Assembly (NCBI GenBank): GCA_030429865.1
Contig: JAUIFX010000006.1
Location: 1-50,579 of the forward strand
Source of the DNA: Gammaproteobacteria bacterium
GTDB lineage: Bacteria; Pseudomonadota; Gammaproteobacteria; Ga0077536
Direction of reading: 5' to 3'
DNA: 50,579 nucleotides
Position numbers and translations under genes: made by a program. Each line of letters begins with the position of its first letter. The first letter of the stretch is position 1. Below, one piece after another: positions 1 through 50,579 of the stretch. The notes below the pieces were generated by a model, which searched no databases, had not been told where the DNA came from, and was given only the letters and a program-made list of their open reading frames with translations.

Positions 1-20
1 TGGCGGCGCCCCGGCAGGGG

Positions 21-36
21 TGGCACGAGTCCCGCA
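21..36 (+). promoter_or_regulatory. Possible sigma-54 (-24/-12) promoter
   Basis: The -24 half is a perfect TGGCACG (21-27). The -12 half reads CCGCA (32-36) instead of TTGCA. The key GG (22-23) and GC (34-35) are ten bases apart, as RpoN requires. It lies 45 bases before the DUF1328 start, and the gene after that encodes a sigma-54 activator. The missing TT in the -12 box keeps confidence low. Confidence 0.35.
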
Positions 37-81
37 TGGTGGTGCGATCGTGCTTCCATCATTCCCGAAGGAGATAGGCCG

Positions 82-258
82 ATGCTTTCCTGGGCCCTGA
101 CATTCCTCGTCATCGCGATCATCGCCGCAGTGCTCGGTTTCGGTGGCATCGCCGGTGCCGCTGCCGGTATCGCCGAGCTGCTGTTCTACCTGTTCGTCGT
201 GCTGTTCCTCGTCGCGCTCATCGCGAACGTCCTGCGCGGCCGCCCGCCGCCCGCGTGA
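82..258 (+). CDS. DUF1328 family small membrane protein
   Basis: A 58-residue hydrophobic protein beginning [20 protein letters not shown], with two membrane segments (about residues 3-25 and 29-50) and a short basic tail. Length and the glycine/alanine-rich middle match the DUF1328/YtjA family of inner-membrane mini-proteins, whose function is unknown but which are often stress-linked. A clear SD (AAGGAGAT, about 68-75) precedes the ATG. The gene stands alone, convergent with the regulator that ends at 285. A six-base inverted repeat (GACGGC 269-274, GCCGTC 281-286) lies between the two. Regulation by the neighbouring sigma-54 activator is possible, given the promoter-like site upstream. Confidence 0.88.
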
Positions 259-284
259 CGCGGCGGCAGACGGCACGCAGGCCG

Positions 285-1658
285 TCAGGGCGCTTGTTCG
301 GCGTCGTCGCCGTCTTCCTGCCACGCACCTTCGGCGGCGTAGCTATTGAGCCGGTTGTAGATGGTCTTGAGGCTGACGCCGAGGGTTTGCGCGGCGAGCT
401 TCTTGTCGCCCCCGAAATGCTCGAGCGTGGCGAGCACGAGGCGCCTTTCGGCTTCCGCGATTGGCGTGCCGACCGACAGGTCCAGCGAGTTGCGGTCCCA
501 CAGGGGCGGGCGTTCGAAGCCGGCTGGAATGGTATCGGCATCGAGGTCGCCGTCGGCATTGATGTACATGCGCTGGATGGCGTGCTTGAGTTCGCGCACG
601 TTGCCCGGCCAGCTGTGCGCAGCGAGCCGCGTAGCCGCCGCTTCGGTCAGGCGTTTCGCCGTGCCATAGGCGTCGTTCTGCTGCGCGAGGAAGTGCTCGG
701 CAAGCTGCAGCACGTCCTCGGGCCGCTCGCGCAACGGCGGCACCCGCAGGGGGTAGACCATCAGCCGGTAGTAGAGGTCCTCGCGCAACTGGCCTTCGCG
801 CACTGCCACGTCCGGGTTGCGGTTGGTCGCGGCGATGATGCGCACATCCACCGGGATCTCGCGATTACCACCGACGCGTGTCACGCTGCCCGTCTCGAGT
901 ACGCGCAGCAGGTTGACCTGCAGCTCGGCCGGCATTTCGGTGATCTCGTCGAGGAACACCGTACCGCCCGCAGCGCGCTCGAAGATGCCGGCATGGCGCC
1001 GTTCGGCGCCGGTGAAGGCGCCTTTCTCGTGGCCGAACAGCTCGGAGGTGATCAGGTTTTCCGCGATCGCGCCGCAGTTGATGGCAACGAGGCGGCCGGG
1101 CCGTTGGCTGCGCCGGTGGATCTCGGCGGCCACCAACTCCTTGCCGGTGCCGCTCTCGCCCTGAATCAGGACCGTCGCGTCCATCGGCGCGACGCGATCG
1201 ATGCGATCTTCGAGCTCGCGCATGGCTGCCGACTCGCCGAAGATGAGACGCGGCGGCTGCGACTTCGACGCAGCCGGACGCGGCGGCGTGCCCGCCGCTT
1301 CGGTCTCGGGCGTGAGTCGCGACAGCACGGCACCGAGGTCGGCCAGGCCAACCGGCTTGACGAGATACTCGTCGACCCGCCCGCGTACTGCGGCGATGGC
1401 AGTCTCGACCGACGGGTGACCGGTCATGACCAGGACCCGTGTCGCTGCCTCCACGGGTAGCGTCGCGACCACGTCGAGCCCGCTGCCATCCGGCAGCACG
1501 AGGTCGATCGCGAGCAGGTCCGGCAGCGCCTCGCGCAGCGCGGCGCGCGCACCGGCACAGTCACCCGCGTCGCGCACGGTGTAGCCGTTGTCACCGAGAA
1601 AGTCGCTTATCGCCAGGCGGAAGGTCGTATCGTCGTCAACAATGAGGGCGGTGGGCAT
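285..1658 (-). CDS. Sigma-54-dependent response regulator (NtrC family)
   Basis: A 457-residue regulator with three domains. The receiver domain (about 4-115) has acidic D8/D9, phospho-acceptor D52 and K101. The AAA+ domain (about 138-365) has Walker A GESGTGKE (167-174), the sigma-54 contact loop GAFTGA (213-218) and Walker B FLDE (to 238). A Fis-type helix-turn-helix lies near 405-445. All parts look intact, so it should be a phosphorylation-controlled activator of RpoN promoters. It is divergent from the hybrid kinase starting near 1745, its likely partner, with about 86 bases of shared promoter region. Targets are unknown; the sigma-54-like site at 21-36 is one candidate. Confidence 0.93.
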   Translation of the reverse strand: MPTALIVDDDTTFRLAISDFLGDNGYTVRDAGDCAGARAALREALPDLLAIDLVLPDGSGLDVVATLPVEAATRVLVMTGHPSVETAIAAVRGRVDEYLVKPVGLADLGAVLSRLTPETEAAGTPPRPAASKSQPPRLIFGESAAMRELEDRIDRVAPMDATVLIQGESGTGKELVAAEIHRRSQRPGRLVAINCGAIAENLITSELFGHEKGAFTGAERRHAGIFERAAGGTVFLDEITEMPAELQVNLLRVLETGSVTRVGGNREIPVDVRIIAATNRNPDVAVREGQLREDLYYRLMVYPLRVPPLRERPEDVLQLAEHFLAQQNDAYGTAKRLTEAAATRLAAHSWPGNVRELKHAIQRMYINADGDLDADTIPAGFERPPLWDRNSLDLSVGTPIAEAERRLVLATLEHFGGDKKLAAQTLGVSLKTIYNRLNSYAAEGAWQEDGDDAEQAP

Positions 1659-1744
1659 GTTATGTTCTGCTCGCTTCGACGAAGTTGCGCGTTACCTGTG
1701 TCGCGGGTGTCGGCGGCGTCGGTCGCGCGGCCCGCAAGACTGCC

Positions 1745-3613
1745 ATGCGCCATCGAGCCTCAATGCCAGCAAGCGACTCTGCCAGCCTTTCCGGCTCCGC
1801 CGCGCTCGTCGTCTGCGGCATATTGCTCGCTGCGATCACGCTGCTCGAAATACTGACGGGTTTCGCGGTCTGCGTGCCGATATTGTACGTACTGCCCGTG
1901 ATCGTCGCGAGCTGGGCACTCGACTGGCGCGCGATCGCCGCCTGTGTGCTGTGGGCGACCCTGGTCACGGCGCTCGACGCCGTGCTCGCCGCTGACGCGA
2001 CGTCGTGGGCGACCCCGGCCAGCCTCAATCGCCTGTTCGCCGTCGCCATGTGCTGGGCGGTCGCCGGTCTGCGCGCGATGCGGCTGCGCCAGGAGCGCTA
2101 TCGGCGCGAATGGGCGGCAGTTGCGGTGGCCTCGCGCGACCCTATCGTCGTGATCGACTTGAAGGGCGTGGTGCGCGAATGGAACGCCCAGGCCGAGATC
2201 CTTTACCGCCGCAGCGCCGAGGATGCCATCGGGCAGGCGTTCGGCAGCGTGCTCGGCGTGCGCGACGATACCCTCGGGCAGGCCATCGCGAACGTCGCCA
2301 GCGGCCGGCTGGAAAAGACCTTCCACGACGAACATCACGATGCGAACGGCAAGGCGGTCACCGTCGCCATCACGCTCTCCCCGGTGCGCGAAAGCGGCGG
2401 CCGCATGATCGGGGTTTCGGCCATCGTACGCGACGTCACGCTGGAAATGCGCTCGCAGCGCGCGCTCGCGGCGAACGAGGCGCGCTACCGCGATCTCGCC
2501 ACGTCACTCGATCACGCGGCGAACCAGAAGAATTCGTTCATCTCGATGCTGGGCCACGAGCTGCGCAACCCGCTTGGCGCAATCCGCAACGCCGCCGGCG
2601 TGCTGCGCATGGTCGATACGCGCAGCGCGCGCGGCGGGCGGGCGCTGGAGATCATCGAGTCCCAGGTCGCACTGATGCGGCGCCAGCTCGACGACCTGCT
2701 CACGCTCTCGCGCATCGATCGCGGTGAGCTCGAGCTCAAGCGTGCCGCGGTCCGGGTCGAGGAGATCGTGTCGATGGCGGTCGACGCGATGCGCGAGCAC
2801 CTCACGACCAGCGGCCTTGCCATCGAGGTCGCCGACATCGACAGCGAGCTGCGCATCTACGCCGACAAGTTCCGCATCGGCCAGGTGATGCTGAACCTGC
2901 TGGACAACGCGGCCAAGTTCACCGAGAAGGAGGGGCGCGTAGCGATCGACGTCGAGTCTGACGACGACACGGTGCGCATCCACGTCGCCGACGAGGGCGT
3001 CGGCATCGACCCGGCCCTGCTGCCGTATATCTTCGATGATTTCACCCAGGCCGAGCAGCACATCTCGCGGCAGAGCGGGGGCATGGGGCTCGGCCTCGCC
3101 ATCGTGCGCAATATTCTCACCTTGCACGAGGGCGATATCGTCGCCGAGAGCGACGGCATCCCGGGCCACGGCACCCGTTTCATCGTGTCGCTGCCGCGTT
3201 ACGATGGCCGCCTGGAGACCGATCCGCGATACCGCGATCAGCCCGTGCACGACGGCAGCAAGGCACGGCGCGTGATGATCGCCGACGACAACGTGGAAGC
3301 GTTGCAGGCCTTGTCCGACTACCTCGAACTGAACGGATATCGTGTGACCCAGGCGATCGACGGCGAAGCCGTGCTCAACGCCCTGGAGAACGAATGGCCG
3401 GACGCGCTGGTGCTCGATATCGGTCTGCCGGGGCGCGACGGTCTCGAAGTCGCGCGCCTCGTGCGCGAACGTTACGGAGAGCGCAGCTGCGTCCTCATCG
3501 CGGTCACGGGCTACGGCTCGAGCCAGATGGTGGAGAAGACACGCGCCGCCGGTTTCGACCACCACTTCGTCAAGCCGGTCAGCCTCGAACAGCTCCGCGC
3601 GTGCCTGGAATGA
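1745..3613 (+). CDS. Hybrid sensor histidine kinase (membrane-PAS-HisKA-HATPase-REC)
   Basis: From this ATG the protein has 622 residues. An N-terminal membrane region (about 17-108, four helices) resembles MASE-type sensors. It is followed by a PAS domain (about 120-235), a HisKA domain with phospho-acceptor H271 in the context GHELRNPLGAI, and a HATPase domain with N-box (383-391), DEGVG (416-420) and GMGLGL (446-451). The C-terminal receiver domain has D558. All catalytic motifs are present. The start is uncertain: an in-frame TTG at 1685 and an ATG at 1763 are also possible, and none has a good SD. Divergent from the sigma-54 regulator. The attached receiver could feed a phosphorelay or tune kinase output. 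Confidence 0.9.
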   Translation: MRHRASMPASDSASLSGSAALVVCGILLAAITLLEILTGFAVCVPILYVLPVIVASWALDWRAIAACVLWATLVTALDAVLAADATSWATPASLNRLFAVAMCWAVAGLRAMRLRQERYRREWAAVAVASRDPIVVIDLKGVVREWNAQAEILYRRSAEDAIGQAFGSVLGVRDDTLGQAIANVASGRLEKTFHDEHHDANGKAVTVAITLSPVRESGGRMIGVSAIVRDVTLEMRSQRALAANEARYRDLATSLDHAANQKNSFISMLGHELRNPLGAIRNAAGVLRMVDTRSARGGRALEIIESQVALMRRQLDDLLTLSRIDRGELELKRAAVRVEEIVSMAVDAMREHLTTSGLAIEVADIDSELRIYADKFRIGQVMLNLLDNAAKFTEKEGRVAIDVESDDDTVRIHVADEGVGIDPALLPYIFDDFTQAEQHISRQSGGMGLGLAIVRNILTLHEGDIVAESDGIPGHGTRFIVSLPRYDGRLETDPRYRDQPVHDGSKARRVMIADDNVEALQALSDYLELNGYRVTQAIDGEAVLNALENEWPDALVLDIGLPGRDGLEVARLVRERYGERSCVLIAVTGYGSSQMVEKTRAAGFDHHFVKPVSLEQLRACLE

Positions 3614-3761
3614 ACGCGGCGGCGGCCATCGCGGCAGCACTGCGGGCGCTCGCGGCCACGCCGCGCAACGTGATGCGGCAGCACGGCGGCTTGCCGGGCG
3701 ATGCCCGGTATCACGGCCGGATCGGAAGAGTTGGTACGCATTTCGCTTGGAGTAGAGAACG

Positions 3762-4652
3762 ATGAAGCTGCCTCCCGGCCTGCTGTTGTGCACCTCCGAC
3801 GGTGCCGTCCTTTCGGGCGACGACGACTCGCGCCGCCTGCTCGCGGGCAGAGATGCCCTGCTGGCCGATAGCGCTGCCTCCGGCGCGGTCTTCCCGCCCA
3901 CGGAGACGGTACATGTCGAGGCCGAGCCGGTGTCCTGGGATCGCCGCCACTGTCTGCTGGTACAGGCTGCGGGCGCGCGCGGCCGCGCCCGGATCAGTCG
4001 CGGCGCGGCACGCGCGATCGTCCAGCGAGCGCTCCTCGAAGGCCTCGTGCACGACCTCCGTTCACCGCTCAACTCGATCGCGATGAACGCGGAGATGCTG
4101 CGCTTCTCACGCGAGTCCGCTGCGGCGGATGCGAACCAGGCGCAGCGCCAGGAACGGTACGTCGCTGCCATCACCAGCGAATCCGCGCGCCTTGGCAGCG
4201 CGGTGTCGAAGCTGGTCGATCTCATCGAGGAGACCGGCGTGACGCCGGGCGACGGCGCGCTCGGGCGCCTGCTCGAAGCGGTGGGCCGCTTCGCCGTGCC
4301 GGCCCTGCGCACGCGCCAGGTCGACCTGTGCATCGAGCGCCACGCGGCGCGCGCCCTGAGCGTGACCGACGACCTCCTGCTGGCCCTGCTCGCGCTGTTG
4401 CTGAGTGTTGCCGAGCAGGCCAGCCACGGCGACACGGTGCGCCTGGCGACCCGCGCGGGGGACGGCGAGACCACTTTCGAGCTGTGCCTCGAAGGGGCGG
4501 GTGTTGCGGATGCCGCAACCGCGGCGCGGCTCAGCGCCGAGGAGCGCGCGACGCTGCTGCTGGTCGCCGTGCGCATCGTCAACGCGGTCGACGGGCGCAT
4601 CGAGATGGGCCCGGAAGAGGTGGTGCGCGTGGTCCTGCCGCGGGCCGCCTGA
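3762..4652 (+). CDS. Degenerate histidine-kinase-like protein
   Basis: A soluble 296-residue protein. An N-terminal part without recognisable fold is followed by a HisKA-like helix hairpin with the H-box EGLVHDLRSPLNSIAMNA (H97). The C-terminal part sits where the ATPase domain should be but has no N-box Asn and no DxGxG or GxGLG motif, so ATP binding is doubtful. Such proteins can act as histidine phosphotransferases or kinase inhibitors, as ChpT and Spo0B do with a degenerate ATPase fold. It follows the hybrid kinase by 148 bases on the same strand. An SD (GGAG, about 3749-3752) precedes the ATG. The phosphotransfer role is inference. Confidence 0.7.
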   Translation: MKLPPGLLLCTSDGAVLSGDDDSRRLLAGRDALLADSAASGAVFPPTETVHVEAEPVSWDRRHCLLVQAAGARGRARISRGAARAIVQRALLEGLVHDLRSPLNSIAMNAEMLRFSRESAAADANQAQRQERYVAAITSESARLGSAVSKLVDLIEETGVTPGDGALGRLLEAVGRFAVPALRTRQVDLCIERHAARALSVTDDLLLALLALLLSVAEQASHGDTVRLATRAGDGETTFELCLEGAGVADAATAARLSAEERATLLLVAVRIVNAVDGRIEMGPEEVVRVVLPRAA

Positions 4653-4683
4653 GGCGCCCGTGCCCCCGGGGGGGCGGGCTCAG
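4649..4683. terminator. Hairpin between convergent genes
   Basis: CTGAG (4649-4653) pairs with CTCAG (4679-4683). C-rich and G-rich runs between them can extend the stem with small bulges. It covers the stop codons of the kinase-like gene and the antiporter, so it could serve both strands. There is no T-run on either side, so a simple intrinsic terminator is not proven. Confidence 0.4.
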
Positions 4684-5921
4684 CGGGATGCCGCGTTCCC
4701 GCGTTGGCCGAGGCTCGCCCGCAGCACCGGCGGTACCGCCATCGAAGTCACGATGGCCATGATGACGACGGCGGAGAACAGGTTGGCGACGATCGGCGGC
4801 GGCGGGTCGGGTACGTCGAACAACCCGGCGCGCGCCGCGACGCTGGCGACGATCAGCTCGACCACGCCGCGCGCACTCATGCTGACGCCGATGCTCAGCG
4901 ACTCGCGTGGACCGAATCCACTCGCGACCGCCGCACCCCCGGCACCGGCGATCTTGCCGAGAAACGCTGCACCCACCAGCACGATGACGAAGCCCGGTGT
5001 CGCGGTCAACGCACTGAGATCGAGATGGAGCCCGATCGAGACGAAGAAAATCGGGCCGAGAAAGCCGTGCGCGAGGGCATCGACCTTGCTCTTGACGCGG
5101 TCGTAACGCGCGCGGGAGACCACGCGCCGCGAGAACAGCAGGCCGGCGGCGAACGCGCCCAGGATGAAGTGGAGTCCGAGTGCCTCGGCCAGTACGGCGA
5201 GCACGAAGCCGGTGACCAGGAGCATGACGAAGCCGCGCTCCTCGACCGCGAGCACGTCGATGAAAGCATCGACACGGGCCTGGTTGAGGCGCAGCAGCAG
5301 CGCGACCAGCGCGACGAACGCCATGGCTTTGCCTGCGATCAGCCCGATGGCGGCGAGATCGGGCACACCGCCGTTGTTGATCATGCCGGTCAGCACGGCG
5401 AGCAGCAGCAGGCTGAGGATGTCGTCGGCGACCGCGGCGGCAACGATCGTGTGCCCGACCTTGCTGTCGAGCTGCCCCAGGTCCATCAGCACCTTGATCG
5501 CGACCGGTACCGCGGTGATGGCCAGGGCCGTGCCCATGAACAGGACCTGCGCGCCACGCTGCGGGGATTCGGGCAGGACCATCGCGCCGACCGCGGCGCC
5601 CAGCGCGAGCGGTACCAGCATGCCGGCGACCGCGATGAGCATGCTGCGCCGCGAGGCCTCGAGCATGTCGCGTGCCTCGAGCTCGACGCCGGCGGCGAGC
5701 AGCAGGCAGAACGCACCGAGTTCGGTCAGCGCAATGAAGGTCTCGTCCTCGCCGAGCGCGGCCAGGGTGCCGACGTCGACGGGGGCATAGTGAATGAACA
5801 GGCCGATGCCGACCCCGGCGAGGATTTCCCCGAGCACGCCGGGTTGGCCGAGGCGCAGGCAGATCTCGGCGCCGAGCTTGGCCGTGAGCAGGATGGTCAT
5901 GAGGAGAAAGAACAGGTGCAT
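4680..5921 (-). CDS. Cation:proton antiporter (KefB/CPA2 type)
   Basis: A 413-residue membrane protein with about 12-13 hydrophobic segments that fits the monovalent cation:proton antiporter-2 family (Na+/H+ exchanger fold). The N-terminal GQPGVLGEILAGVGIG pattern and the later VAAAVADDILSLLLLAVLTG stretch, with the paired aspartates typical of the ion site, are characteristic. It lacks the C-terminal TrkA-N domain of KefB/KefC, so it is the short, ungated form. The frame stays open upstream, but those residues are arginine/proline-rich and not membrane-like, so the ATG before HLFFLL is preferred. No partner gene is adjacent. Confidence 0.88.
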   Translation of the reverse strand: MHLFFLLMTILLTAKLGAEICLRLGQPGVLGEILAGVGIGLFIHYAPVDVGTLAALGEDETFIALTELGAFCLLLAAGVELEARDMLEASRRSMLIAVAGMLVPLALGAAVGAMVLPESPQRGAQVLFMGTALAITAVPVAIKVLMDLGQLDSKVGHTIVAAAVADDILSLLLLAVLTGMINNGGVPDLAAIGLIAGKAMAFVALVALLLRLNQARVDAFIDVLAVEERGFVMLLVTGFVLAVLAEALGLHFILGAFAAGLLFSRRVVSRARYDRVKSKVDALAHGFLGPIFFVSIGLHLDLSALTATPGFVIVLVGAAFLGKIAGAGGAAVASGFGPRESLSIGVSMSARGVVELIVASVAARAGLFDVPDPPPPIVANLFSAVVIMAIVTSMAVPPVLRASLGQRGNAASR

Positions 5922-6483
5922 GGCGAGCCTGGTGTCCTTGCAGGTGCGGGTGGCGCTTCGGCGGTCCGCACCGCGTGCGGCCAGTCCGGCGGCAAGCCCG
6001 GAGCGCACCCGGCGTCGGTGGGTGGGCGTCCGCGGGATGCGCGTGCCGCGGCCCGTGCGCACCGCTCGCGACTTCGGTGGACGCCGGGCGGCGGTCCACG
6101 CCGGTGCGCGACGGTCACGGCGGGCGGCCGCTTTGCCGGGCGGTTCAAGCAAGTCCCGTTCCGGATCGGTCAAGGCCGAAATCCAATCGGTGGCGAAGGA
6201 TCGGCGTGTAATTTCTGCCCGAACGTGTAAGAAACACCCGCCTCCGCGCGCCGATTCCGCTATAGTGAGCAGCATTCGTGGCCAGCGGGCCGGGCACGGC
6301 CGCGACGGGTTGCAACGCGCTGCCGGGTGGCCCGGTCGCCCCGCGCGTGGCGCTGACGGGGCTGCCGCCGTGCGCCGCCGGCTGAGCCGGCTCGTGCGCC
6401 GCCGCGCCCTGCTCGCCGCACGCCCCGTTGCCGCGGAACGGCCTTCCAGGTGGATGTGCGCCGCAGGCCCTAACAACTGAGAC
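5922..6483. other. Non-coding region between antiporter and binding protein
   Basis: About 560 bases separate two divergent genes. Open frames across it encode arginine-rich, low-complexity products and look spurious. It holds a short direct repeat (CGTGTAA at 6205-6211 and 6224-6230), an isolated -10 element (6261-6266) and a six-base stem with a three-base loop (GCCGGC 6377-6382, GCCGGC 6386-6391). The plus-strand transcript would have a leader of about 210 bases. Confidence 0.5.
6261..6266 (+). promoter_or_regulatory. Candidate -10 element
   Basis: TATAGT is conspicuous in a GC-rich stretch, upstream of the binding-protein/kinase operon. No convincing -35 is found 16-18 bases upstream. 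A CGTGTAA direct repeat lies 31-56 bases before it and could bind an activator. Confidence 0.3.
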
Positions 6484-7446
6484 ATGATGTCCATGAACCC
6501 CCGCGCGTTTCCCGTGTGCGCCTGCCTGCTGGTCTTGCTTGCCGCACTGAGCGGCTGTGGCGACGAGCGCGCTGCGACGCCGCGCGTGGCGACCAATAAC
6601 TGGCCGGGATACTGGCCGCTGTACCTGGCCGTGCGCAACGCAGCCGAACCGATCGCCCACCTGACCGAGCTGCGCTCGGCGACCGCGGTCATGCGCGCGT
6701 TCCGCAACGGCGCCGTCGATGTCGCCGCGCTGACCCTGGACGAAGCCCTGGTGCTCGCGGTAGAGGGGCTCGAGCTGTGTGTCTTCCTGGTCGTGGACGT
6801 CTCCCACGGGGGCGACGCCCTGGTGGCGCGGCCGTCGATCGAATCGGTGGCGGCGCTGGCGGGGCGCCGTATCGGTGTTGAAGCGAGCGCGGTGGGCGCT
6901 TACCTGCTCAGCCGCATCTACGACGAGACGGCCCTTGCCGCCGGCACCGCGACGATCATCGAAATCCCGGTCAGCGACCATGCCCGCGCCTTCGCCAACG
7001 GCGAGGTCGATGCCGTCATCACTTTTGACCCGACGCGCGCAGAGCTCGTTGCCGGCGGCGCACGTGAGCTGTTCAGCAGCCGCGATATTCCTGGCGAGAT
7101 ACTCGATGTCCTGGTCGCGCGTCCGGCTTACCTGGCGCGCAATCGCGACGGCATCGTGCGCCTGGTGCGTGCGTGGCGTCACGCGGCCCGCGAGATCGAG
7201 GAGCAGCGGGACGCCGCTTTCGACCCGCTCCGCGGCTTCGTGCAAGGCGAACGTGCTCGCCTGGATGCGGCGCTCGAGGGCATCGTGTTTCCGTCCCCCG
7301 AAGCGCAGCGCACCCTGCTGAATGGCGAGCTCGGCGCGGTTGCCGCGCGTCTCGGCGAGGTCATGCGCAGACACCAGCTGCTCACCGGCGCCGGCAGCGG
7401 ACGCTTCGATATCGAGGCCGGCGTGTTCGAGGCGGCCAGCCGGTGA
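6484..7446 (+). CDS. Periplasmic substrate-binding lipoprotein (NMT1/SsuA-like)
   Basis: 320 residues with a type II signal: hydrophobic stretch, then lipobox LSGC with Cys25. The mature part begins with the NNWPGYWPLYLA pattern typical of NMT1/ThiY/TauA-type binding proteins, so it should bind a small organic ligand in the periplasm. It overlaps the following sensor kinase by four bases (GTGA) and no ABC permease or ATPase is nearby. It probably presents ligand to the kinase rather than feeding a transporter; that is inference from gene order. ATGs at 6484 and 6487 are nearly equivalent and the SD is weak. Confidence 0.87.
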   Translation: MMSMNPRAFPVCACLLVLLAALSGCGDERAATPRVATNNWPGYWPLYLAVRNAAEPIAHLTELRSATAVMRAFRNGAVDVAALTLDEALVLAVEGLELCVFLVVDVSHGGDALVARPSIESVAALAGRRIGVEASAVGAYLLSRIYDETALAAGTATIIEIPVSDHARAFANGEVDAVITFDPTRAELVAGGARELFSSRDIPGEILDVLVARPAYLARNRDGIVRLVRAWRHAAREIEEQRDAAFDPLRGFVQGERARLDAALEGIVFPSPEAQRTLLNGELGAVAARLGEVMRRHQLLTGAGSGRFDIEAGVFEAASR

Positions 7447-9413
7447 CGCGTTCGCTGCGTTCCCGCCTGGCGGCCCTGGTCCTGACGGCCCTGGTGTGCA
7501 TCTCGGCGGTCCTGGTGATCGTGCTGGTGCGCGGCGACGCGCGCCAGGTCGAGCGCGAACGTGCCGCACTGCTCGTGCAGGGACTGACCATCGGCCAGGC
7601 CGCGATCGCCGATGACCTGCTGGTCGAGGACTACGCCCGAGCACGCGGTTTCCTCGCCACGCTCGCGCTCGACCCCCAGGTGCGCTTCGCGGCACTCGTC
7701 GACGACGACGACCGCATCATCGTCCACGTCGGCCGGCGCCACGAGAACAAGCGGCTCGACGAGGTCCTGCCAGCCGACGCACTGCCCCTGGTCGCCCGCG
7801 TGCGCGCCCGGCTCACGGCGGAAGTGCGCCGGATCAGTAACGGTGAACTGATCGCGATGTCGCCGGTCGCGCTCGGCGGTAACGGGGTACGCCTGCGCAG
7901 CGGGCGCGTCGGGCTGTTGATCCTGTGCAGCGGCGACCGCGCCGCGCTGGCCCAGGCCTATGCCCGTACCGCGGTCGAGGTCTCGGCGATCACGTTGATC
8001 GTGCTCGTGCTGCTGTTGCTGATTTACTTCGTGCTCGAGCGCGACGTCTCGCGGCCGCTGGAGCGCTTCATGTCAGTGATTGCGCGCCTGCGTGAAGGTG
8101 ATCTCGGCGCGCGGGTGGCCCGCCGGCAAGACGACGAGTTCGGCCGCCTGGCGCGCGCGTTCGACGATGCGCTCGATACCATCGAGCGGCAGACCGCGGC
8201 CATCACCACCAGTGAAGTGCGCCTGAGGCGCACCAACGAGCTGGTCGGCGTGGTCAACCTCGAGTGGGATCTCGTGCAACGGACGCTCGACGTGCCCGAG
8301 CGCTTGTGGGGTATGCTCGGGCGGCGCGCGCCGCCCGGCCCGCTCGCGATGGACGCCTTCACCGCGCTGGTCGATCCTGCGGATCGCGGGCGCTTCGCCG
8401 ACTGTCTCGAGCAGACGCTCAGCGCCGGCCGCGCGTTCGCCGAGGAATTCCGCATGAGTACGGCGGACGGCGCGACCGTGTGGTTGCAGGTCCAGGGCGA
8501 TATCGAGACAGACGCCGAGGGCAAGCCGCTGCGCTTGCTTGCGCTGGCCCAGGACGTGAGTGCGCGGAAAGCTGCTGAGCAGCGCCAGGCGGAGCTCACC
8601 GCGCAGCTGCACGTGGCACAGAAGCTCGAGGCGGTCGGCCTGCTCTCGAACGGCATCGCGCACGACTTCAACAACATTCTCGCCGCGGTCATCGGTTTCG
8701 TCCGCCTGGCGCGGCGCAACCGCAATGGCGGACATCAGCAAGCGATCGACGACTACCTCGACGAGATCGAGGCGGCGGCGCTGCGCGGTCGCGATCTGGT
8801 CGCGCAACTGGTCACGTTCAGCCAGGGGCAGCCCGGGGCAGCGCGCGAACTCGATCTGAACAGCGTCGTCGACGAAGTGATGCGCCTGCTCAAGCCGCTG
8901 TTGCCGTCGGACGTGATGCTGACCTTCACGCGCGCACCCGGCCTGCCGCTGGTGATCGCCGACGCCGTCAGCGCCCAGCAGATCGCGCTCAACCTGTGCC
9001 TGAACGCGCGCGACGCGCAGCCGCATGGCGGGCGCATCGAGGTCTCGTTGAAGCCGCTCGACGTCGACGGCATGCGCTGCGATTCCTGCCACCAGCGATT
9101 CAGCGGCCAGTTCGTCGAACTCGTCGTCAGTGACGACGGCGACGGCATTCCGCCGTCCATGATGGCGCGCATATTCGACCCGTTCTTCACCACCAAGCGG
9201 GAAGGTGAATCGCTCGATGCGGCGAGTCCGGCCGGCTCGGGCCTCGGGCTGTCGGTCGTGCACGGCGCCATCCACCAGGTCGGCGGCCACGTCACGGTGC
9301 GTTCCGAAGCGGGACGCGGCACGCGTTTCGCCATCTGGTTCCCGTGTCACGGCACGGCCGCGCCCGCCACCCGGGCGGGCACCGCGGTCTCGCCAGCGCT
9401 GCACGACGCCTGA
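7443..9413 (+). CDS. Sensor histidine kinase (periplasmic sensor-HAMP-PAS-HisKA-HATPase)
   Basis: 656 residues from a GTG that overlaps the previous stop as GTGA. Membrane helix 1 (about 8-30), periplasmic domain (31-178), helix 2 (179-199), HAMP (200-250), PAS (about 260-375), HisKA with H407 in GIAHDFNNIL, then HATPase with LNLCLNARDA, DDGDGIP and GSGLGLSV motifs. The H-box HDFNN type belongs to the NtrB/HWE-like kinases that often act on sigma-54 regulators. A CDSC pair sits inside the ATPase domain, as in several proteobacterial relatives. No response regulator is adjacent; the one at 285-1658 is the nearest in the window. Translational coupling to the binding lipoprotein suggests the two sense one ligand together. 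Confidence 0.92.
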   Translation: MTRSLRSRLAALVLTALVCISAVLVIVLVRGDARQVERERAALLVQGLTIGQAAIADDLLVEDYARARGFLATLALDPQVRFAALVDDDDRIIVHVGRRHENKRLDEVLPADALPLVARVRARLTAEVRRISNGELIAMSPVALGGNGVRLRSGRVGLLILCSGDRAALAQAYARTAVEVSAITLIVLVLLLLIYFVLERDVSRPLERFMSVIARLREGDLGARVARRQDDEFGRLARAFDDALDTIERQTAAITTSEVRLRRTNELVGVVNLEWDLVQRTLDVPERLWGMLGRRAPPGPLAMDAFTALVDPADRGRFADCLEQTLSAGRAFAEEFRMSTADGATVWLQVQGDIETDAEGKPLRLLALAQDVSARKAAEQRQAELTAQLHVAQKLEAVGLLSNGIAHDFNNILAAVIGFVRLARRNRNGGHQQAIDDYLDEIEAAALRGRDLVAQLVTFSQGQPGAARELDLNSVVDEVMRLLKPLLPSDVMLTFTRAPGLPLVIADAVSAQQIALNLCLNARDAQPHGGRIEVSLKPLDVDGMRCDSCHQRFSGQFVELVVSDDGDGIPPSMMARIFDPFFTTKREGESLDAASPAGSGLGLSVVHGAIHQVGGHVTVRSEAGRGTRFAIWFPCHGTAAPATRAGTAVSPALHDA

Positions 9414-9478
9414 AGCCGCCCCGCTTCGGACCTCCGCTCGCGGGCAGCGCGGCACGTGCGCAGCCACCACGCACGCGC

Positions 9479-9838
9479 TTATTCGAGCAGTTGGCGCAGG
9501 TTCGCGAACGGCTGGTGCGTGGCGCCTTCATCGCGGCCACGCTCGCGGGCGTCACCGCGGGCATCGAGCGCGCGCTGATGTTCGTTGTCGTGGCAGTAAA
9601 GGCAGAGCAGCTCCCAGTTGCTGCCGTCCGCCGGGTTGTTGTCGTGATCGTGATCGCGATGATGGACGGTCAGCTCGCGCAGGTTCGCCTGGGTGAACTC
9701 GCGGCCACAGCGGCCGCAGACCCAGGGGTAGAGCTTGAGTGCCCGTTCACGGTAGCCGCGTTCGCGTTCCTCGCGCGCGCGGCGTGCCTCGGCGACGACG
9801 CGATCGAGACGTTGTTCGTCGATGGGCTTGGCAGGCAT
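9479..9838 (-). CDS. yajD: HNH nuclease YajD
   Basis: 119 residues very close to E. coli YajD along its length. Shared elements are the RALKLYPWVCGRCGREF zinc knuckle, LRELTVHHRDHDHDNNP and GSNWELLCLYCHDNEH, plus the C-terminal PFANLRQLL. The two CxxC pairs and the HH...H arrangement form an HNH (beta-beta-alpha metal) fold. The cellular role of YajD is not established. It is 8 bases downstream of the TLP1 gene on the same strand, so it may be co-transcribed with it, although YajD is a housekeeping-type gene. Confidence 0.95.
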   Translation of the reverse strand: MPAKPIDEQRLDRVVAEARRAREERERGYRERALKLYPWVCGRCGREFTQANLRELTVHHRDHDHDNNPADGSNWELLCLYCHDNEHQRALDARGDARERGRDEGATHQPFANLRQLLE

Positions 9839-9846
9839 GGTCGTGC

Positions 9847-11337
9847 CTAATCGACCGGTGCCGCGATCGTGCGCGAGCCTTCGGCAACCAGGTCGACGCG
9901 CCGGCCGACCACGTTCTCGCCGGTGAACTCCGCGTACACGGCGTCGTCGTGCGGCAGGTTGGCGACGAAACGCAGGCCACGCTCGGTACGTCCGTAGACG
10001 ATACCGCGGGCGGGCCGCTGCTCGCGGTCGTAGACGACCGTCCAGGTTTCGATCACGCCGCCGCCACGCGGGCTCGGATCGGGCGTTTCCGCAGCGTCGC
10101 CGGCATCCGGCGCGGCCGTGTCGTCACGATCGTCGTTGCTGATGTCGTGCATGCCCGGCGTGTCGGCGTAGATGCCGACGGCATACTTGTGCATGAACCA
10201 GCCGAGCGCGGTGGTCATGCCGCTGGCGTGGCGCCCGGCAGCGATCGCCTCGGCCATGCTGGCGATGCCGTGCAGCGCATAGTTGCTGCCCGGGCCGCCG
10301 AAGAAGCCGAGACCGCCGGTCTGCGTGAGCGGGCGCGGATCCTCGTCGTCGAGGCCGAGATGCCGGCGCGCCACGTTGACCGCGCACGGAAAGCAGGAAT
10401 AGAGGTCGAACGCGGCCACCTCCGCTGCCGTGAGTCCCGCGCGGATCTCCGCACGCGCCGCGGCCTGCGCGAGCGCCGGGCTCGAGGTGTAATCGCTCTT
10501 GTCGATCATGAAACGCTGCCGTGCGCGGGCATAACCGCCGCCGCGGAAGTACACCGCGCGACCGCCGCCATCGCGGGTGGCCGCGGCGCGCGCCGCGGTC
10601 GTCAGGATCACGGCCGCACCGATGTCGGCCATGACCAGCGAGACCATGCGCTTGGTATAGGGATAGGCGATGGGGCGGTTGTCCGCCGCCGGCGTGGTGA
10701 TCTCGGTGGGTGACAGCGGACGCCGCGTCCAGGCGTTGGGGTGCCGTGCCGCCACTTCGCTGAAGTCCGCCCACATCCGGCCGACGCGTTCGAGCCAGGC
10801 CGCCTTGTCGAGCCCGGATTGCGCCCACAGCGCGTTCTCGAACAGGGGGAAGCCGTGGATCGGCAGGGTCAGGCCGTGACGGGCTTCGAGCTCGCTCGCG
10901 CCGATCGCATCCTCGGCGTCGTAATCGGCCGGAATACCCTGCAGCAGTGCGCCCTCGCCGCGCGCGGCGTCGGCGCTGCGCGGGTAGAAGGTCTCCGCGC
11001 CGCAGATGAGGACCGACGCCGCCTCGCCGCGCGCGAGCATGCCGGCCGCCTCGTTGACGAACTGTTGCGGTACCTGCCCGCCGATGCCGGACAGGCGCGT
11101 GACGCGCGGCCGCAGGCCGAGGCGCCTGACCAGCGCCTGTTCGGGTGCTTCCAGCACGCGGCTCTGCGGCCGTACCACGAGCACCGCGTCGACCGCCTCG
11201 AGCGCGCCGCGGCCGGCCTGCTCGCCGGCGCGCCGGGCCGCTTGCGCCATCATCTCGATCGGGTCCAGGAACGGCGGGCTGGCCTCGCGCGGCTGGGTGA
11301 CCTGGCCCCAGCCGCTGACCACGACGGCGTTGTTCAT
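9847..11337 (-). CDS. Thiolase-like protein type 1 (TLP1), probable non-canonical acyl-CoA enzyme
   Basis: 496 residues. The first ~385 have the thiolase fold: MNNAVVVSGWGQV at the N-terminus, LSGIGGQVPQQF where active thiolases carry the nucleophilic Cys, and GGLGFFGGPGSNYALHG in place of the GHP-type glycine loop. The Cys position reads Gly and the NEAF-type motif is replaced by YSCFPCAV, so classic Claisen chemistry is unlikely. The last ~90 residues form a small beta domain like the extra C-terminal domain of mycobacterial TLP1. Its start is 10 bases after the stop of the SCP2-hydrolase gene, with a good SD (GAGGA), so the two are one operon. The substrate is unknown. Confidence 0.85.
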   Translation of the reverse strand: MNNAVVVSGWGQVTQPREASPPFLDPIEMMAQAARRAGEQAGRGALEAVDAVLVVRPQSRVLEAPEQALVRRLGLRPRVTRLSGIGGQVPQQFVNEAAGMLARGEAASVLICGAETFYPRSADAARGEGALLQGIPADYDAEDAIGASELEARHGLTLPIHGFPLFENALWAQSGLDKAAWLERVGRMWADFSEVAARHPNAWTRRPLSPTEITTPAADNRPIAYPYTKRMVSLVMADIGAAVILTTAARAAATRDGGGRAVYFRGGGYARARQRFMIDKSDYTSSPALAQAAARAEIRAGLTAAEVAAFDLYSCFPCAVNVARRHLGLDDEDPRPLTQTGGLGFFGGPGSNYALHGIASMAEAIAAGRHASGMTTALGWFMHKYAVGIYADTPGMHDISNDDRDDTAAPDAGDAAETPDPSPRGGGVIETWTVVYDREQRPARGIVYGRTERGLRFVANLPHDDAVYAEFTGENVVGRRVDLVAEGSRTIAAPVD

Positions 11338-11347
11338 GTGTGCGTCC

Positions 11348-12607
11348 TCAATCTCCGCGACGCTTTTCGATATCGGCGAGCGTGCGCATCAGTACCGGGC
11401 GGAAGCGCTCGTAGTTCTCGCTCATGGGGAAGTGGCCGAGACCCTTCAGCGTCTCGTAATGCACGTTACCGATGCGTTTCGCAGAGGCCTCGACATGCTC
11501 CGGCGGGCAGGTGAAGTCGTACTCGCCGGCGTACATGTACAGCGGCACCTTGGTTGCGTCGATGCGATCGGCGCGCGCTTCATCGGCATTCTCCACGCCC
11601 CAGAAATACAGGTCGTTGCGCAGCGAACGCGGATGCGCACCCTGGATCATGCGGTTGATCTGGCGATCCCAGCGCGACAGGTGCGGTGCCATCACCGCGT
11701 CCATCAGGCCCGGTTCCATCTGGATGACGTTGACCGCCGGGTCGATCCACCAGTCATGGAAGAAGCCGTAGGTCGGTACCGCGCCGGCCAGCGCGATCAG
11801 GGCGCGGAAGTGCTCGGGATAGCGTTCCGCCAGGTGGCAGGCGATGACGCCGCCAATGCTGCAGCCGATGAAAATCGGGTGATCGAGCTTGAGCGCACCC
11901 GACAGGCCGACCACGAAGCGCGTGATCCAGTCCGAGGTCAGGAGCTGGTCCTCGGCGAAGAAGTCGCGATCGTAGGGCGGATCGGACTTGCCATGGGCCG
12001 GCAGGTCGTAGGCAATCACGCGGTACTTCCTGGTCAGCTCGCGATCCTCGAGCAGGTGGCGCCACTGGCGGTTCTCGTTGCCCGCGGTGTGTTGGCAGAG
12101 TATGGGAATTCCTTCACCGGCCTCGAAGTAGAAGACCTTGTGGCGGCAGCCGTCGATCTCGACGTTGGTGTAGCGGCCGACCGCCTGCCAGTGTTCGTGC
12201 CAGTCCGGCTCGGCGGGAGGCTCGTGGACGCCGTTCAGCCTGCGCCCCACCAGGATCCACAACGACAGTGTCGCCATCTGCTGGAAGAGCAGGCGGATGT
12301 CGCCCTCGACGGTCATGTTGCCGGTCGCGACGGCAGCGAAGATGGCATGTCCCATCGGCGGCGGGTCGGGCGCGAACAGCGCTTCCCAGGTCGCGCTGTC
12401 CGCCGCCAGCGTGAAGCTGCTCGGTTCGAGCGGGCCGCCGTCGACGACGGTGCGCTCGACGCGGCCGCCGTGCACGTGGAGCGTGTAGCGGGTCTCGCCG
12501 ACGACGAGGGTGAACGAGCCGTCGAAGCCGCGGCCATTGTTGTTGCAGGCGGCGTCGCCGTTGACGGCCGTCACCCAGCGATCGATCCAGGCGCGATCGA
12601 GTTTCAT
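11348..12607 (-). CDS. SCP2-like domain fused to alpha/beta hydrolase
   Basis: 419 residues in two parts. Residues 1-125 look like an SCP2 sterol-carrier domain (the GNMTVEGDIRLLFQ hallmark near 96-109). Residues 140-419 are an alpha/beta hydrolase with nucleophile elbow GCSIGG (S250), acid in AGEYDFTCP and catalytic His in GLGHFP. The fusion suggests a hydrolase for bulky lipid or CoA-thioester substrates delivered by the SCP2 part. It is the first gene of an operon with the TLP1 gene, with a strong SD (GGGGAGGA) before the ATG. A CTAGCAT stretch further upstream may be its -10. Cytoplasmic; no signal peptide. Confidence 0.85.
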   Translation of the reverse strand: MKLDRAWIDRWVTAVNGDAACNNNGRGFDGSFTLVVGETRYTLHVHGGRVERTVVDGGPLEPSSFTLAADSATWEALFAPDPPPMGHAIFAAVATGNMTVEGDIRLLFQQMATLSLWILVGRRLNGVHEPPAEPDWHEHWQAVGRYTNVEIDGCRHKVFYFEAGEGIPILCQHTAGNENRQWRHLLEDRELTRKYRVIAYDLPAHGKSDPPYDRDFFAEDQLLTSDWITRFVVGLSGALKLDHPIFIGCSIGGVIACHLAERYPEHFRALIALAGAVPTYGFFHDWWIDPAVNVIQMEPGLMDAVMAPHLSRWDRQINRMIQGAHPRSLRNDLYFWGVENADEARADRIDATKVPLYMYAGEYDFTCPPEHVEASAKRIGNVHYETLKGLGHFPMSENYERFRPVLMRTLADIEKRRGD

Positions 12608-12764
12608 GCGCGTATCCTCCCCGGTGCGCGTTGCGGAAGGAACATGCTAGCAGCCCGCGGGGCGCAGGGAAGCGCCGCGTCGAGCGGGGGCGCGGGGAGC
12701 CGCGCCGGGCTATGTGCCGCGCCGTGGCAGCGTCGCGGCGCAGACCGGGTAGGGCCGTGCCGCG

Positions 12765-13685
12765 TCAGGCGAAGATCTCGAGCGGGATCTCGCAGGCCAC
12801 CGTCCACTGCGGCTGGTTGACGAGCTCGGCGATGCGCAGGTTCGCAGCGACGCTCAGCAGGCAGTAGGCGAGGTCCGGCGCCAGGCCCTGCTCGCGGCAC
12901 AGGCGATCGATGAGGTAGCGCGCGGCGTCCTGCGCGGCGGTGTACAGATCGGGGCCGATGCCGGTCGTCACGAGGCGCTCGCCGCCGCCCGGCCAGGCGC
13001 TCGCCGGCGCACGGAAGCGGGGATAGGGGATGGTCTCGCCCTTGACGAGGTCGAATTCGACCTCGATGCCGAGGGTGGTCTCGATGGCGGTGCCGCACAG
13101 CTCGCCGTCGCCCTGTGCCGCATGGCCGTCGCCGACCGAGAACAGCGCGCCGGATACCTCGACCGGGAGGTACAGCGTGGCGCCCGCCACCAGCGAGCGC
13201 ACGTCCATGTTGCCGCCACAGGCGAGCGGCGGAATCGCGCTGTGGTGGCCTGGCGCGGCCGGGGCGACGCCGATGGTGCCGGCGAAGGGGCGCGTCGGCA
13301 GCCGGATGCCGGGCGCGAACTCGACGTGCGCGGCGTCGTAGCGCGACAGGTGCAGCATGGCATCGGGGAAGTCGTCGGCGAGCAGGCCGAAGCCCGGGAT
13401 GATCGCGGTCCAGCCCCAGTCGGAGAGGGCGTAGTCGAGAATGCGCACGACCAGCGTGTCGCCCGGCTCCGCGCCGTCGATGTGCACCGGTCCGGTCAGG
13501 GGATTGGCGTTGGCGACGTCGAGCTCGGCGATGGTGGCATCGGTTGCCGCGGGTGTCATCAGCCCGCGCGAGGCGTCCATCAGTTCGAGCGCGAGACGGT
13601 CGCCCGGCGCGACGTGCACGAGCGGCGCGTTGCGGTTGTCCCAGCCGAGGTGGTGCTGGTGGCGGTGGATGGTGGTGATGGCCAT
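12765..13685 (-). CDS. Acetamidase/formamidase family protein
   Basis: 306 residues, full length for the FmdA/AmdA family, which hydrolyses short amides to ammonia and a carboxylate. Family landmarks include the GGNMDVRSL stretch (157-165) and GDGHAAQGDGELCGTAIE (185-202), which carry the metal and active-site residues. The ATG at 13685 has a GGAG upstream; the longer open frame beyond it belongs to the PP-loop gene region. It lies 35 bases after the PP-loop ATPase on the same strand. The natural substrate cannot be read from sequence; relatives act on formamide, acetamide or larger amides. Confidence 0.88.
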   Translation of the reverse strand: MAITTIHRHQHHLGWDNRNAPLVHVAPGDRLALELMDASRGLMTPAATDATIAELDVANANPLTGPVHIDGAEPGDTLVVRILDYALSDWGWTAIIPGFGLLADDFPDAMLHLSRYDAAHVEFAPGIRLPTRPFAGTIGVAPAAPGHHSAIPPLACGGNMDVRSLVAGATLYLPVEVSGALFSVGDGHAAQGDGELCGTAIETTLGIEVEFDLVKGETIPYPRFRAPASAWPGGGERLVTTGIGPDLYTAAQDAARYLIDRLCREQGLAPDLAYCLLSVAANLRIAELVNQPQWTVACEIPLEIFA

Positions 13686-13720
13686 GGTGTCGCGGTTCTC
13701 CGGTTTGGGGCGGCGCGGTT

Positions 13721-14395
13721 CTAGCGCTCGGCGGTGGACAGCGCGCAGTGCGCGAAGCCGTCCTGCTCGGTGACGCCACCCACGGCGACCGCTACCGGCT
13801 CGGCAAAGCAGGGCGCGTGGGTGCAGAAGGTATGGAACTCGCCGTGCTCGCCGCAAGGGTCGATGCCGGACGGCAGCGCATCGAGGAAGGCGTGATCGAA
13901 CGCGCGGCCGGCCCAGCCGGCGTCGAGACGTGCGGTGTCGATCGCGCAGGTCACCGCGCGCAGGCCGCCGTCGACCATCTCGCGCGCGAGCGCGGCGGTT
14001 TCGGAGGCGTCCCGCCACAGCGGAAAGAGCGGCACGAGGCCGCTGCCGGCGAGCTGGCGTTCGCGCCAGGCGCGGATGTCGGCAAGGAACAGGTCGCCGA
14101 AAGCGACCGCGCTGATGCCCTCGACGCGGGCGCGGTCGACCATCTCCCGCATGCGCGCCGCGTAGACCTCGTTGGGGCACGGCCAGGGCAGGGGCACCGG
14201 CCACAGTGGCAGGCCGGCGGCCTGCGCCTGGGCGGCGACGAGGCTGCGCGGGATACCGTGCATGGAGACTGCCATGCGGCGTTCGTCGAACGTCGTCATC
14301 AGGGCCGCGACCTCGACCGCCGCGTCGCGCGCGAGCCGCGACAGCATCCAGGCGCTGTCCTTGCCCGAACTCCAGGCGACGAGCACGCGCTGCAT
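13721..14395 (-). CDS. PP-loop ATPase, diphthine-ammonia-ligase-like (COG2102/DUF71)
   Basis: 224 residues from the ATG with a GGGAG SD seven bases upstream; a farther ATG at 14494 adds 33 unlikely residues. The N-terminus MQRVLVAWSSGKDS carries the PP-loop (S9-S14) of the adenine-nucleotide alpha-hydrolase fold. The VAFGDLFLADIRAWRE stretch is the family's second landmark. In eukaryotes this family amidates diphthine; bacteria lack diphthamide, so the bacterial members must adenylate another carboxylate for amidation. Pairing with an amidase gene 35 bases downstream suggests related amide chemistry, which is inference. Confidence 0.85.
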   Translation of the reverse strand: MQRVLVAWSSGKDSAWMLSRLARDAAVEVAALMTTFDERRMAVSMHGIPRSLVAAQAQAAGLPLWPVPLPWPCPNEVYAARMREMVDRARVEGISAVAFGDLFLADIRAWRERQLAGSGLVPLFPLWRDASETAALAREMVDGGLRAVTCAIDTARLDAGWAGRAFDHAFLDALPSGIDPCGEHGEFHTFCTHAPCFAEPVAVAVGGVTEQDGFAHCALSTAER

Positions 14396-14598
14396 CAGGC
14401 CGCTCCCGGGGTCTTCACGGCACGGGCGGGCGGTGTCCGCAGGCGTCGGCAGCGGTGCGGCAGGCGGCTGGCTTCGCACATCATGGTGAAACATCCTCGC
14501 AGGGATCGTGCGTGTCGCAAAACCCGTCGTGCCGGCGCGCGGTCACGGCGTCGGGCCCGGGCGGCGGCGGGGCCCGCCGGTGTGGCGTCCCGATCGTC

Positions 14599-14604
14599 GA
14601 TAAT
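14599..14604 (+). promoter_or_regulatory. Candidate -10 element of hrpB
   Basis: GATAAT ends 35 bases before the hrpB ATG, in an otherwise GC-rich stretch. No -35 match is seen at 16-18 bases upstream. Confidence 0.35.
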
Positions 14605-14639
14605 CGCGTCTTGCCGCCTCATCGATTGCCCCGCCTGCC

Positions 14640-17111
14640 ATGGAATTTCCCATCGATGCCGTCCTGCCGCGCCTGCTCGAGGTGCTCGACGCGACGCCCC
14701 GCGTGGTGCTCGAGGCGCCGCCCGGCGCCGGCAAGACGACGCAGGTGCCGCCGGCCCTGCTCGCCGCGCCGTGGTGTACGGGCAAGGTGCTGATGCTCGA
14801 ACCGCGGCGCATCGCGGCGCGCGCAGCGGCCGGCTTCATGGCCGAACGGCGCGGCGAGGAGGTCGGTGAGACCGTCGGCTACCGGGTGCGTTTCGATGCG
14901 CGCGTGTCGGCGCGCACGCGCATCGAGGTGGTCACCGAGGGGATCCTGACGCGCATGCTGCAGGACGACCCGACCCTCGACGGCATCTCGGCGCTCGTCT
15001 TCGACGAGTTCCACGAGCGCAACCTGGCGAGCGACCTCGGCCTCGCGCTGGCGCTCGACGTGCAGCAGTCGCTGCGCCCGGACCTGCGTCTCGTGGTGAT
15101 GTCGGCCACGCTCGACGGTGCGCGCCTGGCCGCGTTTCTCGACGCCCCCGAAATCAGCGCGCCGGGACGCAGCTTCCCGGTCGCGATCGAGCATTTCGCG
15201 GCGCGGCGCGACGAGCGCCCGGAGCATCATCTCAAGCGCGCCGTCGCCGCCGCACTCGACGCGATCGACGGTGACGTGCTGTGTTTCCTGCCCGGGCGCG
15301 CCGCGATCGAGCGCGCCCGGCGCGTGCTCGAGGAGCGCATCGGCCCGGACGTCGAAGTCGCGGTGCTGCACGGCGAACTCGGACTCGACGAACAGGCCCG
15401 TGTGCTGCGCCCTGGCCGGGGACGTCGCGTGGTGCTCGCGACCAATGTCGCCGAGTCCAGCCTGACGCTGCCCGGCGTGCGCGCGGTGGTCGACAGCGGC
15501 CTCGCGCGCGAACCCCGTTTCGACCCGGCCAGCGGCATGAGCCGCCTCGAGACGGTGACCATCACGGCGCCCTCGGCGACGCAGCGCGCCGGCCGCGCGG
15601 GGCGCGTCGCGCCCGGCCTGTGCTTGCGGCTGTGGCCGTCGAGCCAGCGCCTCGAGGCCGCTACGCGGCCCGAGCTGGCACAGGTCGAACTGTCCGGCTT
15701 CGTCCTCGAGACACGCGCCTGGGGCAGCGACGCGCTGCGCCTTCTCGACCCGCCGCCGGCCGGCAGCATCGCGCAGGCGGAGACCCTGCTGGCCGCGCTC
15801 GGGGCGCTCGATGCGTACGGCCGCATCACGCGCCACGGCCGCGAGCTGCTCGCGCTCGGCACTTCGCCACGGCTCGCCAACGCCGTGCTCCGCGCGCCGT
15901 CCGGACTGACCGCGCTCGCCTGCGACGTCGCCGCGCTGCTCGAAGGGCGCGACCCGTTGCGCGGCCCGGCACGCACCGATGATGACCTCGCCACCCGGCT
16001 CGACGCGCTCGCGGCCTACCGTGCGCGGCGCCTGCCTGCCGACGCCGATCGCCACGCGCTGCGCGGCATCGACCAGGCCGCACGCCAGTGGCGCCGCCGG
16101 CTCGGCCTCGGCGCGGCGGATGCCGCGGCGCCCGTCGCCGGCGACGTCGGACAGGTTCTCGCCCACGCCTATCCCGACCGCATCGCGCGACGCGATGGTA
16201 CCGATCCGCTGCGCTACCGGCTCAGCAACGGCCGCGGCGCGCGGCTGCAGGAAGACTCCGCGCTCGCCGGCAGCCCGTGGCTGGTCGTCGCCGAGCTGCG
16301 CTTCGACGCGCGCGACAGCCGCGTGCTGCGCGCGGCGGTGCTCGACGAGGCGGTACTCGAACGCGACTTCGCGCAGGCCTTCGAGGTCACCGTCACGCAC
16401 CGCTTCGACGCGGCCACGCGGGCGGTCGAAGTGCGCGAGGAGCGTCGCTTCATGGCGCTCGTGCTCGAATCGCGCAAGCGACTGGCGCCGCGCGACGCCG
16501 CCAGCGCCGCGGCCCTCGCCGAGGGCATCGCCGCGCTCGGTCTCGACTGCCTGCCATGGAGCGACACGCTGCGCGAATGGCAGGCGCGCGTCGCGCTGCT
16601 GCGCGCTCATTGTCCCGAACTCGGTCTGCCCGATGTCTCCGATACGGCGCTCGCCGCGAGCCTCGACGACTGGCTCGTGCCGGCGCTCTACGGCAAGACG
16701 CGGCTGGCCGAGATCGCGGCCGAGGAATTCGCCGCGTTGCTCATGCTCAAGCTCGACCATGCCGCGCGCCAGGCGCTCGCCGAGCATGCGCCGGAGACGC
16801 TGACGGTGCCGAGCGGGGCGCGCAAACGCCTCAGCTACACCCAGGGCGACGCGCCGGTGCTCGCGGTCAAGCTGCAGGAGTTGTTCGGGCTTGCCGACGG
16901 GCCGCGCGTCGCGCGCGGCCGCGTCGCCGTGGTGCTGCACCTGCTCTCGCCGCGCCAGGCGCCGATCCAGGTCACGCGCGATCTCAGGAGCTTCTGGAGC
17001 AACACCTACCCCGAGGTGAAGAAAGAGCTCAAGGGCCGTTACCCGCGCCACCCGTGGCCGGATGATCCCTGGACGGCGACGCCGACCGCGCGCACCCAGC
17101 GGCGCCGCTGA
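14640..17111 (+). CDS. hrpB: ATP-dependent helicase HrpB
   Basis: 823 residues, matching the usual ~810-residue HrpB of proteobacteria. Walker A is APPGAGKTT (26-34), the DEAH box is DEFHER (123-128), motif III is SATLDG near 152, and motif VI is QRAGRAGR with the arginine finger. A long C-terminal HrpB-specific region follows the helicase core and ends in the family's KKELKGRYPRHPWP pattern. HrpB is a DEAH/RHA helicase of poorly defined role, sometimes linked to RNA or stress functions. Monocistronic, and convergent with the cNMP-binding gene only three bases away. Confidence 0.96.
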   Translation: MEFPIDAVLPRLLEVLDATPRVVLEAPPGAGKTTQVPPALLAAPWCTGKVLMLEPRRIAARAAAGFMAERRGEEVGETVGYRVRFDARVSARTRIEVVTEGILTRMLQDDPTLDGISALVFDEFHERNLASDLGLALALDVQQSLRPDLRLVVMSATLDGARLAAFLDAPEISAPGRSFPVAIEHFAARRDERPEHHLKRAVAAALDAIDGDVLCFLPGRAAIERARRVLEERIGPDVEVAVLHGELGLDEQARVLRPGRGRRVVLATNVAESSLTLPGVRAVVDSGLAREPRFDPASGMSRLETVTITAPSATQRAGRAGRVAPGLCLRLWPSSQRLEAATRPELAQVELSGFVLETRAWGSDALRLLDPPPAGSIAQAETLLAALGALDAYGRITRHGRELLALGTSPRLANAVLRAPSGLTALACDVAALLEGRDPLRGPARTDDDLATRLDALAAYRARRLPADADRHALRGIDQAARQWRRRLGLGAADAAAPVAGDVGQVLAHAYPDRIARRDGTDPLRYRLSNGRGARLQEDSALAGSPWLVVAELRFDARDSRVLRAAVLDEAVLERDFAQAFEVTVTHRFDAATRAVEVREERRFMALVLESRKRLAPRDAASAAALAEGIAALGLDCLPWSDTLREWQARVALLRAHCPELGLPDVSDTALAASLDDWLVPALYGKTRLAEIAAEEFAALLMLKLDHAARQALAEHAPETLTVPSGARKRLSYTQGDAPVLAVKLQELFGLADGPRVARGRVAVVLHLLSPRQAPIQVTRDLRSFWSNTYPEVKKELKGRYPRHPWPDDPWTATPTARTQRRR

Positions 17112-17114
17112 GCG

Positions 17115-17474
17115 TCAGTGCAAGGTGTCGTCCATGTGGCGCAGGCGCGCTGCGAGCACGCGCATCACGTGCAATGCGAAGAACGGGTGTTGCTGGACGA
17201 GGAACGTGAAACGCCGCTCGTCGACGCGAGCGACTTTGCAGCTCCCGCACGCCGTCGCCGTGGCGCTGCGTGGCTCGGCGTCGATCAGCGCCATCTCGCC
17301 GAACAGCTCGCCGGGTTCGAGGTGACCGATCTCGATGCCGCGAACACTGAGCCTGATGCGGCCGGCAACGAGCACGTACATGGCGTCACCCGGTTCTCCC
17401 TCGATGAAGACAATGTGCCCGTCCGGGTACTCGGCGACGTCCGTCTCGTTATTGAAGAGGTTGTTCAGATTCAT
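17115..17474 (-). CDS. Stand-alone cyclic-nucleotide-binding domain protein
   Basis: 119 residues containing a single cNMP-binding beta-barrel. GDAMYVLVAGRIRL and FGEMALIDAEPRSATATA are the phosphate-binding-cassette hallmarks, including the Glu and Arg that contact the ribose-phosphate. There is no helix-turn-helix, channel or enzyme domain, so it is a sensor module without its own output. Start ATG at 17474; the open frame upstream is not protein-like. Stop codons of this gene and hrpB lie three bases apart. Partners might include kinases or acetyltransferases regulated in trans, but nothing in the sequence tells which. Confidence 0.88.
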   Translation of the reverse strand: MNLNNLFNNETDVAEYPDGHIVFIEGEPGDAMYVLVAGRIRLSVRGIEIGHLEPGELFGEMALIDAEPRSATATACGSCKVARVDERRFTFLVQQHPFFALHVMRVLAARLRHMDDTLH

Positions 17475-17598
17475 CGATTCCCCGCTCGCTGACGGCACCC
17501 GCGGCAGGAGGCCGCGGCAATGCGAACGAGCCAGCTTCGATCGCCAGCATGACCATTTGATGACGGTTCGATGAAGCAACGCTTGATGCCGCCGGGGA

Positions 17599-17624
17599 AC
17601 GACGGGCGCAGCGCTTCCCGTCGT
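17599..17624 (-). terminator. Hairpin downstream of the MFS gene
   Basis: A perfect eight-base stem (ACGACGGG 17599-17606, CCCGTCGT 17617-17624) with a ten-base loop lies 15 bases past the MFS stop. It probably ends that transcript before the cNMP gene, although no strong U-tract follows. Confidence 0.4.
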
Positions 17625-17638
17625 GTCGGCGCGGTCGT

Positions 17639-18925
17639 TCAGCGCGCGTCCTCGGCGCGCGCGAGATCGCCCGCGAGGTGCTTGCCGCCGACGTAGAAAT
17701 GCGCGGCGACCCAGAAGTTCACGGCGCCGAACAGGAACAAACTCCAGCGCAGCGAGTCGTCGCCGAAGCGGCTCACGAGCAGGTCGCTGACGAGGCCGAC
17801 CGCCCAGGGGCCGGCGCCGAGACCGATGATGTTGGCGATGAACAGCAGGATGGCCGAGGCCATGGCGCGCATGCGCAGGCGTACCAGCCCCTGCGCCTGC
17901 GCGAATGACGTCGCCTGCCAGAAGTTGGCGGCGAAGATCGGCGGCAGGAACAGCACCAGCGCGAGGTAAGGGTTGTCGACGAGATACGCGGCGGCACCGA
18001 ACGGTACCGCGAGCACCATGGCAACGGCGACCGTCCACAGGTACCAGCGCGTATCGCGCGCGCCGAAACGGTCCGCGCACCAGCCGCCGAGGAACATGCC
18101 GGCGCCGCCGGCGATGCCCATGGCGAGACCGAACCACAGGCCGATCTCGCCGGTGCCCAGGCCATGCGTGCGGATCAGGAAAGCAGGGAACCACGCGGCC
18201 ACGCCGTAGCCGACGAATGCCGCCATCGCGCCACCGAGCGAGAGGTGCACGAAGGCGCGGCGCCGGGCGAGAAAGCGGAACGTCTCCATCACGCTCGGCC
18301 GGTCGTCGCTCGCGGCGCGGCCCTCGGCGCTGCCGCGCGCCGGCTCTGGCAGGGTGAAACGGACCAGCGCGGCGAGCAGCAGCCCCGGCACGCCGACGAC
18401 GAAGAACGCGCGGCGCCAGCCGAACGCCTCGTTGATCCAGCCGCCGATGAACAGGCCGAACATGATGCCGAAGGGAATGCCGAGCGCGTAGATGCCTAGC
18501 GCGGTGGCGCGTTCGCGCGGCGGGTAGTAATCGGAGATCAGCGAATGTGCCGGCGGGCTGCAGCCGGCCTCGCCGACGCCGACGCCGATGCGCGCGACGG
18601 CGAGCTGCCAGAAATTCTGCGCGAGACCCGACAGCGCGGTCATGGCGCTCCACAGTGCGAGCGCGATGCTGATCAGGTTGCGGCGGTTGCCGCGGTCGGC
18701 CCACAGGGCGAGCGGGATGCCCATCGTCGCGTAGAACGCCGCGAAGGCGAAGCCGGCGAGGAAACCGAGCGCCTGGTCGGAGAGCTGCAGGTCGGCTTTG
18801 ATCGACTCCATCAGGATGGAGAGGATCTGACGGTCGATGAAATTGAACGTGTAGACGACGACGAGTATGCCGAGGACGTAGCGGCGTACGCCCGGCCGCG
18901 CCGCATCCGTTTGCGTCACCGACAC
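17639..18925 (-). CDS. MFS transporter, Spinster-like
   Basis: 428 residues with 12 predicted membrane helices. The N-terminal YTFNFIDRQILSILMESIK segment and the loop LWADRGNRRNLISI match the Spns/Spinster branch of the major facilitator superfamily. VGVGEAGCSPPAHSLISDYY in helix 4 is also typical. Bacterial members sit near catabolic genes and are thought to move hydrophobic carboxylates or lipids. It is followed upstream in the transcript by ydhR, whose stop lies 28 bases before this start. Substrate not determinable. Confidence 0.9.
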   Translation of the reverse strand: MSVTQTDAARPGVRRYVLGILVVVYTFNFIDRQILSILMESIKADLQLSDQALGFLAGFAFAAFYATMGIPLALWADRGNRRNLISIALALWSAMTALSGLAQNFWQLAVARIGVGVGEAGCSPPAHSLISDYYPPRERATALGIYALGIPFGIMFGLFIGGWINEAFGWRRAFFVVGVPGLLLAALVRFTLPEPARGSAEGRAASDDRPSVMETFRFLARRRAFVHLSLGGAMAAFVGYGVAAWFPAFLIRTHGLGTGEIGLWFGLAMGIAGGAGMFLGGWCADRFGARDTRWYLWTVAVAMVLAVPFGAAAYLVDNPYLALVLFLPPIFAANFWQATSFAQAQGLVRLRMRAMASAILLFIANIIGLGAGPWAVGLVSDLLVSRFGDDSLRWSLFLFGAVNFWVAAHFYVGGKHLAGDLARAEDAR

Positions 18926-18953
18926 GAGGGCCGCTCCCGACGGGCCTGCGCGT

Positions 18954-19259
18954 TCAGCCGAGCGGGCCGTGGTTGAGCGCGGTCAGCGCCGGGTTGACGT
19001 CGAACACGCGGGCGCGGATGTCGCTGATGCCGAAGCCCTCGAGCCGCGCACTGTGCTTGGCGAGGTAGGCTTCGGCGCTCGCGGCATCGGCGAAGAGGTA
19101 GATGCCGCCCGCCGCGCCCGCCGCCCCGTTCTCGGTCCAGATCTTCCACAGGAAGCCGGGCTCGTCGTTGATCGAGCGCGCGAGGCCGTCGAGCGCCTGG
19201 GCCATCTCGGCGCCGAACGGGCCGCCGAACGGAAAATCGATCTGCAGCAGCGTGGCCAT
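18954..19259 (-). CDS. ydhR: YdhR-family putative monooxygenase
   Basis: 101 residues, exactly the length of E. coli YdhR and similar throughout: MATLLQIDFPFGGPFG, EPGFLWKIWTE, AGGIYLFADAASAEAYL and ARVFDVNPALTALN. The family has a dimeric ferredoxin-like alpha+beta barrel fold and is annotated as a putative antibiotic-biosynthesis-type monooxygenase; its reaction is not established. The ATG at 19259 fits both the family start and a GGGAGGGA SD; an upstream in-frame ATG at 19316 would add 19 residues. Likely first gene of a two-gene operon with the MFS carrier. Confidence 0.95.
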   Translation of the reverse strand: MATLLQIDFPFGGPFGAEMAQALDGLARSINDEPGFLWKIWTENGAAGAAGGIYLFADAASAEAYLAKHSARLEGFGISDIRARVFDVNPALTALNHGPLG

Positions 19260-19286
19260 GGTGATTGCGTCCCTCCCCCGGGCGGC

Positions 19287-19316
19287 ATCGTAGCCGTATT
19301 GTTTCGCGCTTGTCAT
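19287..19316 (-). promoter_or_regulatory. Candidate sigma-70 promoter of ydhR
   Basis: On the minus strand ATGACA (19316-19311) is followed after 18 bases by TACGAT (19292-19287), a 5/6 and 4/6 match to the sigma-70 boxes. It lies about 28 bases before the ydhR ATG, in the short divergent gap shared with the NTF2-like gene. Confidence 0.4.
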
Positions 19317-19371
19317 CCACCGCGCACGATCACCGACAATGGGCTCTCGTCACCGCAGGGGAGCAACCATC

Positions 19372-19914
19372 ATGAGCCCGATCGATCACGACGATGGCGC
19401 GGCGCTCGCCGCGCTCGTCGCGCGCCAGCAGATTGCCGACGTCATCTACCGTTACGCACGCGGCATCGACCGCATGGACTTCGATCTCGTGCGCTCGTGC
19501 TATCACCCGGATGCCTACGACGATCACGGCGCGTTCGCCGGCAACGTCGAGCAGTTCATTGCCGCCGCCGCGGCGTTCCTCGGGCGCTGGACCGCGACCC
19601 AGCACTTCATGGGCAACATGCTCATCGAGATCGATGGCGAGCGCGCGCGCGCCGAGACCTATGCCGTCGCCTATCACCGCCGCGAGGATGCGGACGGTAA
19701 CGGCAAGGACGACATCATGGGGATCCGCTACGTCGATCGCTTCGAGCGGCGCGCCGGTGCCTGGAAGATCGCCCATCGCGTCGTTGCCACCGAATGGCGC
19801 CGCGTCGATCCGGTCAGCGGCGCGCGCCACCGTGGCGAAATCGGCGTGTGGGGGCGCCGCGACGGCGACGACGTGCTCGACTGGATCATGGATGCGCGCC
19901 CACCCGCGAGCTGA
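19372..19914 (+). CDS. SnoaL/NTF2-like protein
   Basis: 180 residues with the cone-shaped NTF2/SnoaL fold signature. An N-terminal helix contains ARQQIADVIYRYARGIDRMD, followed by HPDAYDDHGAF, TQHFMGN and a C-terminal sheet with W-K-I and RVVATEWRRV. The paired Tyr/Arg-Asp near residues 25-35 and the central His are the usual pocket residues of the bile-acid dehydratase-like and scytalone-dehydratase-like members. It may be a dehydratase or isomerase of a cyclic substrate. A GGGAG SD precedes the ATG at 19372. Divergent from ydhR, convergent with ybaK. Confidence 0.85.
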   Translation: MSPIDHDDGAALAALVARQQIADVIYRYARGIDRMDFDLVRSCYHPDAYDDHGAFAGNVEQFIAAAAAFLGRWTATQHFMGNMLIEIDGERARAETYAVAYHRREDADGNGKDDIMGIRYVDRFERRAGAWKIAHRVVATEWRRVDPVSGARHRGEIGVWGRRDGDDVLDWIMDARPPAS

Positions 19915-19926
19915 GCGCGCGGCGCG

Positions 19927-20397
19927 TCAGTGCGTCGCCAGCGCTGCACTCACTGCGCCGGTCAGCGTCAGCAGGTCAGCCGGGGCGAGTTCGAGGTCGA
20001 GCCCGCGCCGCCCACCGCTGACGTAGATGGTGGGAAAGCCCAGCGCCGATTCGTCCAGCGCCATCGGCAGGCGTTTCTTCTGCCCCAGTGGGCTGATGCC
20101 GCCCATGACGTAGCCGGTCGCCCGCTCGGCGGCTTCGCGTGGCGCCATCGCCGCCTTCTTCGCCCCGAGTGCGCGCGCGACCTGTTTCATGTCGAGCTGC
20201 GCGTTTGCCGGCACGATGCCGACGGCGAGACCGCCGCCGTCGAGGCTGACGACGAGCGTCTTGAACACGCGCGCCGGATCGAGGCCGAGCTTCTCGGCGG
20301 CTTCGAGCCCGAACGAGCGCGCGTTGGCGTCGTGGGCGTACTCGTGGACGGCAAAGGTGATGCGCGCACGGCGCGCGGCGGTGATGGCGGGCGTCAC
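19927..20397 (-). CDS. ybaK: Cys-tRNA(Pro) deacylase YbaK/EbsC
   Basis: 156 residues, full length for YbaK, which removes Cys mischarged onto tRNA-Pro and so guards translation accuracy. Seen are the KTLVVSLDGGGLAVGIVPAN core, the catalytic-lysine region ALGAKKAAMA and the YVMGGISPLGQKKRLP loop, all hallmarks of the family. The gene is divergent from the cobalamin riboswitch unit and unrelated to it in function. Confidence 0.95.
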   Translation of the reverse strand: MTPAITAARRARITFAVHEYAHDANARSFGLEAAEKLGLDPARVFKTLVVSLDGGGLAVGIVPANAQLDMKQVARALGAKKAAMAPREAAERATGYVMGGISPLGQKKRLPMALDESALGFPTIYVSGGRRGLDLELAPADLLTLTGAVSAALATH

Positions 20398-20468
20398 GGC
20401 GGGTTCCCGGGCTGGTCGATGTGGCGATTATCCGTCATCCGGGTTCCCGCGGCGCGCAGCGCGCTTGC

Positions 20469-20487
20469 CCCGGGAGCGCTTCCCGGG
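20469..20487. repeat. Perfect hairpin ahead of the riboswitch
   Basis: CCCGGGA (20469-20475), a five-base loop and TCCCGGG (20481-20487) form a seven-base stem in the 114-base spacer between ybaK and the riboswitch. As both flanking genes read away from it, it is not an ordinary terminator. It might be part of the leader or a protein site. Confidence 0.4.
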
Positions 20488-20511
20488 TTAGCGTAGCGCT
20501 TCAGTTGCGCT

Positions 20512-20697
20512 CAGGTGCCGCGCGCCCATCCGGGAACGCGGTGAAACGGGAAGCACGGTGCGCCGCCTCGCGGCAAAGCCGTCACTGCCCCCGCAACGGT
20601 AAGTGGATCGACCCCGGTTCACCGCCACTGTGCCACGGCACGGGAAGGCATCGGGGTACCGCGCTCGGCGCACTCCACGAGTCCGGAGACCGGCCTG
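20512..20697 (+). promoter_or_regulatory. Cobalamin (AdoCbl-type) riboswitch
   Basis: The leader contains the conserved blocks in order: GGTGCC (20514-20519), GGGAA with GGTGAAA (20532 onward), GCCGTCACTGCCCCCGCAAC (20579-20598), GCCACTG (20624-20630), GGGAAGGC (20642-20649) and the B12-box GAGTCCGGAGACCGGCC (20679-20695). Spacing and order match the cobalamin riboswitch family. It ends about 38 bases before the receptor's TTG. The receptor's SD (GGAGG, 20722-20726) lies just beyond the aptamer and no terminator with a U-run is seen. Control is therefore probably at translation initiation: B12 binding would hide the SD. Confidence 0.96.
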
Positions 20698-20733
20698 TGC
20701 GTTCGTCTCAATGCTGGTCGCGGAGGGCGACGG

Positions 20734-22935
20734 TTGAACGTGCTTGCCATCACGCGGCCCGCCCGCGCTCTCGTCCACTGCCTGCCGCTCGCACTGGCGC
20801 TGACTACCGCCGGCCTGTCCGCGCGCGCGCCAGCCGCCACGCCGACGGCGGGTGGCGGCCCGTTCGAGATGGAAGAGATCGTCGTCACCGGCACGCGCGA
20901 GGCGCGCGTGTGGGAAGCGCCGCGCAGCGTCGCGGTCATCACCGCCGACGACATCGCGCGCTCGACCAGCGGCAACCTCGTCGACCTGCTCGCGCGTGAA
21001 GCGAACGTCAACCTGCGCAGCTTCTTCGGTCACGACAAGTTTGCCGGCGTCGACATCCGCGGCATGGGCGACACGTTCTCGAGCAACGTGCTGGTGCTCG
21101 TCGACGGCGTGAGGCTCAATGAGGTCGATCTCTCCGGCGCGGATTTCTCGTCCATTCCGCTCGACCAGGTCGAACGCATCGAAGTCATCCGCGGTGCCAA
21201 CGCGGTGCGCTATGGCAGCGGCGCGGTGGGCGGGGTGATCAACATCCGCACGCGGCGCGCGGGTGAGCAGCCATCCGCCAACGCCCGCGTCAGCGCCGGC
21301 AGTTTCGATACTTATACGACGGCGCTCGATCTCGGCGGCGGCTACCGGGGGTTCAGCGCCAACGTCGATGCCGCCTACCACGATACCGACGGCTTCCGCG
21401 ACAACGGTGCGTTCCGCAAGAAGGACGGCGCACTGGAACTGCGCTACGACCACGCCGACTGGCTCTCGGCCTACGTGCGCGCTGCGCTGCACGAGGATGC
21501 CTACGGCATACCGGGGCCCATCCCGCGCGCCGACCTGGAGCGCTCGGCCAAGGCCCGCCAGGCCGCCGCCGCGCCGGACGATGCCGGCGAGACGTTGGAT
21601 CGCCGCTACCGCGCCGGCCTCGAGATCGATCTCGGTCGCTTCGGGCACATCCAGGGCCTCGCGCGGCACCGCAACCGCACCAACCGTTTCGTCGTCGGCT
21701 ACACACCGTTGGTCAACGTGCGCGACCAGCGCAGCGCGATCGAGTCGGTGATGCGCAACTACGAAGGTACCTGGACGCTGCCCTACGCGCTGCTTGGCCA
21801 CGATCACGAGCTGGTACTCGGCTTCGACACCATGAGCGCCGACTACGAGCGGCGCGAGAACGGCCGCGGCCTGGTCGATCGCAGCCGTGCACGTGTCGGG
21901 CGCGTTGGCCAGCACGGCGGCTTCGTCGGCTCGCGCTGGTCCTTGCCGCTCGATGTCGCCGTCGACCTCGGCTACCGCCACGATCGCTTCCGCGTCGACC
22001 GGCGCGAGGAAGCCCTGCGCCGCGTATGCGACATCGAGCTGGTCGACAACGTCGTCGAGACGACCGTGTTCGTCGAGGTCTTCCCGGGCTTCTCGGTGCC
22101 GGTGATCGTCCCGGTCACGGTCACGCTGCCGGTCGAGACCAACTGCCGCGGCGAACTCGCGGTGACGCCGGCGCAGCGCGAGCGCTGGCGCAACGAGGCC
22201 TGGGAAGCGGGCCTGAGCTGGCAGCCACGCAACTGGCTGACGGCCTATCTCAGCTGGCACCGCAGCTTCCGCAATCCGAACGTCGACGAACTCGCACTGG
22301 CAAGCAGCGATCTGCGCCCCCAGCAGGGCGAGCACTGGGAACTCGGCGTGCGCGTGCGCGGCGACGGCCGCTTCGAGGCGGCCCTCGCGCTGTTCCGCAT
22401 GACCGTCGATGACGAGATTTTCTACGGTTTCGATCCCGGCACCGGGCTCGACGTCAATTTCAACCTCGACCAGGGCACCGAGCGTCACGGCGTCGAACTC
22501 GAACTCAAGGGGCAGCTCACGCGCACGCTGCGCGGCTGGCTGAACGCGAGCTATCTCGATGCACGCCTCGCCGAGACCGGCGCGCTCGAGCCCGCCGTGC
22601 CGCGCAACCGCACCGATACCTTCATTCCGCTCGTGCCGCGCGACAAGCTTGCCGCGGGGCTCGAGTGGCAGCCGCATGCGCGCCTGACATTGACCACCGC
22701 GGTCACGTATACCGGCACGCGCTACGACGGCAACGATTTCAGCAACGACCAGTACGACAAGCTCGATGCCTATCACGTCGTCGATGCGAAGCTGCGCTGG
22801 CAGGGCGACGGCTACGCCATCGGCGCGGCCGTCAGCAACCTGACCGATGCGGTCTACGCGACGGCCGGCTATAGCGGCACGGTCTATCCCATGCCGCCGC
22901 GCAGCGTGATGCTCGAGCTGGCGCTGCACCTGTGA
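20734..22935 (+). CDS. btuB: TonB-dependent outer-membrane receptor, BtuB-like
   Basis: 733 residues. Signal peptide (about 1-34), TonB box EEIVVTG (47-53), plug domain (about 58-180, with VDIRGMGDTFSSNVLVLVDG and the RIEVIRGANAVRYGSGAVGG motif), then a 22-strand-type barrel. The riboswitch upstream makes cobalamin the likely ligand. The TTG start is supported by GGAGG at 20722-20726, seven bases away. A nine-codon reading frame (20711-20737) ends overlapping this TTG as TTGA, so starts may be coupled. An unusual V/T/P-rich segment between Cys432 and Cys471 looks like a disulfide-closed external loop. It heads a likely operon with two tagged surface proteins. Confidence 0.92.
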   Translation: MNVLAITRPARALVHCLPLALALTTAGLSARAPAATPTAGGGPFEMEEIVVTGTREARVWEAPRSVAVITADDIARSTSGNLVDLLAREANVNLRSFFGHDKFAGVDIRGMGDTFSSNVLVLVDGVRLNEVDLSGADFSSIPLDQVERIEVIRGANAVRYGSGAVGGVINIRTRRAGEQPSANARVSAGSFDTYTTALDLGGGYRGFSANVDAAYHDTDGFRDNGAFRKKDGALELRYDHADWLSAYVRAALHEDAYGIPGPIPRADLERSAKARQAAAAPDDAGETLDRRYRAGLEIDLGRFGHIQGLARHRNRTNRFVVGYTPLVNVRDQRSAIESVMRNYEGTWTLPYALLGHDHELVLGFDTMSADYERRENGRGLVDRSRARVGRVGQHGGFVGSRWSLPLDVAVDLGYRHDRFRVDRREEALRRVCDIELVDNVVETTVFVEVFPGFSVPVIVPVTVTLPVETNCRGELAVTPAQRERWRNEAWEAGLSWQPRNWLTAYLSWHRSFRNPNVDELALASSDLRPQQGEHWELGVRVRGDGRFEAALALFRMTVDDEIFYGFDPGTGLDVNFNLDQGTERHGVELELKGQLTRTLRGWLNASYLDARLAETGALEPAVPRNRTDTFIPLVPRDKLAAGLEWQPHARLTLTTAVTYTGTRYDGNDFSNDQYDKLDAYHVVDAKLRWQGDGYAIGAAVSNLTDAVYATAGYSGTVYPMPPRSVMLELALHL

Positions 22936-22969
22936 GGGCGCGGCGATTCACGACACAGGAGGGAGATTG

Positions 22970-23800
22970 ATGAAGACACGATTGTACGCATCGCTCGTCG
23001 CGCTCGGTGCGCTGGCGAGCGGCCCGGCACTGGCCGGACCATTCGCGCCCGCGGCCGGCCAGCCTGGCAGCACCGCGGTCGCCAAGACCCACAGCGCCAT
23101 CAGCGGCTGGGCCACGGAGGTCGTCAGCTACCAGCCGGCGAGCGGCGTCGACGCCACCTGGCGCGATCCCACCAAGGCGCTCGGCGCGGCGGCCGGCGAT
23201 GCCTTCGACATCGTCAGCCTGGGCAACAAGGGCAGCATTACGCTCGGCTTCGGCGGCACCATCTACAACGGCCCGGGCTGGGACTTCGCGGTGTTCGAGA
23301 ACAGTTTCAACCCGACGTTTCTCGAATTCGCTTTCGTCGAGGTGTCATCGAACGGCTCGACGTTCGTGCGCTTCCCGGCCTTCTCGCTGACGCCCGCGCC
23401 GGTCGGCGGCTTCGGTGCGGTCGATCCGACCAACGTCGATGGCCTTGCGGGCAAGTACCAGGCCGGCTACGGCACGCCGTTCGATCTCGGCCTGTTCGCC
23501 AACGCGAACATTCCCGGCTTCGACGTCAATGCCGTCACCCACGTGCGCCTGGTCGACGTCAAGGGTGACGGCAGCGAGCGTGACAACTGGCCGGCGAGCG
23601 TCGGTGGACCCAACCCCATCTACGATGTCTACCCGACCGTCGGCAGTGTCGGTTTCGACCTCGATGCGATCGGGGTGCGCTACCTCGAGGCGGACCCGCC
23701 GGTCGTCGCGCCGCCACCGTCGACACCCGTCCCCGTTCCGGGTGCGGCGCTGCTCGCGTTGGCGCCGCTCGCGCTGCTGCGCCGCCGCCGGCGTGCCTGA
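22970..23800 (+). CDS. Exported protein with VPxP-type C-terminal sorting tag, cobalamin operon
   Basis: 276 residues: signal peptide (1-22, ending PALA), one beta-rich domain, then a VPVPGAALLALAPLALL helix and an RRRRRA tail (254-276), the layout of PEP-CTERM/VPLPA tags cut by exosortase. The domain has GWDFAVFENSF, FLEFAFVEVSS and STFVRFPAF motifs, which I recall from Bacteroidetes cell-surface proteins; no catalytic residues stand out. A strong SD (AGGAGGGAG) precedes the ATG, 34 bases after the receptor stop, so it should be under the same riboswitch. A role in surface binding of corrinoids is inferred from context only. Confidence 0.82.
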   Translation: MKTRLYASLVALGALASGPALAGPFAPAAGQPGSTAVAKTHSAISGWATEVVSYQPASGVDATWRDPTKALGAAAGDAFDIVSLGNKGSITLGFGGTIYNGPGWDFAVFENSFNPTFLEFAFVEVSSNGSTFVRFPAFSLTPAPVGGFGAVDPTNVDGLAGKYQAGYGTPFDLGLFANANIPGFDVNAVTHVRLVDVKGDGSERDNWPASVGGPNPIYDVYPTVGSVGFDLDAIGVRYLEADPPVVAPPPSTPVPVPGAALLALAPLALLRRRRRA

Positions 23801-23818
23801 ATACCTGGGAGTCTCGTC

Positions 23819-24673
23819 ATGAATATCCGTCTCATCCCCGCGGCGTTCGCCGCGGCCCTCGCCAGCGGCACGGCCGGTGCCGCGACCATCACGTTCGAAG
23901 ACGCTGCAATGCCCAATGAACAGGCCTACACCGGGCCCGGCGGCGGGCGTTACTGGGGCGGCGCGGTGCCGCCGCCGCTCGGCACCGTCGCTGCGAGCTT
24001 CACCTCCGGCGGCGCGGCGTTCGCCAACCAGCGTACCGACTGGGGCGGCGGTTTTGCGTCGTGGAGCGGCTTCGCCTATGCCAACACGACCGACACCACG
24101 ACCGCCGCCTTCAGCAACGAGTTCAGTGCCTACGCCGGTGGTGGTGCCGGCGGCAGCGCCAACTACGGCGTCGGCTACGTGTCGAACTACGACGCGGCGC
24201 CGCGCATCGACTTCGCCGCGCCGCTCGAACTCGCCGGCGCGAGCTTCACCAACACGACCTACGCCGCGCTGTCGATGCTCAACGGCGATGGTTTCGCCAA
24301 GCGCTTCGGCGGCTCGAGCGGTGACGACGCCGACTGGTTGAAGCTGTCCGTGACGGGCCTCGACGCGCAGGACGCGGTGACCGGCACGGTCGATGTCTAC
24401 CTGGCCGATTACCGCTTCGCCGACAACGGTCTCGATTACGTGCTGGACGATTGGCGCTACGTGTCGCTGGGCAGCCTCGGCAGGGTTTCGGCACTGACGT
24501 TCAGTATGAGTTCGTCGGATGTCGGCGCCTTCGGCATCAACACGCCGACGTATTTCGCCATCGACGACATCGTTCCGGTGGCGACCCCGGTACCACTGCC
24601 GGCGGCGCCGTTGCTGCTGGTGCCGGCTTGTGGCTGGGTGCTGACGCGGCGCCGCGCACGCGAGCGGCGCTGA
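23819..24673 (+). CDS. DUF4465 protein with VPLPA-CTERM tag, cobalamin operon
   Basis: 284 residues: signal peptide (1-21), DUF4465 domain, and a VPLPAAPLLLVPACG hydrophobic tag with RRRARERR tail (258-284). DUF4465 landmarks are SWSGFAYANTTDTTT, GYVSN, FTNTTYAALSMLNGDGFAKR, VDVYLADYRF and NTPTYFAIDDI. DUF4465 proteins are frequent in Bacteroidetes as secreted or lipid-anchored proteins and, as I recall without being able to check, occur in their vitamin B12 loci. Only 18 bases follow the previous stop, so it is the third gene of the riboswitch operon. Here a sorting tag replaces the lipobox. Ligand binding is a proposal. Confidence 0.87.
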   Translation: MNIRLIPAAFAAALASGTAGAATITFEDAAMPNEQAYTGPGGGRYWGGAVPPPLGTVAASFTSGGAAFANQRTDWGGGFASWSGFAYANTTDTTTAAFSNEFSAYAGGGAGGSANYGVGYVSNYDAAPRIDFAAPLELAGASFTNTTYAALSMLNGDGFAKRFGGSSGDDADWLKLSVTGLDAQDAVTGTVDVYLADYRFADNGLDYVLDDWRYVSLGSLGRVSALTFSMSSSDVGAFGINTPTYFAIDDIVPVATPVPLPAAPLLLVPACGWVLTRRRARERR

Positions 24674-24702
24674 GTCACGCGGTGCGCGGGCGGCGCCGCG
24701 CG

Positions 24703-26268
24703 TCAGTAGCCGCCCGCGTGCCCTTCCTTGCGGTGGTCGGAGCCCGCCACGTAGCCGTGGTCGGTACGCAGCGCGAGCTGCGCGCCACCGAAGTCGAGGT
24801 GGTTGGCGGCGATGCGCACGTCGTGGCCGCGTTCGGCGAGGTCGGCGGCGACGAGTTCCGGCACCCCGGGTTCGAGCAGCACGCTGTAGTCGGCCATGAC
24901 CTGCCAGCGCGGCGCGTCGCTCGCGGCCTGCGGGTTCTGTCCGTAGTCGAACAGGCGCGTCATCATCTGTACGTGGCCCTGAGCCTGCATCGGCCCGCCC
25001 ATCACGCCGAAGGCCAGGCGCGGTGCGCCGGCCTCGGTGACAAAGCCGGGGATGATGGTATGGAACGGACGCTTGCCGGGACCCACCTCGTTCGGATGGC
25101 CGGGCTCGAGCGAGAAACCGAAACCGCGGTTCTGTAACGCGATGCCGGTGCCGGGCACGACGATGCCCGAGCCGAAACCGTAGTAGTTCGACTGGATGAA
25201 CGACACCATCATGCCGTCGGCGTCCGCCGCGCACAGGTAGACGGTGTCCGGGCTGGTCGGCAGTGCGCGCGGCGGCAGCGGCGCGGCGCGCCCGGTGATG
25301 CCCGCCGCGGCGCGGGCGAGCGAGGTCGCGTCGAGCAGGGCGTCGACGCCGGTCTGCATCGCGGCAGGGTCGGCGATGTGATCGGCCGCCGCGCGCAGCG
25401 CGATCTTCATCGCCTCGATCTGAAGGTGCAGCGCGTCGGCGGAGTCGCGCGCGGGCGGCTCGAAATGACCCAGGATGCCGAGCGCGATCTGGGCCGCGAG
25501 GCCCTGGCCATTGGGCGGGATCTCGTGCAGCGTCACGTCGCGGTAGCGCTGCGCGAGCGGCTCGACCCAGTCGGCGCGGTGCGCGGCGAGGTCGTCCGCG
25601 CGCAAGGCGCCGCCCTGCGCGATCGCCGCGGCTTCCATGCGTTCGGCGAGCGCGCCGCGGTAGAACGACTCGCCGTTGGTCTCGGCAATCTCGGTCAACG
25701 TGCGCGCGGCGTCCGGCAGCCGTACACGCTCGCCAAACGCCGGTGCGGGCATGAAGTGGGCGAGGAAATCCGGGTAGTCGGCGTAGAGGGTGGCAGCCTC
25801 GTCCCAGTGCATGGCGGTGCGCGGCCCGACCTGGAAGCCCTCCTCGGCATAGCGGATGGCGTCTTCGAACAGGCGTTCGAACGGCAGCCGCCCGTAACGC
25901 GCCGACAGCGCGACCCACACGCTGACCGCGCCCGGCACGGTCACGCTGTCCCAACCATACTGCGGCATGCGCGAACGGCCGGCGAAGCGTTGCGGCGTCC
26001 ACAGCGCCGGTGCGCGGCCCGAGCCGTTGATGGCGGCGAGTTGTTCGCCGTCCCACAGGATGGCGAAGGCGTCCGAGCCGATACCGTTCATGCACGGTTC
26101 GACGACCGTGAGCGTGATGGCGGTGGCGAGCGCGGCATCGACCGCGTTGCCGCCGCGGCGCAGCGCGTCCACTCCCGCGGCGACGGCGAGCGGCTGCGAA
26201 GTGGCGACGACGTTGGCGGCACCGAGCGGTGCGCGCTGCGAGGGGTAAGGCAGGGACGGGTCGGTCAC
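24703..26268 (-). CDS. Gamma-glutamyltransferase family protein (cytoplasmic type)
   Basis: 521 residues of the Ntn-hydrolase GGT family. The large-subunit part has GGNAVDAALAT and VVEPCMNGIGSDAF. The likely autocleavage point and nucleophile is T342 in SPDTVYLCAADADG. The small-subunit part has NRGFGFSLEPGHPNEV and MGGPMQAQGHVQ. Unlike exported GGTs it has no signal peptide, resembling B. subtilis YwrD-type members. It may act on gamma-glutamyl amides or related acyl-amino compounds inside the cell. Convergent with the cobalamin operon; a seven-base inverted repeat (24664-24670, 24693-24699) lies between the stop codons. Confidence 0.9.
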   Translation of the reverse strand: MTDPSLPYPSQRAPLGAANVVATSQPLAVAAGVDALRRGGNAVDAALATAITLTVVEPCMNGIGSDAFAILWDGEQLAAINGSGRAPALWTPQRFAGRSRMPQYGWDSVTVPGAVSVWVALSARYGRLPFERLFEDAIRYAEEGFQVGPRTAMHWDEAATLYADYPDFLAHFMPAPAFGERVRLPDAARTLTEIAETNGESFYRGALAERMEAAAIAQGGALRADDLAAHRADWVEPLAQRYRDVTLHEIPPNGQGLAAQIALGILGHFEPPARDSADALHLQIEAMKIALRAAADHIADPAAMQTGVDALLDATSLARAAAGITGRAAPLPPRALPTSPDTVYLCAADADGMMVSFIQSNYYGFGSGIVVPGTGIALQNRGFGFSLEPGHPNEVGPGKRPFHTIIPGFVTEAGAPRLAFGVMGGPMQAQGHVQMMTRLFDYGQNPQAASDAPRWQVMADYSVLLEPGVPELVAADLAERGHDVRIAANHLDFGGAQLALRTDHGYVAGSDHRKEGHAGGY

Positions 26269-26363
26269 GCGGGGCTTCCTCGGTCGGGGGGCGTTCGCCG
26301 GAGCATAGGAAAGCGACCGGGGCGCGACAAGCGGCGCCGGCAGCGGGCCGGACAGCCCGCCGC

Positions 26364-26369
26364 TATACT
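26364..26369 (+). promoter_or_regulatory. Candidate -10 element of the DUF2339 operon
   Basis: TATACT lies 33 bases before the DUF2339 ATG, followed by a purine-rich GGGGAGAGG. The -35 region shows no clear match. Confidence 0.35.
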
Positions 26370-26402
26370 GCCGCGCGGGGAGAGGCCGGCGACGAGGCGT
26401 GC

Positions 26403-29108
26403 ATGACGGTAGTGTTGACGATCATCGGCGCCTTCGTGGGGGCGGCCGTGGCCGAACTCGCCGGGCTGCTCGGCGGTGGCGTGATCGGATTGCTCGCGGC
26501 GCGCCTCATCGTGCAGCAGGGCCGGCAGCAGCGGCTGGCCGACGAACTCGCGCGGCTCGCCGCGCGTCTCGATACGCTCGAGGGCGCATCGCCAGCGACG
26601 CCGCGAACCGCGCCCGCGGCCGTGTCGCCGGCAGGGTCGCCCACGGCGTCCGCCGAGTCCGCGCCAGCGCGCGAGCCCGCAGCCGGGCCCGCGCCGGGCT
26701 GGACAGCGCAGCCGCCACGCCCCGCCGCGACGCCGCCACTGGCTGCTCCGCCGTCGACTCCCGGCCGTGCGGCGCGCATCGGCGCGCGCGTGCTGCGTTT
26801 CTTCACGACCGGCAACGTGCTCGCCAAGGTCGGCGTGGTGGTGCTGTTCTTCGGCGTCGCGTTTCTCGTGCGCCTGGCCGCCGAGCGTGGCCTGGTGCCG
26901 ATCGAGCTGCGGCTCGGCGCGATCGCGCTTGGCGCGCTCGCGATGATCGCGTGCGGCTGGCGGCTGCGCGGCAGCCGGCGCGACTACGCACTGGTGCTGC
27001 AGGGCGGCGGCGTGGGCCTGCTCTATCTCACCGTGTTCGGTGCGGCGCGGCTCTACGCGCTGGTGCCGCTCGGGCTGGCGTTCGCGCTGATGGTGGCACT
27101 GGTCATCGTCGCCGGCGCGCTCGCGGTGCTGCAGAACGCGCCGGCGCTGGCCGCGTTCGGCGTCACCGGCGGCTTCCTCGCACCGGTGTTGAGCGCCACC
27201 GGCAGCGGCAGCCACGTGGCGCTGTTCTCCTACTATGCGCTGCTCAATGCCGGCATCCTCGGCATCGCCTGGTTTCGCGCCTGGCGCGTGCTGAACCTGC
27301 TCGGCTTCGTCTTCACCTGGGCGATCGGATCGCTGTGGGGGGCGCGCTATTACGCGCCGCACTACTTCGCGAGCGTCGAACCGTTCGTGGTGCTCTCGTT
27401 CCTGTTCTACCTGGCCCTGCCGGTGCTGTTCGCGACGCGTGGTGCGCCGCGCCTGCGCGGCGTCGTCGACGGCACCTTGGTGTTCGGCAACCCGGTGGTG
27501 TTCTTCACCGTGCAGAACCAGCTCGTCGCGGGCCTGCCGTTCGGACGTGCCCTCTCGGCACTCGCGATGGGCGTGATCTATGCGCTGCTGGCGCGCGCCC
27601 TGTGGCGGCGCGACGCGCAGCATCTCGGCATGCTCGTCGAAGCCTTCGCCGCGCTGGCTGCCTTGTTCGCGACGCTTGCCATCCCGTTCGCGCTCGACGG
27701 TCACTGGACCGCCGCGGCGTGGTCGTTCGAAGGGGCGGGGGTGCTGTGGGTGGGCCTGCGCCAGCACCGCCGCCTCGCGCAGCTCGCCGGGCTCGTGTTG
27801 CAGCTCGGCGCGGCCGGCGTGTTCGTGCTCGATGCGCCGCTCGCCTGGCAGGGCGCGAGCGTGCCGCATGCGACCGCGCTCGGTGCGGCGCTCATCGCAC
27901 TGGCCGCGCTGTTCAGCGCGTGGCGCCTGGATCGCGACGGCGCCGCGTCATGGCCGTGGATGACCCGTTTGCCGCCGTTGCTGCTGGCCTGGGCCGTAGC
28001 CTGGTGGTGCGGCGCGCTCGTACTCGAGATCGACCAGCTCTTCGCGCCGCGTCATTGGCTCGCCGCCATCGTCACCGCGCTGGCCGTGAGCGCGCTCGCG
28101 CTGGCGTGGCTCGCGCGGCGCCTCGACTTCGCGCTCGCCACGTTGCCGCCGGCCGGCGTGGTGCCGTTCGGCTTGGGGGCCGTGCTGCTCGGCGTCGCGC
28201 TCGAACCGTCCGCGGCGCCGTGGCACGACGGCGGCTGGCTGGCCTGGCCACTGCTGGTGACGGCCGGCGGCGTGCTGACGGCGCGCTATGCCGAGGGATG
28301 GTCCGCGCTGCTGCGTGATGGCGTGTACGCGAGCCTGCTCTACCTGCTCGTCGCCCTCGCGAGCTGGCTCGTCGCGCACCTGCTGGCGCGCCAGGCGCAA
28401 CTCGGCGAAGCCTGGGTCATGGCCGGTTGCGGCGGCGTCACGGCGATCGCGCTACTCGCGCTGTCGCGTGACGCCGCGGCGCGTCACTGGCCGGTTTGCC
28501 TCAGCGCGCGCGCCTGGCAGCACCTCGGATTGGTCCCGCTGATCCTGATGCTGGCGGGGTGGCTGGTGCTGAACGCGACCCGCGCCGGGACGCCGGCGCC
28601 GTTGCCGTACCTTCCGCTGCTCAACCCGCTCGACCTCGTCGCCGTACTGGCGCTCGCCGCTGCGTTCGCCTGGCGGCGCCGCCTGCAGCGCGACGCGGTG
28701 TTGACGCGCGACCTCGCGCGGGCGGCGCGCGTGGGTTTCGCGGTTGCCGCGTTCGCCGTGCTGAACACCGTGGTGCTACGCGTCATGCATCATCTTTTCG
28801 GGGTGCCCTGGCGGTTGCCGGCACTGTGGCAGGATCCCGGCGTGCAGGCCGCGTTGTCGCTGACCTGGGCGTTCGTCGGCAGCATCGCGATGGCCAGCGC
28901 CGCGCGCCGCGTACCGTCGCGCGACCGCTGGCTGGCCGGGGCCGCGTTGATGGGGGTGGTGGTGATCAAACTGTTCGTGGTCGACCTGGCCGGGAGCGGC
29001 GCGGTGGCGCGCGTCGTCTCCTTCATCGGGGTCGGCGTGGTCTGCCTGGCCATCGCTTACCTGGCGCCGATGCCGCCGCGCGCGCCGGCGCAGGAGGCGG
29101 CGCCTTGA
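26403..29108 (+). CDS. DUF2339 multi-pass membrane protein
   Basis: 901 residues. An N-terminal helix and alanine/proline-rich linker (about 30-125) precede a dense block of some 25 hydrophobic segments, the hallmark of DUF2339. The early FTTGNVLAKVGVVVLFFGVAF motif is the family signature. Function is unknown. The next gene starts inside its stop (TTGA), and DUF2339/DUF3999 pairs are a recurring arrangement in proteobacteria, so the two probably form one envelope complex. Confidence 0.9.
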   Translation: MTVVLTIIGAFVGAAVAELAGLLGGGVIGLLAARLIVQQGRQQRLADELARLAARLDTLEGASPATPRTAPAAVSPAGSPTASAESAPAREPAAGPAPGWTAQPPRPAATPPLAAPPSTPGRAARIGARVLRFFTTGNVLAKVGVVVLFFGVAFLVRLAAERGLVPIELRLGAIALGALAMIACGWRLRGSRRDYALVLQGGGVGLLYLTVFGAARLYALVPLGLAFALMVALVIVAGALAVLQNAPALAAFGVTGGFLAPVLSATGSGSHVALFSYYALLNAGILGIAWFRAWRVLNLLGFVFTWAIGSLWGARYYAPHYFASVEPFVVLSFLFYLALPVLFATRGAPRLRGVVDGTLVFGNPVVFFTVQNQLVAGLPFGRALSALAMGVIYALLARALWRRDAQHLGMLVEAFAALAALFATLAIPFALDGHWTAAAWSFEGAGVLWVGLRQHRRLAQLAGLVLQLGAAGVFVLDAPLAWQGASVPHATALGAALIALAALFSAWRLDRDGAASWPWMTRLPPLLLAWAVAWWCGALVLEIDQLFAPRHWLAAIVTALAVSALALAWLARRLDFALATLPPAGVVPFGLGAVLLGVALEPSAAPWHDGGWLAWPLLVTAGGVLTARYAEGWSALLRDGVYASLLYLLVALASWLVAHLLARQAQLGEAWVMAGCGGVTAIALLALSRDAAARHWPVCLSARAWQHLGLVPLILMLAGWLVLNATRAGTPAPLPYLPLLNPLDLVAVLALAAAFAWRRRLQRDAVLTRDLARAARVGFAVAAFAVLNTVVLRVMHHLFGVPWRLPALWQDPGVQAALSLTWAFVGSIAMASAARRVPSRDRWLAGAALMGVVVIKLFVVDLAGSGAVARVVSFIGVGVVCLAIAYLAPMPPRAPAQEAAP

Positions 29109-30580
29109 GACGGACGCGCTGGTCGTGCTGCGCGGCGCTGGTGCTGCGCGTTGCAGCGCCCGAGGCCGCCGAGGACCTGGCGCCCGACGACTTCGCCCTC
29201 GGCCTGCCGCTCACGCACGACGCGGCGCGGCCGTATGCCGCCGTCACGCTGCCGCCGCTGGTGTACCGCACGGCGACCTCGCCCACGCTCACCGACCTGC
29301 GCGTGTTCGACGCCGACGGCAGCGTCGTGCGCCACGCCCTGGTGTTGCCGCCGGCGCGCGCCGCGCAGGGGGCGTCGCCGGAGCCCGGTGAAGCTCATCG
29401 CCTGCCCATGTTCCCCGTCCACGCGACGCCGCCGCGCGGCGGCGCCACGGCGCGGATCGAGATTGCCGCGGACGGCAGCCTGGTCGCCAGCAGCGCCGGT
29501 CCGCCCGATATCCCGAGCGAGGTCACCGCTTACGTCCTCGACGCCGCCGCGCTACGCGCGGGGCGAGCCCGCCTGACACTCGCGGCCGCGCCGTCTGCCG
29601 ACAGCGTCGTGCCTTACGCCGTCGATGGCAGCGACGACCTCGTGACCTGGACCCCGTTGGTCGCCCGCGCGCGCCTCGTGCGCCTGGCGCACGCGGGACG
29701 CGTGATCGTGCGCGACCACGTCGATGTCGATATCGGGCAGATGCGCTACCTGCGCCTGCGCTGGCTCGCGCCGGCGCAGGCGCCGCGTCTCGAGGGCGTC
29801 GTTGCGCGGGTGCTGCCGCCTGCGGCGGAGAAGCCGTTGGAAGTGCTCGAACTCGCCGCCGGGGTGGCCGGCACCGGGGCCTTGTTGTTCGATGCCGGTG
29901 GCCATTTCGCGCTGCGTGAACTCGCGCTCGAAGCGGTGCCGAACCAGCTGTTCGCCGGCCGCCTGGAGGTGGCCGAGGGCGAGGACGGGCCGTGGCGAGT
30001 GCTCGGTCAAGGCACCTGGTTCGCATTCGACGTCGCCGGCGAGACCGTGCGCACGCCGCCGCTCGTCCACGCCGCGGCCCGGGTACGCTACGTGCGTTTC
30101 GTTGCCAGCGACGGCAGCCGCTTCGTCGCCGGCGAGCCGTTGCCGACGCTGCGCTTCGCCTACCGTGCGCACGAGCTGCGCGTGCTGGCGAGCGGGCGGG
30201 CGCCCTACCTGGTCGCGTTCGGCAGCAGCGCGGTGGCACGCGCCGCCGCACCGCCGCCGCTGCCGGCGCCGCCCGTCACGGGCGCCGCTGGCGCTATCGG
30301 CGGTAACAGCGATGCCGCGGCGCTGATCGGCGCGGGCGCGCTCGGCGCCCCGCGCACGCTCGGCGGCACGGCGCGCCTCGCGCCCGTGCCTGAGCCGCTG
30401 CCGTGGCGCCGCATGGCGCTGTGGGGCGTGCTGGTCGCCGGCGTCGCCGGTATCGGCGTACTGGTGTGGCGCCTGCTGCGCGAACTCGAGCGCGACGCCG
30501 GCGGGGGTGTTGCCGACGACGAGACCGGGGGACGTGGCCGGGACACGGATCGCGCGGATGACCGCGCAAGGCGCCCGTGA
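29105..30580 (+). CDS. DUF3999 protein, partner of DUF2339
   Basis: 491 residues from a TTG overlapping the DUF2339 stop by four bases. An N-terminal export signal (to about residue 23) is followed by a periplasmic beta-rich region with LTDLRVFDADGSVVRHAL and DADG-type motifs. A single membrane helix lies near the C-terminus (ALWGVLVAGVAGIGVLVWRLL) with a short charged tail. This topology fits DUF3999: a large periplasmic domain anchored by a C-terminal helix. Function unknown; translation is coupled to DUF2339. Confidence 0.85.
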   Translation: MRRTRWSCCAALVLRVAAPEAAEDLAPDDFALGLPLTHDAARPYAAVTLPPLVYRTATSPTLTDLRVFDADGSVVRHALVLPPARAAQGASPEPGEAHRLPMFPVHATPPRGGATARIEIAADGSLVASSAGPPDIPSEVTAYVLDAAALRAGRARLTLAAAPSADSVVPYAVDGSDDLVTWTPLVARARLVRLAHAGRVIVRDHVDVDIGQMRYLRLRWLAPAQAPRLEGVVARVLPPAAEKPLEVLELAAGVAGTGALLFDAGGHFALRELALEAVPNQLFAGRLEVAEGEDGPWRVLGQGTWFAFDVAGETVRTPPLVHAAARVRYVRFVASDGSRFVAGEPLPTLRFAYRAHELRVLASGRAPYLVAFGSSAVARAAAPPPLPAPPVTGAAGAIGGNSDAAALIGAGALGAPRTLGGTARLAPVPEPLPWRRMALWGVLVAGVAGIGVLVWRLLRELERDAGGGVADDETGGRGRDTDRADDRARRP

Positions 30581-30686
30581 CGGTTCGCCCGAGCCGTTAC
30601 AATCGCCACTGCTGTCCCTGCTCACGTGCCCTCATGACCATCCCCCGTCCGTCATCGCTGCCACCGTGCGCCCCGGGATGCCCGCC

Positions 30687-31736
30687 ATGAGCCGGCTGCG
30701 CGCGTCGCTGGTGCTCGTCGCCGGTCTCGCTGCCATCGTGTGGGGCTGCGTCCTGCTCGGCGGCGCGCTGCTCGCCGCGCTGGCCGAGCAGCCTGTCGCG
30801 GCGCTCGCGGCGAGCGCCGTCGAGTCCGCCGACGGTGCCACGGCCGAGCTCACGCCGGGGCGCGACGCGCGGCTGGTCGTCGATCTCGAGCTCGCGACGG
30901 ACTCGGTACAGGAGACGCTGGATGCCGCGGGCGCGCGCTGGCACGGGCGTTACCGCATCCCGCTCACCTATCGCGTGAGGAACTCGGCGGGCGCTGATAT
31001 TGCCGCCGAGGACAGTGCCGTCGACTGGCGTGACGACAGCGGCGACATGAGCGGTCGTGCGCGCCAGTCCAGCCTGAGCGAGGTCGTCGTGCAGATGGGG
31101 GCGGACGGTGGCAGGCTGACCGCGACCGCGGTCTTCCGCAGCTTCGAGGCACCCGATGACGGCGTCGTGCGGGTGGCGGTCGAGCGCGCCGCCGACCGCA
31201 CCTACGGCGCGCGGGTCGAGCACGTGCGCTATCGCATCGAGCACGATCTCGGCTCGCACGCGTCGGCCGTCGCCGGCGGCCTGTTCGCCCTCGTCGCCGG
31301 CTGGGTGCTGGCCGTGGTCGGCTTCGTCCTGGTGCTCGCCGGCGAACGGGCCCCGGGCAGCGAGCGCAGCGTGGACCTGCCCGCGCTTGACGACGTGCAG
31401 GCGACCCGGGTGCGCCGCCTGGCGATGGCCTGTCATCTCGCCGCGTTGATCGGTTACGTGCTGCCGTTCGGCAACGTGATCGGACCGCTGGTGGTGTGGT
31501 TGCTCAACCGCGAGCGGCACCCTTACATCGACGAGCAGGGCCGCGAAGCGGTCAACTTCCAGCTCTCCATGCTGGTCTGGTACCTGCTCGCGTTTGCCCT
31601 CGTGCTGGCCCTGGTCGGGTTCTTCATGCTGGTCGGCCTGGTCGTCTTCCAGCTCGTGATGGTGGTCGTCGCCGCGGTGCGCGCCAACGGCGGCGAGGCG
31701 TGGCGCTACCCGCTGACGGTGCGTTTCCTGCGCTGA
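30687..31736 (+). CDS. DUF4870 membrane protein with N-terminal extension
   Basis: 349 residues. Helix near residues 5-35, an extracytoplasmic beta domain (about 40-190) and a helix near 195-220. The C-terminal DUF4870/Tic20-like domain has MACHLAALIGYVLPFGNVIGP and QGREAVNFQLS motifs. DUF4870 alone is ~110 residues, so the first ~240 residues are an unusual addition with no family I recognise. An ATG three codons upstream (30678) is equally possible; no good SD is seen for either. It follows DUF3999 by 106 bases, on the same strand. Confidence 0.82.
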   Translation: MSRLRASLVLVAGLAAIVWGCVLLGGALLAALAEQPVAALAASAVESADGATAELTPGRDARLVVDLELATDSVQETLDAAGARWHGRYRIPLTYRVRNSAGADIAAEDSAVDWRDDSGDMSGRARQSSLSEVVVQMGADGGRLTATAVFRSFEAPDDGVVRVAVERAADRTYGARVEHVRYRIEHDLGSHASAVAGGLFALVAGWVLAVVGFVLVLAGERAPGSERSVDLPALDDVQATRVRRLAMACHLAALIGYVLPFGNVIGPLVVWLLNRERHPYIDEQGREAVNFQLSMLVWYLLAFALVLALVGFFMLVGLVVFQLVMVVVAAVRANGGEAWRYPLTVRFLR

Positions 31737-31848
31737 GGCAGCGCCGGGACGGGCGGCCGCGCTGGCGGCGGCTCGTCCACGCCGGCAATGCATAATCCCG
31801 CTGGCGGTTCTATGCTGTGAGCATGGCACGAGCGACGGGGAGGTCGAC

Positions 31849-33015
31849 ATGAGCCTGGCAGCGTTCGACGCGAGCGTCCGTACCGATTACGGCGCCGAGC
31901 AGGCGGCGATGAGCGCCTACCTGCGCCGCGGCGAGGCGCGGGCGCTCGCGCTCGGCAACCGCGGACCGATCCGTTTCGATGCCGACGGCCGTCTCGCCGC
32001 CGACATCCTCGAGGCCTATTGGCGGCTGGGCTTCTATGTCTTCACCGGCGTGCTCGGCGCGGAAGAGCTGGCCGATCTCGAACGCGACATCGACAGCGTC
32101 GTCGAACGGGCGCCGGTGAGCGCCGGCGCCGGGGTCGATGCCCACGGGCGGCCCGCGCTCGGCCGCGACTGCCAGGCGCCGACGTTCTTCTACGCGCGGC
32201 CGCTGGGCGACCCCTTCGGCGGTACCGCGCTCGCCAACGGCCGCCACCCGGTGCGCATGTTCGAGCCCACGCCGGCGCCCGGCGCACCGGCCGAAGTGAT
32301 GTACCTGTTCCTGGGTTCGCTGCAGTTCTCCGACGCCTGCCTGCGCGTCTACGGGCACCCGGACCTCCTCGCCGTCGCCGCGGCCGTGAACGGCGCGGAC
32401 TTCACGCCGTTCAACGAGGCGGTCTGGGTGAAGAAGCCGGGCATGGGCGCCTCGGTTGCCTGGCACCAGGACGGGGTTACCCACTGGGACAGCCCGGCGC
32501 TCGATGCGGGCACCCACGGGTTCAACTTCATGGCGCAGCTCTATGGCTGCACGGCAGCCAACGGCGTGTGGGTCGTGCCGGGCTCGCACGCGCGCGGCAA
32601 GCTCGACATCGCGGCCCTGGTCGCGGCAGCCGGTTCGGAACGCCTGCCGGACGCCGTTCCCATCATCTGCGCGCCGGGAGACGTTGCCATCTGCAACCGC
32701 CAGGCGGTACACGGGTCGTTCGCCAATACCAGCCGCGACACGCGCGTGACGATCAATTTCGGTTTCCATCGCCGCGCCTCGGTACTCGATGTCGCCGCCG
32801 GCGGCGTGCACAATGCGCCAGCCGTCTACGACGCCGCGCGCATCCGCCGCCGCTCGCGCCTCATCGCCTACGCGATAGACGCACGGCGCCAGCGCTTTCC
32901 CGCCGAACAGCCCTACGATTACCGGCCGCTCGCCGACGAGACCGCGCGCTGGCGCTGGAACGATGCCGCGCGCGCCGACATCCACGACTACAACCTGCTC
33001 GACCTCAGCATCTGA
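31849..33015 (+). CDS. Phytanoyl-CoA dioxygenase (PhyH) family protein
   Basis: 388 residues of the Fe(II)/2-oxoglutarate oxygenase superfamily. The iron site is H206-x-D208 in WHQDGVTHW with distal H288 in AVHGS, and the 2-oxoglutarate-binding Arg is near 296-299 (SRDTR). The N-terminal FYVFTGVLGAEELADLERDI stretch is typical of PhyH. It should hydroxylate an organic acid, lipid or natural product in the cytoplasm. Monocistronic; CATAAT (31791-31796) or TATGCT (31811-31816) may be the -10. A GGGGAGG SD precedes the ATG. Confidence 0.9.
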   Translation: MSLAAFDASVRTDYGAEQAAMSAYLRRGEARALALGNRGPIRFDADGRLAADILEAYWRLGFYVFTGVLGAEELADLERDIDSVVERAPVSAGAGVDAHGRPALGRDCQAPTFFYARPLGDPFGGTALANGRHPVRMFEPTPAPGAPAEVMYLFLGSLQFSDACLRVYGHPDLLAVAAAVNGADFTPFNEAVWVKKPGMGASVAWHQDGVTHWDSPALDAGTHGFNFMAQLYGCTAANGVWVVPGSHARGKLDIAALVAAAGSERLPDAVPIICAPGDVAICNRQAVHGSFANTSRDTRVTINFGFHRRASVLDVAAGGVHNAPAVYDAARIRRRSRLIAYAIDARRQRFPAEQPYDYRPLADETARWRWNDAARADIHDYNLLDLSI

Positions 33016-33234
33016 GCGCGGCGGCCGCGCGACTCGGCGCATCCTTGATCTGGCGCAGGTGCGCTGACCGGCCGGCTGTTCAAAATGGGCACCCTTCCAA
33101 CAGGCGCCGCCGGGCGTGCGGATCGGCGTCGGTGGATAGAGCCAGACCCGCCGTTGCCGCGGCGGGGTAGAGGGGGCGCCGCGCAGCGCGGTGCCCGCGG
33201 GTCGAACTCGAACGGACGCTGGCAGGATGCAGGG

Positions 33235-33624
33235 ATGGCCTACACACTCGATACGGAACCCGCGCAACGACTGGTGCGACTGACCTTGGCCGCCGAGTCG
33301 AGCGTTGCCGAACACCTGGCCTCGCGCGAGGATCTCGTCGCCTACCTCGACGCCAGCGGCTACGAACGCGCGCTGGTCGATGTCAGCGCTTCACCGCTGT
33401 CGCTTTCGACCATGGGGTATTACGCACACGCCGTCTACCTTGCCGAGCACGTACCGCGCAACGTGCGGCTCGCGGTCGTCGTCGCGCCGGACCGCGCACG
33501 GCTGCCGAGCGAAGTGTTCATGCGCGACGTCGCCAGCAACCGCGGACTCGTCTGCGAGTTGTTCGCCACGCAGGCGGCGGCGCGCGCGTGGCTCGCCGGG
33601 GCCCCGGTGGCGGCGATGTCCTGA
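33235..33624 (+). CDS. SpoIIAA/STAS-like protein
   Basis: 129 residues with alternating strands and helices of the STAS/SpoIIAA-like fold: YERALVDVSASPL in the core strand, an STMGYYAHAVYL helix and VRLAVVVAPDRARL. Such proteins are small cytoplasmic regulators or lipid/nucleotide-binding modules; the phosphorylatable Ser of anti-anti-sigma factors is not clearly present. ATG at 33235; the SD is short (GCAGG). The 219 bases upstream show no gene. Not evidently linked to the neighbours. Confidence 0.75.
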   Translation: MAYTLDTEPAQRLVRLTLAAESSVAEHLASREDLVAYLDASGYERALVDVSASPLSLSTMGYYAHAVYLAEHVPRNVRLAVVVAPDRARLPSEVFMRDVASNRGLVCELFATQAAARAWLAGAPVAAMS

Positions 33625-33683
33625 GCGGGGCGCGGGGCGCTCGCCCGCGGCGTGCGCCGCGCGGGGCATACATCGCCGGTCAG

Positions 33684-34025
33684 TCACGATCGTTCGAGAC
33701 GTTCGGCGCAGGCGACGCAGACCAGGGTGGCCGGATCGATGGCCAGGCGCGCCGGCGGAATCGGCTCGCCGCACTTGATGCAGTCACCGAACTCGCCGTC
33801 GTCGAGGCGCGCGAGTGCCGCGCCGATGCGGGTCAGCTCGAGCGCGCGCCGCGTCGCCGTCGCACGCGCCATCGCCTGGTCCTGCAGGGCATCCATGCGC
33901 GACAGCCGCCCGACCCGGGTCTGGTCCAGCTCGACGGTCGCGGCGGCCGCATCGCCCTGTTCGCAAACGGCCTCGAGTTCGGCGCGCCGGGCAAGCAGCA
34001 GGGCGCGGTAATAATCGGTGTCCAG
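33684..34025 (-). CDS. DksA/TraR-type zinc-finger protein, probable CTG start
   Basis: 113 residues if translation begins at CTG 34025. Helical N-terminus beginning DTDYYRALLLARRAELEA, coiled-coil middle and a C-terminal four-Cys zinc finger (CIKCGEP...CVAC). Short DksA-like proteins bind RNA polymerase through the secondary channel; the tip acidic pair (D, E) expected for that is not obvious. No ATG, GTG or TTG sits near the strong SD (GGAGG, 34032-34036), which is six bases before the CTG. The nearest ATG (34094) would add 23 arginine-rich residues. Convergent with the STAS-like gene. Confidence 0.8.
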   Translation of the reverse strand: MDTDYYRALLLARRAELEAVCEQGDAAAATVELDQTRVGRLSRMDALQDQAMARATATRRALELTRIGAALARLDDGEFGDCIKCGEPIPPARLAIDPATLVCVACAERLERS

Positions 34026-34249
34026 ACGTTTCCTCCGGGAGTCGGGAAGGCGCCCACGGCGCCGCCGCGCCGCGTCCTGCCACACAGGCGCCAAGGCGTA
34101 GCGGGCGTAACCGCGGCGGGGGCTGCGCCATGCCGAAGCCCCGCCGATGAACCCTACGCCGATCGACGGGCGATTACGAACCCGCAGCGCTGCCCGTGCT
34201 TTGCTATCTTGCCGCCTGGTCCAGGTTTCGCTCGTTACGAGGTCGCGTC

Positions 34250-35107
34250 ATGTCCGCATCCCCGGAGATTCGCCCCCGCCGCAGTTTTCTCTTCGTGCCG
34301 GGTACCGGTACGGCGATGTTCGACAAGGCCATCGCGGCTGGTCCGGACATCGTGTGCGTCGATCTCGAGGACGCTGTCGCGCCGCCGCACAAGCGCCAGG
34401 CGCGGCACGATACGCTCGCCATGTTCGCCACCCGCACGAGCGAGCCGGCCTGCGAGACGCTGATCCGCATCAACGGCCTGCGCAGCCGCGAAGGAATCGA
34501 GGACCTGCTCGCCGTCCTCGACTGTCCGCATCCGCCACGCGGTCTGATGCTGCCCAAGGTCAAGCACCCCGAGGAGATCGTGCAGCTCGATGACCTGCTG
34601 AGCGCGGCGGGCAGCGCGTTGCGCCTGCAGGTCATCATAGAGACCAACGAAGGTCTCGCCGCGGCGCACGAGATTGCGCGCGCGAGTCCGCGCATCGACG
34701 CGCTGCTGTTCGGCGCCATCGACATGGCTGCGGAGCTGCGCGTGGAGCCGAACTGGGACGCGCTGCTCTACGCGCGCTCGCGGCTCGTCCACGCCGCGGC
34801 GGCGGCCGGTATCGATCTCATCGACGTGCCGTTTCTCGATCTCGAGGACATGGCGGGACTCGAGCGCGCGGCGCGGCAGGCGGCAGCGCTCGGCATGACC
34901 GGCAAGGGTGCGATCCATCCGCGGCAGCTGTCCGTAATCACGCACTGCTTCACGCCGGATGCCGAGACTGTCGCGCACGCACGGCGCATCATCGCGGCCT
35001 TCGAGGCCGCCGAGGGTGGCCTCGTGGTCGTCGACGGCAAACTCGTCGAGAAACCGGTGCTGCGTTCGATGGAGCGGATTCTCGCCGTCGCCGAGCGCAG
35101 CGGCTGA
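34250..35107 (+). CDS. HpcH/HpaI-type CoA ester lyase (CitE-like)
   Basis: 285 residues of the citrate-lyase-beta/malyl-CoA lyase family. SFLFVPGTGTAMFDKA at the N-terminus, metal site residues in DIVCVDLEDAV and QVIIETNEGL, and the C-terminal GKGAIHPRQ motif. It should cleave or form a 3-hydroxyacyl-CoA (such as malyl- or citramalyl-CoA type) with Mg2+. ATG at 34250 fits the family start; upstream in-frame residues from 34196 are not conserved-looking. TATCTT (34205-34210) may be the -10. It faces the LLM cluster convergently. Confidence 0.88.
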   Translation: MSASPEIRPRRSFLFVPGTGTAMFDKAIAAGPDIVCVDLEDAVAPPHKRQARHDTLAMFATRTSEPACETLIRINGLRSREGIEDLLAVLDCPHPPRGLMLPKVKHPEEIVQLDDLLSAAGSALRLQVIIETNEGLAAAHEIARASPRIDALLFGAIDMAAELRVEPNWDALLYARSRLVHAAAAAGIDLIDVPFLDLEDMAGLERAARQAAALGMTGKGAIHPRQLSVITHCFTPDAETVAHARRIIAAFEAAEGGLVVVDGKLVEKPVLRSMERILAVAERSG

Positions 35108-35121
35108 GCCCGGCGGCGGTC

Positions 35122-36204
35122 TCAGCGGAACGCCGGCATGACCTGCTCGGCGAAGTCCGCGAGCACCTTGCGTTCGCAGTCCATTGGCGGCCACAGCGCG
35201 ATCTCGCGTATGCCGCTCGCTTCCAGCCGCCGCACGTGCTCGATGATCTGGTCGGGCTCGCCGACGAGGCAACCGTTGGCGACGGCTTCGGGCGTGACGT
35301 ACCTGCGCTCTTCCGGCTGCAGGTAGACGAGGTGCCCGTCGTGGACCTGGCGGAACCGCGCATCCTCGGGCAGGCTCATGGCTTCGACGCGTGCGAGGTA
35401 GTCGGGCCAGACGTTCTTGAAGTGATCGGGGATGAGCGCGTCGTCGCGGCCATTGTCCTTCCACAACTCGTAGAAGAAATGCAGCTCGCAGCCGACCCAG
35501 CTGCCGGTCTCGTCGATCACGCGATCGTCGGTGAGCTGTTCGCCGGGGGCCAGCACGCAGCTGGTGGTGATGAACGCGGTGTGAAAATCCGCCGGCAAGC
35601 TGCGGCCGGCGGCGGCGGCGCCGGAGCGGATCTGTTCGAGCTTGGGGACGAACACGTCCGGCTCGCCGCCGACGGTGATGAAGCCGTCGCCGTACTCGCC
35701 GGCCGCGGCGAGCGCACGCGGACCGTTGGCGGCGACGTAGATGGGAATGCGATCGTCGAGGTTGAGAAAACGCCGCTCGCGGTGCAGGAACTGGATCTCG
35801 CGCGTGCGGCCTTCGTAGGTGTAGTCGACGGCCTCGCCGTCGAGGAGCGCGCGCACGACGCCGAGGTATTCGCGGAACGCCTTCACACGCATCGAATTCT
35901 GCCCCATCACGCGCATCGCGGTGTGGCCGGTGCCGAGGCCGAGGAAGGTGCGGCCGGGGGCCAGCGCGTTGATGCTCGCGATCGAATGGGCCGTGACCGG
36001 CGCGATACGCGTGCCGGTGATGGCGACGCCGGTGCCGATCTCGATGCGCGAGGTATGCTGCGCGGCCAGTGCGAGCACGGCGTAGCAGTCCGACCAGATC
36101 ATCTGCGAGTCGCCGACCCAGGCACGGTCGTAGCCGAGTGACTCGGCGTACTGGATGATCTCCCAGTTGTTGATGTGCGCGCTGACGCCGATGCCGAATT
36201 GCAT
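35122..36204 (-). CDS. LLM-class flavin-dependent oxidoreductase A
   Basis: 360 residues of the bacterial luciferase-like fold: MQFGIGVSAHINNWEIIQYA, GYDRAWVGDSQ, IEIGTGV, TFLGLGTGHTAMRVMG and the C-terminal GEPDQIIEHVRRLEASGI pattern. Members use FMN or F420; the NxxG/SGTH context does not settle which. It is the last gene of a minus-strand cluster (LLM-B is 68 bases upstream). It may perform an oxygenation or reduction of a cyclic substrate. Convergent with the CitE-like gene 14 bases away. Confidence 0.9.
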   Translation of the reverse strand: MQFGIGVSAHINNWEIIQYAESLGYDRAWVGDSQMIWSDCYAVLALAAQHTSRIEIGTGVAITGTRIAPVTAHSIASINALAPGRTFLGLGTGHTAMRVMGQNSMRVKAFREYLGVVRALLDGEAVDYTYEGRTREIQFLHRERRFLNLDDRIPIYVAANGPRALAAAGEYGDGFITVGGEPDVFVPKLEQIRSGAAAAGRSLPADFHTAFITTSCVLAPGEQLTDDRVIDETGSWVGCELHFFYELWKDNGRDDALIPDHFKNVWPDYLARVEAMSLPEDARFRQVHDGHLVYLQPEERRYVTPEAVANGCLVGEPDQIIEHVRRLEASGIREIALWPPMDCERKVLADFAEQVMPAFR

Positions 36205-36272
36205 GCTTGTCTCCCCCGTGCGGTGATCGCTGGACCTGTACGCCGATTAGAACACGCTCGTGCGCGTGCGCC

Positions 36273-37259
36273 TTACGCCCGTAACTGCTCGATGATGCGG
36301 CCGCAGCGTTCGATACCCGCGGCCGTCCACGGGTGCGGCATGATCGAGACATGGCCGACACCGATCGCGGCGTAGGCGGCAAAGCGCTCGGCGATCGCGG
36401 CGTCGTCGCCCGCGAAGGGCTGCGCGCCGGGGACGGGGTAGGGCTCGCGCGTCAGGTTGACGCCGACCGTGGCGTGGCGGGCGAGCGATGCGGGATCGCG
36501 GCCGTGCGCTTCGCAGGCGGCCGCGATTGGCGCCCAGGCGCGCCGCCAGGCGGCGGTGGAGGCATCGCCGAACGCGAGCATGGTGTTCCACATCGCGGCA
36601 TGTTCGACGACCAGGCGTGACATGCGCGGCCGCCCTTCGAGCGAGCCGATCATGATCGGCGGACCGCCGTCGCGTGCGGCCTTCGGCGTCAGCGCCGCGT
36701 TCTCGCAGCGCTGCCAGCGGCCCTCGAACGTCACCGTCTCGCCGCGCAGCAGCGGCGCGATGATCGCGAGCGCTTCCTCGAAGCGCCCCACGCGGTGATC
36801 GAAGGGATAGCCAAAGGCCCGGTGCTCGGTCGCGAAATCGCCCGCGCCGAGGCCGAGGATGAGACGCCCGTCGGCGAGGTCGTCGACGGTGTCGGCCATG
36901 CGCGCGAGCAAAGCCGGATTGCGAAAGCCCGTGTTGCACACCAGCGTGCCGAGGTGCACGCGTGTCGTCGCCTGTGCGATCGCGGCCAGCATCGTCCAGC
37001 ATTCCCACTGGCCGTTCTTGACCCCGGCCAGCTCCTGCGGCAGTTCGACGCCGACCACGCGGAAATCGTCGTACGGCTCGTAGAAGAAATGATCGCTCAT
37101 CCACACGCTGTCGAAGCCGGCCTGCTCGGCGAGCCGAGCGAGTGCGACGACGTCGCCCGCGCGCGGCGTGACGCCGTCCATCGCCGCGGTCCAGCTCGGC
37201 AGCAGCAGGCCGAGCTGCAACGCGGCAGGCGCAATCGGTTCACCGTCGGGCATGCTCAT
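36273..37259 (-). CDS. LLM-class flavin-dependent oxidoreductase B
   Basis: 328 residues, luciferase-like: LQLGLLLPSWTAAMDG, AGFDSVWMSDHFFYEPYDDF, THLGTLV-type strand (VHLGTLVCNTGFRNP) and LILGLGAGDFATEHRAFGYP. This branch (EHRAFG) resembles F420-dependent glucose-6-phosphate-dehydrogenase-like LLM proteins, though FMN is not excluded. ATG at 37259 has a GGAGA SD; a second ATG is two codons in. Its sequence is clearly different from LLM-A, so they are not a recent duplication. Confidence 0.9.
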   Translation of the reverse strand: MSMPDGEPIAPAALQLGLLLPSWTAAMDGVTPRAGDVVALARLAEQAGFDSVWMSDHFFYEPYDDFRVVGVELPQELAGVKNGQWECWTMLAAIAQATTRVHLGTLVCNTGFRNPALLARMADTVDDLADGRLILGLGAGDFATEHRAFGYPFDHRVGRFEEALAIIAPLLRGETVTFEGRWQRCENAALTPKAARDGGPPIMIGSLEGRPRMSRLVVEHAAMWNTMLAFGDASTAAWRRAWAPIAAACEAHGRDPASLARHATVGVNLTREPYPVPGAQPFAGDDAAIAERFAAYAAIGVGHVSIMPHPWTAAGIERCGRIIEQLRA

Positions 37260-37291
37260 GCGTCGTGTCTCCGGGTGCGCTACCGGCAGGC

Positions 37292-38509
37292 TCAGAGGGC
37301 GAGGTAGGTTTGTGGGTCGCTGGCCGCGGTGGCGCGCAGCAGCACTTCGGGGCGCCGGTAGTGAGCGGCCTTGGCGCGGTGTTGCGGATCGTCCGGCTGC
37401 GGACCGATGTAGCTGCCGAGATCGCGTCCCCAGGCAACCACCGCGCGCGCGTAGCGCAGGCGCTGTGCTTCCCACGCGGCCAGCGTGTCGGCGCCGCCGT
37501 CGGCAAGGGCACTGGCGAAACTCGAGGCGTCGTCGGCGGCTTTCGACACGCCCAGGCCGACGTGCGGCCGCGCGGTCGCCGCAGCGTCGCCGATCAGCAC
37601 GACGCGACCGTGGACCAGGCGTTCGCTGCAGAAATCGAACATGCCCTGTAGGAACGGCTGCCGCGTGGCGGCGATGATGGCCTGGATCTGGGGCGCGAGA
37701 TGATCACGCGCCTGTCCGCGCATGGCGGCAACGAGTTCGTCGCGGATGAGGTGATGCGGGATGCCGCCTTCGTGGTAGTGACCCGAGGCGTCGGTGAGGT
37801 GGTCGGCGAGGGTCGCGGCGTCGGCGCTGCGGTACCAGCCCCAGTTATACCAGCGCCGGCCGGGCTCGAGGGTGTCACCGGGACCGGCGACGAGGTAGCC
37901 GAGCCAGTGACCGCCGGGCGCCATGCCGAAGGCCATGCGGTGGGCGACCTGTTCGAGCACGTCGCCCGGTACCAGCGCTTCGTCGATCAGGCCCCGCCAG
38001 CCGAAATAGCCGACGTACCCGGCCTGCGTCTGCGGGGCAACGATGGCGCGCACCGTGGAGCGCGCGCCGTCGGCGCCGAGCAGCCAGTCGGCGGTGACGC
38101 GCGATCCGTCGTCGAACACCGCGGTGACCTCGTCAGCCGCGGCTTCGATGCCTGTCAGCGCCCGCCCGCCGTGGTAGATCGCATCCGGCACCTGCTCGCG
38201 CAGGAAGCGATAGATGAGCCCCCAGGAGGTCATGACCTGGTGCATATCCTGGGTGTGCAGGACGCTGCCGTCGCGCGCGAACATGATGCGGCCACGGGAT
38301 TCCACGCCCATTTCCGCGCGCAGCTCGATGCCGGCCGTGCGCACGGCTGCGTAGAGTTCGTCGTGGGTCGCGATACCGGCACCGCGGTTGGCGAGTGCTT
38401 CGCCGGCGCGTTCGTAGATGGCGACGTCGCAACCGCGTGCGCGCAGTGCGATGGCCGCGAACAGGCCGGCCATGGAGCCGCCGATGATGGCGATGCGCGG
38501 CGTGCTCAC
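37292..38509 (-). CDS. FAD-dependent aromatic-ring-type monooxygenase
   Basis: 405 residues of the class A flavoprotein hydroxylase family. FAD-binding IIGGSMAGLFAAIALRARG at the N-terminus, DG motif in LLGADGARSTVR and GD motif in VVLIGDAAATARPHVGLG. Closest in feel to 2,6-dihydroxypyridine hydroxylase and salicylate hydroxylase. The GTG start overlaps the esterase stop by four bases (GTGA), so the two are translationally coupled. It probably hydroxylates an aromatic or heterocyclic substrate. Confidence 0.9.
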   Translation of the reverse strand: MSTPRIAIIGGSMAGLFAAIALRARGCDVAIYERAGEALANRGAGIATHDELYAAVRTAGIELRAEMGVESRGRIMFARDGSVLHTQDMHQVMTSWGLIYRFLREQVPDAIYHGGRALTGIEAAADEVTAVFDDGSRVTADWLLGADGARSTVRAIVAPQTQAGYVGYFGWRGLIDEALVPGDVLEQVAHRMAFGMAPGGHWLGYLVAGPGDTLEPGRRWYNWGWYRSADAATLADHLTDASGHYHEGGIPHHLIRDELVAAMRGQARDHLAPQIQAIIAATRQPFLQGMFDFCSERLVHGRVVLIGDAAATARPHVGLGVSKAADDASSFASALADGGADTLAAWEAQRLRYARAVVAWGRDLGSYIGPQPDDPQHRAKAAHYRRPEVLLRATAASDPQTYLAL

Positions 38510-39441
38510 CGTCCCAGCGCCTCGCGCAGGGCGGCCGCGGCGCGCTCGAGCGCGACGATGCCGGTGTCGATGCGCCCGCCCATGCGCGCAAAGCCGTGGA
38601 TCATGTCCGGGTAGTGATCGTGCGTGACCGCGATGCCGGACCTTGCGAGACGTTCGGCGTAGGCGATCGCCTCGTCGCGCAACGGGTCGTAGCCGGCCGT
38701 CTGGATCAGCGCCGGCGCGACCCCGCCGAGGTCAGCGGCGTGGAACGGCGAGGCCCGCCAGTCGGTGGCGAACCGCGCATCGGGCAGGTACCAGTCGATG
38801 AACCGGGCCATCGCGGCACGCGTCAGCATGTAGCCCTGCGCGTTGTCCCTGAGCGAGGCATTGTCCGCGGCGAGGTCGACGGCCGGGTAGATCAGCAACT
38901 GCAGCCTGAGTGCAATCTCGCCGCGTACGGCGAGTGCGGCGGCGGCCGCGAGGTTGCCGCCCGCGGAGTCGCCACCGACGGCGATGCCGTCCGCATCGAC
39001 GTCGAGTTCCCCGGCCCGCTGCGCGATCCAGCGGACGCAGGCGACGGCGTCGTCGAAGGCCGCCGGGAAGCGGTGCTCCGGTGCGAGGCGGTAATCGAGC
39101 GCGACGACGGCGCAATCGCCGTGGCCGGCGAGGTAGCGGCAGACGTGATCGTGGGTGTCGAGGTCGCCGACGACCCAGCCGCCACCGTGGCAGAACACCA
39201 GTACGCCCGGTGCGGGCGCTGCGCGCGCGCGGCGCGGCCGGTACACGCGCACGCTCAGCGGACCGCCCGGGCCGTCGAATGTCTGCCCGGCGACGCTCTC
39301 GAGCTCGGGCGTGGCGTGGCGGTACTGTGCGGTCGTCGCGGCGTACCCGGCGCGCATCGCCTGGTAGTCGTCGGCTTCGAAGGGCACGCCGGCGGCGTTG
39401 GCCGCGTCGACGATGGCCTGGGCCTGGGGATGCAGGGACAT
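38506..39441 (-). CDS. HSL-family alpha/beta hydrolase (esterase), possibly leaderless
   Basis: 311 residues of the hormone-sensitive-lipase family. Oxyanion motif HGGGW (85-89), nucleophile elbow GDSAGG (S159), acid in DPLRDE and His in MIHGF. It hydrolyses short or medium acyl esters or lactones. The ATG is preceded exactly six bases upstream by TATACT, so +1 would fall on the A of ATG and the mRNA could be leaderless; no SD is present. It may therefore head the four-gene unit esterase, FAD monooxygenase, LLM-B, LLM-A. Confidence 0.92.
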   Translation of the reverse strand: MSLHPQAQAIVDAANAAGVPFEADDYQAMRAGYAATTAQYRHATPELESVAGQTFDGPGGPLSVRVYRPRRARAAPAPGVLVFCHGGGWVVGDLDTHDHVCRYLAGHGDCAVVALDYRLAPEHRFPAAFDDAVACVRWIAQRAGELDVDADGIAVGGDSAGGNLAAAAALAVRGEIALRLQLLIYPAVDLAADNASLRDNAQGYMLTRAAMARFIDWYLPDARFATDWRASPFHAADLGGVAPALIQTAGYDPLRDEAIAYAERLARSGIAVTHDHYPDMIHGFARMGGRIDTGIVALERAAAALREALGR

Positions 39442-39447
39442 GGCCGG

Positions 39448-39453
39448 AGTATA
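39448..39453 (-). promoter_or_regulatory. -10 element placing +1 at the esterase ATG
   Basis: TATACT on the minus strand, then six bases (CCGGCC), then ATG. This geometry is that of known leaderless genes. No clear -35 is seen because a GC hairpin lies there. Confidence 0.45.
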
Positions 39454-39476
39454 GCGCCGCGCGATCCGCGCGGCGC
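39454..39476. repeat. Perfect 10-base inverted repeat between DUF1330 and esterase genes
   Basis: GCGCCGCGCG (39454-39463), loop ATC, CGCGCGGCGC (39467-39476). It starts directly upstream of the esterase -10 and lies 8 bases past the DUF1330 stop. It could end the DUF1330 transcript, or be an operator at the -35 position. There is no U-run. Confidence 0.5.
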
Positions 39477-39484
39477 TGCGCCGT

Positions 39485-39766
39485 CTACTCGCCGCCGAGA
39501 ATGAACACGCTGTCCATCGCCGCCAGGCGGGTCGGAATGACCGCCTGGTAGTCGGCCGAGTCGTACCAGTCTTTCGCCGCTTTCCGGCTGGGGAATTCGA
39601 GCACGACCATGATCTGGTGCGGCGACTCGCCGGCAAGGACCTCGCTCGGACCGCGGCTGACGATCTTGCCGCCGTGCGCGGTCACGGTCGGCCCGGCGGC
39701 GGCGCCGTACTCCTGCATCTTGTTCTGGTCGAGGACGGTGGCGTGAACGACGACGTATGCGCTCAT
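39485..39766 (-). CDS. DUF1330 family protein
   Basis: 93 residues, a complete DUF1330 (ferredoxin-like alpha-beta barrel). MSAYVVVHATVLDQNKMQEY, the GGKIVSRG turn and FPSRKAAKDWYDSADYQAVI are family hallmarks. These small dimeric proteins accompany degradation genes and are suspected monooxygenase- or isomerase-like, without proven activity. ATG at 39766 with an AAGGAAAC SD. It sits 43 bases upstream of the esterase on the same strand, separated by the hairpin. Confidence 0.92.
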   Translation of the reverse strand: MSAYVVVHATVLDQNKMQEYGAAAGPTVTAHGGKIVSRGPSEVLAGESPHQIMVVLEFPSRKAAKDWYDSADYQAVIPTRLAAMDSVFILGGE

Positions 39767-40123
39767 GGATGTTTCCTTGTTGCTGTGCTCGCCGCCGGGG
39801 GCGGCGGCCGGTGGTTGGCGGAAACGGCTAGGTTAACCGACAACGCCGCCCGCCGCGGCCCGGCATGAGCCGGGCGGCGCGGGGCACGGTGGGCGCCAAG
39901 CAGGCGCAATCGTTTCAGCTTGCCAAATCGTGCCGGCGTGACTTGCAGCTGGCAGGCACGCACGGCGCCGGCGCGGGAAATGCGTAGTACGTCGCAATCG
40001 TCCGGGCCGCTGACAAATGTTGACACGCGGGCATCGCGCCCTGGTCGTAGAGTATCCGCCAACAGCATTGACTGGCATCAGCAGATGCAGGATGCGCTCC
40101 GCAACCGTAAAGGATTCATTGCC
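39767..40123. other. Non-coding divergent spacer
   Basis: About 357 bases between DUF1330 and the PEP-CTERM gene. It contains an isolated TTGACA (40020-40025) without a -10 at normal spacing and a TAGAGT 22 bases after it. No RNA gene or credible ORF is seen. Confidence 0.45.
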
Positions 40124-40951
40124 ATGACGACGACCCTGCGACCTCTCATCGCCGCAGCCTGCCTCGCCTGGGGCGGGCAAGCCGCGGCCTACCTGATCGA
40201 TGACCAGGCTTCCGCCCCGCTGCGCTACCACGGTGGCAACGGCCATGGTTACGGCGACGTCGTCGGCAGCGCCGCGACGTTCGACGTGCTCGGTGCCGAC
40301 ATCGCCCTCGACGGCAGCGTACTGACCGTCGACATCTACACCAACCTCGTCGGTAACGCCGGCGTGTTCGCCCCCTACACCGCGTCGGGTCGTGGCATCG
40401 GCTACGGCGATCTCTTCCTTGCCAACACCTGGACGCCATTCGGCACGCCGAACTTCGACAACGACGATCACGCGAGCGGCACGGTGTGGCAGTACGGGCT
40501 CGCCATCAACGGTGACCGCTGGGCCAACAGCGATTACGCAAACTCGGCGACGCTCTACGCGCTGGGCGGCACGAACGATGCGAGCGCGCTGCTCTCCGAC
40601 GACCTCATGCAGGGCAACGCGGTCTGGCGCAACGGCCAGGAAGTGCTCGTCGACCGTGCCGCGGGCGGCGCCGTTACGGCGGTCGGCAGTGGCACCTGGA
40701 GCGTCTCGGCCAGCGCCGATCGCATCCGCTACCAGGTCGACATCTTCGGTACCGACCTGTGGTGGCAACCCGGCCAGAGCGAGCTGACGATCGCGATGCA
40801 CTGGGCGATGGACTGCGGCAACGACGTCATCGAGGGGGCGACGGTGTTCTTCGACCCGCCGCCGAACACGAGCGTGCCGGAACCGGCCGCGCTGGGTCTC
40901 GCCCTGTTGGGTCTCGCCGGCGCCGGCGGGCTGCGTCGGCGTCGCGCCTGA
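40124..40951 (+). CDS. PEP-CTERM sorting-domain protein
   Basis: 275 residues: signal peptide (about 1-22, ending GQAAA), a beta-rich secreted domain, and a canonical VPEPAALGLALLGLAGAGG tag with RRRRA tail (251-275). The tag predicts cleavage by an exosortase and release to the cell surface or matrix. The domain begins AYLIDDQASAPLRYHGG and has no recognisable catalytic motif. An AAAGGA SD lies nine bases before the ATG. No exosortase or polysaccharide gene is nearby, and its tag differs from those in the cobalamin operon. Confidence 0.88.
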   Translation: MTTTLRPLIAAACLAWGGQAAAYLIDDQASAPLRYHGGNGHGYGDVVGSAATFDVLGADIALDGSVLTVDIYTNLVGNAGVFAPYTASGRGIGYGDLFLANTWTPFGTPNFDNDDHASGTVWQYGLAINGDRWANSDYANSATLYALGGTNDASALLSDDLMQGNAVWRNGQEVLVDRAAGGAVTAVGSGTWSVSASADRIRYQVDIFGTDLWWQPGQSELTIAMHWAMDCGNDVIEGATVFFDPPPNTSVPEPAALGLALLGLAGAGGLRRRRA

Positions 40952-41051
40952 GGCGCACGGAACGCGCGACGCGGCGGACCGGTCAGCGAGCCGTCCGCGC
41001 CGCGCGATGCCCCGGGGCCTGCGCGCGCAGCACCGCCGCGGCCTCCCCGGG

Positions 41052-41057
41052 TATACT
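41052..41057 (+). promoter_or_regulatory. Candidate -10 element of the quinone-oxidoreductase cluster
   Basis: TATACT lies 32 bases before the GTG start and 21 bases before the SD (GGGAGG). The -35 region is poor. Confidence 0.38.
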
Positions 41058-41089
41058 CGACCGCCGGACAACGGCGCGGGAGGTCGGGT

Positions 41090-42061
41090 GTGACGCAGGC
41101 GATCGTAGTGCATGAATACGGCGGGCCGGAGCAGCTTCGCGTCGAGTCCGTCGAGGTCGGCGAACCGGCCGCCGGCGAGGTCCGCATCCGTCACACCGGC
41201 ATCGGCGTCAACTACGTCGACACCTACTTCCGGCGTGGTCTCTACCCGGCGACACTGCCCTACATCATCGGCGACCAGGCCTGCGGCGTGGTCGAGGCGC
41301 TCGGACCAGGCGTGACGTCCTTCGCCGTTGGCGACCGCGTCGCCTACGGCTCGTGCGCGAACGCCTACGTCGCGGCGCGCCTGGTCCCGGCCGAGGTGCT
41401 CGTGCGCCTTCCCGGCGACGTTGACGAGACCGTCGTCGCGGCGAGCCTGACCCGCGGCATGACCGCGGAATACCTGTTGTTCCGTCTCCACCCGCTCGCG
41501 CCTGGCGAGACCTGTGTCGTTTACGCGGCGGCCGGCGGTACCGGTCGGATCGTCTGCCAGTGGGCCAAGCATCTCGGTGCGACAGTCATCGCCACGGTCG
41601 GTACGGCGGAGAAGGTCGCGGTCGCGCGCGAGGCCGGCGCCGACCACGTACTGCTCAACGACGACCCCGATTTCGTCGCCCGGGTGCGCGGCTGGAGCGG
41701 CGGGCGCGGCGTCGATGTCGTCTACGACTCCGTCGGGCGCGACACCTTCACGCAGTCGCTCGCCTGCCTGCGTCCGCGTGGCCTGATGGTTGCCTACGGC
41801 AACGCCTCGGGTCCGCCCGACCCGCTCGACGTGCTCGCGCTCGCGCGCCACGGGTCCTTGTTCCTGACCCGGCCGCGCTTGCCCGAGTACGTCGCCACGC
41901 GGGCGGAGCTCGAACTGTGTGCGGGGCGCTATTTCGACGCCCTCGCCAGCGGTATCGTGCGGCCGCACGCGACGGAACGTTTCGCGCTGGCCGACGCGGC
42001 CGCCGCGCACGTGCACCTCGAGGACCGCAGCAGGCTGACGATGCCGGTGCTGGTGCCATAG
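41090..42061 (+). CDS. Quinone oxidoreductase (zeta-crystallin/Qor type)
   Basis: 323 residues of the zinc-free MDR superfamily. GIGVNYVDTYFRRGLYP in the substrate domain is the Qor hallmark, with VYAAAGGTGRIVCQWAKHLGATVIATVG for NADPH binding. It reduces quinones or enones with NADPH. The GTG at 41090 is supported by GGGAGG (41078-41083). First gene of the plus-strand cluster with an LLM flavoprotein, PcaD-like hydrolase and GST. An enone reductase would fit a ring-degradation route. Confidence 0.93.
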   Translation: MTQAIVVHEYGGPEQLRVESVEVGEPAAGEVRIRHTGIGVNYVDTYFRRGLYPATLPYIIGDQACGVVEALGPGVTSFAVGDRVAYGSCANAYVAARLVPAEVLVRLPGDVDETVVAASLTRGMTAEYLLFRLHPLAPGETCVVYAAAGGTGRIVCQWAKHLGATVIATVGTAEKVAVAREAGADHVLLNDDPDFVARVRGWSGGRGVDVVYDSVGRDTFTQSLACLRPRGLMVAYGNASGPPDPLDVLALARHGSLFLTRPRLPEYVATRAELELCAGRYFDALASGIVRPHATERFALADAAAAHVHLEDRSRLTMPVLVP

Positions 42062-42135
42062 GCGGCGCAGCGCGGGCGCGCGCGGCGCCTTCACCTGACG
42101 GCGCCGGGCGCCGACGAGCCAGGAGTCCAGCGACG

Positions 42136-43227
42136 ATGAAGCTGAGTTACTTCACGATGCCCCTGCATCCACCGGGGCGCGATTACCTGCAGACCCTGGC
42201 CGAGGACCGCGAAGCGATCCTGCTCGCCGATCGGCTCGGCTACTACGAGGCTTTCGTCGGTGAGCACGTCACCGATCGCGCCGAGACGATCACGTCCTGT
42301 CTGATGTTCCTCGCCAGCCTCGCCTACCACACGCGCGACATCCGCCTCGGCAGCGGTACGGTCAACCTGCCGAACAGTCACCCGGCCGCGGTCGCCGCGC
42401 AGGTGGCGATGATCGATCACATGCTCGGTGGCCGCTTCGTGTTCGGCATCAGCCCGGGCGGTCTGCGTTCGGATGCCGAGGTGTTTGGCAACCTCGAACG
42501 GGATCGCAAGGCGATGTTCGAGGAAGCGATCGCGCAGGTGCTCGCGATCTGGTCGGGCGAGCCGCCCTACGATCTCACCGGCGAGTTCTGGTCCGTGACG
42601 ACGCGCAACACGCTCGATCTCGAGATCGGCCAGGGCGCCATCCTCGGCCCTTACCAGCGCCCGCATCCGCCCATCATGGTCGCGTGCATGTCGCCGTTCT
42701 CCGACTCGGTCGCCAATGCCGCGCGGCGCGCGTGGTCGATCGTGTCCGCCAACTTCCTGCAGCCGGTGTGGGTCCGCAGCCACTGGGACAAGCTGGTCGA
42801 AGGCTGGACCGCGGGCGGCCATGCGCCGAACCCGGCCGACTGGCGCGTCGCGCGCAGCATTTTCGTCGCCGACGACGAGAAGACCGCGCGCCGCTACGCG
42901 ATGGATGCCGACGGCCCCTACGGTTATTACTACCGCAGCCTGATGCGCAAGCTGATCGGCAACGGCCGCCCCGACCTGTTCAAGACCCGGCGTGACATGC
43001 CGGACGGCGAAGTCACGCACGAGTTCGTCATGCGTTCGCTCGTCATCCACGGCACGCCGGACCAGGTCGCCGAGCAGATCCTGGCACTGCGCGCGGACCT
43101 CGGCGAGTTTGGTACGCTGGTCTATGCCGGCCACGACTGGGCCGAGCCCGAGCTCGCGCGGCGTTCCATGACGCTCATGGCCGAGGAAGTCATGCCGGCG
43201 GTCAACCGCGCGCTCGGCGCGCGCTGA
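42136..43227 (+). CDS. LLM-class flavin-dependent oxidoreductase C
   Basis: 363 residues, luciferase-like with the FMN-monooxygenase look: KLSYFTMPLHPPGRDYLQTL, YYEAFVGEHVTD, IRLGSGTVNLPNSHPAAVA and FVFGISPGGLRSD. EHVTDR and SHPAAVAAQVAMIDHMLGGR resemble the limonene 1,2-monooxygenase/LadA-type group, suggesting two-component oxygenation of an alkane, terpene or cyclic ketone. ATG at 42136 has AGGAG upstream. It lies 74 bases after the Qor gene and 31 before the hydrolase. A flavin reductase partner is not in the window. Confidence 0.92.
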   Translation: MKLSYFTMPLHPPGRDYLQTLAEDREAILLADRLGYYEAFVGEHVTDRAETITSCLMFLASLAYHTRDIRLGSGTVNLPNSHPAAVAAQVAMIDHMLGGRFVFGISPGGLRSDAEVFGNLERDRKAMFEEAIAQVLAIWSGEPPYDLTGEFWSVTTRNTLDLEIGQGAILGPYQRPHPPIMVACMSPFSDSVANAARRAWSIVSANFLQPVWVRSHWDKLVEGWTAGGHAPNPADWRVARSIFVADDEKTARRYAMDADGPYGYYYRSLMRKLIGNGRPDLFKTRRDMPDGEVTHEFVMRSLVIHGTPDQVAEQILALRADLGEFGTLVYAGHDWAEPELARRSMTLMAEEVMPAVNRALGAR

Positions 43228-43258
43228 GCCGGCCCGTTCGCATTCAGGAGCTACCGCC

Positions 43259-44047
43259 ATGAGCATCGTCGAGACCCGCACCATCGCCCTCAACGCGAGC
43301 GTCGAGGGGCCGGCCGGCGCGCCCGCCGTGATGTTTTCCAATTCGCTCGGCGCCAACCTCTCGATGTGGCAGCCGCAGGCCGAGCACCTGCGCGATCGTT
43401 ACCGCGTGGTGCGCTACGACCAGCGCGGTCACGGCCTGAGCGAGGTGCCGGAAGGGCCCTACAGCTTCGCCGAACTGGTCGAGGACGCCGTCGCGCTGGC
43501 CGACGCGCTCGGCATCGAGCGGTTCCATTTCGTCGGCCTGTCGATGGGCGGCATGACCGCGCTCGGGCTCGCGCTGACCTATCCCGCGAGACTGCTGTCG
43601 GTGACGCCGGCAAACTGCGTGGCCGGTTTCCCGCCGGACGGGCGCCGCAACTGGGAAGAGCGCATCGCAACGGTCAGCCAGGGCGGGCTCGAGCCGCTGC
43701 TCGAATCGACGCTAGAACGCTGGTTCACCGCGCCGACCCGGGACGCGCGGCCGGCGCAGATGCAGGCCGTGCGCGAGATGGTCGCGGCGACGCCGGTGCA
43801 GGGTTACGTCGGCTGCTGCGGCGCACTGCGCGGACTCGACTACGATGGCCGCCTGGAAGCGATCACCACGCCCACGCTGTTCATCGCCGGCAGCGAGGAT
43901 CCCAGCACGACGGCCAGCGCGATGCGCGCGATGCACGCGCGCGTCGCCGGGTCGCGCTACGTCGAGCTGCCCGCGGCGCACGTCTCCAACCTCGAGTGCC
44001 CCGACGCTTTCAACCGCGCGCTCGACGACTTCCTCGCCGCGCCCTGA
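43259..44047 (+). CDS. Alpha/beta hydrolase, 3-oxoadipate enol-lactonase (PcaD)-like
   Basis: 262 residues resembling PcaD. SNSLGANLSMWQPQ oxyanion region, YDQRGHGLS, nucleophile elbow GLSMGGM (S95), acid in AGSEDPST and His in AAHVSNLE. PcaD opens the beta-ketoadipate enol-lactone; here, next to an LLM oxygenase, a lactone made by ring oxygenation is a plausible substrate. An AGGAG SD precedes the ATG. No other beta-ketoadipate gene is in the window, so identity with PcaD is not claimed. Confidence 0.88.
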   Translation: MSIVETRTIALNASVEGPAGAPAVMFSNSLGANLSMWQPQAEHLRDRYRVVRYDQRGHGLSEVPEGPYSFAELVEDAVALADALGIERFHFVGLSMGGMTALGLALTYPARLLSVTPANCVAGFPPDGRRNWEERIATVSQGGLEPLLESTLERWFTAPTRDARPAQMQAVREMVAATPVQGYVGCCGALRGLDYDGRLEAITTPTLFIAGSEDPSTTASAMRAMHARVAGSRYVELPAAHVSNLECPDAFNRALDDFLAAP

Positions 44048-44081
44048 GCGCCGTGCGGGGACGCCCGGCGGCCTTCCTGCG

Positions 44082-45026
44082 ATGAGCGCGGCCGACCTGA
44101 TCCTGCACCACTACGACTTCTCCAACTACTCGGAGAAGGTCCGCCTGGTGCTGGGACTGAAGAAGCTGGCCTGGCACTCCGTGACGATCCCGGCGTGGGC
44201 GCCGAAACCGGACTACACGCCGCTCACCGCCGGCTACCGGCGCACGCCGGCGCTGCAGATCGGCGCTGACGTGTACTGCGACACGCAACTCATCGCCGCG
44301 GTGCTGGAGGAACTCGCGCCGACGCCGACGCTCTACCCGGGCGCGGACGTGGCGCGCACGCGCGCCCTGACCGCCGCCCTCGTGCACTGGGCCGAGGTCA
44401 GCCTGTTCCGCCCGGTCGCGCTCTACATCACGGGACGCCATGCCGCGCGCTTCCCGGAGGCGTTTCATGCCGACCGTGCGCGCCTGCACGGCCGCCCGGT
44501 GCCGAGTGTCGCCCAGGTCGAGGCGTCCGCGGCCAAGTACGAGGCCCAGGTCGCCCCGCAGCTCGCCCACCTCGAGGCCCTGCTCGGCAGCGGCGCGGCC
44601 TGGGTGCTCGGCGATGCCCCCGGGCTGGCCGACCTCGCGCTCTACGAAGCGCCGTGGTTTCTCGAGACCATCGGCGGCGCGGACGCGCTGCCCGCCGGCC
44701 TGCCGCGCCTACGTGCCTGGATGCAGCGGGTCGCGGCGCTCGGTCACGGCCGCGCGCAGGCCATGACCGCGGCGCAGGCGCTCGCCGTGGCGCGCGCGAG
44801 CCGGCCGCGGGCGCCCGCGGCCGGGTGCGTCGGGCCGGTGCCCGAAGGCCTGTCCTGCGGCGACGCGGTGACGGTGCGCCCGCTCGACGAGGACGCCCCG
44901 GCGAGCGGGCGCCTGGTCGCGGTCGACGCGCACCGTATCACCCTGGCGAGTACGAGCGCGGCCACGGCTGACGTGCACGTGCATTTTCCGCGGCTCGGTT
45001 ACCGCCTCGGCCGCGCGCGCCGGTGA
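44082..45026 (+). CDS. Glutathione S-transferase-like protein with C-terminal extension
   Basis: 314 residues. An N-terminal thioredoxin-fold domain (LILHHYDFSNYSEKVRLVLG, with Ser at the usual activation position, and a TPALQIG cis-Pro motif) precedes an all-helical domain to about 230. A further ~80 residues form a small beta-rich module (DAVTVRPLDEDAPASGRLVA, VHVHFPRLGYRLG) absent from ordinary ~220-residue GSTs. It probably conjugates or isomerises a reactive intermediate of the cluster. No SD stands out before the ATG. Last of the four clustered catabolic genes. Confidence 0.87.
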   Translation: MSAADLILHHYDFSNYSEKVRLVLGLKKLAWHSVTIPAWAPKPDYTPLTAGYRRTPALQIGADVYCDTQLIAAVLEELAPTPTLYPGADVARTRALTAALVHWAEVSLFRPVALYITGRHAARFPEAFHADRARLHGRPVPSVAQVEASAAKYEAQVAPQLAHLEALLGSGAAWVLGDAPGLADLALYEAPWFLETIGGADALPAGLPRLRAWMQRVAALGHGRAQAMTAAQALAVARASRPRAPAAGCVGPVPEGLSCGDAVTVRPLDEDAPASGRLVAVDAHRITLASTSAATADVHVHFPRLGYRLGRARR

Positions 45027-45081
45027 AGCAGGCGAGGGGCCCACGTCCCGGTTGCGCGCGCAGGGCCGTGTCGATGCAACG

Positions 45082-47109
45082 ATGAGTGAAGGGCCGACGC
45101 GCGCGCTGCGGGCCGCCGCGATCGCGGCCGCGGCGCTGGTGATGTCCGCTGCCGTGGCGAACGACCTCGCGTTGCGCCTGGCGCGCGTGGACCTCGCTGG
45201 GCTCGGCGCCGACGGCGTGGCGCTCACGCTCGACTGGCAGGACATCACCGCCCCCGCGGCCAGCTTGTCCGCGCGCCGCGTGACCCTGCCCGGCCCGCTC
45301 GGGGCACTCGAAGACGTCACGCTGCGCTGCGCGCGCCTGCGTCTGGAGGCCAGCGCGCTGCGTTGTCCCGCCGCGACGCTGCGGGCGACGCACGCGGTGT
45401 ACGGCCAGCTCGATGCCGAGGTCGCGTTCGTCTACGCGGCGAGCGGCGCCCTCGACATGTCGCTCTCGACCAGCGCCATCATTGGCGGTCACCTCGAGGC
45501 CGAACTGCATGTCGTCGAGGGGCGGACGCGGCTGGTCGTCAACGGCCGCGACCTCGCCATCGAGGGCGCGACCCATGTGACCGTCGGCGAACTCGCCATC
45601 GACACGACGATCCCCGCCGGGCAGGACGCCACCGTGGCGGTGCAGGCGCGCTTCGCGGACCTCGCGTTCAGCAATGCGCCGGGCACGCTGGCGGGCGAAG
45701 CGCTCAGCGGCGAGTTCGATCTCGGTCTGCGCGCGGATGCGACGGGCGAGTCCTGGGCGGGACACGTGCGGCTCGCCCTCGAACAAGGCGGCGCCTACGC
45801 CGAGCCGGTCTACCTCGATCTCGCACACTACCCGGTCACCTTCGCCACGGACTACCGTTACGAGCCCGCGACCGCCAGCCTGGCGTTATCCGCGCTGACG
45901 CTCGATCAGCCCGGCGTGATGCAGCTCGAGGGGCGCCATCTGCGCGTAGCCGACGGCGCCCTGGCAGAAGCCGACGTCGCGGTCGCGCAGATGACGTTCC
46001 CCGCTGCCTACCAGGCCTACCTGGCCGGCTTTCTCGTCGGCACCCCGCTTGCCCGCCTCGACATCGAAGGTGCGCTGAGCGGCCGGGTGCGGGTCGCCAG
46101 CGGTGCACTCAGCGCGCTCGACGTCGTGCTCGAACGCCTCGACCTGGAAGACCGCGATGGCCGTCTTGCCCTGTACGGCGCCGGCGGCGAGGTGCACTGG
46201 GCGGCCGACGGCGCCGATCTCGCCGCCACGGTGCTGCACGTCGATGGCGGCTTTCTCTACGGCGCCGGTTTCGATGCGACCGATCTCGTCCTCGGCATCG
46301 CCGGCGCCGCGGTCGATCTGCTCGAGCCGGTGCGCATCCCGCTGCTCGGCGGCGCGCTCACCATCGATCGTTTCACGCTGCGCGATTACGGCAGCGACGA
46401 ACTCGCGCTCGGCCTCGAAGCGGCGCTCGAACCGATCGATCTCGGCCAGCTCACGCTCGCGCTCGACTGGCCGCCGTTCGCCGGCACGCTGTCGGGCCGC
46501 CTGCCGCTGCTGACCTACAGGAACGGCGTGGTGACGCTCGGCGGCAAGCTCGAAGCGCGCGCGTTCGACGGCGACATCGCGATCGAGGGCCTGCGCATCG
46601 CGCGCCCGCTCGGCCTCGTGCCCGAAATCGAGGCGAGCATCCGCATGCGCAATCTCGACCTTGCCCAGATCACCGAGGTCGTGCCGTTCGGGCGCATCAC
46701 CGGGCGTCTCGACGTCGACATCGCCGACCTGCGCATGCTCAAGGGCGAGCCGGTGCGCTTCGACGCGAGTTTCCGCACGCCGCCCGAGGACGACTCGCGC
46801 CACCTGCTGAGCCAGCGCGCCGTCGATACCATCTCGCGCGTCGCGGGCGGCGGCGGCGCGGTGCTGTCGACGACTTTCCTGCGCGTGTTCGAGGATTTCT
46901 CCTATGAGCGTCTCGGTATCTCCTGCCGGCTCGAGAACGATGTCTGTCACATGGACGGTATCGCGCCGGCGGAGGACGGCTACTACATCGTCAAGGGCGC
47001 GTGGCTGCCGCGCGTGGACCTGATCGGGCGCGTGCGCCGGGTGCACTGGTCGCGCCTGATGTCGCAACTCGAGCAGGCGCTCGCCGAGGGCGAGTTCAGG
47101 ATCGAGTGA
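45082..47109 (+). CDS. YdbH/AsmA-like envelope protein
   Basis: 675 residues. An N-terminal signal/anchor (about 9-27) is followed by long repeated beta-rich stretches typical of the AsmA/TamB/YdbH bridge-like lipid-transport proteins. The C-terminal part (LDVDIADLRMLKGEPVRFDA, then VAGGGGAVLSTTFLRVFEDF and GISCRLENDVCHMDGI) resembles YdbH homologues. E. coli YdbH is ~880 residues and works with YnbE and YdbL; a YdbL-like gene lies 1.4 kb downstream here. Lipid transport between membranes is the likely role, from family knowledge. ATG at 45082; its 3' end overlaps the convergent MFS gene by 14 bases. Confidence 0.68.
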   Translation: MSEGPTRALRAAAIAAAALVMSAAVANDLALRLARVDLAGLGADGVALTLDWQDITAPAASLSARRVTLPGPLGALEDVTLRCARLRLEASALRCPAATLRATHAVYGQLDAEVAFVYAASGALDMSLSTSAIIGGHLEAELHVVEGRTRLVVNGRDLAIEGATHVTVGELAIDTTIPAGQDATVAVQARFADLAFSNAPGTLAGEALSGEFDLGLRADATGESWAGHVRLALEQGGAYAEPVYLDLAHYPVTFATDYRYEPATASLALSALTLDQPGVMQLEGRHLRVADGALAEADVAVAQMTFPAAYQAYLAGFLVGTPLARLDIEGALSGRVRVASGALSALDVVLERLDLEDRDGRLALYGAGGEVHWAADGADLAATVLHVDGGFLYGAGFDATDLVLGIAGAAVDLLEPVRIPLLGGALTIDRFTLRDYGSDELALGLEAALEPIDLGQLTLALDWPPFAGTLSGRLPLLTYRNGVVTLGGKLEARAFDGDIAIEGLRIARPLGLVPEIEASIRMRNLDLAQITEVVPFGRITGRLDVDIADLRMLKGEPVRFDASFRTPPEDDSRHLLSQRAVDTISRVAGGGGAVLSTTFLRVFEDFSYERLGISCRLENDVCHMDGIAPAEDGYYIVKGAWLPRVDLIGRVRRVHWSRLMSQLEQALAEGEFRIE

Positions 47110-48334
47110 AGCGGCGCACGTTGACCGCGAGCACGAGGGTCAGCAGCAGGGCCGTCAGGTTGAGCGCGGCGGCGCCGAAGAAGGCGGTCTGGTAGCTGCC
47201 GTCGAGATCGTACAACCAGCCGGCGGCATAGGGGCCGAACGCGGCCGGTGCGCCGGCCACGGCGAAGATCACGCCGACGATGCTTGCCATGTGGGTGCGT
47301 CCGAACAGGTCGCCGCACAGCGGCGGCAGCAGGGTCACACCGCCGCCGTACGAGAAACCGAAGACCAGCGCGGCGACGCCGAGCGCGGCGAGCGTGTCGA
47401 CGACGGCGAAGCCGGCGAAGGATGCGGCCTGCAGGACGAACACCGTGACGAGGGCGGGGAAGCGTCCCAGCCAGTCGGATGCGACGCCGGCGGAGAGTCG
47501 TCCGGCGACGCCGCCGAGACCGATCGCGGCGAGCAGCGAAGCCGCGCTCGCCGCGCCGAAACCGAGGTCGGCGGCGTGCGCGGGCAGGTGCACGAAAGGC
47601 ATGAACACGACCAGCCACGAGCAGAAATAGGTCGCGATGACGAGCGCGAAGCGCGCGCTCCGGCGGACCTCGGCGAGAGCCGGTTCGGGCGCCGGTACCG
47701 CCGCCGCGCTGGCCGGGAGCGGGTCGCCATCGGGCGCGAGGCCGAGCGTTTCCGGGTCGCGCACCATGTAGCGCGCCGCGACGAGCATCGCCAGCGCGCT
47801 CGCCAGGGCGACGATACCGAGCGCCGTGCGCCAGCCCCAGGCGACCATCAGCATGCCGGCGAGCGGCGGCACGACGAAGTTGCCGAGGCTGGCGCCGCTC
47901 GAAGCAATCGCGACCGCGGCGCCGCGCCGGCGCGTGAACCAGCGCGCAACGGTCGCGTTGCAGGGTACCCAGGCCACGCTCATGCCGAGCGCGGCGACCA
48001 CGCCGAGGCTGATGGCGAGCTGCCAGGGCGCTTCGACGAGCGCGCTGCCACCCCAGCCAAGACCCAGCAGCACGGCGCCGAGCGTGATCACCTGGCGCGG
48101 ACCGAAACGATCGGTGGCACGGCCGGTGGCAGCGCTGAGCGCGCTGTAGGCGAACACGTAGAGCGAATAGGGCAGGGCCGTCGCGGCGCGGCTCCAGCCG
48201 AGTTCGGCCGACATGCCGGTGACGAACACGCCGTAGCTGAACTGCAGGCCATAGGCGAGGAACAACACCGCGAACGCCGCGGCGACCACGATCCAGCCAT
48301 AGAACGGCGCGCCGCGTGCGGCAGCGTGATTCAT
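47096..48334 (-). CDS. MFS transporter, monocarboxylate/OFA-like
   Basis: 412 residues with 12 membrane helices. FYGWIVVAAAFAVLFLAYG at helix 1 is typical of the MCT/oxalate-formate antiporter branch. VPCNATVARWFTRRRGAAVA is the loop 4-5 signature. A short-chain carboxylate or pathway product is a plausible substrate. ATG at 48334; longer in-frame upstream residues are not membrane-like. It lies on the opposite strand between the YdbH-like and YdbL-like genes and overlaps the YdbH-like gene's end by 14 bases, suggesting later insertion into that locus. Confidence 0.9.
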   Translation of the reverse strand: MNHAAARGAPFYGWIVVAAAFAVLFLAYGLQFSYGVFVTGMSAELGWSRAATALPYSLYVFAYSALSAATGRATDRFGPRQVITLGAVLLGLGWGGSALVEAPWQLAISLGVVAALGMSVAWVPCNATVARWFTRRRGAAVAIASSGASLGNFVVPPLAGMLMVAWGWRTALGIVALASALAMLVAARYMVRDPETLGLAPDGDPLPASAAAVPAPEPALAEVRRSARFALVIATYFCSWLVVFMPFVHLPAHAADLGFGAASAASLLAAIGLGGVAGRLSAGVASDWLGRFPALVTVFVLQAASFAGFAVVDTLAALGVAALVFGFSYGGGVTLLPPLCGDLFGRTHMASIVGVIFAVAGAPAAFGPYAAGWLYDLDGSYQTAFFGAAALNLTALLLTLVLAVNVRRFTRS

Positions 48335-48445
48335 GTGCGCACCAGGGCGCGGTGCGTCACGGTGGCGGGGGGAACGGGCACGGCGCTTCGGGGTCCATGA
48401 TCTTTTGAGCAGCGGCTGCACGGCGCAAGCGGCCGGAACGGGTAC

Positions 48446-48451
48446 TATAAC
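48446..48451 (+). promoter_or_regulatory. Candidate -10 element of the YdbL-like gene
   Basis: TATAAC (context GGTACTATAACG) lies 37 bases before the ATG. A separate promoter here would let this gene be expressed apart from the YdbH-like gene upstream. No -35 match is seen. Confidence 0.4.
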
Positions 48452-48488
48452 GAGCAGACTGCCGCAGCGGCACGAGGATCTTGACGCG

Positions 48489-49109
48489 ATGAGCCCGAAT
48501 CGAATCCTGCTGGCCGCGGCCGCCACCATCCTGGTCGGCTGCGTCACCATCAACATCTATTTCCCCGAAGCGGCCGCGCAGCAGGCCGCCGATCGCATCA
48601 TCGACGAGGTGCGTGGTCTGAACGGAGACGGCGAGGCAGCGCCGCCCGAGGCGTCGGGGAGCGAGACTTCCTTGCACGAACAGGGCGCACCGCGGCGCCT
48701 GCTGATCGCCGCCGGTACCCGCGTGCTCGAGTGGCTCGTGCCGGCTGCCGTGGCGGCACCCAACTTCGATGCCAGTTCGCCGGCATCACGTGCGCTCGAG
48801 CAATCGCTGAAAGCGCGCTTCCCGCGCATCAAGCCGTTTCTCGACGCGGGCGCGGTCGGCTTGACCGACGCCGGCCTGCTCGAGATCCGCGACCGCAACG
48901 CGATCCCGCTCGCCCAGCGCAATAGCGTGCGTCAGCTCGTCGCCGAGCAGAACACCGACTGGGAAGCCCTGTACAAGGAGATAGCGCGGATCAACGGCCA
49001 CCCCGAGTGGGTCGACCAGATTCGCAAGGTCTTCGCCGAACGCTGGGTCGCCAAGGCCAGCCGCGGCTGGTACTACCGGACGCCGAGCGGCAGCTGGCAG
49101 CAGAAGTAG
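48489..49109 (+). CDS. YdbL-like (DUF1318) lipoprotein
   Basis: 206 residues. Short lipoprotein signal with lipobox LVGC (Cys18), then the conserved VTINIYFPEAAAQQAADRII stretch. A variable linker (about 45-95) leads to the DUF1318 domain (KARFPRIKPFLDAGAVGLTD, AEQNTDWEALYKEIARING). In E. coli a lipoprotein (YnbE) and YdbL are separate; here the lipid anchor and DUF1318 are on one chain. It likely works with the YdbH-like protein in lipid transport. A GAGGA SD (48473-48477) precedes the ATG. Confidence 0.85.
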   Translation: MSPNRILLAAAATILVGCVTINIYFPEAAAQQAADRIIDEVRGLNGDGEAAPPEASGSETSLHEQGAPRRLLIAAGTRVLEWLVPAAVAAPNFDASSPASRALEQSLKARFPRIKPFLDAGAVGLTDAGLLEIRDRNAIPLAQRNSVRQLVAEQNTDWEALYKEIARINGHPEWVDQIRKVFAERWVAKASRGWYYRTPSGSWQQK

Positions 49110-49161
49110 GCGCGCGCGGCGACGGGCGGCCGGCGTCGCGCTGCGCGCGGAGGGTCCCGTC

Positions 49162-49884
49162 ATCACCGAGGGTACACAGCTCGTCCTGACCCTCGCCGCT
49201 TTATTCGCCGCGAGCACGGTCCATGCCAGCCTGGGTTTCGGCACGGCACTCGTCGCCATGCCACTGCTGGTGCCGGTGCTCGGCTTCGCGCAGGCGACGC
49301 CGCTGGTGGGTCTCGCCGCGTTGTCGACCGTCATCGCGGTGCTGGCACGCGACTGGCGCGCGATCGATGCGCGCGCGGCGTCGCGGCTGCTGCTCGCCAC
49401 GCTGCCCGGCATCCCGCTCGGCGTCGCCTTGATTCACCTCGCGCCGGCGGCCTGGATGCGCGCCGGTCTCGGCGTGCTGTTGCTCGCTTACGCGACGTGG
49501 AGCCTGGCACGCCCGCGCCTGCCCCGGCTCGGCGACGGTCCGGCGGTCTACGGCTTCGGCCTCGTCGCCGGCGTGCTCGGCGGAGCCTACAACACCAACG
49601 CGCCGCCGCTGGTGCTCTACGGCGCGCTGGTGCAATGGCCACCGGCGCGCTTTCGTGCGTCGCTGTCGGGCTACTTCCTGTTCGCCGCCGCCGCGATCTG
49701 CGCGGTACACGCCGCGTCCGGCCTGTGGACCCCGCGCGTGTTCGCGCTGCTCGCTTATGCCTTGCCGGTGCTCGTGGCGGGCAACCTGCTCGGCGCCTGG
49801 CTCGCGCGGCGCATTCCGCAGGCGCGCTTCGCCCGGCTGCTCTACCTCTTACTGGCGCTGCTCGGGGGCCTGATGCTGCTGTGA
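49162..49884 (+). CDS. TauE/SafE-family permease with non-canonical start
   Basis: About 240 residues with 7-8 membrane helices. ASLGFGTALVAMPLLVPVLG and GLVAGVLGGAYNTNAPPLVLYG are the two symmetry-related family motifs. The family exports sulfite, organosulfonates or similar anions. The first ATG (49258) would cut helix 1. From the in-frame stop at 48982 to there, no ATG, GTG or TTG exists. A strong SD (GGAGG, 49149-49153) stands eight bases before ATC 49162, which I take as the start. A GC-rich hairpin (about 49111-49148) lies just upstream. A sequencing error at the start codon is possible. Confidence 0.8.
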   Translation: MTEGTQLVLTLAALFAASTVHASLGFGTALVAMPLLVPVLGFAQATPLVGLAALSTVIAVLARDWRAIDARAASRLLLATLPGIPLGVALIHLAPAAWMRAGLGVLLLAYATWSLARPRLPRLGDGPAVYGFGLVAGVLGGAYNTNAPPLVLYGALVQWPPARFRASLSGYFLFAAAAICAVHAASGLWTPRVFALLAYALPVLVAGNLLGAWLARRIPQARFARLLYLLLALLGGLMLL

Positions 49885-50126
49885 AGCGGTGCGTTTGCGC
49901 CGTCGTGGTGCAATCCGGGGCAGTCGGCGTACCGGCACGAGGCGTTTTTCCCCCATGCCCTAACGGTTCCGGTGCCAATTGGTGTAGATTCTTCGCGCGG
50001 CGGCCGAGGGCTGACCGCTAAATCCAAGAAATCAATGAGTTGCGCACCGGCGCATGCTGCGACGGCGGTTTCATTCGGCGCCGCGCGACCATGAACGAAC
50101 ACGCAGCAGATGAGAGGCGTTCATTT

Positions 50127-50579
50127 ATGAGCAAACCCGTTGACAGTGCGGCCCCCGGCGTCGCCAAACTGGAAGTCGCCACGGAGACCAACGAGTTTCC
50201 CGTCCGTTCCGGTACCGTTGGCCCGAGCGTGATCGACATTTCCAAGCTCTACGCGCAAACCGGTCACTTCACTTACGACCCCGGCTTCACCTCGACGGCG
50301 AGCTGCGAATCGAAGATCACCTACATCGACGGCGACCAGGGCGTGCTGCTCTACCGCGGCTATCCCATCGACCAGCTTGCCGAGCAGAGCAATTTCGTCG
50401 AGGTGGCCTACCTGCTGCTGAACGGCGAGCTGCCGAATCGCGCCGACTACGACGAGTTCGAGCACGCCATCACCCATCACACGATGGTGCATGAGCAGCT
50501 GCACGATTTCTTCTCGGGTTTCCGTCGCGATGCCCACCCGATGGCGATCATGTGCGGCGTGGTCGGCGCGATGTCGGCC
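50127..50579 (+). CDS. gltA: Citrate synthase GltA, 5' part
   Basis: The first 151 codons of a type I citrate synthase; it runs off the window. [36 protein letters not shown] and [17 protein letters not shown] match GltA closely. It condenses oxaloacetate and acetyl-CoA in the TCA cycle. The ATG at 50127 has GAGAGG upstream; an in-frame ATG at 50091 would add 12 residues but lacks an SD. The 242 bases upstream hold no gene; TAGATT (49985-49990) may be a -10. Confidence 0.96.

Follow-up and report, generated by a model that had tools for sequence, protein, structure and literature searches.

A riboswitch-controlled gammaproteobacterial locus that likely encodes two exosortase-tagged proteins for vitamin B12 capture

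What does a DUF4465 protein with an exosortase-type tail do behind a cobalamin riboswitch in a gammaproteobacterium, and where did it come from? The question was raised by an earlier note on the window, by which we mean the whole 50,579-nucleotide stretch of DNA analyzed here (contig JAUIFX010000006.1 of assembly GCA_030429865.1). The note had placed the DUF4465 open reading frame (ORF) at 23819–24673 on the forward strand; we found it exactly there, encoding a protein of 284 aa, and confirmed its domain with the Pfam model PF14717, a match far beyond chance (184.6 bits against a gathering cut-off of 25; E = 2.7e-54). Its description of the family as unassigned is outdated, since B12 binding by DUF4465 was published in 2025–2026 (PMC12751083, PMC13398666). 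In Bacteroides thetaiotaomicron, BtuJ1 and BtuJ2 are B12 binders that deliver the vitamin from vesicles (Juodeikis et al. 2025, PMC12751083), and eight divergent family members bind B12, with a tyrosine in the HI loop as their hallmark (Clarke et al. 2026, PMC13398666). The core B12-binding function of DUF4465 is thus already published; what is new is its exosortase-displayed form and a recurring, sometimes fused partner related to BtuH. Our search of the literature on exosortase or PEP-CTERM together with B12 returned no description of this system.

By sequence search, the window DUF4465 protein matches all six solved DUF4465 sequences. Its AlphaFold2 model (pLDDT 94.7) has the augmented beta-jellyroll fold and, in VIA comparisons, reaches Z-scores of 27.4 to the B12-bound structure 9hmu, 26.7 and 26.3 (9fct) to BtuJ1, and 23.6 to BtuJ2; the highest-scoring unrelated fold reaches 9.6. 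Alignment places two of the three shared corrin-contact tyrosines in the window protein. The first, Tyr148, lies in the DE-loop helix within the segment TNTTY (residues 144–148; 24248–24262, forward strand) and corresponds to BtuJ1 Tyr146, which contacts the corrin ring (PMC12751083); this position is Tyr in 42 of 43 members. The second, Tyr245, lies in the HI loop within NTPTYF (residues 241–246; 24539–24556, forward strand), an instance of the (G/N)TPxYF motif, and corresponds to the corrin contact Tyr245 of BtuJ1, with Tyr in 40/43 members. The third, in the AB loop (BtuJ1 Tyr97), is Phe98 here; at this site 22 of the 43 members have Phe and 17 have Tyr. The earlier note had proposed comparing a predicted structure with known cobalamin-binding surface proteins, and that comparison returned a B12-binding fold with conserved pocket tyrosines. 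From the fold match (Z 27.4) and the two conserved corrin contacts we therefore conclude that this is most likely a BtuJ-type B12-capture protein displayed by an exosortase route, with B12 binding predicted from its homologs. Like BtuJ1/BtuJ2 and D5EK51 (PF14717/IPR027828; PDB 9FCT, 9I2L, 9HMU), it combines the same domain, fold, and HI-loop and DE-helix tyrosines with a cobalamin riboswitch and TonB-receptor context. Unlike BtuJ1/BtuJ2, it bears an exosortase-type C-terminal tail and no lipobox, and has Phe in place of BtuJ1 Tyr97; Bacteroides BtuJ loci additionally carry accessory genes for BtuG, BtuK, and BtuL.

The genes around it form a compact unit on the forward strand, in the order cobalamin riboswitch, TonB-dependent receptor, BtuH-like tagged protein, and DUF4465 protein, with intergenic gaps of 34 bp and 18 bp; beyond the last gene lies a gamma-glutamyltransferase gene on the opposite strand. 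The riboswitch (RF00174; 20496–20712, forward strand) matched its model over the full length of 1–189 (cmscan, 95.6 bits against a gathering score of 31.5; E = 1.2e-22), and no second cobalamin riboswitch was found in the 4.6 Mb genome. B12 control of the DUF4465 gene, which the earlier note had asserted, holds in the sense that the riboswitch heads the unit. It lies about 3.1 kb upstream, so the gene would be controlled as the last of a probable operon and not directly. Co-transcription is suggested by this arrangement, and scans of the operon for promoters and terminators gave nothing exceeding shuffled sequence. The association with B12 extends beyond the window: a cobalamin riboswitch accompanies DUF4465 in 46 of the 49 related loci scanned, and the remaining three start at a contig end.

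The receptor gene (20734–22935, forward strand; 733 aa) matches the Pfam Plug (E = 2.4e-26) and TonB_dep_Rec_b-barrel (E = 7.4e-44) models, with either TTG at 20734 or GTG at 20740 as its start codon. Assignment as a BtuB equivalog was rejected, as the protein scores 151.6 bits against the curated cut-off of 599.7 for NCBIfam TIGR01779, and we therefore limit its label to a TonB-dependent receptor under B12 control. By sequence it resembles BtuB no more closely than it resembles a siderophore receptor, which counts against our preferred explanation of the locus. Based on the riboswitch and the neighboring genes, it is probably a receptor for B12 or a related cobamide.

The earlier note overlooked a second tagged protein, encoded between the receptor and DUF4465 genes (22970–23800, forward strand; 276 aa). 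On inspection it has a Sec signal and a tripartite tail, VPVPGAALLALAPLALLRRRRRA (23729–23797, forward strand), consisting of a VPVP motif, a hydrophobic stretch, and RRRRR; the MYXO-CTERM and XDP1 models match this tail at E = 0.01 only. The protein falls in no Pfam family, and among NCBIfam models it resembles LIC_13355 lipoproteins, below the threshold. We built a profile from 32 members and compared it with all PDB sequences, for which the best match was 8blw, the H-domain of BtuG1 (E = 8.7e-4), found again together with BtuH2 (7biz) in a further search; the BtuG1 H-domain is a BtuH domain (PMC10404256). The same profile hits the BtuH ORFs of three Bacteroides-type loci (5.4e-7 in L128, 2.8e-5 in L129, and 2.4e-5 in L112). 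The AlphaFold2 model of the window protein (pLDDT 95.5) has BtuH2 and the BtuG1 H-domain as its top two VIA matches (7biz, Z 12.6, rmsd 3.2, 160 aligned; 8blw, Z 11.5), followed by CBM32/discoidin domains at Z 9.6. Since profile and predicted fold independently rank BtuH first, we regard BtuH as its nearest relative.

A direct hhalign comparison of the partner with BtuH gave a probability of 84% over 46 columns only, leaving the C-terminal half unaligned by sequence. We tied BtuH2 residue numbering to the published Gln333 and Asn399, a single offset fitting both in 7biz. Asn399, which contacts the B12 phosphate (PMC8941943), aligns with Asn111 of the window protein (23300–23302, forward strand), invariant in 32/32 members, and Phe401 with Phe113, present in 30/32. 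The BtuH corrin contacts His476, Tyr510, Trp511, and Trp577 fall outside the aligned part, Asn399 and Phe401 being the only contacts aligned with confidence. Compared with BtuH1/BtuH2 and the BtuG1 H-domain (7BIZ, 8BLW), the partner shares co-location with a receptor and DUF4465 and the invariant phosphate-site Asn, and differs in its approximately 20% identity, its much shorter C-terminal half, the absence of PKD and propeller domains, and an exosortase-type tail where BtuH proteins are lipoproteins.

We weighed the possibility that this partner is a structural or carbohydrate-binding scaffold of the discoidin/CBM32 type, holding the DUF4465 protein in exopolysaccharide and binding no B12 itself. 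Its fold is indeed discoidin-like, unrelated CBM32 domains come as close as Z 9.6, and the two proteins are regularly adjacent or fused. In the B. thetaiotaomicron loci, moreover, BtuL showed no B12 binding and, of BtuK1 and BtuK2, only BtuK1 bound (PMC12751083). However, sequence and fold alike point first to BtuH, and the residue matching the phosphate-contacting Asn of BtuH2 never varies across the partner family, making a pure scaffold unlikely. We favor the reading of the partner as a second surface protein that probably binds B12. Homology to BtuH, operon position, and fusion to DUF4465 give this widespread, Pfam-less family a testable function. Separately, 24 of its 32 members weakly match NCBIfam NF033170, the Leptospira lipoprotein LIC_13355, at a best E of 3.6e-6 and below the cut-off. 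Earlier work on LIC_13355 has addressed its binding activities, and a B12 role for it could be tested.

Next to this single locus stands the recurrence of the pair. We scanned 84,980 species genomes and obtained 40 loci from about ten phyla, in nearly all of which the two families are adjacent or lie in one ORF; the loci were retrieved by similarity to the branch that holds the window sequence, and the rates therefore apply best to that branch. In the window's class, DUF4465 occurs in 4 of 369 genomes, and the partner occurs in all four of these and in six genomes altogether. Among 295 Bacteroidia genomes, 81 have DUF4465, 90 have a strong partner match, and 70 have both, within 5 kb of each other in 48 of the 70. 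Fisher P values for co-occurrence are 2e-8 and 3e-37, and overstate independence because the survey rates ignore genome relatedness. The two domains are fused in six planctomycete proteins (L023, L024, L025, L029, L032, and L033), and in Bacteroidia fusions exist in both orders, with the partner first (L101), DUF4465 first (L102), or a canonical BtuH domain first (L112). A further candidate, L042, was rejected as a fusion; a PEP-CTERM tail lies within it where the two parts join, and it is thus two precursors in one ORF. In one ortholog locus (L010) the pair occurs together with btuC, btuD, btuF, and a cobalamin adenosyltransferase gene. On viral contigs we found no relative, and on plasmids no relative of the BtuH-like partner. 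A gammaproteobacterial ortholog locus (L009) contains, at 7476–8666, a beta-propeller-like lipoprotein with the TonB receptor on one side and the BtuH-like gene on the other, BtuG-like by position; we withhold the name BtuG from it, since a PDB sequence search gave no BtuG match.

If both proteins capture B12, by what route do they leave the cell? The DUF4465 protein begins with MNIRLIPAAFAAALASGTAGAA, a Sec-type signal without a cysteine lipobox (23819–23884, forward strand, cleavage site approximate), and ends with VPLPAAPLLLVPACGWVLTRRRARERR (24590–24670, forward strand), in which inspection reveals the VPLPA-type sequence of motif, hydrophobic stretch, and basic tail. This tail matches no NCBIfam sorting-tag model at E ≤ 1 and is absent from the 22 places in the genome found with TIGR03370. 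Support comes from orthologs and from the genome: all 14 complete-ended Pseudomonadota DUF4465 proteins, the window's included, bear an exosortase-type tail, the same crude rule marks only 11 of the 623 further ORFs in these loci, and several family members match VPLPA-CTERM/PEP-CTERM models. The genome encodes an exosortase (PF09721, E = 2e-68; contig C9) and 10 other VPLPA-CTERM tails above the curated cut-off. On the combined strength of inspection, ortholog tails and model matches, and an exosortase with 10 other such tails, we accept the tag, in agreement with the earlier note's description of an exosortase tag without a lipobox. Exosortase cleavage and surface location of both proteins would follow by extension. 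A precedent among PEP-CTERM/exosortase substrates is ZepA of a zinc uptake system, which shares the Sec signal and VPxP tail and is likewise an exported nutrient-uptake protein with TonB-dependent transporters nearby; it differs in its ligand, zinc, in control by a zinc-responsive repressor, and in a domain unrelated to those of the window proteins (PMC10957091).

An alternative is that both tagged proteins bind cobamides in the periplasm or at the inner membrane, the tails being plain membrane anchors or degraded. More than 70% of DUF4465 members are lipoproteins and the rest were called periplasmic in a study that makes no mention of PEP-CTERM or exosortase (PMC13398666). No mechanism is established for carrying exosortase substrates across the outer membrane, and the tail of the window DUF4465 protein is atypical, scoring below the sorting-tag models. 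Against this, signals for delivery to the surface are found on orthologs in other phyla, namely T9SS tails in Bacteroidota and lipoboxes in gut Bacteroidales, Spirochaetota, and Myxococcota, and ZepA was detected in the exoproteome (PMC10957091). We judge a periplasmic site improbable and retain surface display by the exosortase route. The frequency of exosortase or T9SS tails likewise calls into question the published periplasmic reading of non-lipoprotein DUF4465 proteins.

Taking gene order, riboswitch, domain families, folds, conserved contact residues, exosortase presence, and recurrence of the pair as computed here, and borrowing B12 binding, sorting, and hand-over to the receptor from homologs, we propose how the locus would work. 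At low B12, the riboswitch would permit expression of the receptor and the two capture proteins, which would reach the periplasm through Sec. The exosortase encoded in the genome would then cut the VPxP tails of both, and the two proteins would come to lie at the cell surface or within the exopolysaccharide. In that position they would capture B12, which is scarce, and hand it over to the TonB receptor, in the manner of the surface lipoproteins of Bacteroides. After import, BtuF/C/D-like proteins, for which candidates are encoded on contig C88 of the same genome, may carry it inward for the B12-dependent enzymes that the genome also encodes. We consider it likely that the locus is a riboswitch-controlled operon for B12 (cobamide) acquisition, in which two exported, exosortase-sorted capture proteins feed a TonB receptor. 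Scavenging of B12 at the cell surface has been studied almost exclusively in gut Bacteroides; the present locus would extend it to exosortase-bearing members of other phyla, and would provide exosortases with a defined cargo whose ligand can be measured. More tentatively, the BtuH-like/BtuJ-like pair may be the module by which Gram-negative bacteria outside the gut generally capture B12, and exosortase lineages would release it into exopolysaccharide or tether it there; the biofilm matrix might then serve as a riboswitch-controlled extracellular B12 store for the TonB receptor, a reading that we rate as less likely than not.

The earlier note further suggested that DUF4465 had moved between phyla with re-tagging. 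Exosortase tails occur on DUF4465 proteins of Pseudomonadota, Omnitrophota, Verrucomicrobiota/Kiritimatiellota, one Myxococcota locus, and some Planctomycetota; T9SS tails in most Bacteroidia; lipoboxes in gut-type Bacteroidales, Spirochaetota, and one Myxococcota locus; and a planctomycete LEDR signal on fused proteins. Mapping anchor type onto the DUF4465 tree requires nine changes, so that re-tagging between lineages is borne out. Two-protein loci mostly carry the same anchor on both members, as in a spirochaete with two lipoboxes (L026) and Bacteroidia with two T9SS tails, with exceptions in the planctomycete loci L030, L034, and L047. As anchors differ by lineage and are matched within most loci, we conclude that re-tagging is real and usually affects both partners.

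The direction of transfer is a different matter. Phyla are clustered on the tree but not clean (14 changes, against 30.7 after shuffling), and inter-phylum transfers must therefore have happened at some time. A recent arrival of this locus from Bacteroidota, followed by re-tagging in this genome, would fit the rarity of DUF4465 in the window's class and its frequency in Bacteroidia (4/369 against 81/295). Yet on the 60-row tree the window sequence sits outside Bacteroidota, in the starred proteobacterial clade (99/85) with proteobacterial nearest rows; a 92/85 branch sets the non-Bacteroidota rows apart, together with a single Bacteroidota row among them; and the members found in the class all bear exosortase-type tails. 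The tree already contradicts such an origin, which we reject as very improbable. Re-tagging thus stands, and the part of the claim that would derive the window's copy from Bacteroidota does not.

Other features of these genomes touch on tagging and control. The window encodes another PEP-CTERM protein at 39920–40951 (forward strand), with the tail VPEPAALGLALLGLAGAGGLRRRRA near 40874–40945 and a weak match in the genome-wide tag search. Elsewhere in the same genome (L146; contig C18, 14000–24000), a probable haem-type uptake cluster consists of a TonB-receptor-like ORF, a periplasmic binding protein, a FecCD permease, and an ATPase; a VPLPA-tagged secreted protein adjoins it and a similar-looking one lies nearby, perhaps forming a second exosortase-tagged nutrient-capture system. 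In Desulfobacterales, L018 encodes at 8773–10467, directly behind a cobalamin riboswitch, a DUF4465 domain fused to two DUF4214 repeats; having neither exosortase tail nor lipobox, it is a further delivery variant. Finally, a deltaproteobacterial locus (L052; 6862–7058, 7412–7487, and 3637–3821) has a c-di-GMP-I-GGC riboswitch between the cobalamin riboswitch and the DUF4465 gene, which suggests joint control by a biofilm signal and B12.

Follow-up and report, generated by a model that had tools for sequence, protein, structure and literature searches.

The window analysed here comprises 50,579 nucleotides, positions 1–50,579 of the forward strand of contig JAUIFX010000006.1 from an uncultured Gammaproteobacteria bacterium (Ga0077536; assembly GCA_030429865.1). 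Gene families were assigned by Pfam and NCBIfam scans with curated cut-offs, and gene calling gave a clear coding signal for every gene of the block described below. These analyses backed the genes of an earlier note as real and mostly correctly named, including a CitE-like lyase flanking two opposed clusters. Two genes absent from its list, g33 and g34, sit between the clusters. The genes are as follows.

34250–35107, plus strand: g28, HpcH/HpaI (CitE/RipC-like) C–C lyase, flanking and convergent with g29 (PF03328, 137 bits)
35122–36204, minus strand: g29, LLM protein of the F420-dependent hydride-transferase class, as judged from sequence and model (PF00296, 168.6 bits)
36273–37259, minus strand: g30, second LLM protein, TIGR03560-like (LLM domain, 167.7 bits)
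37292–38509, minus strand: g31, class A FAD monooxygenase, 2,6-dihydroxypyridine-hydroxylase-like (PRK07236, 422.9 bits, cut-off 333)
38506–39441, minus strand: g32, HSL/Abhydrolase_3 esterase (PF07859, 237 bits)
39485–39766, minus strand: g33, small DUF1330 protein, first gene of the minus-strand operon (PF07045, 84.8 bits)
40085–40951, plus strand: g34, PEP-CTERM exported protein between the clusters (PF07589)
41090–42061, plus strand: g35, NADPH:quinone/enone-type reductase of the MDR family (PF00107, PF08240)
42136–43227, plus strand: g36, type II Baeyer–Villiger-like LLM monooxygenase, predicted flavin class (LLM domain, 165 bits)
43259–44047, plus strand: g37, PcaD-like enol-lactone hydrolase (TIGR02427, 271.2 bits, cut-off 255.85)
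44082–45026, plus strand: g38, GST-fold protein (PF13417/PF13410)

Genes g33 to g29 (35122–39766) form a tight operon encoding the DUF1330 protein, the HSL-type esterase, the FAD hydroxylase and two LLM proteins, while g34 to g38 encode the PEP-CTERM protein, the quinone-type reductase, the third LLM, the lactonase and the GST. The order from g22 to g38 is the same in the same-genus genome G001, at approximately 84–99% identity. The Pfam/NCBIfam scans detected no regulator among the block genes, and a scan for promoters and terminators between the operons found none, with about none expected. The esterase carries HGGG and GDSAG motifs and scored 345 bits against LipP1 (cut-off 350); g35 reached 292 bits with PRK10754, under the cut-off of 348. 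The flanking lyase g28 misses the curated cut-offs of both RipC (251.6 vs. 375) and CitE (167.9 vs. 443.4). It had been proposed to perform the next, CoA-level step of the pathway. We rejected it as a pathway member, as it lies near g31 in only one of 23 other family loci, and that one belongs to the same genus.

The block's most conserved member is g31: of 36 family genomes, 25 carry it at ≥55% identity (one of these in pieces). Its sequence carries the FAD-binding motifs GGSMAG, DGARS and GDA in a Pfam FAD_binding-like domain, and its score above the PRK07236 cut-off assigns it to the class A FAD monooxygenases of this kind. The nearest solved relative by far is 2,6-dihydroxypyridine 3-hydroxylase (DHPH) of the Arthrobacter nicotine pathway (PDB 2vou), matched with 169.5 bits over nearly the full length vs. 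76.3 bits for the next structure. However, the nicotine-pathway partners of DHPH are absent from the window, and the NCBIfam title of PRK07236 is 'hypothetical protein'. Terpenoids, steroids and cycloalkanones had been named earlier as substrates to try; nothing was found in favour of these, and a dihydroxypyridine is the substrate of the solved enzyme nearest to g31.

For g36, sequence and predicted fold make ketone-to-lactone chemistry plausible. The best PDB sequence match (4uwm, 100.7 bits) is 3,6-diketocamphane monooxygenase, a type II Baeyer–Villiger enzyme, and the structural model (pLDDT 80) gave 5aec and 4uwm as top Foldseek matches (TM 0.80), so that diketocamphane monooxygenase is also the nearest LLM fold. 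A lactone-hydrolase-type gene comes next after g36. The earlier proposal of oxygenation to a lactone followed by hydrolysis is plausible for g36–g37, because g36 is closest to this type of enzyme. The likeness to the CAM-plasmid 3,6-diketocamphane 1,6-monooxygenase has limits, however: identity is approximately 26%, and the scans found no flavin reductase among the block genes. Such a reductase does lie approximately 1–2 kb from g36 relatives in three other loci (L151, L204, L205). By description, an LLM protein in the progesterone degradation of Caenibius tardaugens likewise performs Baeyer–Villiger chemistry in proteobacterial ring degradation, but is accompanied there by another BVMO and two regulators (PMC12239570). 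As cofactor of g36, F420 is unlikely because orthologues occur in genomes without a CofD over its cut-off; such a CofD was absent in eight of the 12 non-family genomes with a g36, of which several are incomplete and two orthologue-bearing ones are single-contig. This sharpens the predicted cofactor class of g36 to flavin. In at least nine family genomes, cof genes lie no more than approximately 10 kb from a g36 paralogue (43–48%), so F420 use by that paralogue is possible. Overall, g36 is rare: 12 of 398 Pseudomonadota genomes have a match at E ≤ 1e-40 and five, the own genome included, at ≥60% identity, while the orthologue (≥69%) is absent in 18 of 36 family genomes, including four of genus g3 that retain g31 and g37.

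The other two LLM proteins appear to be of another class. F420-dependent Mer heads the PDB sequence matches of g29, and the best 30 Foldseek matches of its model (pLDDT 82; one of five AlphaFold models was confident) are all F420-dependent enzymes. By sequence and model, g29 thus looks like an F420-dependent hydride transferase akin to Mer and Fgd, and F420 genes are present in its genome (cofE, cofD, cofC and cofG on one contig, cofH on another); it differs in scoring under the cut-off of each curated LLM model listed (best TIGR03842, 131.8 vs. 295.45). Similarly, g30 probably belongs to the F420 class, with Mer as best PDB match (63.6 bits) and a TIGR03560 score of 180.5 bits, under the cut-off of 231.4. 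The presence of LLM proteins in the block says little, because they are so many in the genome: a first look gave 86 candidates, and all 35 of those scored passed. If all 86 are real and a genome is assumed to hold approximately 4,500 genes, about 0.5 stretches with three LLMs in 11 genes are expected per genome; taken alone, this clustering is weak evidence.

The company that g31, g36 and g37 keep elsewhere bears on whether the two clusters are linked, as had been claimed earlier. We collected 52 loci outside the family with a g31 relative; this set was delimited manually, using record titles and locus numbers. A g36 relative (≥50% identity) lies within 10 kb of the g31 relative in 14 of these loci from five lineages, nine of the 14 being SAR116-type copies. 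In 11 of the 14 a g37 relative adjoins g36, and in one further locus it lies approximately 8 kb away. The order is g36–g37–VOC–cyclase–g31 in SAR116 and g31…g37–g36 in Aquabacter, and g36 and g31 are found together also in Methylobacteriaceae, Xanthobacteraceae and a betaproteobacterium. This part of the claimed link therefore stood. Speaking against a common pathway, g31 lies apart from g36 and g37 in some genera of the own family: 15 of 23 family g31 loci, including all from genera g4 and g8, have no g37 in the fetched stretch, and genomes of these two genera carry the g36 and g37 relatives elsewhere. Among the family loci, the GC-rich L039 was read by tblastn. In a tree of 90 g31-type proteins the label 'g36 nearby' needs at least eight changes, so this company is patchy. 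Among the 398 Pseudomonadota genomes none besides the own one has both g31 and g36; with only 7 and 11 other positives, genome-level co-occurrence is uninformative.

We tentatively read the block as encoding some of the steps that break down a ring compound, perhaps entering as an ester, and put this at somewhat less than an even chance. We infer that both operons would serve one pathway in this organism, with steps in the following order. The esterase g32 would hydrolyse an ester, and an electron-rich hydroxy-arene or hydroxy-pyridine would be hydroxylated by g31, drawing on FAD, NAD(P)H and O2. Double bonds of the ring or a side chain would be reduced by g30 and g29 with F420H2 and by g35 with NADPH. 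Oxygen would then be inserted beside a ring carbonyl by g36, with FMNH2 from a reductase encoded elsewhere in the genome, and the resulting lactone or enol-lactone would be hydrolysed by g37 to an open-chain acid. Points that weigh against this reading are the patchy company of g31 and g36, the many family genomes that lack a g36 orthologue, the abundance of LLM proteins, the absence of a regulator and a flavin reductase from the scanned block, and the possible PcaD role of g37.

A different role for g37, which we regard as rather doubtful, is that of an orphan 3-oxoadipate enol-lactonase (PcaD) of the protocatechuate pathway, with its adjacency to g36 and g38 incidental and the block composed of unrelated operons. 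The protein scores over the TIGR02427 equivalog cut-off for PcaD, carries the nucleophile motif GLSMG, and matches PDB entry 2xua with 180 bits. The genome has a pcaI–pcaJ–pcaH–pcaG–pobA–pcaB–pcaC cluster without pcaD, and g37 is its sole protein over the PcaD cut-off (270.8; next 148.9), so g37 may be the missing PcaD. In G014 the g37 orthologue is again the only protein over the cut-off (257.7), and pcaD is absent from the pca clusters of both G014 and G006. Unlike what is expected of PcaD, however, g37 is separate from the pca genes (contig C219 vs. C181); two proteins pass the cut-off in G006; and the streamlined genus-g3 genomes G003, G011 and G017 keep a g37 over the cut-off yet have no PcaH over its own. 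Moreover, g37 relatives adjoin g36 in SAR116 and Aquabacter, though these are only approximately 40% identical.

It is also possible, if unlikely, that the neighbourhood reflects an inherited gene order near citrate synthase with no common pathway, its LLMs being scattered members of a large family with unrelated substrates. Within the family, the gene company counts towards the preferred route, although a gene order inherited around gltA could account for it as well. All six genus-g3 loci fetched have gltA–g38–g37 divergent from g31, and two genus-g5 loci have gltA–g38 and g31; in these streamlined relatives g38 adjoins both g31 and gltA, the citrate synthase gene. The g33–g32–g31 grouping is kept in G001, G006 and G014, and the G006 contig that carries it also has g37 and g35; g36 and g37 are adjacent in G014 and G028, and a g34 homologue (45% identity) occurs at the g36–g37 locus of G014. 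At least 35 LLMs are present in 27 of 31 family genomes, and the grouping dissolves in genera g4 and g8, as this explanation would have it. On the other hand, the same three families meet in other classes amid different surroundings, and within approximately 20 kb genus g3 keeps only g31, g37, g38 and gltA of the window genes belonging to this block, with no long collinear stretch.

The ring compound of the preferred route could, as a special case that we consider quite improbable, be an N-heterocycle (a hydroxypyridine or related compound) hydroxylated by g31, cleaved oxygenolytically by g36 and hydrolysed by g37. Besides the likeness of g31 to DHPH, alphaproteobacterial neighbours hint at this by analogy: the nicotine pyridine pathway to which DHPH belongs also employs molybdenum hydroxylases (PMC8305194), and a molybdenum-hydroxylase small subunit occurs at g31/g36-relative loci in seven lineage labels (assigned by hand), some of which add putative cyclases, a PuuE-like deacetylase, hydantoinase-type genes or a flavin reductase. 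However, the SAR116 g31 relative is only 37% identical and falls in a separate clade, and the scans found no C–N hydrolase in the block. Transfer of the alphaproteobacterial molybdenum hydroxylase to this family was rejected, since only relatives of 29–38% identity, and hence no orthologue, were found in the 38 genomes searched around the own one. Homarine or another named marine N-heterocycle pathway was also considered, and the literature search gave nothing fitting.

All enzyme families of the block are known; no description was found of their combination, or of how it recurs in SAR116 and in streamlined gammaproteobacteria. The search for a pathway with these genes gave nothing judged relevant, with most subscription journals outside its scope, so that one may have been published. 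More broadly, and with a low probability in our estimate, an undescribed ring-opening pathway of DHPH-type FAD hydroxylase, type II Baeyer–Villiger LLM and enol-lactonase would be common to SAR116 and other alpha-, beta- and gammaproteobacteria, with F420-dependent LLM reductases added in this gammaproteobacterial family. A pathway of this kind, if real, would provide a function for three uncharacterised orthologue groups of uncultured bacteria. The wider setting of F420 and LLM proteins may matter more than the pathway itself. Why proteobacterial producers make F420 is counted as unanswered in a review (PMC8498797). The family appears to be the Ga0077536 of a study of North Sea blooms, where its genomes were reported as the most monooxygenase-dense of the set, in passages that leave F420 unmentioned (PMC8371827). 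As the family combines F420 biosynthesis genes with an expanded set of LLM proteins, the F420 question becomes testable on named genes. The shared pathway, if true, would be one reason why members of this family make F420 and have LLMs by the dozen, even at a genome size of 2 Mb.

The window is one entire contig of a source genome of 4.6 Mb (291 contigs, 95.7% complete). A codon-usage gene call together with Pfam/NCBIfam scans bore out the gene list of the earlier note and added to it g33 (DUF1330) and g34 (PEP-CTERM), which lie 318 bases apart according to the gene-call coordinates. On the minus strand, g33, the HSL-type esterase g32, the FAD monooxygenase g31 and the LLM proteins g30 and g29 follow one another at intergenic distances of 43, -4, 32, and 68 bases, and from this spacing we read the five genes as a single operon. 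The plus-strand series of the quinone-type reductase g35, the LLM protein g36, the enol-lactonase-like g37 and the GST g38 has gaps of 74, 31, and 34 bases and continues into the YdbH-like g39. Among the genes at 34-47 kb, the scans gave no match to regulator or flavin reductase families. Close to the plus-strand cluster, and convergent with it, the profile scan placed a possible uptake protein:

47096-48334, minus strand, MFS transporter of the lactate/oxalate-formate kind

Elsewhere in the window, ARAGORN called an 86-base tRNA-Ala (16450-16535, minus strand) within the hrpB helicase gene (14640-17111, plus strand); this is probably a false call.

The closest solved proteins to g31 were 2,6-dihydroxypyridine hydroxylase and, in second place, tropone 2-monooxygenase. 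By both sequence and predicted fold, g36 is closest to 3,6-diketocamphane 1,6-monooxygenase, and its GEH motif (residues 42-44) is invariant across 12 aligned orthologues. For g29, where just one of five predicted models was confident, the best 30 fold matches (Mer, Fgd1/2, alcohol dehydrogenase) were all to enzymes that depend on F420, and no FMN enzyme ranked above 31st. For g30 the sequence matches, also of F420 type, were weaker.

Matches to CofD were found in 24 of the 25 genomes searched from the same bacterial family (20 over the cut-off), and CofH exceeded its cut-off in 23 of 25. In the source genome cofE, cofD, cofC, and cofG are grouped on one contig (C173) and cofH lies on another (C227). 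LLM matches numbered at least 35 per genome in 27/31 family genomes, vs. 0-8 in 19 genomes of other gammaproteobacterial families; this large expansion and F420 biosynthesis genes coexist even in family genomes of about 2 Mb. In at least nine genomes of the family (e.g., G004:C66, G009:C44, G018:C28, G005:C1, G012:C10), F420 biosynthesis genes have a g36 paralogue (43-48%) no more than about 10 kb away, and the paralogue of the source genome (L217:3897-5003) has more LLM-like genes alongside. Outside the family, CofD over the cut-off was absent from 8 of 12 g36-bearing genomes, several of which are incomplete; in one of the four scored as having CofD, the gene holds an internal stop. Judged from the g36-bearing genomes without such a CofD, g36 is predicted to be independent of F420.

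The family sample comprised 35 genomes besides the source genome (36 in all; 1.4 to 6.1 Mb). Homologues of g31 with at least 55% identity were present in 25 of these 36, one of them in pieces, while 22 genomes of other families gave nothing better than E = 1e-6. In the stretches fetched around g31 at 23 family loci besides the window, g38 was found nearby in nine, g37 and citrate synthase (gltA) in eight each, a g29 homologue in five, and g32 in four. In all six loci of the 2-Mb genus g3, gltA-g38-g37 is divergent from g31, and in three of them a further LLM-type gene immediately precedes g31; in genera g4 and g8, g31 is located away from g36 and g37. Four public MAG records (L073, L080, L085, L092) are titled 'Klebsiella pneumoniae', yet belong to this uncultured gammaproteobacterial family, and these titles look wrong.

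A scan of named genomes for g31 relatives yielded 96 loci, and 52 of the best 80 were classed outside the family. A g36 relative (at least 50% identity) lay within 10 kb of the g31 relative in 14 of the 52, some of the other 38 loci ending at contig ends. The 14 comprised nine SAR116-type loci, two from Aquabacter, and one each from Methylobacteriaceae, Xanthobacteraceae, and a betaproteobacterium; a g36 match at E <= 1e-40 was present in 12 of 398 Pseudomonadota genomes. The SAR116-type order is g36-g37-136 aa-322 aa-g31, the two middle genes being a VOC protein and a cyclase as read in L127. In a tree of 90 g31-type proteins, the window g31 fell inside the family clade and the SAR116 proteins formed a separate, long-branched one. 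The presence of g36 nearby changed at least eight times on this tree, indicating that the g31-g36 company was repeatedly gained or lost. A molybdenum hydroxylase with a PuuE-like deacetylase adjoins the g36-g37-g31 operon in SAR116 (L127); in genus g138, outside the class (L204, L205), it is divergent from g36 and accompanied by the deacetylase and a flavin reductase. These neighbourhoods perhaps represent a separate catabolic pathway.

The earlier note had suggested a ring-cleavage pathway for a cyclic substrate, ending in CoA-level cleavage, and had named terpenoids, steroids and cycloalkanones as substrates to try. The genes are real and the theme is sensible, and gene company lends independent support to the trio of hydroxylase, type II Baeyer-Villiger monooxygenase-like LLM protein and lactonase. 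It gave none to the substrate guesses or to the CoA-level step, the CitE-like lyase g28 lying near g31 in only 1 of the 23 family loci.

As to the lactonase, g37 exceeds the PcaD cut-off. Genus-g3 genomes keep g37 and have no PcaH over the cut-off, which speaks against protocatechuate breakdown as its sole role. In the source genome, the pca cluster (L215, C181) consists of pcaI-pcaJ-pcaH-pcaG-pobA-pcaB and pcaC, without pcaD; G014 and G006 likewise have pca clusters (pcaI-pcaJ-pcaH-pcaG-pobA-pcaB, loci L226 and L227) from which pcaD is missing. As g37 is the only protein of the source genome over the PcaD cut-off, a situation repeated in G014, and the pca cluster is without pcaD, g37 may serve in protocatechuate breakdown.
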